Assembly (NCBI GenBank): GCA_000467715.1
Contig: AJFK01000781.1
Coordinates: 62,001 to 126,000 of the forward strand
DNA from: Hysterium pulicare CBS 123377
Lineage: Eukaryota; Ascomycota; Dothideomycetes; Hysteriales; Hysteriaceae
Length of the DNA stretch: 64,000 bases
Reading direction: 5' to 3'
Position numbers and translations under genes: made by a program. The notes under the pieces were generated by a model that was given only the letters and a program-made list of their open reading frames with translations, was not told where the DNA came from and ran no database searches. Positions 1 to 64,000 of the stretch are shown here, one piece after another. How positions within the stretch are numbered: position 1 is the stretch's first letter; every line of letters starts with the position of its first letter.

Positions 1-769
1 GAAACTTGTTAACGCCAAAGCTCCCGAGGACGAGAAGGCCGCGCTCGGAAGTGGTGAGACGGCGAATAAGAGGGAGCGAATCGTACGGCGGGCGGCGAAA
101 GAGTTCAAAAATGGAATGTATGCGAATCTGGGAATTGGCATGCCCATGTTGGCCCCGAGCTACGTGGACCCCTCCGTCGAGGTCATCCTTCAATCCGAGA
201 ACGGACTCCTAGGTCTAGGCCCCTACCCCAAGAAAGGAGAGGAAGATGCGGATTTAATTAATGCTGGAAAAGAAACGGTGACGCTGTTGCCAGGCGCATC
301 TACATTTGGCTCCGATGAGTCGTTTGGCATGATCAGGGCCGGCAAAATAAACATGACCGTACTTGGAGCCATGCAAGTAAGCGCGAGAGGCGATCTGGCG
401 AACTGGATGTTGCCAGGCAAGGTTAAGGGATTTGGTGGCGCCATGGACCTGGTATCGAATCCTCAGGCGACCAAGGTCGTTGTCACCATGGAACATACGG
501 ATAAGAAGGGCAGGCCTAAGATCTTGAAGCAGTGCGAATTCCCATTGACTGGAAAGGCATGCGTGTCGAGAATTATTACGGATCTGGTGAGTTCTGTCTC
601 TTCTGTTTCTAGATCGTTGGGGCTAATATACTTCTAGTGCGTGTTCGATGTCGACTTTACCGACGGCCTCACTCTCATCGAGCTGGCTGATGGCGTAACT
701 GTAGACGATGTGAAGGCGAAGACAGAGGCTCCATTTAAAGTTGCCGAAGACGTCAAGCCCATGCTGTAA
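1..769 (+). CDS. Succinyl-CoA:3-ketoacid CoA-transferase (SCOT), 3' part
   Basis: C-terminal (B-type) half of a mitochondrial 3-oxoacid CoA-transferase, which moves CoA from succinyl-CoA to acetoacetate. The gene enters the window already in frame (codons start at position 2), so the N-terminus and mitochondrial signal lie outside. Exons are 1-586 and 638-769; the 51-bp intron 587-637 starts GTGAGT and ends TTCTAG. Visible family marks are NLGIGMP, the SENG motif whose Glu forms the thioester intermediate in SCOT enzymes, GLGPYP, and a C-terminal [14 protein letters not shown] block. The frame stays open from position 2 to TAA at 767-769. The short distance after SENG fits the normal end of the protein. 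Confident family call; the subcellular location is inferred from family knowledge. Confidence 0.93.
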
Positions 770-1098
770 AATCTGCTCACTTTCCCGATTTTGAAGGCCT
801 TGCACGATACCGAACATCTAGCGTGAGCTAGATACCTGTACATAGTCGCATTTGAATATATTTTTGTGAATATAGAATATGCATAAATATAGAAACGCGC
901 TTGTTTTGCCTCCAAGCCTGAAATGAACCTGTCTGAACGCCACATATGCCGCGTAATGCCCTACACTAACCCCCTGAATGGCATCCAAGTAGCTTAAGTT
1001 GAGAAAAAGAATCGGGATTATTATACAAGCAACTTCCGCCACAGAACAAATTGATCATCAACATGAACTAGAGCTTGCTAACGAGCCTTTCATCCGAC
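770..1098. other. Intergenic, convergent 3' ends
   Basis: About 330 bp between the stop codons of the CoA-transferase (+) and the lectin (-). It is AT-rich around 830-890 (several ATATA/AATATA runs), as expected for 3' UTRs and polyadenylation signals. No gene is seen. Confidence 0.6.
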
Positions 1099-2530
1099 CT
1101 ATAGATACTTCTTCGGCGCATTGTTTCTACGTCTCTTGTAGAGCAGGTAGACTCCGAAAACCATAAGTTGGACGGCAACAGCGATGAACAGGAATAGGCC
1201 GATTCGTGGTTTATGACCCGAGACGACTACAAATATGATTAGCTTAATAGCACTCCATTAACTCCAGAACGTCAAACTCACTATCGTTCATGGCAGTGGG
1301 CAAATGCGCCTGTAGACTCGCATGACTATCGTGAACAGCGTTATGTAGGTTAGTTAAGAATTGGCTATAGTCTTTGCTCTCAACGTCTTTCTGGATAGCC
1401 ATTACGATTCTTTCGATCTTCTCTACATTCCTCATCATGGCGTCGACGCGTTGGTGCATGACGTCCAGGTTTTGGCTTGCGGATTTCTTCTCGATCCTGT
1501 CCATTAAATCAAATACATTGTCGACTTTGTGGTTCATGATTTGAAGGCGGTTGTGCAGGTCGGCGAATTGGTCTTCCTGGTTTCTGATTGTGCCGGCGAG
1601 GACGTCGTTGAGCATTTGTGGGATGTCACCTGAGGAGATTGGTTGCTGCTGTCGCTGCTGGTTCTGCTGCTGCTGCTGCTGCTGTTGCTGTTGAGGTGCC
1701 TGGTTCATTTGGCCTGGACGATTTGGCTCTTCACGGGTGTTCGCAGTGGTGGTAGAGACTACGAATTGATGTGCCTCGAAGGAGTCTGGTGTTTCTGCCG
1801 AAGAAGCAGAAATGCCAAAGTAGTATCCTTGGGGTAGGCTGACCTACAATTCGGTATATTAGCATGCGGATGTCTTATTTGAGCCCTCAATATACGAGCT
1901 CACATGTTTAGTCCTGAAGCAGGGGTTTCCATCCACAGTAACCTCAAAGAATTCCGCAGTGTGCTTCAGCTGTAGTTTCGAAAGTCTCCCTAGATTCCGA
2001 TACGGGTAGTTGCATTGCCCAAATGACAACTGATCTACATCGTGGTGATCTTTGAATGAAACCGTCCCATCATTTAAGAATCCTCGAATGGTACCACCTC
2101 TCCCGCCGTATTGGTCCATCATAAGCACCAAACCGTCAAACCTAGGAGCAGTGTACACACTCGACGGTACTGTATCTTTTTGACTATCCTTCGTGAACCA
2201 AACTTGCATATTCCCTCCCGCACGCTCCGGGCCTGACGCTCGGAACTGTAGCTCTGCCTTCCATTCTCCATGGTGGAGAGGATTCTCTGCCCACAAAGCT
2301 CCTCTCATGTTTCCGGGATATGGCGGTGTTAAGATCACGCGGTCAGACAGTATGTCCGGCGTGTGTCCCTCTCCCAAGACATGCCAGCCTGGTATTCCTC
2401 TTAGGTTGGGAGATATGGGTCCTTCCCGATGACCGAAGCTTACGTCGTCAATGAGATATTGTGCCTGTGCTGCGGATATTGCTAATGTTGACCAGGCTAG
2501 TGCCTGGAGGTTTCGTTGCGATAGGTACAT
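1099..2530 (-). CDS. L-type (legume-like) lectin, ERGIC-53/Emp47 family cargo receptor
   Basis: Three exons, read right to left: 2530-1904, 1843-1282 and 1226-1099, giving 438 aa. Intron 1 is GTGAGC..GCTAAT..TTGTAG and intron 2 GTGAGT..GCTAAT..TTTGTAG. The protein has a signal peptide (residues about 1-23, ending AQA), then a lectin domain with the WAENPL, VWFTKD, DGLVLMMDQYGG and CFRTKH..LPQGYYFGISA blocks. A coiled-coil stalk contains a run of ten Gln. Near the end come one membrane helix (GLFLFIAVAVQLMVFGVYLLY) and a basic tail ending KKYL. KKYL is a perfect KKXX COPI retrieval signal, like KKFF in ERGIC-53. This supports a type I protein cycling between ER and Golgi to carry glycoprotein cargo. 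The family call is strong; Emp46 versus Emp47 identity is not resolved. Confidence 0.92.
1664..1693 (-). repeat. CAG/CAA tract coding for ten Gln
   Basis: Mixed CAG/CAA codons in the stalk of the lectin gene, flanked by further Gln-rich codons up to about 1642. Likely length-variable between strains. It sits between the carbohydrate domain and the coiled coil, so variation should be tolerated. Confidence 0.85.
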
Positions 2531-3299
2531 TGTTGCGAAGATGTGATGGGAGGAGCTATGTACACGGAAGTGACTCGACCGTGGGGATAGAGGAGCTCGG
2601 CGAAGGAAGAGCGATAGAAGGCCCGCTGTTGTCGCACAGTATCAATGCTTTAGATTTCTGTCAGTACCAGGCTCTAGGAATATGTATGCTGTAGTATTAT
2701 GCTTACTGCGCCTTCAAATCGAGAGTATTCTGCCGACGTTCCACAGAGTACTCGACCACGCGACAACTTGGGAAGAATAGCAGATAGCTCTGCAGACTTT
2801 GCAATTCCGTGGATTAGAGCAGCTGTGAAGAGAAATTCGAGATGCAGTCCGACTAGAATTAGGACTTGTACGCTTTTAAAGTGGTGCGTGGGAAAGTCGA
2901 AAACGTTAAGGATGGTAGCTTTTGGACAGCTGTGCTTTAGAGAGCAATCTATCATGGCCGTCCGTACGTCCGTGCGTCCGCCATTTATGAGCTTAACCTT
3001 GATCATGCGCGTGTGAAAGCAATACCTCGCTCGAGTCCTATGGTAATCAGTGTACAGCTTTAGCTGTAGATTGAACGCAAATGCTCAAAGCATCGACTGC
3101 TTCCTGAGAGCTACAAAAAATGGACATTGAATGCCCTTGCTCATCGTGACCCCGGCAGCCCTAAGGTATCGGGCCGATGAACTTCTTATGTCTCCCGAGG
3201 CCAATTCACCACCTTTCCTTCTACCTGTTTCTCTTGTATCCTGACGATGACGCTGGCTGGGAATTTTCCGCAGCAAGTTCTGGAATGCAGCTGATCCAC
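2531..3299. other. Intergenic, lectin promoter side
   Basis: Upstream of the lectin start and downstream of the TPR gene stop. Overlapping open stretches of about 105-110 codons occur on both strands near 2674-3016 but match no family I know and have no convincing start context. A short CGTCCGT-type tandem lies at about 2958-2981. Otherwise nothing is recognised. Confidence 0.5.
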
Positions 3300-4991
3300 T
3301 TATTTCTCACAAGTCTTTAATCTACAAAAGCAAGATGATTTGACATCCACATCCGCAACCGCCATCGCCATTCTCAACGCTTGTCCCACAATTCCTGCTT
3401 CTGCCTTCTTTCCCAGCTTCACCAAACACTCGTGATATCCATGCAGCGCCCATACGTTATTTGGATGCCTCAGCGCCCTTGGAAGCGTATCATCAAACCC
3501 TAAATCTGCCGCATACACTCCCGCTGCTTCTTCGATATGCCCTTGCTCGAGAAGCAACGCACCATATGCATGGCGAGTCGGCTGCATCCAGCCCCAAGGT
3601 TCATCGTAGGGAAGGTTGTCGTCTAGTGATATGGCACGCCGAAGATGCTCGAATGCGAGAGAGTAGTTTCCACGCCGGTATTCGAGTTCGCCATTGAGCA
3701 TTGTGGATGCGATGGCTAGGAGGTCAGTACATTTGTTATTGAAAAGGGTACGCGACGGCGCGACATGCTCTAGAGCGGAAAGGAAGAGTCTGCGCTGATC
3801 CTGGGCCTGGTCGATGTTGTTCGTTGCGGCATATGCGACCCCTTTCCCGTAGTGTGTCATTGCCGTCGTCACGCAGTAGAGCGACTGATCTGGTGGTAGA
3901 GGTAGGGAAATGATATCAGACCACCGCCCGAATCGAATGAGTGCGTGGACACGTATCGCTACAAAACCTTCTAACCAGTCTGCCATTGGCGGCGATTCAA
4001 CACGGAGTAGATCCTGGGGAATAGACTTCTCCATTAGATCGGCAGTATCAAATGCAACCTTTTCTTGCCCCGCAAACATAGCAGCGTAAAGACGGAAGTG
4101 ATAGTTATGTGATCGATAAAGGGTGTAGAAGTTCAGGGGTCCCGCTCGAGCCAGATATTTTTCATCCGCACGTATAGCGTCTGAGTTAGACGCAATAGCG
4201 CGTCTATAGTCGCCGCAAAGGATATCGAGATGTGAAGGCATATGTTGTAAATGTCCTGCATCTGGAACCAGTCCCCGTAGACGATCTGCTACGTTAAGCG
4301 CTGCTTCAGGCGTCCCTGACATCTCCATCAGATGGATGTAAAGGTGCAAGAGACCTGGGTGTTCGAGACCACCTTCCTGAGTAAAGGCTCGCTCTATGAT
4401 ATCCTTGATTTCCAGCGTTCGCGCACCAGCTGCAGGCTTTCCAGTACTGATATCCCACAAAGCCCAGGGCGTCAGGTTCATTAGGGAATCCGCATACAGC
4501 GTAGCGACGTCTAAATCATTCTTGAACTCTTCATACACGGAAGCCATAGCATTTGCATAATTCTCATTCCAGATACTAAACTCTTTATTGCCCATCTCTT
4601 TTTCCTTGCCCCCCACCTCATCTTGCGGATACCGAAATCTGATCGCATCGATAAGGGTCCTTTCCACAGAACTTCCATTGCCAGCTTTTGACCTTGCTTG
4701 CGCCACCGCGCGCTGAATACGTTCCACGGTCGAGATAAGTTCTTCCCCTTCAAAGAATTCTAGAGGTTTGTTATAGTTGGGCCCGAGTGTATATGCGAGG
4801 CCCCAATACGCCATTGCGCAGCCGGGATCTATCGAGATGGCTTTCTCGAAGCACGTGGCGGCTTCTTCATGATGAAAGGCATAGGTCCAGATAAGACCAC
4901 GATTGAACCATATTTGAGCTGAGGGGCTGGATCCGCTAACTTTACGGTTGTAAGATCCAAGGTCGTAGTATTGGTCTAACTCGGAGGACAT
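3300..4991 (-). CDS. TPR-repeat protein
   Basis: Single uninterrupted reading frame of 563 aa with ATG at 4991. Helical TPR-like pairs are seen at the N-terminus (WFNRGLIWTYAFHHEEAATCFEKAI, followed by AMAYWGLAYTLGP) and again at about residues 430-540 (ELEYRRGNYSLAFEHLRRAI, GALLLEQGHIEEAAGVYAADL). The middle carries HLYIHLMEMSG and a His-rich HLQHMPSH motif. That pattern also occurs in bacterial TPR proteins of unknown role. No signal peptide or membrane segment is visible, so it is probably cytosolic. The absence of introns and the bacterial-like HMPSH signature are compatible with an old horizontal acquisition, but this is inference only. Function unknown; TPRs imply a protein-binding role. 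Confidence 0.85.
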   Translation of the reverse strand: MSSELDQYYDLGSYNRKVSGSSPSAQIWFNRGLIWTYAFHHEEAATCFEKAISIDPGCAMAYWGLAYTLGPNYNKPLEFFEGEELISTVERIQRAVAQARSKAGNGSSVERTLIDAIRFRYPQDEVGGKEKEMGNKEFSIWNENYANAMASVYEEFKNDLDVATLYADSLMNLTPWALWDISTGKPAAGARTLEIKDIIERAFTQEGGLEHPGLLHLYIHLMEMSGTPEAALNVADRLRGLVPDAGHLQHMPSHLDILCGDYRRAIASNSDAIRADEKYLARAGPLNFYTLYRSHNYHFRLYAAMFAGQEKVAFDTADLMEKSIPQDLLRVESPPMADWLEGFVAIRVHALIRFGRWSDIISLPLPPDQSLYCVTTAMTHYGKGVAYAATNNIDQAQDQRRLFLSALEHVAPSRTLFNNKCTDLLAIASTMLNGELEYRRGNYSLAFEHLRRAISLDDNLPYDEPWGWMQPTRHAYGALLLEQGHIEEAAGVYAADLGFDDTLPRALRHPNNVWALHGYHECLVKLGKKAEAGIVGQALRMAMAVADVDVKSSCFCRLKTCEK

Positions 4992-5811
4992 GTTACTTGG
5001 TCAGTCTTGCGGTCCGTACATACGCTTGTGGATGTATACAGAAGATCCGTAACTCTGAAAAGAATTCATGTTACAGACTCTAGAGTTTGTGGGCTAACGT
5101 GGACGGGATGAGGCCATAGCACGTGCATAACATTCCGAGCTAGTATTTTACAGTGTTCTCTTCGTCGCCTCCATCCCACGCTTTACAACATCTTCTTCTG
5201 ACAATGCGGCAAACATCAGGGAAATCCGACAAAACTCCGTCGATGGCGAATGATGAATGGCTTAACAGGAGCCGATTCTGCCGCGCCGCAGCAAAGCCCA
5301 GGAATCTCTCGGCTGGGCGGAGCTTGGCTGTCAAGGGCAGCGGAGTGGAATATCTTGGCTGGTGGCAAAAGCTCCCCCTCAACACCATCACCAAAGAATC
5401 TTGACGATATCCTAATGTGCGAAGGAACTCACTCTTTAAAACTCAAGCCAGCAAACAGGAGAGGATATGTTTCAGACTCTTAGCCTACCCATTTTCAGTA
5501 TGACCGATTCCGTTTTCGTCATCTTAACCCATCATAACGCCCCAAGACCACGACCTCGGGTTGGATTGGTAACATATGTGCACCATTCGCACATATCTTA
5601 GTTGCCAAGATCTACATTTTCTCGGCACATGTAATCCACAATTTGTTCTGTCCCTGGTGAGATACTTAAGTAACCTTCTCGCCCGCAATATGCCTTCTTT
5701 CCGTAGACCGCCACATTCTAGTTGTCTGAGGATTGCTCTCATCGTTATTTCTCATTATTTCTATGCCCTAGTAGACCAAAAAGGCCTTATCTTTCACAAC
5801 AAGCCTTGAGA
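4992..5811. promoter_or_regulatory. Divergent promoter region, TPR gene / ENA-type ATPase
   Basis: 820 bp between the two start codons. It holds three copies of the PacC consensus core GCCAAG: reverse at 5323-5328 and 5354-5359, forward at 5604-5609. Fungal sodium ATPase genes of the ENA type are classically induced by alkaline pH and salt through PacC. Regulation is inferred from the motifs only. Short overlapping ORFs at 5140-5480 look spurious. Confidence 0.45.
5323..5609. promoter_or_regulatory. Cluster of three PacC-type GCCAAG sites
   Basis: CTTGGC (reverse of GCCAAG) at 5323-5328 and 5354-5359, and GCCAAG at 5604-5609, about 200-490 bp upstream of the sodium ATPase start. The core sequences are seen directly; PacC binding is inferred. 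Confidence 0.4.
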
Positions 5812-8800
5812 ATGGCAAAGAAGAATCAACCGATTCTGGAAGGGCATGTTTCTGGGCAGTCTAATAAACCCCTTTCCCGACCTGCTCATGCCCTCACATA
5901 CGCCAAAGTCATCGACGAAACGAAAGCGAATCCCCAGGATGGTCTTACAGCCTTAGAAGCTCAATCCCGCCAACAAGAGTATGGGCGGAACGATCTTGGC
6001 GATGAAGCAGGAGTACAGCCTGGAAAAATATTGCTTCGTCAAGTGGCGAACGCAATGACTCTAGTAATACCTACCAGTACCCTTACTGTCATAGACAGAA
6101 GAAAAGCTAATGCCTCTATAGGTACTCATTCTCGCCATGGCCGTCAGCTTTGGTATCCGATCATGGATCGAAGGCGGCGTGGTCACTGCTATCATCATAC
6201 TTAACGTTGTAGTCGGATTCTGGCAGGAATTCAATGCTGAAAAGACCATGGATTCATTGAGGTCGCTCAGCTCGCCAACCGCGAATGCTGTTAGAGATGG
6301 CAAGTCAATGACCGTTCCCACTGCCGATATTGTTCCCGGCGATATGGTGGAGATGAAGACAGGTGATACGATTCCTGCAGACGTTCGGTAAGTGCAATAC
6401 TGTCCAAGTTTGTTGAATTCCGGCTCTCCGGTTCCTGTGCATTCAGAACTAGAGCACTGCGAATATGAGAACTTCGACGTCCGCTGATGGCTCGGTGCTC
6501 CCCAAATTACAATATCGAGTGTAAATGGTGTAGGCAGACCGCAAGAAGAGCCATTGCTAGGTTGATGCACAGCGCTAGATATCAACGAATTGAGTACACC
6601 ATTGTGCTCTGCTAGCAGAAAACCGGCTAACGTGCTTGAATGTAGTCTTGTCGAGGCAGTTAATTTTGAGACAGACGAAGCTCTGTTGACGGGTGAATCT
6701 CTTCCCGTACGTAAGGATGCCGAGGCCATATTCGAAGATGATACAGGACCTGGAGATCGGCTGAATATAGCATACAGCTCTTCAACTGTTACCAAGGGAC
6801 GTGCTAGAGGTATAGTGTTTGCGACAGGAATATACACTGAAATTGGCTCAATCGCCGCGGCACTTCGACAGAAAGGATCCCGCCGCCGTCCAGTCAAGCG
6901 AGGACCAGATGGCAAGGCAAAGTCGTATCGATATGCCCAAGCCTGGACATTAACCGCCACAGATGCGGTGGGTCACTTTCTCGGAGTCAATGTAGGAACG
7001 CCACTCCAGAAAAAGCTCTCTCGGCTTGCGGTTCTTTTGTTTGGAATTGCGATTGTCTGCGCTATCATTGTCCTTGGCGCGAACAAGTTCGTGAGCGAAC
7101 AAGAGGTTATCATCTACGCTGTGGCGACTGGGTTGAGTATGATTCCTGCGTCACTCATTGTCGTTTTAACCATCACCATGGCGGCTGGCACCAAGCGCAT
7201 GGTGGAAAGACATGTTATCGTCCGGAATCTGAAGTCACTGGAAGCCTTGGGCGGTGTAACAGGTGGGTACGTTACCAAGTTCTTCCTTATTAATTTACTT
7301 ACTCTTCGCCAGATATCTGCTCCGATAAGACGGGAACTCTCACACAAGGCAAGATGGTTGCTAAGAAAGCTTGGATTCCGGCTAAAGGTACCTACTCCGT
7401 TGGAACGACTAACGATCCATTCAATCCCACTGTTGGGGATATCAGCTTCGATCCACTACCGCCGCATAAAATCGATTTCAGTCAAGCCGACGGGAACGGC
7501 CACGCCGTCCATTACAAGGAACTGTTGGAGAACAATATGTGCCTTAAGGACTACCTGAGAGTAGCTTCCCTTGCAAACCTTGCCCACGTTCATGAATCCC
7601 AAAATGGTGGTTGGACCGCACGCGGGGATCCCACGGAGATTGCCATCCAAGTGTTTGCTTCCCGGTTTAACTGGAACCGTCTCCGTTTTAGTTCAGGCGA
7701 GGAGCCCGACTGGAAGCAGATTGCTGAGTTTCCTTTCGATTCGGATGTGAAGAAGATGTCGGTCATCTTCGAGGAAATCAAATCCGGACAAAAGCATGTC
7801 TTTACCAAAGGTGCTGTTGAACGAGTCATTGGCTCATGCACTTCCATATTCATTGGCGAAGGACAGGAGGCCTCGGAGATGACTGAGAGTATTCGTGAGG
7901 AGATTTTGCAAAATATGGAGTCGCTTGCTGCTCTGGGTCTCAGAGTTCTTGCTTTCGCAAGTAAAACGCACGACACACATATCAAAGGAGACGAAGATAT
8001 CGATCGGAACACTGTCGAAAATGACTTGACATTCAGAGGACTTGTTGGAATTTATGACCCTCCTCGCCCAGAGTCTGCCGTATCTGTTCGTCAATGTCAA
8101 AAGGCAGGTATCTCCGTCCACATGCTAACAGGCGATCATCCTGGAACTGCAAGGGCCATTGCTGGGGAAGTCGGGATTCTACCCTCAAATATGACACAGT
8201 TGAGCAAGGACGTAGCTGGCTCCATGGTGATGACTGCTAGTCAATTCGACAAGCTATCAGATAATGAGATTGATGCACTTCCAATCCTTCCTTTGGTGGT
8301 TGCCCGATGTGCACCGAACACGAAAGTACGGATGATTGAAGCATTACACCGTCGAAAATGCTTTGCTGCTATGGTAAGTACCGGACTCGTCCTCTCCTCC
8401 AAATACCATACTAATACAATATAGACCGGTGACGGTGTCAATGACTCTCCTTCTCTCAAGCGGTCCGACGTTGGTATCGGTATGGGTACCGGCTCAGATG
8501 TAGCCAAGGACGCCTCCGACATCGTTTTGACCGATGATAACTTCGCATCGATTTTGAATGCCATTGAAGAAGGCCGACGCATGTTCGACAACATCCAGAA
8601 ATTTATCCTGCATTTGCTAGCCCAGAATATTGCTCAGGCATGCATTCTACTTATTGGTCTAGCATTCAAAGACTCGCGTGGTCTGTCGGTCTTCCCTCTC
8701 TCGCCGGTTGAAATCATGTGGGTTATCATGATCACATCTGGATTGCCCGACATGGGTCTAGGCTTCGAAGTTGCCGCACCAGACATCATGTACAGACCTC

Positions 8801-9502
8801 CTCAAAGCGTAAGTTTTCTGAGACTCGTTCAAACCAATCCCTTTTACTCATTGCATTATACTAAGAATCATACAGCTTAAAAGGGGTGTCTTTACTTTAG
8901 AAATCATGGTCGATATGGTAGTCTATGGTCTTTGGGTTGCCGCCCTCTGTCTCGCCTCCTTCGCACTGGTTCTTTATGGCTGGGGGAACGGAATACAAGG
9001 CCGGAGTTGCAACGAGGCTTATTCCCAGCAATGTGACACCGTCTTCCGAGCCCGTGCTACCTGCTTCGCGTGCTTGACATGGTTTTCGCTTTTCCTCGCC
9101 TGGCAAATGGTCGATATGCGTCGCAGTTTCTTCCGCATGCAACCTAGAAGCAACAGATACTTCACACAATGGATGCTAGACGTCTGGAGAAACAAGTTCT
9201 TGTTTTGGAGTATCATGCTCGGTTTTGTCACTATCTTCCCGATACTTTACATCCCAGTTATCAACCATGCGGTGTTTAAGCACCAGGGCATCACCTGGGA
9301 GTGGGGAATTGTGTTCATTTGCACGCTGTTGTTCTTCATGGGCGTGGAGACTTGGAAGTGGGGGAAGAGGGTCTTCTTTAGGAGGAGGGCGAGGGCGAGT
9401 AATGAGAGAAGGGGTAGTATTGATCTTGAGACCAGGGTTTTTGGAAGATATCTCAGTACAGGCGTCAGCAGCAGCGGAGGTGACGAAGAGAAGGGCGTGT
9501 AA
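5812..9502 (+). CDS. ENA-type (IID) sodium/potassium-efflux P-type ATPase
   Basis: Six exons: 5812-6063, 6122-6387, 6646-7262, 7313-8373, 8425-8808 and 8876-9502, giving 1068 aa, close to yeast Ena1. Order of signatures: N-terminal cation-ATPase domain; SWIEGGV in the first membrane hairpin; TGES (LLTGESLPV) of the actuator; TM4 GLSMIPASLIVVLTITM typical of the ENA group; phosphorylation motif DKTGTLT with Asp383; KGAVERV in the nucleotide-binding domain; and TGDGVNDSPSLKRSDVG. SPSLK in place of the APALK of Ca2+ pumps marks the IID class. C-terminal membrane segments follow. The protein extrudes Na+/K+ across the plasma membrane at high salt or alkaline pH (family knowledge). Intron 2 (6388-6645) is unusually long at 258 bp; the others are 50-67 bp. 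Confidence 0.95.
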
Positions 9503-10019
9503 CTGTTGTTGGAAGATAGAGTTAGAATCTGATGGGTACTGAGGGACTGTTTGGGAAGATAACTGAGATCTTTTCTCGCGACATATACGCCGATTCGAGA
9601 GGAATTGTTCTTAGATTTGATTATAGACGGTGTAACTTCTACTTTCTTATTGCTCCCAACATCACGAATGGAATTAACTTGTTACTTTTAAAAGTGCGAT
9701 CTTGCATCGATTGGAAGGTTTCACACTCCTTCCTCATTCGCCACTCTCAACATCCACGCCTCAAGCTATCCATTTCCTGTACGCATACGCCTTCTAGCAC
9801 CCTTGGCACCCTGATCACGCGATCCCTCTCTCCTCCCTCCCACCCACGCCAAACCTTCCGCTCATCCCGAAAGCCAAGAAACCCGGCCTTGGCTGCTTGG
9901 GATCCTGCAGTCGCCGAGGCAGCGGAGACCTGGGCACTTCCTCTCTCACCCCACCCCTTCTGCTAGGCTACGCCATGGTCGTAAGGGCAACACGAGCCAA
10001 GACCTGGGTAGAAGGATAG
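9503..10019. other. Intergenic, ATPase 3' / RING-gene 5'
   Basis: About 520 bp. Pyrimidine-rich from 9720 to 9960, as in many fungal promoters and 5' UTRs. An ORF of 144 codons at 9532-9966 has no recognisable content and is probably chance. Confidence 0.4.
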
Positions 10020-10887
10020 ATGGAAAGTATGTGTCCAATAACAATGTCATTGATGCACCCTTCGTCTGATGGCCTAATGGTGGTGTTACCGATGGTTTTA
10101 GTACTTCTAGGTTGGACTTCCTCGCCTTCTGATTCTGCTTACCGACCGTACGTGTCTGCTTGGGAAAAGATTCAGTTTTTTCCCCTTGGGATGCCTGCGC
10201 TCACTCAGATATCGAGCTCCCCACAGGGGGATGACCGGCTTATGGGTAGATCCGAAAGGAGTCAACGTGGTCCGACACCACCTGCGGTATTTGCGGTTTT
10301 GGTGCCGTTGTTTGTGGTATTACTGTGTGGGCCATTGTACGTTCCCCTCAGATTCCCAATGTGTGGGAAGCAACAGTATTAATGGGAAGGACAGAGTACT
10401 GATCATGTTGTCGGTAGTCTGTGCGTGTATTTGACGAATCTACGGCAGCGACTTCAGCGAAGAAAAGGTCCTAAAGAGAGACAGATGGCCAGAGAATGGC
10501 TTGATGGAGTCACTGTGAAGGGAGGGAAAGAAGGAAAGGGAGACGATGAGGACAAGGAGTGGTAACTTCATATCTTGACCACGTTGTGTCGGAATTACGC
10601 GGCTAACGCGCATTGATTGATCTAGTCCGATATGTTTATCTTCGCTTTATCATAACTTTCTTCCAGCGAAACCTTCTGTGGATACGCCTGAACCGAACCC
10701 CGAGCAGGAAACCGGTCAGGTTCCTGACCAGCAGATTCTGATTCTGAAATCTTGTGAGCATCAGTTTCATGAACAATGTTTGACTTCTTGGTTTCTGCTT
10801 CAGCGATTTGACTGTCCGTTATGTCGGAAGGTATATTTTATCTCGAAAGAGGAAAGTGGAAAGAGGAAGGGAAGAGCTGCTGGATAG
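10020..10887 (+). CDS. Membrane-anchored RING-H2 E3 ubiquitin ligase
   Basis: Small gene recovered by splicing: 10020-10336, 10418-10561 and 10626-10887, 240 aa. Introns are GTACGT..GGTAG (81 bp) and GTAACT..ATCTAG (64 bp). The second splice rebuilds the first zinc ligand pair: TG|T makes Cys154 of CPIC. The RING-H2 series is C154-x2-C157, a 39-residue loop, C197-x-H199-x2-H202-x2-C205, then C217-x2-C220. Upstream is one hydrophobic stretch at about residues 91-113 (AVFAVLVPLFVVLLCG..), followed by a basic RQRLQRRKG flank, so a single-pass membrane protein with the RING in the cytosol is likely. The N-terminal 90 residues are unremarkable and the start codon is uncertain; another upstream exon is possible. 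Substrate unknown. Confidence 0.72.
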
Positions 10888-12357
10888 AAGATGGCGCTCG
10901 AGGTGGGGTGGTGATTGAGAGATGACAATGCTTGATTTAGGTTGAACGGATGTGTCCAGATTAATAGTGAACCTTCATAGTTTTGACATATTTCAAGCAT
11001 CTTCGTTTGGGTTGATGGCTTTGATTATGACAGGAGATGAATGATTGAAATTGCGCGAGTAGCCCACAAGAGAACCGGATATAGCTATCAATAAATAATT
11101 GAGACCGTTAGACGTCGCTGGGAATGTAAACCCTCAGGAGTGTTTCGATTACGTGGGTTGCACGACCTGTCTACATTACCATTTATCTTCACCTGGATTT
11201 GTTGCTTTTACAACGACGTTCGTCATGAAATTTGGATCAAAGCGTCTCTTTAGAAGAAGAAACATCCCATCTGGTACATATACAGAGTCTAAGTGCGCAG
11301 TCCTTCAAATGGATCCAACAGTAGGGCCCTGGTTGGTATTGCAAATAACGATATGAGCTTGCTCCGAGCTGACGGAAGGAGCAGAGGGACTGCAAATCCT
11401 ATCTCGCTTGCACGTAGTATACTGACGAAAAGATTGGCGATATCAGGGAGTGCTTCGGAGAATTACTGTGTAGATCATGTGGTACTGAATCGTGCGGTAG
11501 AATTGTCAAAGATCTAGCCTTGATGCCCAGACACCAGTCAGGCATACAACAAGCGTCGTGTTCTCCGATCTTTGGACTGTTCTGTCTGTTTGTTTTGATT
11601 TACGAGCGCTTCTACCAGGCCGATAGGTGTTGTCTTTCCTCGACTCCTCTCCTTGCTCCTTCTGTGGCTTGCCCCTTGCGCAATGCGATATCTGGACTTC
11701 CTAATCTGGGTGGCCTCTAATGCAGTATCCCACACCAAACAAAGATGGAGCCTTCTGATCTGCTTTCAGCCGTGTGACAAGATGACTGTTGCCGTATTCC
11801 TTTTGTCACTGCTTGCGCGTTCGAGATGTTTGTGAGTGAAACAAGGATACACACCCCGGAACATAGTGAACCCCCTTTAGGTTTGATACCGGAATAGGAA
11901 CTTTAAGTTGGGCGAAGACGGGAGAAAAGGCCCAACCATGGAAAAGAAAATGCTCGTTGAGGGTGTATATTGGCTTAGAACGAGTTGATATCAGGCTCAA
12001 TATAATCTGTTTAACGGTTCCAAGCTGCGATCCCGTGAGCAGGCGTCGTGCAACTCCATGCTAGCATCCGGGACCCAAATTTCCGAACCTATGCACCCTA
12101 ACAACCATTGCATCACCTGGAACCTCCCCGCGAAAAGGGGCCACAAGATCGCAAACACCATGCTCTTTGCCCGATTGAATTCTCTACAGACTTTCATTGA
12201 AGGTCGAAGACGACGTCCAGTTGACTCCGCGACTTCGCCGTGAGCGCAGGCCAACAAAGGCCATCGCAATTGCCGCTCATACCACCGCGCGACCTCGTTT
12301 CCTCGAGTGCCGGCGCTTCATTTCCGACGAGGACTTTAGTTCTCAAGGGCCTACGCC
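10888..12357. other. Intergenic, 1.5 kb without a recognised gene
   Basis: Between the RING-H2 gene and the TBC gene. Short ORFs at 11099-11835 and 11997-12269 (-) have neither family motifs nor convincing starts. The last 350 bp are likely the promoter and 5' UTR of the TBC gene. Confidence 0.5.
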
Positions 12358-14977
12358 ATGAGAGATGAAGCGACTTCTACCCCAGAAGCCGATGGCGGTG
12401 TGAATGATTCGCAGCACAATTCGTCCCCACTGCCGACGCTCACCCCGTCGCCAGCAACCTCCAATGTCGCGACGACCGCATCCTCCAAGTCGACACCGTC
12501 GCGTTCCTGGCTCAGCAGTGTTCGAAGACCGAAAACTTCACCAGGGCCAAAAGCTTCACCATTTAAGAGGTCTTTTTTATCAAACGATGACCCCAGGAGG
12601 GACTCGGCCTTAGCCCCTTCATCTTCTACAACCAGCACCGATCATTCCATTGACAACGGATCCGCTCCTTCCAGATTACAAAAGGTGCCTAGCCTCCCCA
12701 CAATCGTTATACAAGATGAGTCGCCTTCGCGTCAATCGAGGTCGAGAGCTCGCGAAACGAGCGGAGAACCAGACCCGCACCCGGACGATTCGGCCGAGGA
12801 ATACAATGATGCATTTCATGGCATAGATACAATTATACCCACCGGAAGTTTTGATGATCTTACCTCGCCAACCAAGCTGGAGTTCTCCAAGAGAGGGAGC
12901 ATGCTACTGGGCGGCAAAAGGGCAAATCTCATGAACAAGCAATTGGGACTGGTCAAGCAGGATGAAGAGTCGTCTGCGAAAACAAAGGACTTACGGGCAC
13001 CGATCGCGTCGCAACCAGAACCACGTTCTCCAACGAGATCAACAGCAACGGGGAGAGTGCCGAGCAGCCGGATATTGTCTGCTGATGAAACGATGCTTTC
13101 CCGAAAAGTTCGCTCGATGTATCAGCATGGAAATGAGAGTGCTGCGGAATGGGGCGGAGTTCAAGAGACTGTCAGAAGCACTCCTGAGGCTACAGCGGTC
13201 GATAACAGCAGTCTTTCGGAAACCCCGGTCAATAGTTCTACGTTGACGGTTGACAAGACTCGCCAAATGGACTCAACTTCGCTAAGGAGTCCAAGTATTG
13301 CAACAAGTCGTCGAGAAAGTCTGATCATCAAAGAGCCCACGGAAGCTGCTGGTGGAGTGGAGGACTGGGCAGATTTGGAAGACGCGGAGGTTGATCGATA
13401 TGGCTTCATTGTACCGAAGAAAGTAGGCTCTCGTGGATCTGTTCTTAATGCTATCGATGGACTCGAGGGACCAGGACTACAGCGTGTATCTACCACTTTG
13501 AAAATCGTGTCCGAAGGACCGCGAAGGAAGCGCTCAATGCGGCGAAGCCCATCGAACTCACGCTCCGCTAAATCAGCGAATCAATCTAGAGAAACGCTCA
13601 GAAGGAAACGGTCACAACGGTCTTTACAGCCGCCTGACTCGACTTATTCCAATATCACTGCAGGTTCTCGCAGTACCGCTCAGAATCCTCTCCGTTATGC
13701 GGCAAATCGAATGCCACACAACAGAGACCGCAGATGGATGGATGAGGCCAGCGATATGCTCACGCTACCCCCAGGTCTTGCGGACATCGCAGAGCAGGAA
13801 GAAGGCGGAAGAGCAGCTCTGGCTATGAAAAAGAAAGAATGGTCTCGTGAAGAAAAATGGCGGAAGATGGCCAAAGTCGTCTCAGCGGGGGCAGACAGCG
13901 GAGGCATGATGTTCGAATTCGACATCAAGGATCCAAAACTCATTTCAAGGACCTGGAAAGGAATACCGGACCGATGGCGCACGACTGCGTGGTATGCTTT
14001 TCTCGCGGCCAGTGCTCAAAGGACGAAATACAGTCCTACGGATGAAGAATTGATCGAAAGCTTTTATGAACTACAAGAGGAGAACTCTGCAGATGATATG
14101 CAAATCGACGTCGATGTGCCTAGGACCATTAATCGGCATATCATGTTTCGGCGAAGATATCGTGGAGGGTACACTTGTTCCCTTCCATAAACAACTTTTC
14201 ATTGACTAACAAACATCAGGCAGCGACTTCTATTTCGAGTATTGCACGCAATGTCTCTTTACCTGCCAGACACGGGCTATGTACAAGGAATGGCTGCTCT
14301 GGCGGCGACCTTGCTTTGTTACTATGAAGAAGACAAGGCTTTCGTCATGCTGGTCAGGCTATGGAAACTTCGGGGCCTGGAGAGGCTTTACGAGTCAGGC
14401 TTTGTTGGTTTGATGGAGGCTCTGGGGGATTTTGAGCAGAACTGGCTGCGTGGCGGCGACATTGCAAAGAAACTGGTAAGCGGATCTTGATTTTTTCCCT
14501 CGCTGTTCTTCTTGAGTTTGTCACAGCCACTCGTTCCCTATCGTGACGCCATGGCTGAAGCAATTCGGACTCTCCGAAACTTTCGCGACTATCACATGTT
14601 CAAGGCTGTGCTAATATCGACCCCAACAGGAGGAGCTGGGCATCACCTCGACAGCCTATGGTACACGGTGGTACCTGACTCTATTCAACTATTCGCTACC
14701 TTTTCCGGCACAACTACGCGTCTGGGACGTATTCATGCTTCTAGGCGACGCCTCCAATTCCAACTCGGCTTCTTCGACCTTTAGTGGTGACCTCGACGTG
14801 CTGCACGCAACATCCGCCGCGCTAATCGATGCAACGAGGGAGATCTTACTGGATTCGGATTTCGAGAATGCAATGAAAGTTTTGACATCCTGGATACCAA
14901 TCAAGGACGAAGATCTACTGATGAAAGTGGCGAAAGCCGAATACAAGATGCGGAAGAAGCGAGCCAATGCTACGTAG
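12358..14977 (+). CDS. TBC-domain Rab GTPase-activating protein
   Basis: Three exons: 12358-14168, 14220-14475 and 14630-14977, 804 aa. The first 450 residues are Ser/Thr/Pro-rich and disordered. An acidic EDWADLEDAEVDRYGFI block (about residues 330-350) precedes the catalytic region. The TBC domain (about 535-775) has both catalytic fingers: IxxDxxR as I583-D586-R589 (IDVDVPR) and YxQ as Y624-Q626 (GYVQG). The end of the domain, TRWYLTLFNYSLPFPAQLRVWDVF, is coded by exon 3. Both catalytic residues are present, so GAP activity on a Rab is expected; which Rab is unknown. Intron 2 (154 bp) contains an out-of-frame open stretch, but skipping it gives the continuous TBC alignment KKL-EELGITSTAYGTRW, so the intron is favoured. 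Confidence 0.9.
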
Positions 14978-17900
14978 AGGGATCATGTGCGCCCGTTTTC
15001 GAAAATGAGGCGGGTTCGTCAATATTGTGGGTTGCAGATGCAAACCGCAGGCATTGTTTCTTAGCGATGGAAACTTCCACCGGGTTTCTGCAGGTTCCAT
15101 GGTTCTTCGAAAAAACGGGGTTGAGATGTCGATCGCTGAGGTCGGTGGCTTGACCTGTCGCGTGAGTCCAACGTGGCTTGAACCTCAAGCACGTTTTGCA
15201 CCTTACCAAGGTAACGACATCAACGAACTTATTTGCTATGGCAGTCTCCAACCGACCGCCTTTTCGGGCATCTGCAGGATTATCGATCTCATTCTTCCTT
15301 GGCTTTTGCCAACGATTGGACGTCGCATTTTCCACGCTATATTCCTTTTCCCGCTCCCCCGGAACTTTAGGTGTGCCCTGCAGAAACCAATACAGCATAT
15401 TGGAAGCATCATGACATCGACCAGGAATTTTTTGTTTTCCTTTCTCGGGTGTAACGGCAGGCAGACATGGCACAACCCATGAACACAAGATACCTTTTTC
15501 CTTTCTCACTCGCATCTACCTATCTAATCACTGGCATGTAATCTCTCGGGTCTCACTATGAAGCGCGTACTTGAACGGATATGGTGGATATTATTGGTAG
15601 ATGTCTAGCTTTAGTAGCTGTCAGTAGTTGTAGTAGTAATCTATAATTCGCGGAACCCCACCGAATTTTTGTCTTCCTCTTCAAACTAATCCATTATCAT
15701 ACAAGGGTACAGAATGGGTACGTACTTCTCAAGCAGCCGTCCGATGGGGATGCGAATCGTGTTTGCACGGACATCGAGGGTGATTTCTCCGGATCTATCT
15801 CTCATTCGGATCGATGAACGTTGTGGCTGCAGGACCCTGTGCCACCGACTCAACTCTCACGCTTTTTCAGCTGCCCCGGTTCAAGGTGCCAAAGGGTCGG
15901 GGGACTCCGACAGAACAGGAGCGGGGAAAGTGTTGCTGGAATACCGGCTCAAGCATCTCGGGAACGCCTTGCGTGTACCGGTGTAAATCTTCACCCCGTT
16001 TTGGACAGCGAACGGTTAGAATTCCCATGTCTACCTTGTACATGTTGCATAGCCGACTTTGGTAGATGGGCTCGTTTGGGTAAGAGATGGGAGATCGAAG
16101 GTAACAGCAGCCGTTTAGTTTTTGTTCGCTTGGGATGGAACGCGGAACGGATATCGAAGCTTAAAGGAGATCTGATCTGCTGAGGGTTTTGTTGGAACCG
16201 AAGCGAAAGCTATCTACGTTCGAAAGGGTCACGATCTGCTGGACGTTTATTGAAGAATCGATGGAGCCGACACTTCTACGCTGGAAATGGGTTGAAGGCT
16301 TTAGACCGGATCAGACAGCCGGCGATACGATGCAGATCTCTGTTAGGGCTGCAGGGAGAGGCGAGCGTGGCAGAAGATCTTCAAGTGCCATTGCTACTTT
16401 GGAGTCAATGGTTGCATTTTTAGAAGCAGGTCGAGACCGAAGGCGCTGTGGGGGGGCAGGTGGACACGACGCTGATGGCAAACAGCTGAAAAGTGACTTT
16501 TGGGGTGATGTAGCTAGGTACTTGGAGCCGAAGCCAGTCAAGCATAGTCGATCGCTTTTGGTAATCTGGAGGTTGATGAAAGTAAAAATCTCGCACTTGA
16601 CATTCCCATGCCGAGTCGGCACACTTTTGCGATAGTGCGCCTGTAGTATGCCCAACGATATCTGCAATTTAGAAATCCGATCAATCAAGGACCAGCTATA
16701 GAGTCAACACCTGATGAATCAGGAAGCGGAAGACAGCATGTATGCAAGTAGTCCCGGCTTGGTAAGCAAAGAGTACGTTCAACCATTCGCGAGTATCTCC
16801 GAACGGGCGTCGTCGGCTCCTCATCAAATGTCTCTGGTTTCTTTTTGTCGACCACGTTTCTCGTTCGCATCCCCAATATTGGAGCCGGCCGTGCATCTCA
16901 TGGCATCCACGCTACCGCTTGAACAGGTGTCATGCAGAAACTAATCCGATTGACTGCCTGTCGAGAGCGGTACTGTAAGCTTATTAGTTTTTCATTACTA
17001 TCACGTTTCGAAACACCTCAGTGTACTGTTCTTTAGAACTTCTTTGCCAGACGGACCAAGGCATGAAGGCTCATCACACCGCAAATTCAAAGCCCATGTG
17101 GCATGATCTAGCCTCACCGATGCAAAATTGCTAATACTAAGCACGTATGCGGTTCACTATGACGAGAGTAGTGAATGATAGCACTGCCCGTATAGGTTGA
17201 TTATGCCGATATCATGCCGACGATTGTGGAAGGCTTGGTAGCCGCAATTGAACAAAGTTCAAGCCACCTGGCGCAGTCTCGCAAAATTCTCCGCCTCCAA
17301 TATCATAGTGCTCGCGTTCCTTGCCTGGCTGGTCCTGATACATTTCATAAACGGCAGGTTGGTGGAAAAAAGCAAGCCGAGGAAGAGACCGTCGAAGTCA
17401 AAACAAAACCCTCTTTTCACTAAGCAAGATTACGCCCAATTTGGGATTTCCGCATGACGGGAGGTGCCAAAGTAATTACTTGATATGGAAGTCAAAACAA
17501 ACTTTGTCGACCCTCTGCTTTAATTTGGAGTTCTCCGTCCAAGGATGTCGAGACGGGGGTCCACGTTCACATGTCACACATGGGGAAAGCAAATCCATCG
17601 CCACAGAAGGTTCAAGGCGGTCAACATCTCGTGATGCATCTCTCTAAGTGGCTATTGCAAGCCCAGAACTATTTCCCAGCGCAATAACAAGCCAGGGCTA
17701 TATAGGGAACTCTCCTTCGCGGCTATGTGGTGGAGAAGATGTACTTTGTGCATGTCTACGCGACCAATCCGTGCGGACGGGTGTCTAGATTCCGACAGGC
17801 TTGATCTCTGGTTGGAGAGATCGCCTCGCCTGATCTGGGGCGCCACACGTTTCAGATAGATCTTCGCAAGAGGCCAAATAGGCAAAGTACGAGAGCGCAC

Positions 17901-18800
17901 ACGGAAATTTAACTCCTCAGCAGATCAGAGCAATCCGGAGCCAGGCGCTCGGTGATTGCGCAACCCGATTAGAGAGGGTCCTCGTTCTGGCATGGCCGGG
18001 ACTGCGCTGCTGTGTCGCCGCGCGTAAAAGCACGAGGGATCGATGGACCAAATGCCTATTTGATACGTACCGACTCTTCCTTATGTAACGTTCGTCCAGC
18101 GGGCTAGTCTCACGTTGGCGATCGTTGCTCTTATCGATTCGCCATGCCGTTCGCCTTGATGCATCGATCCACGGGAGGTTGCGCGGTGGGTTGTTCTCGA
18201 GGCTGACAGGTTGACATGGTGACACGGGCCTTGCATCCATCTGGACGACGCCCCGCCGTTGGCCAGCGGTGGCGGTTGGACGGCCTGCATCCGCTCTTCC
18301 TGATCGGGAGGGACATCAACAGAGCAAGATGCTGGACCTTGTTGCTGGGTGCTGTTGGAGCTGGGAGCAGGGCCATGGGATTCGTGTCTCTCGGTTTCGT
18401 GTTGATACACTGCTGCTCCACCAGCACCAGCGTTCAATCTCCATCTGTCTGCTTCGGGCCCTCTGGCACCCAAGGTCTGACGGTGGCCGGGCCCCTTCAT
18501 TTCCCTCATTTCCTGAATCCAGCGTCGTCCATCTCGAAGCAGGCCGTCATCCATGCCGTAGGGCTTTGGAGGGAGGGAGATTGCTGCTCGCTTCCTCCCG
18601 AACGTTGACCCTTCCTCCTGGTCCTGGTCCTGGGCCCCGGTATGATCCCGTCCTGGCCATGCCGCACGCTGGCCTTTAATTCCACGAGCCATCAGCCACA
18701 AGCGGGACGATGGACAAAGCCAGCGGCATCCCGAAGTCGAGCCCCAGGCAGACGCCAGGTCCCAGTAGAGCTCAATTTCACTACAGCTACTCATCGTTCA

Positions 18801-18802
<2 letters not shown>

Positions 18803-18835
<33 letters not shown>
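18803..18835 (+). repeat. (GCA)11 microsatellite
   Basis: Eleven uninterrupted GCA units. In one plus-strand frame starting at ATG 18710 it would code polyalanine, but that frame has no other support. Likely polymorphic. Confidence 0.95.
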
Positions 18836-18836
<1 letters not shown>

Positions 18837-18925
18837 CACGCAACGGCCGGGCTAGCACGCTGCACCTGAACCCTGAACTGCAGCTGCCCGCGAGTGCGCC
18901 CGGGACGGTGAGTGCTGCGTACAGC

Positions 18926-18967
18926 AGACTCGTCAGAAACGTCCGTAGACTCGTCAGAAACGTCCGT
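18926..18967 (+). repeat. Perfect 21-bp tandem duplication
   Basis: Unit 18926-18946 is repeated exactly at 18947-18967 (core ACTCGTCAGAAACGTCCGT). The length is a multiple of three. It lies inside the gene-poor block; a recent slippage or duplication event is likely because the copies are identical. Confidence 0.95.
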
Positions 18968-19870
18968 AGGGCTTTCTCGAACAAGAATGTCGAGATGTGG
19001 TGTTCGTGCTGGTCGCTATGATAGGCGAGCACGGATCGAGTAACGAGTGGCAGCATCAGAGGGCCATGACACTGCCTCTGCGCGGTTGCTCGCTCGATAT
19101 GTTACATGTATTTTAGACACATCAGGCGACTGGCGATGTAATACGCCTAGCTGGCCTCTTCAGGCGTCTGCGGTTCTGCTTGGCCTGCTTGGCCGGCCCA
19201 CCGACGCACGTCAAAAGTAGGTCGGCCGCTTTGCAACGCCACACACCCGTCCAGGGAAACATAGCCAGACTCTGCAGAGCACCCACCGCGACCCTCGGCG
19301 GAGCCTTTCTCCAGGCACGTCAGACCTTGAAGGGCTTGCTGACGGCGGCGACTCCCCAAGGCTCGAATTGCTCCTCATGCACACCCTTGCTCCATTCAAG
19401 CACCTGGCGCCACACCGGCTGGCCCTGGTCCAAACTGGTCGTGTCTACTTCCGCTCCCTCGCTGCCGTCATTGTCAAGTCTTGACGGCTCTGTCTTCCCT
19501 TCTTGTACAATCGTTACAACCTGCTCCGCTTGACCCTTCTTCCCTTCATTCCAGCCTGGCCGCGATCGCCCAAGCCGTCCACGCGAGCCAGCGGCGAGAT
19601 CGTCGGTGGAGCCTGTCGTCTGTAACCAAACCGATTCTCTGTTTAGCCTTACCTGCCTGCGAATCACGGCTCGAAGTTGACGTACCTGGCAAGCATTAAC
19701 CAAACCTTGAAGGCTCCCGTTTGCATGCTTTGGTCCGAAGGTGAACGTTGCTCCAAAGAAGCTTCTCTCTTAAGTACGTCGTCCTTCTCTTTGCGGACGT
19801 TTTGGGAAAAAGACCTCTCCTCCAGTCATTTCAATGTCGAGCTTTCCTACCTTCAATCCTACCACCCTCC

Positions 19871-21493
19871 ATGTTGCTCACGCTCTCCAAACCAGCCAAG
19901 CAAGAATTCGAATTTAAAACTCCTCATGATTACTCTCCGCCGTTTCCTTCTTCCGCGCCCGCACGATATTCACCCAAGGTCAACGGCGGGTCTCTCCACT
20001 CACTGTCGGCTAGTGCCCAAAAAACCATGGGCACGCCTCACAGAGGCCTCCCGCCGCCGGCGGCGATGACGCTGCCAGCTCCTGACCGGGGCCCGCCTCC
20101 AATCTCTCAGCAAATGGGCCAAATGCCTCCCGCTCCTTCGTCCTGGCAAGGTGCCGAAGAGTCCATGAGGAATTGGCTGGTGGCCAAGGCAGAGGAGGAC
20201 AAGAGGAAGCAAGAGGAGGAGAAGACGAGGCAGGAGGGCCTGAGGTTGGAGCAGAGAAAGATTGAGCAGTCGATGCTTCGAGAATCGATGCAAGGTGGTA
20301 TACCACCACACCTTGTGCCGATGATCTTCGCTGGAATTGGCGGTGGGAACCTCGCCAACGTCAGTCTGGAGTGGTTGCAACAATATGTGGCTCAACTACA
20401 AGCCGCACAGCAGCAGCAACAACAACAACAGCAGTCAATAGCTCAACCACAAGTCTCACCAGATCTGCGCAGAGAGACGAGGTTAATCGGCCAGAATCCG
20501 CCAGGCGTGTACGGCATCCAGCCACAGGCACCACAATCCGTTCTGCCGACTTCAGTGCTACCAGGACAGCCTCTAGCGGCGCAACCACAGCATACGGCAT
20601 TCTCAACATCTGCGTACGCGACTGGGAACTTGTCTCCAACGAGCAGAGCAAGAGCTGCGCAAACATCAGGCCATGTTGGTGCCCCTACATCAGCGCCCCG
20701 TCCCCCGGCGCAATCACAGCTACCTAGACTTACCACGAACGAAATGCACATTCAGCAGCCTCCAGCACCTCCTACGAGCGTCCAGCATCTGCAGCAAACG
20801 CAGTCCTCTCAAGAACAGCAGTCATCGTCTCCTTCAATCTATTTTCACCATTGGGTACCACCATCGTCCCAGGGAGGAGGATCTAGCGGGAATCCTCCTG
20901 CAACGCCATCAGGTAAACACCATGCTTTGTCGTTTTCGTCGCATCAACATACAGCCTCTCATGCGTCTGACCCAGATTACACCAGCTCGCCGAAAAAGCG
21001 GAAAGCTCAAGGCGGCCACACCGCAGCACCGCCCCCGACATCGACGCAATACGTCTCACCGTCTTTCTCGCACATGTCGACGTCTTCTGCATCAACGCCG
21101 GCACGACGCGGGCACGCTCGGGCACGTAGCGATGCATCGGCGCGGGCTGAGGGCCTCAGTGGAGGATCTCTAAGTCGGCGCGGGACCGTTTCCAGTCACG
21201 GACCTGCAGAAATGGGCGCTCAACAGCGAGAGGCGTCTGTCAACACGGAGCAACGCTACCACCAGCCACATCGCGGCGGCGAGGGCCAACACGAGTATCA
21301 ACCGCAGTCAAATCCAACGCATCCTTCTTTGCAGCAGCGAAACGATGGCTTTGGGAGCGGGCAACAAGCGCGAGCGGCAACTCCAATGGCGATTCAAGGT
21401 GAAACGCGACAATCTACGCAGCAACTTCATTCGGCTGGTCCGGAGCGAGGGTCTGCGCCAGGATCCCCCAAACGGGAAGCGGGCGGACAGTAG
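19871..21493 (+). CDS. Gln/Pro/Ser-rich nuclear-type protein, function unknown
   Basis: Single exon of about 540 aa from ATG 19871; the open frame extends further upstream without an ATG, so an upstream exon is possible. The N-terminal third looks conserved rather than random. It has YSPPFPSSAP, SLHSLSASAQKTMGTPHRGLPPP, then a charged helix (AEEDKRKQEEEKTRQEGLRLEQRKIEQSMLRESMQ) and GGIPPHLVPMIFAGIGGG. A run of 9-10 Gln follows near residue 180. The rest is disordered, with a basic SPKKRKAQ that could act as a nuclear localisation signal. This composition is typical of fungal transcriptional or chromatin co-regulators, but no DNA-binding domain is visible. Its long upstream gene-free block suggests complex regulation. 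No function is assigned. Confidence 0.72.
   Translation: MLLTLSKPAKQEFEFKTPHDYSPPFPSSAPARYSPKVNGGSLHSLSASAQKTMGTPHRGLPPPAAMTLPAPDRGPPPISQQMGQMPPAPSSWQGAEESMRNWLVAKAEEDKRKQEEEKTRQEGLRLEQRKIEQSMLRESMQGGIPPHLVPMIFAGIGGGNLANVSLEWLQQYVAQLQAAQQQQQQQQQSIAQPQVSPDLRRETRLIGQNPPGVYGIQPQAPQSVLPTSVLPGQPLAAQPQHTAFSTSAYATGNLSPTSRARAAQTSGHVGAPTSAPRPPAQSQLPRLTTNEMHIQQPPAPPTSVQHLQQTQSSQEQQSSSPSIYFHHWVPPSSQGGGSSGNPPATPSGKHHALSFSSHQHTASHASDPDYTSSPKKRKAQGGHTAAPPPTSTQYVSPSFSHMSTSSASTPARRGHARARSDASARAEGLSGGSLSRRGTVSSHGPAEMGAQQREASVNTEQRYHQPHRGGEGQHEYQPQSNPTHPSLQQRNDGFGSGQQARAATPMAIQGETRQSTQQLHSAGPERGSAPGSPKREAGGQ
20408..20434 (+). repeat. CAG/CAA polyglutamine tract
   Basis: Mixed CAG and CAA codons in the Gln-rich gene. 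Codon mixing limits slippage compared with the pure GCA repeat at 18803. Confidence 0.85.
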
Positions 21494-23275
21494 TGTCGAG
21501 TTTCAGTCGAGGCTTGAAATTGGCAGCATTCACAATCAGCGGCTTCCGACGCTCTGTTGTTCTTATTTTAGCTTCGGTGCCGTCGTGCAACTCGGAGGCT
21601 GCAGAAATGCGAATTTGCGGGTGAGAAGCGAAATGAGCTCCACAACACCACGCTTCCCTCCTCATGGCCAGCCGAACGGGCCGCTCGAATAAGCACGACC
21701 CGCTCTGCAGCAACAGCGTTCAATTCACCCTGCCCAAGGGCCCTCTGGTATCCCTTCGCATAACATTAATCGTCGTTTCCTTCCACCGAGATTTGATTGC
21801 TGTCATCACGGCTGATTGATCCCTCTTTGACCATTTTTCCCGATTCATACTTTCAAATTTGGATTGACCTACAGTTTCATATACCCGATTCGTTCTGGAT
21901 ACCCATTATCGGACCACTATAGATGGGTGGTTAGTTTCAAAATTCCTGGATTTTTCATTCGCTCTCCATTTCGGTCACTACCTGCTTAGGGGGTTTTGGG
22001 ATTCTTGAGGGCGACGCACAATACATGAGCTCTCGTCAGCTTCAATAAACTGCTGCTCGTCATCCAATTTACCAGGCAGCATTCCAAACGCTGGTGCCGA
22101 CAGCCCTTCATCCATTTCGCTCCTAGAATATTTCTCTACCTTCGACCTCGAAGAACCGTGTCTTCGGCATTAACCGTCGCACAGTCGACTTACATCGCCG
22201 CTGTCAAACCGTCGTTCCAGCGTTTCTTTTCCTAGCTTCATGTATGTAAGATAGCTTCAGATCGGGCGAGTTCCGCATTGCTCAAATTGATTAATCGGCG
22301 TGGCTATATTAGAGGCCCACGTCAGCCTTCGATCCAATCTCGATTCGAACCCGATCCCTTGGAATTTCGCTCCCGCGTTACCTGGACTGGTTGCATGCAT
22401 TGCGCTTATTCAATTGACTACTTTTCTCTTTTCGTTGCCTTCGCCTCATCTCTCGCTTTAGCTCTGCGGAGGCAATTCGTTGCATTTATCGGCCTTGTTC
22501 GGCGTATTGTGGATTGGTTCACTTGGAGTCGTCATAAATCCTTCCTGGTCATCTGGTATCTGGGATATCATATTTCGCTTCTCATAAGACCGGACTGCTG
22601 GAGCATCCTGTACCGGTGTTTTTTGTGACATTTTCGGTTTGTGTACTGCACTATTTCTTCATTTTCAGCCTTTTAGTCCCATCCCAATCCGGCGGTCATA
22701 TACCCGGCGTCAGCCTCAGCTATTATCTTTGGTTCAAAATTGAAAGAGAGCATTTACAGACCTCACGAGGCCTAGTTCATTTCGTTTGTATATATAGGGT
22801 CGTCAGAGAACGTGGGGCGTTAAGAGGATACCACGACGCTGGTGCAGGTGGGAAAAGGGAGGCAAGAAAGAAGGCCGCATAGGGATAACTGCCCCGACTG
22901 GATGTCCCGTCGTCGATGAGTTTAGAGAAAGATTCAATCAATCAGGGCGGCGAGCTCGTCTTGAGCTGCTGCACACTTTCTTGTTGCCCGTGGCGTTCTT
23001 GTCTCTCGTATTCGCAAATCCTTTCTTCTCGTTGCCTCGGTCTCTACCTGATCACGAGCAAGAATTCCAAACACTTTTCTTGCTCAGCAACAGCCTCATC
23101 TTCTTGCAGCTTACAAAGGAGAGACATTGGAATAAAGTGGTGAGAGGCTTCCGCCGTCCAAGCCACTTCAATTTCACCAGCGTTCACTGTGCACCAATCA
23201 TACAACCTATCCCCATCATCAAGAATCTAGCTAAAATCGAACAACAAAACCCAAGAACTCCCTATCCAAAACCCC
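21494..23275. other. Intergenic, 1.8 kb
   Basis: Between the ends of the Gln-rich gene (+) and the P450 gene (-), so both flanks are 3' ends. T/C-rich stretches run from 22400 to 22700. An ORF at 22278-22628 gives a hydrophobic-looking but unfamiliar translation. No gene, RNA or mobile element is recognised. It is long for a convergent spacer, so an unrecognised transcript is possible. Confidence 0.45.
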
Positions 23276-25103
23276 CTAAACGACCACAACCCGCAACCCC
23301 TTACTCTCCCTCGCCACAAACGGCGCAAAGTGATCATTCGCCAACTCCACATCCTCCAACCCGCTCTCAAACAACTCCAAATCAAACCTCGCAAAGATAT
23401 TCGCAATCGTCATCTGCAACTCCGCCATCGCCAGATTCTTGCCCACACACATCCTACTGCCCCTACTGAAGGGCGCAAAATTCCGCTCACTGACTGCTTT
23501 CTCAGGCCCCAACCAGCGTTCAGGCTTAAAAGCCGTCGGATCCGGGAAGACGGTGGGGTCATAGTGCATATCGCGGATGGTCATAGAGATAGGGGTGCCA
23601 GGAGGAATAGTGTAAGACTTGTACTGCGTGGCATGGAGTTTGTTGACGCGGGGGAGACGGCCTGAGACGCCGCTTGCGAGGCGGAGACCTTCGTTTATGC
23701 AGGCGCTGAAGTAGGGGAGGGATTCGAGGCGTTTGTAGGAGATTATGTCTTCTCTTTCTTCGGGTGGGATGGTCAGGAGTTCCTCTTTCATTTTGGCCAA
23801 TTTGTCGGGGGAAGCGAGGAGGTGGTAGGCCGTGTAGGACATTGTGGTTCCAGTGGTCTCGCTGCCGGCGCCGATGAGGATGGAGATTTCGTGGAAGAGA
23901 CGTTGCTTGGTTTTCTCTTCTCGGGGCAGCTCGGATTTGTACACTTCGTTCATGACGACGGGGTATTGCTTTGATGATATAGGCTTCCCTTCATTCTTGA
24001 TGACTTTCGCGGCTTGCTCTTTATGATGTGCCATGCCGTCGTAGACCTGGAGACCTACTCCTCCTTGCATCTGAAATACGAATCTGGGAATGCGTTCAAT
24101 GGTCGGTAGTATCCATTTGAAATAGCGATTGTACATGGCAATCGCTGTCGCTTCACGGATGTAAGCGGCATGGGAGCCGCCGAAATCTTCCGTCTCGAGT
24201 AGGTTGAAGCTTTCAGGGACGGCGTAATCGGTAACGATATCTACGGCTAGAGAGCGGAATGCGTCGTTCATAGGGACAGGTTGCTTGGCTTGTCTACATT
24301 CATCCATACGGCGGCAAAATACGCGTACATGGTCCGCGATGACTGATTCGATCCTTGATATACTGGCCGATGAGAAGAACCTCCGTACTATATTGCTGCG
24401 TAGTTTATGATGATCTGCATCTAGGGTTTGGAAGATTGAACCTCCTCGATCCAGGAAATCGTAGTACCAGGTATCTTTATCGAGTTTCTTGGTGACATTG
24501 AATAGCTCATCGTAAAAGCTGGGATCACTGATATGGACCTCGAAGGGGTTTATTCGAACGATCGGACCTACACTTAGTCAGCGAAAGATGCGGCATGGGG
24601 GTTTATGCTGAGAAGGGGCACGGCGGGCGGTTGTCATTCTTGGTGGTCATGCGAACCCTCTTGGCTGCGCAGGTCTAGAAAGTCGGTATTCCATATAAGA
24701 CTTTCTGGATAACCTTAAAGACGGCAACTGGCTTTTAAGCCTTGCACAGAGTCTGAATCGGCTTCGTAGGCCGGCAGTAAAGAATGTGGTAGGCGCAGAC
24801 CCACCCTCCGAAAACGACGACTTATGACGCCCCGTGTGGGGGAAGGCACGAGATCAACGTACCATACTCCCTATGCATTCTATCCATCTCAACCCAATAC
24901 CTCCCCTGTAGAATAGCATCATAGTAAAACTCGTACCAACGGGTTGCAGCAGCTAACTTGGGCCCCGGAATATGAGATATAGGGCTGAAATAGATACGAT
25001 ATATGGAGCGTGTGAGCACATAAGTTGACCAGGCCGCAAGGACTCTGGGCAGTAATGGAAGGATTGAGACGATGGGAGCCTCGAAAAAAGTTTGTGAAAT
25101 CAT
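23276..25103 (-). CDS. Cytochrome P450 monooxygenase
   Basis: Two exons, 25103-24863 and 24567-23276, joined in phase to give 510 aa. An N-terminal membrane anchor (about residues 10-40) is followed by HIPGPKLAAATRWYEF. The splice restores the usual EYGPIVRINP. Further P450 marks are the I-helix AGSETTGTT, the ExxR motif (NEGLR), PERW and the heme loop FSRGSRMCVG with Cys454 as thiolate ligand. All catalytic elements are present, so an ER-bound monooxygenase dependent on P450 reductase is expected. The sequence resembles the benzoate/trichodiene-type fungal P450s in general style, but no CYP family is claimed. The intron (24568-24862, 295 bp) is long. No polyketide, peptide or terpene synthase lies nearby, so there is no sign of a metabolite cluster. 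Confidence 0.93.
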
Positions 25104-26162
25104 GGACCAAAGACAATAAATAAATATAAGGAAGAAGGCTGATGAAAGGTCGATTCTTTGGATCAGGTGGGCTATATATCAAGGAGATGTTGCCGAACCC
25201 GAATGACACGGACCCGAGTGACACGAACCCGAGTAAATAAATCTCCTGAGAACAGGACGTGGGATGACTGGTTGACTATGAGGAGAGCTGACAGAAGAAA
25301 TACAAGCCTACTTATACTATCCTGGCAGTTTTAGTCTTGGCACTTGCGGCACTCCACGTCGTTATGCATACGGCGTGATGAGAAGAGACATGCAGCGACC
25401 TGAATGCATTGCGCTATGCTAGTTTTGGCCATTGCTGGATACCTCCTCTCTGCCCTATCACAATGCTTGTGTACTGCAGGGCGGCGGGGTTAGCTATTCA
25501 CTCATGATACAAGCATAAGCACTATCATCAAGATAGCTGTTGATCGGCGTCAGTTGTGTTGTAGCATGGGTGGCTTGTCTCGGTTGGTCGCCGAAACGAG
25601 TAGGATGGCAACCACGCTATACGCAGAAGGAATATTGCTCTGGGGTGAAATCATTCAACAAAGACGAGTGCCCGGTTTTGACGATGTGCTTTGTAAGGAG
25701 GAAGGTTGAGAGAGCAAAGTTGGAGCTGTGTCTGCCAACGCACCCTTGCCATTTTAGGAAAAGTTCCAACATCCCAGGGTCAACGGCACAGCAAATCAAA
25801 ATATTATCAAAAATCAATCATAGAACTGTGCCTTAGTATCGCTCGGCTGACGGCTTACATGAAGTATATTGCCATCCTGTAATTCCAATCCAGCCTCCCA
25901 GATTCGGAAACTATCTGCCTCAAATTGCGCGCCTACATTCCAGCAATAAATGAGTGTGATAAAACAGCAGTGTAGAAGCAAAGTAGTCATTCTGTCATGA
26001 TATCCATTAAAGAGTCCCATCCATTGATCGCTTTCAAGACCCCAACTCGCTGATTGCACGAAGCCGAAGAAGTTACGCCTCCTCGAACGCCGTGTCTCGT
26101 TATATTCCGTCAATGTTGTTATCTTACAGCTCGGTACACTATGTCTATCTAAGATAGGGCAT
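25104..26162. promoter_or_regulatory. P450 promoter and 3' flank of zinc-finger gene
   Basis: About 1.06 kb. Just upstream of the P450 start, 25196-25233 holds three near-copies of a 15-16 bp unit (ACCCGARTGACACGR). The rest shows no gene. Short ORFs at 25540-25836 (+) and 25814-26185 (-) are unsupported. Confidence 0.45.
25196..25233. repeat. Degenerate 15-16 bp tandem repeat
   Basis: Three adjacent copies around ACCCGAATGACACGG, ACCCGAGTGACACGA and ACCCGAGTAA, about 95-130 bp upstream of the P450 start codon. It could be a regulator-binding array or simple slippage. Confidence 0.7.
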
Positions 26163-28302
26163 CTACATAAAGTCCAGCAGCTCATATGAGGAGCTATCGA
26201 ATGATGTGAAATCGCTCATCGCTTTCATCTCGAGATCAAATTGCGAGCAATTGTTGTCATTTGGAAGGCAGTTGAACAAATCTTCCAACTCATCTCGGGG
26301 AGGCTCGAGAGGAGATGTTGGTGGCGTGGTGAAAGGATGCGACTGAAGAGAAGAGCGAGATGGCGTGGATGCCGACTTCTTGATGGCTGGATCGATGCAA
26401 ATTTTGACATCCTGCACAGGAGGAGAACTATGATCTGCAGGAGACATAGGAGGGGTCTGAGCGTTTAACGGTGCTGAAAGTTGGCGGAGGAGATTCATAG
26501 ACGCGTCGTCATGGTCGAAAGACGAGGAAGACGCAAAGCTCTCGTCCTTGGCTTGCGAGCTGTTTACGAAAGGGCTTGAAGCGTCATCGAAACTGCAGGG
26601 AATATTATTAGTAAATGATATTTTCCTTTGGTTAGAAAGCAGGGATGGATTCATACCTAAATGGATCTGTTGTTGAGCTTAATGGATCGCCAAAGCTGTC
26701 CATGTCAGACATTGTTCTGGGAAGACCAGAGGTATCCATTAAATCCAACTCGGGAAGTGCGGAAGGTGAGTTGCCCGAGACAGAATTATAATCCGATGAA
26801 GGAGATGCACCAGAGACAGACGAGGCGGCTGACATCAGCGCCCGTCGTGTTCTGCTGGCCTTCTTGACTCTCTCTTCCATATCAGGTCGATTCTTCTTTG
26901 GTCGGCCGCGTTTTGCCTGTCGTCGAACGGCATCTGGAAACCCTCCAACACACATCCCGCGTTGGCGGTGGCGGGTGAGGGCGTCTTGTCGAGCGAACCC
27001 TGCACTGCAGGGGCACTTGTACGGTTTATCGCCTGTATGGATCTTGGCATGGCGTTTGAGGTCGTGCTGTCGTACGAAGCACTTACCGCATCCGTTGCAG
27101 CGGAATTGGCGGTCTCCCAAGTGGGTCTGGACGTGCGAGCGAATGTTTTCTCTCCTTCCGAAAGTCTTATCGCAGTTAGGATAGAGGCAGGTCCATCTAT
27201 TGCTCACTGGGTCCTGTTCACTTATAAACCGTTGCACATCCTCTGGTGCAATGCCAGTGTACTCGATAGTGGCATCTATGTCCAGGTCAGGAATTGACAT
27301 TGACCGTTGCATAGAATCGGTGATCGGAGGTGGAAGTCCATTCATATCGTTGGAAGTACTTCCAGAAGGGAACAGTGATGGGGCTTGAGAAAAAGACATC
27401 GGCTGAGAAGGATACTCTTCAACGTCTTCTAAGAAAGTCATAACTGTTTTCTGCCGCGGAGACGTCGTCGGCGAACGACCAGGAGATAGTGCATCCGAAG
27501 TATAATATGACGATGACTCGTAACCCATGTCACTGTCTGGTTGATCGAAACTGAAATTCAGATCTGCTCCCGGTGGATCGAGATTGAGTTCAGCAATGTC
27601 GCTGAAATTCGAGGGCATTGGAGCCGTGTCCATAGGCTCATGCCTTGTCATGTGAGTAGGTTTCTGAGGTGTTGCGGTTGGAGTCGGAAGAATGTTGATG
27701 AAAACTTGTCCATATGGTCCATAGACCGACTGTATATGATCTTGCAGTTCCTTGAGCTGCTGCTCAGAGGGAGGTTTTGCCGGAGAATCTGGAGGTTGCG
27801 AATGTAATGAACTACGTGGAGTGTGTGGAGAGGGAGGAGAATGCTGAAACGGTGAAGTCTGAGGAAATTCGAAAGGTTGGCCCGGCTGGGGCTGGCTGTG
27901 CGGCTGCGCTACTTGCATACTATGCTGTTGAGGTTGTCCTAGGTTAGTAATACTTACTGTACTTTGATCCTGCTGGAATGATTCTACTTTGAATGGTGTT
28001 AGTGGCATCGGTTCCTGGAGTTCTTCTCGCTCAGGAATGGTCATGGCTTCAAGGTTTAATCCTCTTAGATCAAGGCTCATTCCCGCACGATGTCGAACTT
28101 GTCGTTGACTGTTCGCAGGTATTGGTTGTACTTTTGGCGCCTCGAATGCTGCTGGTGTTGAATTCTGACGTCGGTGCTGGGTCCGTCGCCGTTGAATACT
28201 CGAGGTCGCGTTGTTGGACAGCATATCGAAATGCTCGTCGAGTCCGGAGGGGTCGTTTTCGAGAATATGGTATATCCTTCTGGTTCCGAAACTTGAAAAC
28301 AT
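26163..28302 (-). CDS. Swi5/Ace2-like C2H2 zinc-finger transcription factor
   Basis: Two exons, 28302-26657 and 26592-26163, 691 aa if the first ATG is used. The second Met (28224, MLSNNATSS) better matches the usual N-terminus of the family (QRRR..HRRQNSTP.AFEAP), so 665 aa is likely. Three zinc fingers at about 370-454 have the layout of yeast Swi5/Ace2. Finger 1 is C-x4-C (WTCLYPNCDKTF), finger 2 C-x2-C (CNGCGKCFVRQHDLKRH), and finger 3 the shortened C-x-C form (YKCPCSAGFARQDALTRH). An AT-hook-like KRGRPKK follows. Low-complexity Q/S/P regions flank this block. Swi5/Ace2 factors drive M/G1, cell-separation and (in moulds) wall and stress genes. The family call rests mainly on finger 3. Confidence 0.85.
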
Positions 28303-29368
<1,066 letters not shown>

Positions 29369-29853
29369 AGGAGCTCCTGGGATGGATGGACGGTATGTTG
29401 ACTTGATGTGAGGGTACGGCATTTTGAGGGACGATGGAACGAATGGAGCCAATACCTCGTTGTCGCATATCACTCGATAGATTAAATGAATCGTGTCACT
29501 TGTCAGACTATTCCTCTCAAGATTTATTGTTAAGGATTTGTCAATCATCACACCTATGCTGGATACTGAATGTTTCATACCTTGAAGGGAACTCGCTTTT
29601 CTTCCCACCTAGATTGAAAAATCAGACTTAAATGCGTCACCGTATTGGTAAAACATTGTGATTGTCTTGTATCGATTATGACATATGCTAACCAAAGCGC
29701 AGCCGCTCGCAATCTATGCTTCATCAATCCGACCATCGTCTATGCAAAACGCCCCCTTCTAGTCATGCTAGTCAATCCATAAACCCCAATGCATCATGAC
29801 AAAAATGAGATATCCTTTGCATTCTCAGGTTGCTCTAGGCCACTTTCACAAAC
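29369..29853. other. Intergenic, convergent 3' ends
   Basis: 485 bp between the ubiquitin fusion (+) and allantoinase (-) stop codons. Only 3'-UTR-like sequence is seen. Confidence 0.5.
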
Positions 29854-31624
29854 TCACACTCTGGTCTTCCTGGGCTCCAGTAGAAGTCTTCCAGCCGGAC
29901 CACTCTTTTCATTAAATCCCTCCTCCCTAGTAAATATCCTCTGGCCTCTCAGCCAAGTCTCCCTGACCACGCCTTTCAGAGTCTTGTTCTCATACGGCGA
30001 GCATTTATTCCTGAAGAGCATCGTACTCGGCTCAACCTAATTATCAAAATTAGCTCATGTCCAGGCAAAACTTCTAAGCGGGCAAGAAAATGTATATGTA
30101 CTCACCATAAAGCTCCCCTCATCATCAAAAACCACAACATCAGCATCGAACCCGACCCCAAGATCACCCTTCGACCTCTCCAATCCTACTTGCTTCGCCG
30201 TGTTCTTACAACACCACCGAACCACCTCCTCGACACTGAATTTCTCATCTCTCTTGGTGCCCTCAGTCCAAAGAATCGGTAAACCAAGTCCTACACTACT
30301 AATTCCGCCCCACGCAGAAAAGAAATCGCCCCTCTCCTCCGCCGTCTCTTCCTCACCTTCGCTAGACTCGCTGCTCTCACTACCCTTTCTCGGTTTCTTC
30401 TCTTTCTTAGGCGCGAAGGATGCAGGGAGGAGTTTAAGATTGGGCGTGCAGGGTGAGTGATCGCTAACGACTGTTTTGATCACTCCTTCCGTCTGGTCTT
30501 GGAGGAGTTCTTCCCAGAGTCCGTCTTGGTTGCTTTGCTCTCGGATTGGTGGACAGCATTTATGCCTCGTGTCTCCTTCTTTAACTGCTTCGGCGGCTAG
30601 AGAGAGGTAGTGGTAACATGTCTCCGCTGTGACTTTAACACCGTTCTGTCTCGCCTCTCGCAGTAAGGGGATGGCTTCGATGGCGGACAGATGCACGATG
30701 TGGAGGGGGAGATCTGGTGCTAGATGCGCGAGAGACAGGATCTCGGCGATGGCGTAGGTTTCGAAGGAGGGAGGACGTGAGTCGAGGAAGGTGGAGTAGG
30801 ACGTTAGAGGACCGGAAGGTGCAAGTGGCGGGAAGGAATGTTGGACGTCGTCACCGACGGATCTGGTAATGGGAGGGATCATCTCGGCGTGGAACATAAG
30901 GGTAGTGTTTTCGTTCTTTAGCTCTTCCATTGCGAGCGCTATGTCTGAGGAGGCTACGGCGGGAAATTCTTCTACCTGATTGATGACCAGGGTTAATATC
31001 ACGTGTTCATAGTTTGATGCGGGATGTATGAGTTGGAATGGAGAGTTGGTAAAGAGAATCATGAGAATACAGAAGGATTGAAAGACTTACTCCGCTATCG
31101 ATCAAGAAACCTTTAAATCCCCTGACTCCTTCCCTGACTAGTGCTTTCAGTTCTCCAGCATTACCGGGTACGACACCGCCATAAAAGCCGACGTCTACCC
31201 AACACTTCCCCTTAGATGCGTCAACCTTCTCCCTCATACCCGCCACTGTTGTCGTTGGTGGAATTGCATTCAATGGCATATCAATGACAGTGGTGACGCC
31301 ACCGAATGCAGCGGCTCGTGTACCAGTCCAGAAACCTTCCCATTCTGTACGTCCTGGTTCGTTGAGGTGAACATGAGCATCAACGAGACCAGGAAGTAAT
31401 ACCAGGGGGCTATAGTCAGTGTACGGAGTTCCTGGAGGGAAGTAGGATGATGGAAGGACTGAGTGGAATATCGATGTGATCTTGCCGGTGGTGTTGGATA
31501 TGACAATGGTTGCCTCGGTAAGACGGCCTGAGACCACTGCTCTAGATGAAGCGAGCACTGTCATGGGCTGGGTATTGATACTTGGAGTAGAGGGAGGGGG
31601 TGGTGTTGTTGCGTGAGGAGCCAT
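29854..31624 (-). CDS. Allantoinase
   Basis: Three exons: 31624-31091, 30975-30106 and 30036-29854, 528 aa. The enzyme hydrolyses allantoin to allantoate in purine catabolism. Metal-site signatures of cyclic amidohydrolases are present: [16 protein letters not shown] (HxH), FKGFLIDSG with the lysine that is carboxylated in the family, [17 protein letters not shown], and the [10 protein letters not shown] block with the catalytic-site Asp. The last exon supplies the usual [14 protein letters not shown] ending. A Lys- then Ser/Glu-rich insertion ([15 protein letters not shown]...[10 protein letters not shown], about 30 residues) sits between the DHSPCT block and [10 protein letters not shown]. 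It is low-complexity and probably a surface loop. The promoter carries several GATA sites, in line with nitrogen-metabolite control. Confidence 0.95.
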
Positions 31625-33409
31625 GATGGGCGCTTTTGGTAGGAGCGGGTTCAAAAGAGAAGAGGACCGGTTTCTGGAATATAAAAATGAAACTCGTGAA
31701 CTTGAATTGCGGGGTGCCAGGTGAGTATAATAGGCGGATAGGTTTGGTGAACCGACGTGCAGGGGAAAGATAAGCAAGACGCGGGTGGTATAGATAAGGG
31801 ATGCACAGCACAGTAAGAGTCAAAGAGGAGGTATAGAACAGATGGTTCAATTCAATTCTTTGAGCAGTTGAGACAGTGAACAAAGAGCTCTTGAGCCAGG
31901 AACAGAAAGCGGAAGGCGACACAAAATCCGGGGTAGGGGCGCCTTCTTATCAGGATACCGATATGCCCCATGGAGGAGGAGCCAGTCCAGGACACATTCC
32001 GAAAGAGCACCCGGCTGGAGAACTAGGAAAAACGAGGGCATCATGTCCAGTATACTCTTACTCGATAGAAACTGCGGAGTGAGCGATTATGTGAGTTTAT
32101 CGACGCAGTGCGGTAAGCGGCCCCCAGTCATCAAGGCGAAGTTAGCAGGCGCAGTGCGGTCGCGGGCAATCTAGGGAGTGGGTGAGCGGGTGTGTTGTTG
32201 AGGCTGGCGATAGATAAGGTTCCACCAGAGAAGAGCCGAAACCGCAGGCCCGCTTGAGCTTAGCGTCAATCTAGATGGTTCAAGCCCTGGGTCGATCCGA
32301 CGTCAAGCCCACAAGCCGTGTGCTTTGTACCTGAAAATCGTTAACATTGAAACACTCCGTCCTCGCAGTGTCTTCTGCTTCGCAATCATCGTTGTTGAGA
32401 CCATCTTTCGACTCTTCAGTCTCCACTGACTGGCTCGGAGACAATCGCCTGGGGCTGCCCTCGTCATGGCCGCAATCAGGAGCCAGTGCCGAACAGTCCG
32501 GTCGCAGCTAGCCTGTGTCAGTGGTCGTCTCGACGCGATTACAGATTACTCGAGAGGAATTGTTTCCATCGAGTCACAGAAACCTCTTTGCCCAACAACT
32601 CTCAACACCTAGCCTAAGCCTGATCCATGAAGGCGTTCGGAGCCCACCGGTTGGCTTTTCTGCGCGAAGAATAATAGTGCTGGAACTCGTCATGTATTTA
32701 GCCGTCACCCCGAACTGAGGATGCGTTTCTGTTGTTTTAATCGCACGCATTCTACATCTGTCTCCGATGTCAAATTCCCTCCTCCTAATGGAAATATTCT
32801 TTCTTGCCAGTTGACCAAGGAGAAAAATCGCAGTTGCCTCCATGGCCACAGGAACTGTTGAGCTAGTTGCACCTAGTAGCGTCCGCATCATCTTCTGCCA
32901 CCCTGGCTACTTTCGAATAATTATCGAGTAAAAATCGAGTAATCGAATGCTTTCCCTGGTAAATGGTACCACAACTACTTCCATATTCGAAGCTCCGGCT
33001 CATGATCCCACAAATTAGCTACGGAAACGTGGAGATCATCGGTATCGTGAATGGCAGTGTGTATCTAACGAAAGGCTCAGTCGGCACACTTTTACCGCAT
33101 TTCATAGGGTTTCAGGTGAGCAAGAAACAAAGAGTTTGAGTGCAATACTAGTCTAGAAAGGGAAACACTGAAGCAGAGACTGAGCAGATATCGGGTATAG
33201 GGCAATAATAGAACCATGATACTCCCTTGAAATCAATCAAATGATGAAGCACATCCCCATGCCACAGATGCATAATCGAAAGCTAGTGTCAAACCACCTT
33301 TCCACCACCATTCGCAAGAAGGTGCCATGGATAGCACCGAGAGTAAGAAGCCACGTTGCTCCTTCCTTGAACTGAGAATATTGATCATTGTCGAAAGCCT
33401 GCCGAATAT
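31625..33409. other. Allantoinase promoter and 1.8-kb intergenic region
   Basis: Holds four HGATAR elements upstream of allantoinase (listed separately). Beyond about 32300, no gene is recognised. A GGTTCAAGCCC tRNA B-box look-alike at about 32277-32287 lacks a pairing T-stem. Confidence 0.45.
31768..32218. promoter_or_regulatory. Four HGATAR (AreA/NIT2-type) sites
   Basis: AGATAAG at 31768-31774, 31792-31798 and 32212-32218, and TGATAAG on the minus strand at 31946-31952. All lie 145-595 bp upstream of the allantoinase ATG, two of them only 17 bp apart. GATA factors of the AreA/NIT2 class bind such paired sites in nitrogen-catabolic promoters. Motifs are seen; binding is inferred. Confidence 0.6.
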
Positions 33410-34613
33410 TCAGCGTCGACGAAATCCATCGAGTGTTGACTGCTTCCTTTTGATTCCGGATTTGGGCTGGGAAACCTTTTCTGAAGACAGCATGACTTTG
33501 CTCCCGTAGAGGCTGGCTTTGAGGCCGTAAGGGTTGTCGCTGTAGACGTTCAGGTACGTGTATGCGTCGGATTTGTAGTAAATACCCCTTTGACTGTCTT
33601 CGTCGACAAGGCCCATAGTCACAAGCTCCTTTAGTACACGCAGCACGTCTTCGGTATCAAGGAAATCTTTGGTGTAAACGCAGATCAGACGAGTTTTCGC
33701 TCCTGAGCCATCATCAGGAGCAACCTTGGCTGCCGTGCCAAGCCGGTTTTCCACGACTCCTTCGGCGACGAGCTTCCAGATCCTTGGAAGTTGCGCAAGA
33801 GTAGGAAAGATCATCCACTACAAGAAATCAGTTACTAAGAAGTAACCAAAAAATGATGGGGGCTTACCTTTCCTGACGTAACTCTAGTCTCCTTCGCAAG
33901 GCTGTTTATGTTCTCTTTGAGGAGCTCGCGCTGTGTATTGAGCTTCTTCGTGATCGTGCTTTGTGCTTTCCCGGCATTCTCTTTCTCTACCTGACGTTTT
34001 ATTTCTTGGAACTCTTCGAGCATGTCACCTCCTCTCTCTTTGAAGTCGCCAATTTTCCCCCAATCACTCTGACAGTCCCGACGAGGATTATTAACCCAGA
34101 TCCAATCGCCCAGGGCAATACTGGTTGTGACCGGCGGCACACGTGTGAGGAAGTCCGAAATAGACTCACCGAGCTGCCAGGCCGTGAAAACTCCTTCGTA
34201 AGCGTTGAACATTTCCGCAGGTGGTGAGGGCGGTCTGGCTCGAGCTTTGGCTATGAAGGTGTTGAGGTTGAGACTTGATTCATGTGTTGGCCAGTAAGAC
34301 TTGGTATCGAACTGTTGGTTCAGTGCATCTAGCCGACTTCGCTCGTCTTCGTCTCCTATACGCTGGGTTTTAGTTGTGTTGCACAGGAAAAGCACAGGAG
34401 AACCTGAAATGCGTCGGTGCTGTGTATTCACATCTCGTTGGTTGAGAGAGGGAAGGAATGCCTCCATGGAAGGCAAGTGCGTTGCAAGTCAATTAAGCTC
34501 TGACAAATTACTCGTGCATCTTGGATTGCTGAGGCTCTTGACATAGAAGAATTTGAATCTCACGTACCATAGTAACTAGAATCCTCAGAGATCCAGCCAT
34601 CTCCAGCAACCAT
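33410..34613 (-). CDS. DUF1917 / Bles03 (UPF0696)-like protein
   Basis: Three exons: 34613-34568, 34355-33868 and 33817-33410, 313 aa. The last two exons are well supported. The small first exon (MVAGDGWISEDSSYYG) is inferred because its phase fits a TATAG acceptor and gives SSYYGDEDERSRLDALNQQFD. The resulting intron 1 would be 212 bp, and a shorter alternative ending at a TTTCAG within it (exon 2 starting at SPVLFLC) is also in phase. Family marks are GDWIWVNNP, TRLICVYTKDFLDTEDV and YKSDAYTYLNVYSDNPYGLKASLY, resembling human C11orf68 (Bles03), which has an eIF4E-like fold. The C-terminus ends in a basic PIP-box-like QSTLDGFRRR. Function unknown. Confidence 0.7.
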
Positions 34614-34862
34614 GACCTCCCCCTCCTTCATCTTGAAGTTGTACAGACTCAATTCTCATTACCAGATCAAATGATTGTTGATTGTTTATTTGCTTGAGAG
34701 ATTTCTTGGCAGTGACGGTTGACCACGAGCCGGGCTTTCACCGCCCTTGTTCTGCTAGTCGCGTCGCGTCCACATCTGGCGCGTTGGACTTAATTAGTGA
34801 TCTTCAACGCTGCGATTTCACGATACTTGCACAGAAACCACCACAAAGACGACATCAACAAC
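34614..34862. promoter_or_regulatory. Divergent promoter, DUF1917 gene / DNA primase
   Basis: 249 bp. Contains CGCGT cores at 34760-34764, 34765-34769 and 34780-34784, about 80-100 bp upstream of the primase ATG. These resemble MluI-cell-cycle-box cores bound by MBF, which controls S-phase genes in yeasts. Confidence 0.5.
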
Positions 34863-36506
34863 ATGCCTCATTCAGTTTCACCCGAAGCAATGCCTGTCGA
34901 TGACAGCAGTATGCCTCAGACGGACGCTCAACCGCTTGAGCAGCCAAAAGAGGAGCAAGATGCTGAATCTCGTGATGTCGCGATCTCAGATGCACCTACA
35001 CCAGCCGATGCGGAGAAAAACAAAGTCAATCTAGAAGAACTCTTCGATGATGAGGATTCAGACGAAGAATTTCCTTCCAGCGCTCCTCAAATCAATTCCG
35101 ATCCTGCCTCATCACCACCGTCGCAGGAACCAATGTATGAAACCACTTCTAGATATAAGATCGTAAATACTAAGAGCACTCAAAAGCCCAATCAAACCTC
35201 GCTCAGCCTTCTCCGACCCAGAAGTAATGCGAGCTTTCTATCAACGCCTCTTCCCCTTCCGCTACCTCTTCCAATGGCTCAACCATTCCCCCTCACCGAG
35301 CCCCGACTTCGCGCATCGCGAATTCGCATTCACGTTACAGAACGATGCGTATCTACGTTACCAATCCTTTCCAACAGCAGACCTGTAATTTGGCCCTCCG
35401 TCTGTACCTCCCATAACCTCCCTGCTGACACCTTTTGCAGTTTTCGTAAACAGTGTATCCAAATGATCCCCTCCCGTTTCGAAATCGGCCCCGTCTACAG
35501 CACCAACCCACGCGATCGCAAAACCGTTCGCAAAGAGTCCCACTTCCGCCCCATCTCGAAGGAACTAGTCTTCGACATCGACATGACAGATTACGACGAG
35601 ATCCGAACCTGTTGTACAGGCGCCAAAATCTGCCACAGCTGCTGGGCCTTCATAACGATGGCGATAAAAGTCGTCGACGTCGCTTTACGCGAAGACTTCG
35701 GATTCAAACATATACTATGGGTATATTCCGGTCGACGAGGTGCCCACGCCTGGGTCTGCGATAAACGGGCTAGAGACTTAGACGATACGAGAAGGAGGGC
35801 AGCGGCTGATTACCTCGAGCTACTGAAAGGCGGTGATAAAGGCGGGAAGAAGCTCAAAGTTAGACGTCCATTACACCCGCATCTCGACCGCAGTCTTTCC
35901 ATCCTCCGCGAACACTTCCAAACCTCCATCCTGCACGAACAGGACCCCTGGATCACGGAGAAATCCTCTCACCTCCTAGATCTCCTTCCCGATTCCACTC
36001 TCCGCGCCGCGCTGCAGAAAAAATGGGATTCCGCTCCCTCGAGACCCAGTTCAGCGAAATGGGCTGATATCGACAGCGTCGCGAAATCGGGCGCTTTGTC
36101 CTCTTTAACGACTAAAACCCTCCTCGAGGCTAAACAGGATATTGTTCTAGAATACACGTACCCGCGTCTCGACGCCGAAGTCTCGAAGAAACTAAACCAT
36201 TTGCTTAAATCACCATTTTGTGTTCATCCGGGTACGGGGAGGATTTGTGTTCCGATCGATACGCGGAAGGTGGAGGAGTTTGATCCGTTGGATGTACCTA
36301 CGGTTACTGAGTTGTTGGGAGAGATTGATGAGTGGACTCGGGAGAACGGGAAGGAGGAGGAAGGGAAGAAGATTCCTGATTGGGAGAAGACTAGGTTGAA
36401 GCCGTATGTGGATTTCTTTAGGAATTTTGTTGGCGGATTGTTGAAGGAAGAGAAGGGAGGCGTGAAGAGGGAGAGGGAAGAGGGGGGTGAGGCGATGGAG
36501 TTTTAA
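34863..36506 (+). CDS. PRI1: DNA primase small (catalytic) subunit
   Basis: Three exons: 34863-35134, 35187-35384 and 35441-36506, 511 aa. Splicing is needed. The family block FYQRLFPFRYLFQWLNH..FAHREFAFTLQNDAYLRYQSF lies in a different frame from its neighbours and joins them through introns of 52 bp (GTATGA..ACTAAG..AAAAG) and 56 bp (GTAATT..TTGCAG). Catalytic motif VFDIDMTDYDE (paired Asp), zinc ligands CCTGAKICHSC, and SGRRGAHAWVCD for nucleotide binding are all present. An acidic, disordered N-terminal extension of about 90 residues precedes the domain. The protein makes RNA primers with the large subunit and Pol alpha. It could be mistaken for a one-exon gene because the unspliced frame stays open through both introns. 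Confidence 0.94.
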   Translation: MPHSVSPEAMPVDDSSMPQTDAQPLEQPKEEQDAESRDVAISDAPTPADAEKNKVNLEELFDDEDSDEEFPSSAPQINSDPASSPPSQEPMYETTSRYKIVNTKSTQKPNQTSLSLLRPRSNASFLSTPLPLPLPLPMAQPFPLTEPRLRASRIRIHVTERCVSTLPILSNSRPVIWPSVCTSHNLPADTFCSFRKQCIQMIPSRFEIGPVYSTNPRDRKTVRKESHFRPISKELVFDIDMTDYDEIRTCCTGAKICHSCWAFITMAIKVVDVALREDFGFKHILWVYSGRRGAHAWVCDKRARDLDDTRRRAAADYLELLKGGDKGGKKLKVRRPLHPHLDRSLSILREHFQTSILHEQDPWITEKSSHLLDLLPDSTLRAALQKKWDSAPSRPSSAKWADIDSVAKSGALSSLTTKTLLEAKQDIVLEYTYPRLDAEVSKKLNHLLKSPFCVHPGTGRICVPIDTRKVEEFDPLDVPTVTELLGEIDEWTRENGKEEEGKKIPDWEKTRLKPYVDFFRNFVGGLLKEEKGGVKREREEGGEAMEF

Positions 36507-36703
36507 TGAATTATTGGACCGAATGACGCGCTATGGAATTTGTTGGGCGTTTTTGGATGCCTTGTTAATGGGACGCATTTGATGGCTGGATAGCTCTGTC
36601 GAAAATTTGTGTCATTGACCTTTTGAATCATATTGAACCATTACCCTTCATGCACAATTATGCTTTCTGTGGAGAAGTGAAAATTTCATCCTTAAGACTA
36701 GCC

Positions 36704-37727
36704 TCATTCCTTTCCCTCATAATCCGTCTTCCATATCCTATTAAACCCTTCCTTATCTACCGCAAACTCCTCCAAGAATTCCCTCTCAAGATCATGCGTT
36801 CTCCTCCCAAGCAACACCAAACTATGCAGCGGCCTTCCCAGACCAACATCACACAGCTCCCCCAGCGTCCCGGCCACAATCTTCTGATCTTCAGCCCCCA
36901 CCCTCGCGACACCCACTGCAAGACTCTCCCTCCCATAAACCCCCTCTTTCTTCACTTCCTCCTCAATCTCGAGCATTTGCTGTGCACATTGCGCGACTGT
37001 CATGAACCTGGGCGGTTCATAGATCATCCTACCCCGAGCTAGATTCTCTAACGAGGGTTCTTTGACTTTTATGTCGAGTAGGATGAGCGTGTGTAGTCCG
37101 ATGGAGGCATTTTCTTTTATGCGGTCGTAAAAAGAGGCCGGACGCCAGGAATCGAGAAAGAATACCATGGAGACTGTTTGTCCGAAGTTGTAGAGTTGGA
37201 GCCCGGTTGTGCCGATGGAGGTCAGGATGCTTGCATTTGAGATTGAGCGGACAGGGATGGAGAGTTGGCGGGCGCGGAGGACGAGGTCGGTGTGGGTTGT
37301 TGCTCTGCGTGAGCAGTTAGTTTGTGGTTCAAGAAGGAGTCCAAGATCTTGCTCGGATGAAAGTAATGCGAGAGAGAACGAGGAGCGGACGTACCCAAAT
37401 GGATCTCCGACAACGAGGAATGCGACATCGACTTTGTCTGCGTTGGCTAGAATGTCGTCACTGGATGATTCGACCATTTCGCGGTCGGCGATGATGACGG
37501 GACGGCCATAGAAGGCCTCCTACTATCATGCAACATATCAATTAGCATTACTATCTTCAATTTACTGTTTCGCAAAACATGGGAGCCAGTACCAACGCTT
37601 CTTTATCCACAAGGAGAATTGCTGTATAGGCCTCTAGGTACACGCGCTCGGCTTTCTTAACAATCTCGAGGCCTTTCACTGTAATGTCTTTCTCGTCGGC
37701 TAGACCCAATCCTATGAGGTAGAGCAT
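36704..37727 (-). CDS. DPH5: Diphthine methyl ester synthase (diphthamide biosynthesis)
   Basis: Three exons: 37727-37593, 37519-37395 and 37304-36704, 286 aa. SAM-dependent tetrapyrrole-methylase fold: [16 protein letters not shown] at the very N-terminus, [16 protein letters not shown], the VGDPFGATTHTDL loop restored by splicing (GG|A), and [24 protein letters not shown]. The C-terminal part has [21 protein letters not shown]. It methylates the precursor on eEF2 His during diphthamide formation. Length and motif order match yeast Dph5. It is convergent with the primase gene, about 197 bp between stops. Confidence 0.96.
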
Positions 37728-38154
37728 TGCGACGGTGGGATGATCTTTATGAACGTAGGTGCGATGGTAATTAGAGGAGGGTTACTTCATGTTCAATTAG
37801 AGTTGAAAGATATCGAACAGTCTGACAGTTCTCGACTTACAAGCAAAGACGAGTGATGGGCTAGGCACGCCGTCCTGTATGAAATGGATTGTTGAAGATT
37901 GTGACGAAATGTGAAGCCCAAAAACTTTTGGAGGGGCCTACCATACAACGGTAGGGCTGGACGCTATTCCCAAAATTCCCTAGGTAATATGAGCCGCTAG
38001 TAAGCCACCCGTCCATATAATAATGCAACATCCACCTGCATTCCACCTTCCTCAACTCTAGACATATCTCATCGCTTGCCATTTACTTTGCACCTACCAC
38101 ACATACTAGTTGTATATCCCTGTTGTTGATTTTGGAAACACTCATCTTGGAGCT
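37728..38154. promoter_or_regulatory. Divergent promoter, DPH5 / SPT3
   Basis: 427 bp between start codons. A 73-codon minus-strand ORF (37861-38082) has no family features and is rejected. No specific motif stands out. Confidence 0.4.
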
Positions 38155-39588
38155 ATGGCGGATAGAGACAAGATGGCAAAGTATAGGACGGAGATTCAGC
38201 AGGTAGGTTCCCATTTCCATCTGTCTTCTGTTCATCATATCCCATAGCCCATTCCGCCTTCCCTATAGCCTTGTCGTACGACATCTATTGCGCTTTCTTG
38301 ACTTCTGATCATGGGGTGATTTACATGCTCACCCTTCACTTCTCATTCTTTTCTTGCCGCATTCAGTCACGCACCTCGTTCACTACCTTGCTAGCTATCG
38401 CTTCTTAAGTATTCAAGATTACCTGCACCCTCATCATATATCTTTCTTTCATCTTATCCAAGTTCCATCTCTCCTTCAATACCAAGCTTCTTGACTCTTG
38501 GCTCGGCATCCACGCTCCAAGAACTTAAACCTTTTCCTTCACCTTCTTCCTCTTCATCTCTCAGTCTACCCAACATGGATTCCAAAAAATGCATCCTGAC
38601 TGAAGAAATCCAGATGATGTTCGTCAGTGGTGAAACTGGTGAACCCAGCGTGGAAACCACCACCCTAATCGAAAGCATCGTGCAACAACAAGTCCAAGAA
38701 ATGCTCCGCGAATGCACTGTACTGTGCATACGCCGCGGCTCCCGCTCAATATCGACCGACGACTTAATGATGCTTATCCGACACGACCGCGCAAAGATTT
38801 CTCGTCTCCGTCACTTCCTGCAATGGAAGGATGTCCGTCGCAGCGTCAAAGACAGCGACGACAAGGGTGGGGATGCGGGCGCCGACGTTGCGGCTGGTGA
38901 CGCCGAATTAGCGGGAGGAATGGTAGCCGGTTCAGGACCTGCAGCGGACACGGGGAAGAAAGCAAAGAGGGCGAAAGTCGACCTGGCATGGGACGTGCAA
39001 TCCTTCTTCAACGAGATCGTCCCCGCTCGAGACGATGTCGAAGACGAAGAAGAGGAGGAGATGAATTTTGCAACTCTCCAGCGCTTGAAGAACGCCGACG
39101 AGCGCACAAGAAACATGACCAAGGAGGAATACGTCCACTGGTCCGACTGCCGCCAAGCATCCTTCACCTTCCGCAAGAGCAAGCGCTTCAAGGAATGGGC
39201 AGGTTTCGGCGTCATCACCGACTCGAAGCCCAACGACGACATCATCGATATCCTCGGCTTCCTGACCTTCGAGATCGTACAGACCCTCACTGAGGAGGCC
39301 TTACGAGTCAAAGATGCAGAAGATCGATACAAGAAGCAGACAGGCGGCGAACCGCAAAACCGCATGAAGAGGAAGCGGGAAAGCGGGCTGTTCGACCCAC
39401 CAGAGGAGGCTAGAGAACCCGTCCAGCCAAGTCATGTGCAGGAGGCTTATCGTAGGCTGCAGAAGGGGAATAATAAGAGTAGGGCTATGCTGAACTTTAC
39501 GAGGAATATTCATCGCTCTGGTCTTAAGTTGGTATGTATAAACCAGGTCCTCTTGCGTTGAACATGGACTGATAACGCGCAGATCTGA
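38155..39588 (+). CDS. SPT3: SAGA complex subunit Spt3
   Basis: Exons 38155-38202, 38614-39531 and 39583-39588, 323 aa. Exon 1 codes [16 protein letters not shown], joining [16 protein letters not shown] exactly as in yeast Spt3. Two histone-fold regions are seen: residues about 12-90 (with [22 protein letters not shown]) and about 180-290 ([29 protein letters not shown]). An Ala/Gly/Asp-rich linker and a [11 protein letters not shown] stretch lie between them. The last exon is only ATC TGA (Ile, stop). Spt3 delivers TBP to promoters within SAGA. Intron 1 is 411 bp, long for this window, and has an in-frame open stretch abutting exon 2 (see findings). Confidence 0.94.
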
Positions 39589-40094
39589 ACAGCGGCCTTT
39601 TCAGGCAAGCTGCAAATACGGTGTTGTGGTGCTTTGGGCTTGGATAATACCCCTCTGGGAACATTTGCATTCATCATGGCGTACGGCGGGTTCTTATCTT
39701 GGAGTTGCATTGAAAACGCCTTGGATATTATTCCATTCCATTTCATTCGAATTTATGGAATGGGCATTGGGACTATCAGCATTTAGCTGTGGCCGAAGAG
39801 TTGAGCACTTGGTTAATTGAGTTAGTGATTTCACCAAATTACATATCGGAGCTATTGTGAAGTGCACATGCGTTCTAGTCATGCCATTCCTATTCGTCAT
39901 GAATTATAGACATTTATAGCGATTGCATGTGCAACTGTGTAGGTTGGAGAAGTATGCATGAAGAAGCTTCTGTTCTTTTGCAATGACCCAGGACATACAT
40001 GAAAACATGACCGCATATGCCCAAATGGAAAGGAGAGCAGTTCTACGCCTCCTTATAGAGAAAAACACACGCCAGGTAGTCATGCCCATATGCC
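39589..40094. other. Intergenic, convergent 3' ends
   Basis: 506 bp between SPT3 (+) and RPL19 (-) stops. AT-rich, with only UTR-like sequence. Confidence 0.5.
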
Positions 40095-41022
40095 TTACTT
40101 CTCCTCCTCCTCTGCCGTCATCGCGAGCCTCTTCTGTGTCACACGTTCCTGTCTCCTCTCCCTCGCGGCCTTGGTCTTCGCACGCTTGGCGTCCATCTCC
40201 TCCTTCAAGACCCTCTCACGTGCCTTCTCGGCCTTGGCCTTATGGATCTGTTTGATATATGTTAGAGAAGGTGGGACTAAGGATGTCATGGAGAGAAACA
40301 TACGTGTTCAACGAGAGCACGCTTGTGCTTGAAAGTGTTACCCTTGCTGAGATGATAGAGCTCGTGGTAGAGGTGCTTGTCGATCTTGCCGGCGGCACGG
40401 TACTTGACTAGGAGACGGCGGAGGACTCGGAGACGACGCATCCAAAGGACTTGGCTGCAACAAACCACATCAGCAACTCATTCGAATCGAATGCCCTATT
40501 TCCCGACACAAATTCCAACCATCCTCGAGATTTTGAGAATTCAAACGGTGAATAACCTACCTTGGCATACGAGCATCCGCAGTACCCTTCCTCTTACCAA
40601 AACCCCGATGTCTACCAATTCGCCTGGCTGCGTTGAGGGATCGGGCACGAGCACGCGAGTGCATTGTGACGGGTTTGCGGATGATAAGGCCATCGGCAAC
40701 GAGCTTGCGGATCGTCTGACGGGAGTTGGCGTTCGAGATTTCGTTGACTTCGTTCGGGTCCAGCCAGATCTTGCGCTTTCCGCAGCCGACTACGGACGCC
40801 GCGAGGCGTTTCTGCGTGCGGAGATTGACCCTAAAGAGAAGAAATTGTCAGCATTGAGGGTTACTGGGTGGTGTTTGAGGTCGTCGAAGCCAGAGTCGTC
40901 TAGAGAGGGGTTTTGCCATCCCTCAAGCGTTGAGAGGCACCCTGCTGCGCTGAGGACACTGCTTGATGGGTGTAGGGTTTCTTTGAAGAGGGTTTCGATG
41001 TAATATAATATATTCCTTACAT
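40095..41022 (-). CDS. RPL19: 60S ribosomal protein eL19 (L19)
   Basis: Four exons: 41022-41021 (just AT), 40830-40561, 40454-40304 and 40247-40095, 191 aa. The protein runs from [26 protein letters not shown] through [22 protein letters not shown] and [27 protein letters not shown] to an acidic AMTAEEEEK end. The ATG is split: AAAAT|GTAAGG at the donor and TTTAG|GGTCAAT at the acceptor. Only AT+G gives the universally conserved MVNLRTQK start. Introns are 190, 106 and 56 bp; the high intron number near the 5' end is usual for fungal ribosomal protein genes. A long open frame on the opposite strand (40377-41003) is an antisense shadow. Confidence 0.95.
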
Positions 41023-41414
41023 TTTGGATGCTTGGTCGTCGGCTTCGTTGGGTGTTGATGAGATGTACTCCACCGACAAGTGGTGGATGCGAAAATAGAG
41101 GTGTGTTCCGTCTCGCTTACATATGCACGGGCCACTTATCATCACGTGCCACTTCTCGAAATGAACACCACGATCCCATTGAACTTTATTATAAATCGAG
41201 CAGAGGTTTATCAGCCCGCCAGACTGTTCGGATATATAAAAATTCAAGTTTCAGCTACCCGGACGAGTCGAGCGTAGTCATCCAGCACACGTCTCGCACT
41301 GATATGGGTCTATATAACAAAGCATGGAATGCCACAATGTGTGGATTGTCTTAAGATAAGTATTTGAAATCAAGACTATTTGGTTAGATCGCATGATTAA
41401 ATCGCTCTACATGG
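41023..41414. promoter_or_regulatory. RPL19 promoter / transporter 3' flank
   Basis: 392 bp between the transporter stop and the RPL19 first coding bases; both genes are on the minus strand. Presumably contains the RPL19 5' UTR and promoter. No motif is called. Confidence 0.4.
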
Positions 41415-44400
41415 TTATTCAAGCTTTAGATTATCTTCATTAAGAACTCCATAGAGCTGCTCGATTTCTTGACCCACAATGGTTATATCTTGCGCCAATT
41501 GTCCAGTCACAAGAGCTATTGAACCAACCTAATTAGCAAGCTCAGAAGCCTTAACAATAGATGAACTTACCGAATGCATAAAGTAGTTCGTAGTCCTCAT
41601 CTGTAGGCACAATGCTTCCTACACCAGTCTTCCGAAATTCAAAGATCTTCGCCAACAATCGATCACGAGTATGCTCGATCTTTGGTAGAACGTCGTTCAA
41701 AGGATATTGTAACTTCATTGAGGATGCCAAGACTGCGGCAGTGGGTAAGCTTTCGAAATGCTTAGGTTAGTTGCATAACATACCGGAGAACAAATGGCTG
41801 ATACGCCAGCTCAACTGCATCCATTCAGGCTTCGTAAATTTCAGGATTTCTTTCTCGCCCTCGCTCGCCTTCAAGTCCTTCAATATGACCACATTCATTG
41901 CATGGAAACTGTCGAGCATCCTGCTTGTGGCTTCGAGTATTTGTCTGAATGCTTTGTCCGGGAACGGCCCCTGTAATTCAAACTCGGACGTCGCCGATTT
42001 TCGAAGCGAATCCAGGTGGGTTAGGAATCGTTGCAGCTCTAGCTCCTCCTTGGGATCCATGTACGATCTGAAGGGGCGGGTGCCTTCTAATAGTGAATGC
42101 AGCGGACCACGTTTCCAAACCAACCCCATCCTCAGCCATAAGACGCATATGCCATCCTTCACTTTTCGTCGTGCTGATATGGGCCATATCATCCTAGTCA
42201 CGATGATACCCCAAATGCAGCCTGTCATGACAGCAACCACTCTATGGAGTACGATTTCCCAAATCTCTGGCGAAATGCCACCTTCGTCATCATCATCGTC
42301 ATCGTCTTTAATCGAAAGGGAGTAGGCATAGAGACACGATAAGTTATATGTCAAAAAGATGAACCTACCCATCGGCCCTTTGCCTTTGCCTACTATAATA
42401 TAGAAGCAGCCAAGAGATATTAACCAGCCAAAGAAGCACAGCACGTAAGGGTTGGCATCGGATATAATCCAAGCGATAGCGGCGCAAACGGCTCCTATGC
42501 AGGTACCAACAAATCGTTGATATCCAGTGGTATTGGATGCGCCAATCGTCTATGCGTGTTTGTTAGCTAGATCACAGGGAATTCTCTGAGATACGTACCA
42601 TAGAGCACACTAACATATAAGAAAGCAAACCCCATTCTTGCCTCCAATGACTATAAAGGGGTCGAGTGGCTGGGATGAACGCCCACATCGCATAAATGAC
42701 AGCCCCAACGCCGACTTTGAATGCATATTTGATGTCTTCCCTTCTTAAAAACCCAAGGGCACGCCACATACGATAGGTAAATGTCGGCTTATCTGAGGGA
42801 ACTTTCTGACCACAGGTAGAATCACGTTGTCGCAGGGACCGATTGTCTCGGGGCAGTACTTGTTCCTCGGTCTCTTCAGAGAAGCCTTTTGATGGTCAGT
42901 AGACGGTCACAGTTGTGGGAACCTTATGCTTACCAAAGTTGGTGTTGGGGTTTCTCTGCTCCCAATTACGCCAGAAGATCAGCCATTGCCAGCTCCTTGC
43001 GCTATTGTTATGATTTTCTTTCAGTTCCTCTAAGATATCCAGATAAGTTATCATGTCTTCTGCAAAGTCTTGCAAAGAAGAGCTAAAATAACCACAGCTG
43101 GCTGCCACCTCTTCGAAATCCGCAGCTACTTCCACAGAGTGTTCTCTCGAAGAAATCTTGCTTTTGTACACAAGAGCGAGCGCTTGTTTCCTCGCACTGG
43201 TGTACATTTCATTGGCCTCGAGTAGACTGCTCCGGAAGCGACCGTGGAAAGTGATGAGATATTCTGGTCCTGGCCCAAATGGCAGTTCATCAAGAACTTC
43301 TCGAAGAGTGTAAGCGAGCGATTTCTGTGCTGCTCAGCATTTATCCACCACTATTGCCATATATGCTTACCATTGGAGGCCCTAAGTGAGCGATGAAAAG
43401 TGAAAACATGTCAATAGAAGTCAGAGAAGATTGCACTGTACTTGGAAGATTCCAGGAAGCCGAGTTCTTGTCGTGATCGTCGCTCGATTCAGCCGAGTCT
43501 TCAGGAGCTTCGTCGATAGAAGCCAGAATGCTGCCCCTTCGTTCTAATTGACTGAGGCTTGGGGATAGAACTGGAGAGAAATTGTGATCTGATAAATCGA
43601 ATGAGCTGGTCATACTCAATGGGTAACCATTTTGTCCAACTCCGCTCTCAGATTCTGACATCAGGGAGAATTGGGTTTCGGCTGAGCTTCGTAAACCACC
43701 AATATTCTGTGTCAGTTGCTCCATGCATTTGACTAGTCGCATTTCGATATCGTATTCTGCTTCGGTGCCCATAATGTAGTGTTCATATTTGGCTTCTCCT
43801 AGATTTTTGATCAGGGTCGTAAGAAGAGCCTTACTCTGCTTGGATGCAGAAATATATGATGAACTCTTTAGCTCTTGCTGTGACCCCGAGAGGAAGCTGT
43901 GAGTAATCATTGTGAGCATTTCTCCCAAAGAATCAGAGGCTTTCCTTAGATTATCTCGAAGCTCTTTTCGCGCAGATACCGGTCTTATCAGCATGCTGAC
44001 CGCCGTCGTTGCGATGATTCCCATGATTATCATTCTAAGTACTTGGCTTATTTTGTCGTAGGAGAATTGCGCAGCTTGCACGGCCCCTTCCCGGGTTAAG
44101 ACTGTAATCAGGGCGAGAGAGGTCAACGAACAAGCGACATTGACCAGTGGATTTCCCAATTTCTGCTTCAGCCATCCAACAAATCCCAGTCCACCTCCAA
44201 CAAAGACTATGAGAACCAATGCATGCCCGACGGCAAGTAGATCGTGTTTGTCAAAAATTACCGAAATAGCCATACTCGCGAAGGAGACGACGGCAGCATA
44301 AACGAAAGCAATAAGGGCCAGAACAGTAGCTTCGGCCATGCTTCCGGCAGAGCGTGCTGGGTGGAAATAAACAGTGACAGTAGCTACCATATGCTTTCCA

Positions 44401-44820
44401 TCATTCTTTCCAAGTAGGCCGGCGATCGGAGGAGCAAAGGTAGCCAAACTACCTAAAACATAGGCTATCGAGCATTTGAGTATACTCTGCCCTGTTTTTG
44501 ATGTGGCAAAGGAGTATGCCTTTCTCAACGCATCCTTAGACAAGTCTACGAAGCCTCCCAAGTGTCCATTGTTCGAAAAGGAAGAGGCCGGCTGGCGGAG
44601 GAGAGGGGATTGCTCGTCTGCAGATCCGTTCAGGTTTGGTGGAGGTCTTCGTAAGGTGAAACTCTTTTTAACTCGTTCTCCCGTCCTTGGAAGAATAAGT
44701 GTTGCTTCTCGCACCTGGGAGTTGTGAGCTTCGGAAAACAAGTGGGATCAAGGGACGGTTGGTACTCACATTGCGCCGTAGAAAACGGCGAGCCGCCGGA
44801 ATCTGAGAAGACTCGCTCAT
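41415..44820 (-). CDS. FUSC/ArAE-type membrane transporter (Bre4-like, two modules)
   Basis: Seven exons: 44820-44770, 44714-43371, 43324-42934, 42885-42599, 42549-41784, 41732-41571 and 41515-41415, 1033 aa. Introns are 46-55 bp and phases all agree. The N-terminal half (residues about 70-260) has a six-helix membrane block of the 'putative ER transporter 6TM' type: YVLGSLATFAPPIAGLLG, ATVLALIAFVYAAVVSF, VGHALVLIVFVGGGLGF and others. A long cytosolic, Ser-rich linker follows. A second FUSC-like membrane block lies at about 650-780 (VGVGAVIYAMWAFIPATRPLYSHW, SNTTGYQRFVGTCIGA, VVAVMTGCIWGIIVTRM). An acidic loop (IKDDDDDDDEGG) interrupts the second block. The final exon, VTGQLAQDITIVGQEIEQLYGVLNED, matches the usual C-terminal helix. 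Substrate unknown; ER/vacuole location is by analogy with yeast Bre4. Confidence 0.88.
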
Positions 44821-45236
44821 TTTTCCATATCCTCATGAGGATGGTGATTGAGCATATTGAGCTTCAGAACCGAGCCAGAGATGTTGCATGGATGACCGAG
44901 AGCTTCCGCATGAGCCACTGGTGCTGGTGCTTGTGGCACATGAGCACGTGGCGCGCTACCAAGCCTGACATGATTCAGCCTCTGTGACGGAGGAAAGGTA
45001 TACATATAAGCTGCCATTGCGATAATACTTTTGAGGTCGAAAGCTGGCATCCACCATGCTACTTGCTGTGCTAATGTGACAGAAGATTGCTGCGGATTTC
45101 CTATTTGGGCCTGCTGCATGACTCGTGCCCGCACGTGCGAATCTCTTCCTCTGCAACCTCTCGTCTGGCCTCCATTCACCATCAAAGTCCAATACAGACC
45201 ACGAGAAATCGCATTACAGCGGCCATCATTGCAGTT
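44821..45236. promoter_or_regulatory. Divergent promoter, transporter / small nuclear-type protein
   Basis: 416 bp between start codons on opposite strands. Overlapping short ORFs are unsupported. GCACGTGGCGC at about 44943 contains an E-box-like CACGTG. Confidence 0.35.
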
Positions 45237-45887
45237 ATGGATGTCGATCCTGAAATCGCCGCTGCGATGGGTTTTTCAACATTCGGACACAAGCCCAGCA
45301 GCAAGAAGAGAAAACTCGATCATCAGGAATCTGGCCCAACGTCAGGCACAGGAGCAAATTCAATGGAATTAGGAGTACGAGAAAAGAAACCAGCGGGAAA
45401 TATCTCACACGACGATGCGCCTTTTACAGAAGAGGACCGCCTTGACCCAACTTACATGGAGCATGACAACGTCAACCAAGGGACATCACCGAATCTGAAC
45501 AATTCTGATGTAACGCAACCGGCCACACCAAATGCAAAAACTCTCAGTTCCACAGGCCAAAAATCTAAAGGGAAAAAGAAACAGGCAGAAGCTCCTTCAG
45601 GATTGGCACAATTCCTTGCCCGCGGGAATGCCCTCAAAGAAGCTGGGCCGTCCAGGAATGCCAAATCAAATGACAGCTCAATCACTATCGATGCCGGTCG
45701 CTCTCTACCGGATGTGCATCCATTATCTGTTTCAGCTCCATTTGATGCTTCCTTTCATGGTGAGAAGTCTAGCAACGATAATTTGCAAGCTTTACGGAAA
45801 GGCGTTCGAAACGCCCAAGGAGACATAGCTTACTTTCTTCCAAGCTTCGTTGAGGATCCTTGGAGAAATCTGGAAAAATCCGGCTGA
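45237..45887 (+). CDS. Small conserved hypothetical protein (MDVDPEIAAAMGF family)
   Basis: Single exon, 216 aa from ATG 45237. The frame is open further upstream without better starts. The N-terminus, MDVDPEIAAAMGFSTFG followed by SKKRKLD (a likely nuclear signal), and the C-terminal YFLPSFVEDPWRNLE look conserved. The middle is Ser/Asn/Lys-rich and disordered, with KSKGKKKQ. I recall similar MDxDPEIAAAMGFSSFG proteins in other moulds without assigned function. Probably nuclear or nucleolar. No catalytic domain visible. Confidence 0.7.
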   Translation: MDVDPEIAAAMGFSTFGHKPSSKKRKLDHQESGPTSGTGANSMELGVREKKPAGNISHDDAPFTEEDRLDPTYMEHDNVNQGTSPNLNNSDVTQPATPNAKTLSSTGQKSKGKKKQAEAPSGLAQFLARGNALKEAGPSRNAKSNDSSITIDAGRSLPDVHPLSVSAPFDASFHGEKSSNDNLQALRKGVRNAQGDIAYFLPSFVEDPWRNLEKSG

Positions 45888-46418
45888 TGGGCACAAATAT
45901 GACATGGACGAAAGGTCAGTGTAATTATTTCCCACTGGGGCTGAGGATATGAGTTATGGGGATGGAGTTTGGGACCCGTAAATCTACTTTTCATCGCCCG
46001 TGGGATCATAGAGGTGTGGCCTCGCACTCAGAGTGATGTTTGAAGACTTGCGAATTTATCAGCATAAGATGTGTGAAGGATAGACTCACTATGGGTGTTG
46101 GGAGGAGGGTTTATTTGCATAGCAATTCACGACTTCTTCGCATGATACTGTAAGTCTACCCTCCTTCCCATTAGCGTAAGATAATTATAGAAGTACTGAA
46201 ATCTGACATAAACTCTGATCTCATTAGTGGTATATTTCGCAACAAATGCACGCCAAACGTGTCTTAGCTTGAGATGCTAACCACGGATGAGAATGGGAAA
46301 CTCTCTAGAAGGAACTCACTTCAAAACGTTCTATAAATCAGTGCCTACGTCAACCATCACCTCTTGAAGCTTGTCTGTTAATGTGACAATCGAGAACTCA
46401 AATTCTCTATTCAAAACG
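45888..46418. other. Intergenic
   Basis: 531 bp between two plus-strand genes; probably 3' UTR plus promoter. Nothing else is recognised. Confidence 0.4.
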
Positions 46419-47618
46419 ATGTCTCCTTACTATCTTCCTGACTGCAGCGCTATGAATACTTCCAATTCAGCCCGCTTACCGAGAACACGGATTAAGACTA
46501 CGCCCTCTTCAAGTGACTCTGCGAACGCCTCTGCGAACGCCAATGCCTTTGAGGAAGCAGATGAAGCTCACGACTTAGAAGGGCATCGAACAGATTATCC
46601 AAGGACTAGCAGACATTCAAGATTTCGCCCCTCTTTGGTTTCCCCAAGATCGGAGGGTGCTATTGGTTCACAGTCTCTGTACCGCGCCGGCAACTCCACG
46701 CAACCTCTCAGGATCTCCCGAAATAGATTTATTCACAATATGCCTCCGACCCAACTAGAGTTGCTCCAGTACCTGACCCTACCCTACTCCAACCCCGAAA
46801 CCGTGCACGAAAGCTGGGCCAGGCGAAAATCGCGCCGTTCTCCCCGCGCCCGAGTACATCTCCGCCTAACAGCATACCCCACGAACGACATGCTCTGCCA
46901 TCACTGCCTACAACAACATGATGCTTGCGTGATAGAAGAGGTTCTGACACACATCAGCGACTGTCGATTCGTCTCCATCGTGGTTCTAGATGCTCGACAC
47001 GGATGCGCCGAGCCCTCCTACCCGGAACTCCACATTCTAGGGCATATGTCCCGTGATCCCATCTTCCGCTCAAATTCTCCGTCTTACATGCGGCACGTCC
47101 TACCCATGCGCCGTGCAACCTGGGATCCAGATGAGCAAAGAGCCTACACAATCATCAGATATGAGTTGAATACTATACTCCAGAGCGGCAACAGCAACTT
47201 ATGCAACTTATGGGAGCATCGGCAAGAGGAGACTCGCACTAGTATCTCCTGCCGTATCGATAGTCTCTATGAGCGATACGAACCACGCCACATGGAAGCG
47301 ATCCCCCAACCCTACTTCCACATCTCGATCTACTCAGGACACTTCAGACCCATCCCGAAGCCATCGACACGGCGACCGAGACCCTCTACGCCATCACCAG
47401 CTCATTGGGTTCTGACCGATCTGCGATCGTGGGAGGGGAGGAGGCAGTTAGCCAGGAATACAGCGAACATGCTAGGGAATGTGGCGCAGAGTGTTGGAAG
47501 GTTCTCGGGCAGACTGTTGCATTTCGTCTGGCAGGACATAACGCAAGAGGGGTATAATTGGAGGAGGGATCCGTTTTTCTACGGTGCAGATCCAGATCGG
47601 AGGGTGCCCTTCTTTTAG
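46419..47618 (+). CDS. Hypothetical protein, likely lineage-restricted
   Basis: Single exon of 399 aa from ATG 46419 (the frame is open upstream only with a TTG). The first 110 residues are Ser/Asn/Arg-rich, with a short NASANANAF repeat. A more ordered part (about 115-300) contains LQYLTLPY, WARRKSRRSPRARVHLRLTAYPTNDMLCHHC, and DARHG. CHHCLQQHDAC gives a C-x2-C-x5-C cluster that could bind a metal. No signal peptide or membrane segment. I do not recognise a family. Codon usage and uninterrupted length support a real gene, but expression evidence is needed. Confidence 0.6.
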   Translation: MSPYYLPDCSAMNTSNSARLPRTRIKTTPSSSDSANASANANAFEEADEAHDLEGHRTDYPRTSRHSRFRPSLVSPRSEGAIGSQSLYRAGNSTQPLRISRNRFIHNMPPTQLELLQYLTLPYSNPETVHESWARRKSRRSPRARVHLRLTAYPTNDMLCHHCLQQHDACVIEEVLTHISDCRFVSIVVLDARHGCAEPSYPELHILGHMSRDPIFRSNSPSYMRHVLPMRRATWDPDEQRAYTIIRYELNTILQSGNSNLCNLWEHRQEETRTSISCRIDSLYERYEPRHMEAIPQPYFHISIYSGHFRPIPKPSTRRPRPSTPSPAHWVLTDLRSWEGRRQLARNTANMLGNVAQSVGRFSGRLLHFVWQDITQEGYNWRRDPFFYGADPDRRVPFF

Positions 47619-49088
47619 TCGAGGTTGTCTTTCGGATTGATGCTGGTTGAGAGAGCTGGTCATATCGCTTCGCTTGGGAACTACGGTTTGAGATAGGCGG
47701 GCGCCGAGGTTGTTGCTTGTGTTGGGATGGGAAAGATGATGGATCGCCGATGCGTGTTCCCTCAGCTACTTTATGCAAAAAGAGAGTCTGTGTTATATTC
47801 GGGAAAGGGCCAAAGAAATTAGCGAGGTCGGTTGGGCTTCAGTGTGCCTGTATAAGCAGAGTGCCCAATAAGCTTTTTACTTTTCTACTATACATAATAT
47901 ATAATAATCTGCATTTAGATATATGGTTCCTCTGCCTAGGCGTGGGGCGAACTACATGGCTTGACAAGTCTGGCGTACAAGCCACGGCATGAGACGGGTT
48001 GTTTCAGGAGGCGAGAACAGCTTTCGAGAGGGTGTGTGAGTTTTTTTCCTATCTTTTTTGACGTGTGGCTGTCTTGGGATCGATTACGCGGGTTCTATTT
48101 GACGTTACTCATCCAATACAAGCTAGATCACCTGCACCCCTTCTCTGCCATTATCTCATGTGACAGGCGAGACATGCACGCCCAGTATCTCATCACATCC
48201 CGTCACAAAAAGCCCAGATGTAGCTTATTTAGCACGGCAAGCACACGGGAACCAATCAAAAGCAACCATTTCCTTGATTCAGTGACGTTTAGAGGTCGGC
48301 CCTGACGCTAGAAAAGAGGCACAGTCTCTCGGGGTAAGCAAATTACAAAGCATATATCATGACTCGAGCTAAACCTCCATCCAATCCCATGCCCAGAATG
48401 CCAATCTAGATGAGAATTTCCAAGAGCTTCCGTTCCCCATTCGTCTCTGGTCTCTGCGGATCCCTCCCAGCCCGTCGGGATCGGGTCAATGACAAGGCCC
48501 ACAGAAACCATATGGACCGCTAACCCAAGTAGAACGCCGGAAAAAAGCAGGAAACCGTCCTTCCGAGCCTAAGATCAAATCGCTAGAGCCACAGCAGCGG
48601 GCCCACTATCCCATAAAAGCACTCAAATCCCCCTCGTTTCGCCAACAAGCGGGCAAATGGACTGAAGGAACGTAAATGAAATCAAGGGGAAAGGGGGCAA
48701 AGATCCACATAACGGTCGTCTCCGTTCGTTCGGTACGTAAGCGCTGCCCGCTGCGCGACGGGCCGAACCGCGTGTAAAAAGTAAAAGTAGCGAGTGGGTG
48801 GTGTGTTGGCGCCAGCCCCGGCCAGAGCAGCCGCGCACGCTAAATTAGACGTGTAAAGCGGCGAGCGAACGGGCGGAGCGGAATCCGTGAAAGGGGTGGA
48901 GTAGAGGGCTTTTGACTGTGTCCTTCCCGCTGGTGGCGGAAACAGTGGTTTGGAAGGCGTGGAGAAAACGTGATTTATACATGAAAAGAAGGGTGGTGGT
49001 TAGAATGCCAAGGAATTTGAAGTCGATGATTTTTGATTTTTGAAACATCCACAGAATTCAAGTCGTAAAGTCGGTGAGAGTACAAATT
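47619..49088. other. Intergenic, convergent, 1.5 kb
   Basis: Lies between stops of the hypothetical gene (+) and the KxDL gene (-). AT-rich patch at 47870-47920 (ATACATAATATATAATAA), then mixed sequence with GC-rich 48720-48890. No gene or RNA is recognised. Confidence 0.45.
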
Positions 49089-49778
49089 TTAGTAGTCGAC
49101 TGGAGCGGGATATCTCTGTGATGCGGACTTGTATTCCTTGGGATATTTGCGTGCTGCTCTGTCGTTAAGGGCACTGCCGTAGCCGTCAGTTTCCACTGCT
49201 GTGCGATTTGAAAGGGTATCAACTCACGTTACTCGCTTTTGCGTCCATTGCAAATCTTTCTGGACTTCTTTTGCCGTCCTCATTCCATCTGCGAAGTTTG
49301 CTCGCGCGCCTGCCAGTCGGCGTTGGGCGAGCGCTTGAAGTTCGAGAAGTTCGCGATGCTTGGCGTTGAGTTCGCCAGATCTTGAAGAAATCGTCAGTGT
49401 CTGGTCTCTCACCCAACTCCGCAAATATTGATAAGAATGGATTACTTACGTTTGTGCTTGCTTCGCTAGACTCCGATCTAGAGGCATTGGGTTGAAAGAG
49501 CCTTGAAGACGATCGCCCATGTACTCAATCAAATCCACCTGAGCTGCAGCCCCGCTGGAGTCGTACTCGCTCGCGCTACCTGCATAGCTGCTTGATGTTG
49601 CCGACGGCTCGTATGAGGGAACACCAGAAGTGCTGACGCTTTCCGGAGCCTCGGGAGGCGACACTGACACTCGGCTATAGGCGTGGTGGTGCGTAGTCGG
49701 ATAGTAGCCCGCCTTCTTGGGCATGTTGATTGGAAGCGAGTGAGCTGGGTATTGGTAATAGGCTTGTGTGGCAGACAT
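49089..49778 (-). CDS. KxDL-domain protein (BLOC-1-related subunit KXD1)
   Basis: Three exons: 49778-49450, 49380-49228 and 49173-49089, 188 aa. The N-terminal half is Ser/Tyr/Pro-rich and disordered. The C-terminal half is one long helix: LDRSLAKQAQTSGELNAKHREL, ELQALAQRRLAGARANFADG, then VQKDLQWTQKRV, which carries the K-x-D-L-like KDL signature. It ends RKYPKEYKSASQRYPAPVDY. Both introns start GTAAGT or GTGAGT, with phases that join cleanly. KXD1 binds BLOC-1 in endosomal and lysosomal sorting (animal and yeast knowledge). The helical part and length fit fungal KxDL proteins. Confidence 0.82.
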
Positions 49779-51866
49779 GATGACAGATGGCTAGTATCGT
49801 GGTACGGTAAGGAAGTTGGTTTGAAGTAGATAAGGTGGGAAGAATAATGGTTGGACTGAGGTGTACAAGTGAAGTGACAAAATACTAGTGGTTTGAGAAG
49901 ATTGACCTTGTGTTTGCTTGGGTGCTAAGTATGTTTGAATAAGTATACTTGTGCTTGCAAACGGTTGAATGAAAGAAATCAGAAGAAAGACGGGCCATCA
50001 TGAATCAAGACCCCTTTTATACCTTTCAGGACATGGGTACGGATAGCCCTTCAGTCAACGGGGGAATGGCTTTGACCCCTTCATCCCACCTCCAACTTCA
50101 GACCCCGCTCAAACTGTGATAAAGCTGCATAGTCCTACGTCCACTGAAACCTATTCCCGCCTGATCCGAACCTTGAAGTTTCGTTTAGGCCGGCTGGAAG
50201 AAATCCCCTAAGGCGTAGGCCGCAGCCGATCCACGATGCCTTGGCGGCATAGGCCTCCGAGAGCGGGCCCATTGGCCGGTGGCAAACGCCTAGCAGCAAG
50301 ATACTCAGCTCGTATCAGCGAGAAATGCCGGCGGAGCGAGATTGGCGTCCTTTTGAGGAGGGGTGGGATGTCTAGAGAGAGTCCACGGGCAGGCCAACGG
50401 TGGTGAGAGGCATAAAGGCAGCAAGACTTGGTAAGCGCGCAAACGCGGAGTCCAGGAGCATGGCAAAAGCAGCGACGGCGGACGCTGTAAGTGCAAGGAT
50501 AGTATGCTGGACGGATGGGCTAAGTGCTGTCAGGTTTGATGCGTTGGCTCGCCAGCTCGCCAACGACTTTGTACATGCAATCTGTCGCGGCTGGAAGAGG
50601 CAAGCGGAGCAGCATCGCAGCCAGGCTCGGCGCTGCAGCAAGGCCGCCGGGCGAAGGATGAGGTGGCATATTGGCAAATTGGTTTGGCAAATTGGAATTG
50701 CGTCGATTGAGCGCAGCGGGGGTTGGGGATGGGTGATAGTGCAGTGCACCTCCATGGCCGTCAGCGGTCGACGTTCTGGTGAGAGCGAGGTCGTGGATTG
50801 TCGGCCGGGCTCTCTTTTCCACGCCTGCCGGCTGGCGTCATGGCCTGCCGGGCAGCTGGGCAGCGAAACCCGCCATTATTGGCTGGCCTGGCGAGCAACA
50901 CCCCGAACGCCGCCCCAAAATGGGCTGGCCATCGCCTGTCAAGGGCCCCGCGAGCCCTGTCAATGGCACTTGATGCCCTATCGCAAGCCGCCATCCTTGC
51001 CATGACAGTTCCACTGAGTTGCACGACACCACGCCGGCTCAGGGCGTCTGTCGAAGCTACAGAGCGCAATAGTCACGTCTTAGCGGACTGTCTAGTGGCG
51101 GTGAGAGAATGGCTATCCGGCTGCTCCATGTGACCGCCAGAGCACGTCGAAGCCCCAGCAGCTAGCCCCAGTTCTGGAATCCCTTTGCGCTGCGTTAGGG
51201 CTGTGTGTCTGCTGCTATCCGTTCCGACATCTATCCTATGCAACGGGCTTGTGCTGTCTGTACGCCCACGAGCGCACGCGTCCTTGCTGCAACAAACTTC
51301 CCGAAGCCACATAACCGTCCTGGACATCCTAGGCGAATCTCCATTCTCCGTCCTCGGGCCTCTCCTGACCATGGAACTCACTGGCTGCGTGTCATGTTAA
51401 GCTCAAACGAGCAGCGGAGATAATGTGCGGCGCCGTTGCGTCGGCGCCTGTAGACATGCTCGCGGCGATCCATGGCTGTGCCACAGCTGTCAACGGCCAT
51501 GTGAAGTGCGCGTGGAGAGAACTTGAGACAGCGTCGTAGTACGGGAATCCCGAGCCGTGGGCGCCTGCCATCCTGTTTGACGTCCCTCCCCTACGTGCGT
51601 ACGAGTAGCTTGTTGTCAGTTCACGCAGGAACCGTACGTTCATTCATCTAGTCATGTTCAGCGGTGTCAGTAAAGGCCATCGTTGGCGTGGCTGAAGCTA
51701 GTGCGGGAATCTTGGTAACAGGGACTACATCTAATCCTAGATCGAGGATCAGCGAAGATGCATCACACATGCTCGGGATGAGGAGGCTGAGATGGGTGCG
51801 TTGATGTCGTCTATCTAGCTATTCTGCTCCCGCCGCAATGGACGAGGCCCGATCCCGATCCTTTAC
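49779..51866. other. 2.1-kb gene-free, GC-rich block
   Basis: Between the KxDL start (-) and the SEC18 stop (-). From 50200 to 51600 the sequence is GC-rich (many CGG/GCC runs), with overlapping low-complexity ORFs on both strands up to 201 codons (50400-51005). None has domain features. The 49800-50150 part is probably the KxDL promoter. Nothing else is recognised. Confidence 0.45.
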
Positions 51867-54844
51867 CTAGGGATAGGTGCTTCTGTTGGCGGCAATGGCC
51901 TGCGACATGATCCTAGCGAAACGGCCAGGCATATCCTGGTCTTGCTTGGCTGTCTCGAGACCCGTCAATATTTGCTTGATGCCAACCCCTACCTCTGTGC
52001 TTTCAGAGATCTCCTGTCCTTCGCTGATGGCCCTCTGCACATCCCGATCTGAGAGACCCGAGTGACGCAAGACGTGCGCCAGCTCTTCCTGAGTGTTGAC
52101 GTTAGGTACTGCTATTTCGGCACCGTTGAAGCGAGAAAACAGATTGAGCTGGGTTAGTACGCTCCTTTCAGAAGTTGTGGCAAAGATCAGAAGACGCCGG
52201 TCCTGCAATGATCAGCTTGTCTGCATGCACATTTGAGATCCGAGAGATCATTACCTTGGGAGGTTGTTTCGCCAACAAAATCTTGAGCGCGCCCACAACT
52301 CCTTTATCGAAACGAGGTCCTATCGGCACCCATTCGACGAGATCCTCGATACTGTCTATGACAATCACACTGAGTGGACTCTTGTAAGCGTCGCGGAAAG
52401 TTTTGTCCAGCTGTTGTACCTGTGTCATTGTGTTAGAATGCTACATTTTACTTCTTTTCGAATCATACTTGCCTTCTGCATCTCGCTAAACCCGATCATA
52501 TCCTCCGCCGAGATCAGTTTGATGAATGGAAACTCTGAATCCATTGCCATCTTTGCGGCGAGCGCCGTTTTACCGCTACCTGGAGGTCCGTGCAATGCCA
52601 CGGCCAATAGTGGCGACGACTCCGGCATTCTTACTTGATTTATGTAACGTCGGCCATCTTCAAGTATATCGTTGATGAAACCAGAGAAGTGAATAATACC
52701 TCCCCGGATGCGTTTCCCGAGTTCTTCCTCGGCAACACCAAAGAGCGGTTTTACTTCGTCCAGTGCATTCATGAAGTCTTGCCGGTTGACCTTCATGTTG
52801 ACCACATCATCATTGATCGCTGCCATTGTACCCACTTTGATGTGCCGGCTAAATGCGAAAGACGAAGCTGCCTTGACAAGTCCATTTATCTCAGCGCCCG
52901 AAAAGTTCTTCGTTAGTCTTGCAAGCTCTTCAAGGTTGACATCGCCGGCCATTACGTTATTGTCTCGCATTTTCATTGTGTGAATCTTCAATATCTGTGC
53001 TCGTCCATGTTCACTAGATGGACAATTAGCATTATGAATGGTTGTGGTGGAGGGAGTAAACCTACTCTGGGAGGGATATCTCCATATGGACCTCCAAACG
53101 ACCAGCTCTGAGGAGAGCCTCATCAATCATATCCATACGATTGGTCATGCCGATGAGTAGGATGTTGTTCAACTGATCCACACCATCTAGTTTTGAAAGG
53201 AGCTGGTTGACCACACTGTCACCGACGCCCGTCCCGCCACCACTAGTGCCTCTCTGTTTACAGACAGCATCCAGCTCATCGAAAATAATGATGTGAAGGC
53301 CGCTCTCGTCCCCCTTCTCCTTGTACTCTTTCTCGGCATCTGCGAATAACTTTCGAATATTTTCTTCTGATTGACCCACGTATTTATTAAGGACCTCGGG
53401 TCCATTTATGACTTTTGGCTCCCGAGCATTCAGCATCTTGCCAATTTGGCGAGCAATCAATGTCTTTCCAGTTCCAGGGGGTCCGTAGAGAAGTATACCC
53501 CTGACATGCTGAATGCCAAGTCGGTCAACGAGTCCAGGGGGGAAAATTCGAGACGCAAAGGCTCTCCTAAATATGGCACTGAACTCGTTATCTAGACCGC
53601 CAATGCCCCTGGTTATCGTTAGTCTATTATACTCTGAAAAAATTCAATACTCATTGTGGCTGAATTAGGGGTTATGAACATGAATTCATTTCCTCCAGAT
53701 TCCCAATCAGGTAGAAGCGTGAGGCGACAAGGTCGAATGCTCTCACTGTGGGAAAAGCCATTTGATGCTCCTCCCCGAGCACAATCCAGCTCGGTAGAAA
53801 ATGGAGACCTTGATATGGAACTAAGTACTCACATGTCCTCAAACTTGAAACCCGGCTGTACTATAGAGTTAGCAGCCGGTCTTCTATTTGATGCTTTCAA
53901 TTTAATATCTGTACGAGCATCTTTGAAGAAGTCGATTTGACTGTGCCTAGTTAAGATACCGCGGGCATTGCGATCCGTGACCGGGGCGGAGGATGACGAC
54001 CCCGATTTTTCCGAAAGATCAACAAGCTGGACTGTCCGTATTGACGTCCTAAGGTAAATGTTCTTGATATCCATCAAAAGTTGTTGACCAGGCGCAAGGA
54101 TCTGGTTTTCGAAATTCTGGAAGTAACATAGATCAGAACCTTGAACGGGAAGAACATACGGGAATCAGGTACCTTGATGAATGCATTTGCGAGCTCGTCT
54201 TGATCATATGGAGTATCAGTCACCTTCTTGCTGGCAAATCCAACCTCTACCTCGATAGAACCCAGATAGGACTGCCCTCCTTGACTGAATGCATCGTATG
54301 GCTCCACCTGGACAATATCTTGAGGGCCTAGCGATATTCCCGCCCAGGTTCTCTGTGCATCTGTGAGACCAATCTCCCCCGGCCGGCAGCCCTCAGTAGG
54401 CCGTGCAGAGAGAACGAAACCGCCATTGAGCAAAATGTAGATGTCGGAGCCATCACGGGAAGGAGGAAAATCTAGCGGAGATACGGCAACGCTGGCGCAA
54501 GTCAGTATTATGGAGTTTCTCATAGGCTTTCGAATCACTCACAGGTTGCCAAAAGCATATGCATTGCCACCGGGGCTCTTTATGGGCCTCAGCTGCATAG
54601 CAGGTCCCCGATTACCTCCACCCATGTTTCCTTGTGGTGGCGGTCCTCTTGTGGGCATACGCTGAGCAGATGAGTTACCGTAGCCTGGAGGTGGTTGCTC
54701 GTATCCGCCAGACATCTGTGTATCGTAGCCACTTTGTCTTGGGGGTGGTTGTTGACTCGGATTACGATTTGGAGGTCTCGGAGAGCCATCTGGCCGTGCG
54801 CCAAATGGGTTCGGCATATTAGGAAGACGGTCTCGGTTAAACAT
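51867..54844 (-). CDS. SEC18: Vesicular-fusion ATPase Sec18/NSF
   Basis: Seven exons: 54844-54543, 54491-54173, 54116-53833, 53608-53066, 53013-52473, 52419-52255 and 52202-51867, 829 aa. The N domain begins after a Pro/Gly-rich leader with [16 protein letters not shown]. The D1 AAA ring has Walker A GPPGTGKT and Walker [11 protein letters not shown], plus [17 protein letters not shown]. The D2 ring has GPPGSGKT and [10 protein letters not shown]. It disassembles SNARE complexes throughout the secretory pathway. Intron 5 (52420-52472) has a GC donor, AAG|GCAAGT; the join [13 protein letters not shown] is exact. Intron 3 is 224 bp, while the others are 51-56 bp. Confidence 0.96.
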
Positions 54845-55505
54845 GTTGTCGAAGGAGTTGCTTGAGACAGAAATGAAGGGAAAGGAGTGAGGCTAAATAG
54901 GTGGAAGGTTCTCTTGAATCCGCCACGTATAGCTAAGTAGAAGGCAGCAGTACCAAAATTAAGCTCTTCAACGTCCCGAACTTTACTTCCGGGAGCTTGC
55001 GCTATAATGAAAAGGCAAATACGTCCAGTTTACACGTGAACAAGTATAATTCGAGGTGAAGTGTTGTTCGAAGAAGAGAGCAACGGCAGCTCCATGGGTT
55101 GTATCAAAGATGTCTCAGCGCAAGACGGAGGTCATTCAGCCCTACCTAGGTATGCACGGACCCTAGCCGACAACCCATGTCGAAGTCAGGGTATACAGTG
55201 CATAAATTCATATTTCATAAATTCCAGTTGAGAACTTTGAGTATTTTTTCGTATGTCGAGAATTAGATATAAACAAAAGAGCTCAACCAAAATATCATGT
55301 AACGGAGTGAAAAGCCACTGGAGGATCTTCACCTGGGCAAACATACTTTGCAAAATCGTAAATATATCTGCCTAGGTACTTCAACGGTGGATCCACGTGC
55401 ATCTACTATGGTGAAAACAGACCAAGCCTTGGAGACTGTGAACCGCTACACGCGTCCACACGTGTCCTGATAGTCGAAAGTCCTGATGAACCACCCTACA
55501 AGCTA
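54845..55505. promoter_or_regulatory. SEC18 promoter / 2H-gene 3' flank
   Basis: 661 bp. At about 55110 a plus-strand ATG opens a 13-codon frame (MSQRKTEVIQPYL) followed by a GTATGC donor-like site. No downstream exon was found, so it is not called. Confidence 0.35.
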
Positions 55506-56598
55506 CTAGAAGCCTTTGCCCAGCCGAACAGATTCTCCTCCACCGTACCACAACGTCCCCATTCGGCAATTCAGGCCCTTTTCTTGCCCAACTATCCACT
55601 CGCCTCCATCTTCAATCTTTCCGTCATTAAGATCTGGCCAGAACTCATTTTCTAGCCAGTCATTGATTTCTTCGATTTTGTCGACTAATATTTTCAGTTT
55701 TTCTGGGTCAGGGTCGCCATTATCACCTAAGAAATCTTTAGCGTTGATGAAACGGCCCACGGTTAAATGGCTTGAAGGGACAACATAGCGAGAGTCGACC
55801 TGCACACCCGTATCCCGGCTCAAAGCGTACAAGTCACGCCGGAGATGATGATAACTATATTGGTCATCTTGCACCGTTCGGCCCGCACTGAGGCCTTCTC
55901 CACTTGCGGGGACAAAGCTCAAAGCCAGGGCAGTTGCGTCGAATCCAAGCATTGGCTTGATAAGCCGTGCTCGATGGTGGAAGGTGTAATCCGTGATCAA
56001 TGGAATTTTGTCTTGCATGGTATTGACAAGGTTTTCAATCTCCTCAGCCGTTCGAGAGTGTGTAATTTCTAGCGCTGTCATATGCAAGCATTCTTGCGGC
56101 ATGAGCCAGAGATCTGGTCATTTCGTAGCATCAATCAGTCATCCATCCATCGAATGATGTATTGCATGTATTCAGAAAACTTACTCGGAGCAACAGCAAG
56201 CAGCTTTTGCTGAACTTGACGTATCAAATCCTTTACTTTTTGTGAGGGTCTTGCCCAGAAGACCAGGCAATGACGTGGATCGCTGAAGCCGGGTTCGACT
56301 GTGGGATCCGATAATCGCAGTAGAATTGGGTCTATGCTGACTCCAGCAAACTGTGAGTCGAGCATTTTGGATTTTTGCTGAGCATTACGTGTCGTTCGGT
56401 GGGTGTTATATCGGTCTTGTATATGTTTCTCATGAGAACTTAGTCTTGGAAGTCTGTTTCAGCTTATGAACATACAGGATCATCGTTTGACATAACGATT
56501 AGAGCATCGTAAGGGTTATCGAAGTCGGCATAAGGTACTCCGCTGAGATCCTCGAACGTGTTGCTTATATGGACTGGAAGCGGTGTATTTGTTGACAT
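55506..56598 (-). CDS. 2H-superfamily phosphoesterase-like protein
   Basis: Three exons: 56598-56476, 56428-56185 and 56113-55506, 324 aa. The two His-x-Thr motifs that define the 2H fold are present: HMTALEI at about residue 130 and HLTVGRF at about residue 222. Flanking features are QDRYNTHRTTRNAQQKSKML, DPRHCLVFWARP, APNLWLMPQECLHMTALEITHSRT and a C-terminal GLNCRMGTLWYGGGE. This matches a fungal family annotated as RNA ligase/cyclic-nucleotide phosphodiesterase-like. With both HxT motifs intact it could hydrolyse 2',3'-cyclic phosphates, but the substrate is unknown. No targeting signal. Confidence 0.8.
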
Positions 56599-57444
56599 GA
56601 CTTATAAATGTGCTTTAAATTCAGAACTGCTAATGGATCGTCTCTTACACAAATAGTGGGAAATGTGAGGTTGAAGTAATAAGGTATTTTTGCAGTTCAC
56701 TCGATTGGACCTCGCTAATCTTAATTGAGGAAGCCGCCCGACCTAGGCTAAGATACACAATACACAGATACACAGGTTCAGCTGCCTATATCAATGAGTT
56801 CGCCTGTTCTCACTCACCGTCATTATCTTAAAATATTTTGGGTATCGCCTCCTCTCCTCGATTCCAATATGTTGTTTCATGTCTGCGCCGTATTCGTTCA
56901 GCTCACTGCACAGAATGAAATTGGTGGACGATGTTCCAATCCATCTCATGGTTGTTTGACCAAGATGCTTCTCTTCACTTTAGGCTCCTTTCAACGCCTC
57001 TCTGCGGTTTAATTCCGATTAGAACATCGTTATGCAATCTGGGATTCGAAGACGGATATCGAGGTTAACTGCTTGACGATCCCTGAACGTAAGACTCCGT
57101 ACGAAGCCTGTTCTGTACTTACCAATTTCACTTGTATCAACGACTGCAGAAAAGTCTGAGATCTCGCCTCAATTCTATATCAACCCTACCTATTTTTGCT
57201 TCGCTCATCAGAGCGATCGTGAGAGCTGAGGTGAAAGCACTTTCGCGGTTTAGGGAAATCCTGGGCACGTGCTCGACGCGCCAAATCTTAGCGCGTATCA
57301 GCAACTATTCTCGCGTTACCCGCGTTCGATCTCACAGTAATTCACTAATTCTTCTCTATCTTTCTGACTTAGTCCACGCCCTAATCTTTTGGCGAAGTCC
57401 ACCATGGTCTAGCATCTTCAACTTCATATCCATTCGCGCAAACG
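56599..57444. promoter_or_regulatory. Divergent promoter, 2H gene / DNMT5-type gene
   Basis: 846 bp. Close to the methyltransferase start are TTTCGCG at 57241-57247 and GCGCCAAA (reverse TTTGGCGC, the E2F/MBF consensus) at 57278-57285. Further CGCG cores are seen at about 57291 and 57310-57330. A plus-strand ORF at 57132-57515 overlaps the true first exon in another frame and is rejected. Confidence 0.5.
57241..57285. promoter_or_regulatory. E2F/MBF-like elements upstream of DNMT5-type gene
   Basis: TTTCGCG at 57241-57247 and GCGCCAAA at 57278-57285, about 160-205 bp before the ATG at 57445. The matches are seen; cell-cycle control is inferred. Confidence 0.45.
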
Positions 57445-60400
57445 ATGGATATCATAGCTCGAATGGTATCGAATGCAATGGGACGGAAACGTCCCATTGT
57501 TCAGGTTGCGTCTGAAGATGACGAGCCTGCTCTGGAATCTATCGATTCCGGAACTACATCGCGTCCGCCTCTGGCACTTGTACACGATACAGCGGCGCGA
57601 ACCAATCAATCTCCTCCCAACAAGAAAAGACGGGTCGAGAGACGTGGGCTGAAATGTGTCGAGAGTATGATCCTTCTCAATGATCTAGCAAGGGTATTGT
57701 TGCTACATTAGGGCATATGCTTACTAACAAGTTCTAGTCCCATACAAACCGCAAATTCCGAAAAGCGAAGTAAACGTTAATTATGTCGATTTGACAAATA
57801 CGATCCCAGCCAACACTACGAGACGAAGAATACCCTCATCTACACTAAACCAGAATGTTCATCAAGCTATGGCCGGACATATGCCAACTTGGAAGAGGAT
57901 TGGCCTGGAATTGAAGGACTCCGAAGAGGGAAGTCGTGATTCATTGCGTGGTTCAAGACCTCGGTGGAGCCAGCGGTTCCACACCTCTGCAAGATATAGC
58001 TCAGGGCGGGGCGAAGACTTACCTGGGTATATCCAAAGAGGAGAAATCAACGAGACCCGCGATGAAAGTCAACCAGACGCCGGAAGAAATGTGTCTCACA
58101 AGGAATCTTCGTCCCCTCCACGAAGAAGCAGCGAGGACACTTTCGCGATTTTTAACCCGGATACCCACGAGATACCAGTGCATAAAGCTTGTACACGACC
58201 TCAACGACGCGCCCACAGAGTGTCGTACATCGAAACTCGACTGAGTGACATGGCAGAAGTTTCGAGTGATGAATTAGCAGAGGTTGGTAGTAACTGCTCC
58301 GAATCGGACTTTGAAGCAACCAATTCAGATCATCTTGAAGACGACCAAGAGCTCAGTGACTTTGAGGAAAATCTTGATCTTTCGGAAACATCCGACTTAC
58401 CTGATCTGGATGACATTGATATCCAAGAATACGACGAGTTTTCCGATCTTGCAGAAGAGGCCCAGCCAAAGAAAAAAGATGCCAAGAAGACGGCTTTGGC
58501 AGTCCCGAGGACGAGTTCGAAGAAAGACAGGACCATCGACGAAAGCCTCCCTCCACTGTCAAACATCGAAGACATCTTCCTCGATATTACTGCCAAAGCA
58601 CTTGACTTGGGGTTTGAACATATGATTAGAAATCGGAAAGGGCGCCAGATCAATGTAGCTACGATGTGCTCGGGTACTGAAGCGCCACTGCTATCGCTAC
58701 AATTGGTCTCACAAGGTAACATGAATTTTTCGCGTCTACAAGTTGATTGAAAGGCTGACACGTTCGCTAGCACTTGTGAAACTAGGGAAAGATCCTATCA
58801 ATATCAATCATCGTTTTAGTGCTGAGATTGAGGCTTTCAAGCAAGCATATATTGAGAGAAACTTTGACGTCAAAGTCATCTTTAGAGATATTCGCGAGTT
58901 CCTGGAAGAGGAAACGAAGAGTTCTGGAGCGTAAGTTTTCGTTGTTTAGTCGTAGTGCGCTGCTAATATCGGATTCTGCAGCACCACTGTGTATGGCGCC
59001 AAGGTTCCAGTGCCTGGCAATCTTGATCTTTTGGTTGCGGGGTTTTCCTGTGTGGACAGATCGAATTTGAATAATCACAAAAAACAGGTAGATGAAGAAG
59101 GGGAAACTAGCGATACCTTCGACTCCATAAAGTCATATGCTGACATCTGGCGACCCTCCATAATCATCCTTGAAAACGTCAAAGGCGAGAAAGGTGATTG
59201 GAAAGATTATTGTGAAAAATATAACGCTATCGGATACGAAGCCACCTGGATGTGGTGCGACACTAAGAACTATTACCTCCCACAGACAAGGGTAAGAGGA
59301 TATATGATCTGCATTGAGAAGAGCCACTACGGAACGAAAGTGAATCTTGCCATGGAGAAGTGGCAGAAGGTCATGGTGGATCTCCGACGGCAATGTAGCA
59401 GTCCATATGGAGCATTCCTCCCGGAGGACACTCCCAATCATCACGTTAATCTGAACACGCGAAACCATCAGGTGTCCTGGGATGCTTGCAGAGGGAGACA
59501 TGAGAAGTACCGATCGGAACTCAAACTGGGAAACAAAAGGCCGATGACCTTGTGGTCCGAGAGCGGACTGTGCAAACCTCCCGATTATGCGAACAAGCAT
59601 TTCATAAAGAAGACATCAGAGCGAGTGAAAGACTTCCTGGACATTGCTTTGTTGCGTAACGCTCTTCCGTTTATGGGAGAATTTGATTCTCAATATTCAA
59701 TGTATGTTTCTCTATCCCCGGTTTTGCTATCGCACTAATTAAATGTAGGCGGATCTGGAATTCCTCACAGAATATCGACCGCGAAACAGATACAATCCCG
59801 TTCGGCCTTTCTCCTTGTATCACCCCGACCGGCATTCCATACATGACTGACAGAGGAGGACCATGTAGTGGTTCCGATCTCCTCATCCTTCAAGGTCTTC
59901 CTATTGATAAGATATCATTTACAAGAGAGAGTCAGAAAGATCTGCAAAATCTAGCTGGTAATGCTATGTCTACTACCGTTGTTGGTTGTGCTATTCTTGC
60001 AGCACTGCTATCTGGGCAACAAGCAATTCTCAATCACGAAGCAGGAATATCCGAGACGGACGTATCAAGCGAATTGTCTTCACACGAGGTTTCACTAATC
60101 GAACAACACGAATCGAAAGAACGAACATTGTCCTCGTTGAATAAGCAAAAACTGAATCTGGAAAAGTTTCTGCAAGATGCAAACAAGAGTTCGCGACAGT
60201 GTTATTGCGAAGGCCAGCGAGAAATTTCGAGAAACCCTATACAGGAATGCAGAGACTGCAAGCATACTACCTGTCTCAGATGCGGAGGAAATCCTCTCCA
60301 CCACTACGACAGCCCTCGTGTTTTCAAGGAAGACCGTCTATCACCTCAAGAGTTTGAGACATATTATAGATCACTACTACCATCGATACTTAATTTCCGC

Positions 60401-63400
60401 TCTTTCCCAGATCTAAACCAGCTTACTGGCAGAAATGCCACAGGTGAACCAATTGACCTTTGGGAAGATTTCCGAGCGAGAGTAGCTAACGCTACTGTCG
60501 GGAACCTCTGTATCGACCGATTTGAGAGATCAGAAGTCTGGAAAATCATCTACGAATCTTCATCGGCTAGCTTGGTGCTTCAGATGAGCGATCGACCCCA
60601 ATGGCTACTCTATGCTAAGTCGCCTGCGTCTTTACCAGGCGATAGCCCCTTACGCAAATTACTAGAACGACCAGTTGCGCGCGCATACCTCGAAGACTCG
60701 TTTCTCGAGAGTTCATGGGAAGTGTTTCTCCCTAGTCCGAAGCGATTCCAAGTCAGAATTTTGGGTTCGCAAGAAAGAGTCAGCTCGTGGCGAGCTCGCA
60801 TCGGCCTTGTAGACTTTAAAGAGGAGACACAGTCGCGAAGCCTTTCCATGGAGGTTGCACCCAAGGATAAGATGTGTCTACTCGCTGACATTTCTGGATC
60901 CTACACGCTCCTGCCGAACTGTGCAACTGCTAAGCAGAGCCTTTACCAAAAGATCGGCGAACAAAAGGCCCGAAATGAGCGAGATTCTCTATATTTGTTC
61001 TTAGACCAAGAGCTGCTCGGTGATAGTACCAAAAGTCGTTTCATTTTCAGCAAGAACCACCGTCGATTGCGATACGGAGAAAATCGGGATGTGCTCGCCA
61101 GTTTGGATGCATCGTGGCAGCCGTGGAATAGTAATGACGAGGGTGTAGCTGAAGCCACTGTTGACGGATCTTGGGTACCTCTCCGTGATACGTCTACTAA
61201 GCTTGTCGCCGACGATGCAACTATTCTCATACGCACACCATCAAGAGCGCCAGACATAACGCTCTCTGGCGATGAGTGCTCATCAGCAGTTACCGTTCTC
61301 GAATGCGAATTTAACTCTCATACCAATGTCGACAAGTTTTGGCATTCGGGACAGCAGGTTGGGCCGGAGAATAGACTGTTCTTCTCATCGTTCTCATGGG
61401 CTCTCGAACCTGGGAGACAGTTACCCTTGCTAAATCAGTGGCAAGTTATGAGGTATGATCTGGATACTCAATGCCAAATATGCGGCCCCAAGCCCCCTCG
61501 TATCATTTGGAACGTCGTCGAGAAAGCGCACAAAGCGTCAGCAACTGCATATGAAGACAGCAAAGAAGCAGTAGCCTTTGAAAGGGCGCTGAAAAACCGA
61601 CCGCGAATATTCATTTTACGTGCTACTGTTAATCCAAATGATGCGAGTCCGAACACTAGGGTGCAGATTGGCATAAACTTTGCATCTCTCGCTCAACGTG
61701 CTCTTGCTAGATTGAGTAAGGCTAGTAAGCCTAACTCGGTGTCCTTCAGGCTTCTAACAGACCACATGGAACCCGCTCGCGAGCCTTTTGAGAAATTCAA
61801 GCTTAAAAGCAATTCAGAAGATAAGCCATACGGCGGACCCTTGAAAATGGCATACGAATTGGGTGATGAGCAGAAACGTTCTTTGTCTTGGATGCGCAGC
61901 CAGGAAGCAGCAAACGCACGCCCATTTATTCATTTTGAGGTCGAGGAGGCGATTCTTCCTAAAATGGGTTGGCGAGCAGAGGCACGCGCCGAGTCTCACG
62001 TTACGATCAAAGGCGGAGTTCTCGCGGACCTTCCATCCTTTGGAAAGACTGTGACAACAATCGCTCTGGTGCAGGCGGAGTATGAAGAGAAGAGCTCGGA
62101 CATGATCATTCGCGAAATTCGGCTTTCTGAGTCGTATCGACCTGGCTTGATCGACATCGCTGCTACTCTTGTGATATGTCCTTTACATATCACCAGGCAA
62201 TGGCTGGACGAATTCGGGAAGTTCCTTGGGGAAGAGTGCTACAATGAATCGAATATTTTGCTCATCGATAATCCCAGCGCTTTGCAAAAACTAAAGATAC
62301 AAGACTTCATCGACGCCCGGATTATAATTGTCTCATGGAGAATACTGTTACATGATATGTATATCTCTCAGTTGGCTCATTTTGTGGCTATGCCCGAACC
62401 TGCCGAACGAAAAGGTCGTGCTTTTGATGCCTGGTTGGAATATGCTGTCGATCTTGTACCTGAGCAAATCCAAGAACTGAAATGCTGGGGACCTGCAAGC
62501 TTCGAGCAAAGCATCCCTGGCAAAGTCCAGACTCGCCTCAACCAGCCCGATTTTCAAGCAGTAGTCCCGCTTAAAAGATATCGGGGAAAGGAGTACGCAG
62601 CCAAAAAAAGCCAAAAGACGACAACTAAAGGCAAAGCGGGCAGCAAACTGGCAAAGGGGTCGACCAGCCATCCAAATAATGAATCGTCGGATGCCGAAGT
62701 AGAAGACTGGACGTCTTACGGGATGCCTTTGATTCAGTTGTTTCGATACAATCGAATGGTTGTCGATGAATACACATATCTATATCAGAAAGATAAAGAT
62801 AATTATGCGGCCTATGCATCGATCAAGAACCTACAAGCTCACAAGAAGTGGGTACTATCGGGCACTCCAGCTTTAGCCGATTTTTCTGATGTGAACCAAA
62901 TTGCATCATTTTTAGGCATATCTTTAGGCGCTGACTCCTTGGCTGGTGGAATGTTCACCCCGGAAAACCAGAAAAGAATATACTCCGACCAGACCGAGAC
63001 CGAAAAGTTCCTATCCTACAGCGAAAAGAGGTCCTACCAATGGCACGAAGCAAGGCACCGTCTCGCTCAACGATGGCTAGACCAATTCGCTCGTCAGAAC
63101 GTCCCCGTATTGACGGACATTGAGTGTCGCGAGATAATGCAACCCATTAAACTCGGCCCAGCTCATCAAGCGGTCTACCTTGAGCAATCGCAGCACCTGA
63201 ACTCGCAAGACATGCTGTTGAAGAAGCCCCAGTCTGAATCCGATCGCGCTAATCGCATGAAGATAAGCTTAGCAGGCGCCTCCACCCCGGAAGATGCTTT
63301 GATAAGATGCTCATTATCATTCAACAGAAAAGAGGGCGAATCAGAATTTGAGAATCTCCTATCAACCCGTCGAAAACATGTCGTGGAAGTGCGTTCGCAG

Positions 63401-64000
63401 TTGCTAGGCATGGCAATCGAAGCAGAGAGTCTCAGTCAACAAAGCCACAAACCTGACGGTTACTACAGCACCTATAGAAACGATGTGGCATCCAAGAACT
63501 ACGTTCAAGATTTCGAGACAAGCTCAATGCTTAGGCATATCATCAGTCAAGCTAGACAGAAAGCGGCAGAGAAAAAGCCTGGCAAACCTCTCCAAGAAAA
63601 GGCCAGAGGTAAAAAGCTCAAAGACCTTCAAGTGGAAATGGGTACCTTATCTCGAGAACTAGAGTTACGTGATCAATCGCTCAGATTTTTTGAAGCGGTC
63701 GAACGCGTGTACAATTCCTCATCTTCTGGTTCTTCGGATTCCGACTCAAACTTTTGTAGCTCTTCTTCATGTGAAGGAGAGCCTACGAACGGTTCAAGGC
63801 TTTTCCTCTCACAGCGTTGCGGTCATTTTGTCTGCCAGGAGTGCTTGAATGATACTGTAGACGACGGAACGTGTGTGCACCCTCATTGCAAGATTGGCGC
63901 ACAGCCCTACGATCTTCTGCCGGTTGACAAACTCGGGAAGAAAGATGAGTCATCCAGGGAAAGCAGCCATGGACAAAAGCTCGATGCAATGATTGATCTC
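57445..64000 (+). CDS. DNMT5-type DNA methyltransferase with SNF2 ATPase and RING (3' end missing)
   Basis: Exons 57445-57664, 57738-58715, 58771-58930, 58982-59701 and 59749 to the window end: 2110 codons, still open. Residues 1-370 are acidic, disordered and show no obvious chromodomain. The C5-cytosine methyltransferase (about 375-780) has motif I VATMCSGTEAP, motif IV GFSCVDRS with catalytic Cys476, motif VI ENV (E517), motif VIII QTRVR (Q554) and motif X GNAM (G763). A six-Cys cluster follows (60200-60283). The Rad5-like SNF2 domain has GGVLADLPSFGKT (K1459), a DEYT box (D1699, usual DEAH) and VLSGTPAL. An inserted RING-type set (63755-63889) comes just before the cut. This order is that of DNMT5, an ATP-dependent maintenance methylase for hemimethylated CG in Cryptococcus. 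The helicase C-terminal lobe should lie beyond 64000. Confidence 0.92.

Follow-up and report, generated by a model that had tools for sequence, protein, structure and literature searches.

Does the gene at the 3′ end of the 64,000-nucleotide stretch of DNA analysed here (the window) encode a DNMT5-type maintenance methyltransferase, and what would its presence say about CG methylation in the host? The original prediction had read, in one open frame, a C5-cytosine methyltransferase fused to a Rad5-like SNF2 ATPase with an inserted RING, and had taken the gene as a sign of CG methylation in this genome. Judging from the sequence, we consider it very probable that the gene is a fungal DNMT5 orthologue, probably of a filamentous ascomycete, and that it specifies an ATP-dependent CG maintenance methyltransferase. 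As such, it is a further member of the known DNMT5 family and a routine find.

Gene structure

Sequence and homology together gave a gene model on the + strand that runs from an ATG at 57445 to the window end, with at least five exons separated by four short introns. Exon 1 (57445–57664) starts in the context ACG ATG G, downstream of an in-frame stop at 57382, and encodes a basic, NLS-like stretch (KKRRVERR). It is followed by intron 1 (57665–57737, 73 nt, with a CTAAC branch-point-like site) and by exon 2 (57738–58715), which carries an acidic N-terminal region and methyltransferase motif I. Intron 2 (58716–58770, 55 nt) leads to exon 3 (58771–58930), which continues the methyltransferase domain (EIEAFKQAYIERNF), and intron 3 (58931–58981, 51 nt) to exon 4 (58982–59701), with motifs IV, VI and VIII. 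After intron 4 (59702–59748, 47 nt), exon 5 (59749–64000, cut by the window end) supplies the remaining methyltransferase domain, a linker, SNF2 lobe 1 and the RING; all of these exons and introns lie on the + strand.

All four introns are GT-AG and contain a branch-point-like site; left unspliced, each would add between one and three in-frame stops (three in the case of intron 3). Once they are removed, the product is a stop-free run of 2,110 codons (6,330 nt), again cut by the window end, and by its codon phases the coding sequence occupies all three forward reading frames. The single open frame first proposed therefore has to be given up, since four introns must go and three frames are used; the earlier reading was a good gene call with the wrong gene structure. 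The longest stop-free run in 57445–64000 is 1,438 amino acids, whereas 200 first-order resamples averaged 149 and never exceeded 252; together with a homology match at E = 3.2e-252, this indicates that the region is coding and that the run did not arise by chance. It is plausible that the few, short introns reflect a filamentous ascomycete host.

Family assignment

We compared the spliced protein with 177,635 distinct PDB sequences. One chain, 7r76_A, stood apart: it matched collinearly at 843 bits (the E value given above), with residues 261–2110 aligned to positions 189–2130 of its 2,348, and among the 14 distinct sequences with E values up to 0.1 the remaining 13 reached at most 18.7 bits. 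We take 7r76_A to be DNMT5 of Cryptococcus neoformans, and the entries 7r76, 7r77, 7r78 and 7t02 to be structures of that enzyme. The methyltransferase domain alone gave the same picture, with 339 bits to 7r76_A (184 of 426 aligned residues identical; 43%, a value that MAFFT reproduced). In the SNF2 region, two stretches that cover part of the alignment had 130 of 367 and 72 of 182 residues identical to 7r76_A. Shared with 7r76_A are the collinear methyltransferase domain, cysteine-rich linker, SNF2 lobe 1 and RING, along with the SCVD and DE[F/Y]T motifs described below. These matches bear out the DNMT5 identity that had been proposed. The placement follows from a score gap rather than a tree, with one DNMT5 sequence for comparison and no RID among the hits.

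An enzyme of the DNMT1, DIM-2 or RID families would share the common C5-methyltransferase fold. In the methyltransferase-domain search, however, 32 distinct sequences matched at E up to 10, and the 31 besides 7r76_A (DNMT1s, 9baq, 9bap and M.HhaI) did not exceed 19.5 bits. The best value was 19.5 bits for DIM-2-like chains and 18.7 bits for DNMT1 chains, over alignments of about 65–120 residues. The records of 9baq and 9bap say just DNA cytosine-5-methyltransferase; we assume that both are DIM-2. DIM-2 and DNMT1 also differ from the window gene in motif IV and presumably lack a SNF2 domain, whereas the window gene combines an SCVD motif IV with SNF2 and RING regions downstream. Membership in one of these three families is scarcely credible.

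The SNF2 half raises another alternative, a DNA repair translocase of the Rad5/Rad8 type with an incidental methyltransferase-like domain. An SNF2 ATPase with an inserted RING is the Rad5 layout, the record of 7r76_A is itself titled 'DNA repair protein Rad8', and the search returned a weak match to Rad5 (6l8n_A). We take 6l8n to be Kluyveromyces lactis Rad5, which presumably has the inserted RING and no methyltransferase domain. The window gene has a full methyltransferase domain, and its SNF2 lobe 1, searched alone, matched 7r76_A at 141 bits and Rad5 at just 21.6 bits, although an SNF2 ATPase is common to both. As for the name, PMC7862722, in its treatment of fungal methyltransferases, concludes that those labelled 'Rad8' are likely DNMT5. 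Taken together, these points leave a repair translocase highly unlikely.

A DNMT5 orthologue would not be out of place in an ascomycete. The family had been described as patchily kept in ascomycetes, which is a fair summary of the passages we drew on: DNMT5 is present in 88 of 94 Aspergilli (PMC9676040) and lost in most Sordariomycetes (PMC12543289), the latter source also stating that DNMT5 loci are mostly conserved across fungi. According to Kramer et al. (PMC8091789), Dim2, Rid and Dnmt5 form the commonest DNMT set in ascomycetes. A 2026 review disagrees with these papers in its table, which places DNMT5 in Basidiomycota and some Mucoromycota only, while its text mentions Verticillium dahliae (PMC13297926).

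Searches for relatives in viral and prokaryotic contigs have no bearing on ascomycetes. With the exon 5 frame as the query, these contigs yielded 0 and 11 pattern stretches, and with a two-row methyltransferase alignment 52 and 43; tblastn confirmed none in either search.

Catalytic motifs and accessory domains

The C5-cytosine methyltransferase motifs I, IV, VI, VIII and X, all of which had been called recognisable, were each located between 58655 and 59980 on the + strand. Motif I (58655–58681, VATMCSGTE) lies in exon 2, motifs IV (59040–59066, GFSCVDRSN), VI (59160–59180, ENV) and VIII (59274–59300) in exon 4, and motif X (59951–59980, LAGNAMSTTV) in exon 5. By homology, Cys476 in motif IV is the catalytic cysteine; it is conserved together with the ENV, TRxR and NAM motifs. 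The spliced protein matched the Pfam family DNA_methylase at 60.2 bits (cut-off 22), and an NCBIfam scan matched only the dcm superfamily model, at 55.6 bits and under its cut-off of 100.65.

Two motifs had been singled out as deviations. Motif IV does read SCVD and does depart from generic C5-methyltransferases, but the same SCVD is found in 7r76_A (GFSCVDRSNLNN in the window gene versus GTSCVDYSNLNN), where the next residue is Tyr rather than the Arg of the window gene. According to PMC9998398, motif IV of DNMT5 has a serine where other DNMTs have a phenylalanine that binds SAM, and the change is linked to an autoinhibited state that hemimethylated DNA and the ATPase relieve. Likewise, SNF2 motif II, or Walker B (62753–62782, + strand), reads RMVVDEYTYL, and its DEYT departs from DEAH helicases as claimed, yet 7r76_A has RVIADEFTYL, a Tyr/Phe difference. 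With counterparts of both in 7r76_A, we rejected SCVD and DEYT as oddities that need an explanation. Both SCVD and DE[Y/F]T occur in the solved enzyme, for which activity is described in the literature, and neither is a sign of damage; knowing this is useful for annotation.

The proposed SNF2 lobe-1 region is indeed present in the same polypeptide as the methyltransferase, with a SNF2-rel_dom Pfam match of 66 bits (cut-off 24.9) in the spliced protein in addition to the lobe-1 match to 7r76_A. The Lys-Thr of Walker A, the Asp-Glu of motif II and the SGT of motif III (62849–62872, + strand, WVLSGTPA) are all conserved. Walker A itself, SNF2 motif I (62012–62050, + strand), reads GGVLADLPSFGKT; here the first Gly of GxGKT is replaced by Ser. 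This ADLPSFGKT variant was missed by the original prediction; 7r76_A (GGVIADQVGYGKT, with GYGKT against the PSFGKT of the window gene) and Rad5 6l8n_A (GGILADEMGLGKT) both retain the first Gly. Ser at this position is tolerated by some SF2 helicases, and we therefore expect the ATPase with PSFGKT to be active.

A cysteine-rich, zinc-finger-like cluster follows the methyltransferase domain (60200–60283, + strand) and aligns with the same cluster of 7r76_A; its match to the Pfam family IBR is weak (19.4 bits, cut-off 24.3). The RING-like zinc finger (63755–63889, + strand) is inserted past SNF2 lobe 1. Its cysteine cluster is collinear with 7r76_A, in agreement with the inserted RING that had been proposed, and it aligns weakly with RNF4 RINGs; taken by itself, however, it stayed below threshold with Pfam RING models (best 17.9 bits, cut-off 27.9). 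The alignment to 7r76_A stops with the window end, at chain position 2130 of 2348, and from this we infer that a HELICc lobe follows the RING 3′ of the window.

At the N terminus, the window gene and C. neoformans DNMT5 appear to part ways. The latter has an N-terminal chromodomain, whereas residues 1–337 of the window protein, scanned for a chromodomain, matched no Pfam family up to E 10, in a search whose filters remove most matches above about E 0.1. These 337 residues contain an acidic tract (35% Asp + Glu at residues 235–320) and a KKRR basic cluster. We considered the sequence PIVQV (residues 17–21) as an HP1- or SUMO-type motif in place of the chromodomain and rejected it, the pattern PxVx[LVI] being present in 339 of 2,000 shuffles of the N-terminal 345 residues. 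Kramer et al. describe V. dahliae Dnmt5 (VDAG_JR2_Chr1g14260) as having a DNMT5 domain layout and, relative to the C. neoformans protein, as likewise missing the chromo-shadow domain (PMC8091789). On the strength of that description, a Cryptococcus-type N-terminal chromodomain is not family-defining, and the window adds one more fungal DNMT5 gene without a detected chromodomain.

Expected role in CG methylation

What is described for the C. neoformans enzyme offers a model for the window protein. There, hemimethylated CpG turns on the SNF2 ATPase; the catalytic centre is rearranged when ATP binds, allowing full base flipping and methylation, and unmethylated DNA is expelled (as outlined in PMC13297926 and PMC7862722). 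By analogy, the methyltransferase domain of the window protein would bind hemimethylated CpG, and this binding would stimulate the SNF2 ATPase; an ATP-driven rearrangement would then open the active site, Cys476 of the SCVD motif would attack the target cytosine, and unmethylated DNA would be rejected. Activity, CG specificity and ATP coupling are all inferences that we draw from this analogy. If no chromodomain is present, targeting could not rely on one and would probably be indirect or weak, and the share of genomic methylation may therefore be small, as in Verticillium.

A reason for caution comes from V. dahliae JR2, in which nearly all methylation was attributed to Dim2 and not to Dnmt5: Dim2 deletion gave 100 CG and 61 CHG hypomethylated windows, compared with 3 CG and 15 CHG for Dnmt5 deletion, and the authors suggest that Dnmt5 serves other processes or is a remnant (PMC8091789). 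Because removing Dnmt5 there cost hardly any methylation, an active role in the present fungus is uncertain. On this pattern, the gene could be an expressed DNMT5 orthologue whose folded product adds little 5mC or none; it would then serve some other DNA-associated process or persist as an ancestral remnant. This reading disputes function alone and leaves the family placement untouched. The JR2 deletion counts, the N-terminal region in which Pfam found no chromodomain and the altered Walker A are all in its favour. It has to accommodate the retention of the catalytic cysteine and the core motifs, with the frame intact over 6,330 nt. It must also be set against JR2 itself, where, in a few bins, methylation fell slightly further in the double mutant of Dim2 and Dnmt5 than in the Dim2 mutant, and the same authors allow a low, redundant Dnmt5 activity (PMC8091789).

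Results from other ascomycete strains and species also speak against such an orthologue. Strain V592 of V. dahliae is the opposite of JR2: without Dnmt5 its 5mC fell slightly and its share of mCG visibly, whereas Dim2 loss had little effect (PMC10638132). Low CG methylation remains in dim2-null Zymoseptoria and is presumptively ascribed to Dnmt5 (PMC8016269). High CG methylation is recorded for Tuber melanosporum and Pseudogymnoascus destructans, which have DNMT1 or DNMT5 beside RID and Dim-2 (PMC7862722). Weighing both sides, we regard an orthologue with little or no 5mC output as possible and as the less favoured reading. A narrower version, in which chromodomain loss and the PSFGKT form of Walker A together altered ATP-driven proofreading in an ascomycete DNMT5 lineage, leaving the enzyme in a DNA-associated role other than mainly CG maintenance, seems to us improbable.

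The preferred reading, a DNMT5 orthologue that would act in CG maintenance, does not by itself carry over to the genome. The original prediction of CG methylation from the presence of the gene draws support from PMC7862722, PMC8016269 and PMC10638132, but it is too strong in view of PMC8091789 and PMC9676040. The latter source names A. flavus as having very little methylation, although DNMT5 is kept by most Aspergilli; its authors nonetheless expect DNMT5 to maintain methylation in Aspergilli. The contribution of DNMT5 to ascomycete methylation is still debated, as the accounts in PMC8091789, PMC8016269 and PMC10638132 illustrate, and the window gene alone settles no open question. We also considered base composition as a proxy for methylation, one that bears on this genic stretch only. 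The CpG observed/expected ratio was 0.93 in the window and 1.00 in the gene. In this genic window there was no sign of RIP, the RIP composite index being negative in all 127 one-kb stretches (highest value −0.13).

Otherwise, the window carries ordinary eukaryotic genes. Across it, a tRNA scan found no tRNA and an Rfam scan no RNA family. Several open frames had no Pfam match with an E value of 0.001 or lower: a 198-amino-acid frame upstream of the DNMT5 gene (55506–56102, − strand) and the long frames at 12358–14190 (+), 19748–21493 (+), 43341–44741 (−) and 46371–47618 (+). These last four may be fungal exons or may have arisen by chance in coding DNA of low complexity. Pieces of an apparent Sec18/NSF-type AAA ATPase gene lie at 52425–54844 on the − strand, with AAA and AAA_lid_3 at 52425–53126 and a CDC48_N match under its cut-off at 54074–54538. 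An ordinary DNA primase small subunit gene occupies 34797–36506 on the + strand (Pfam, 183.7 bits; best PDB match, 312 bits).
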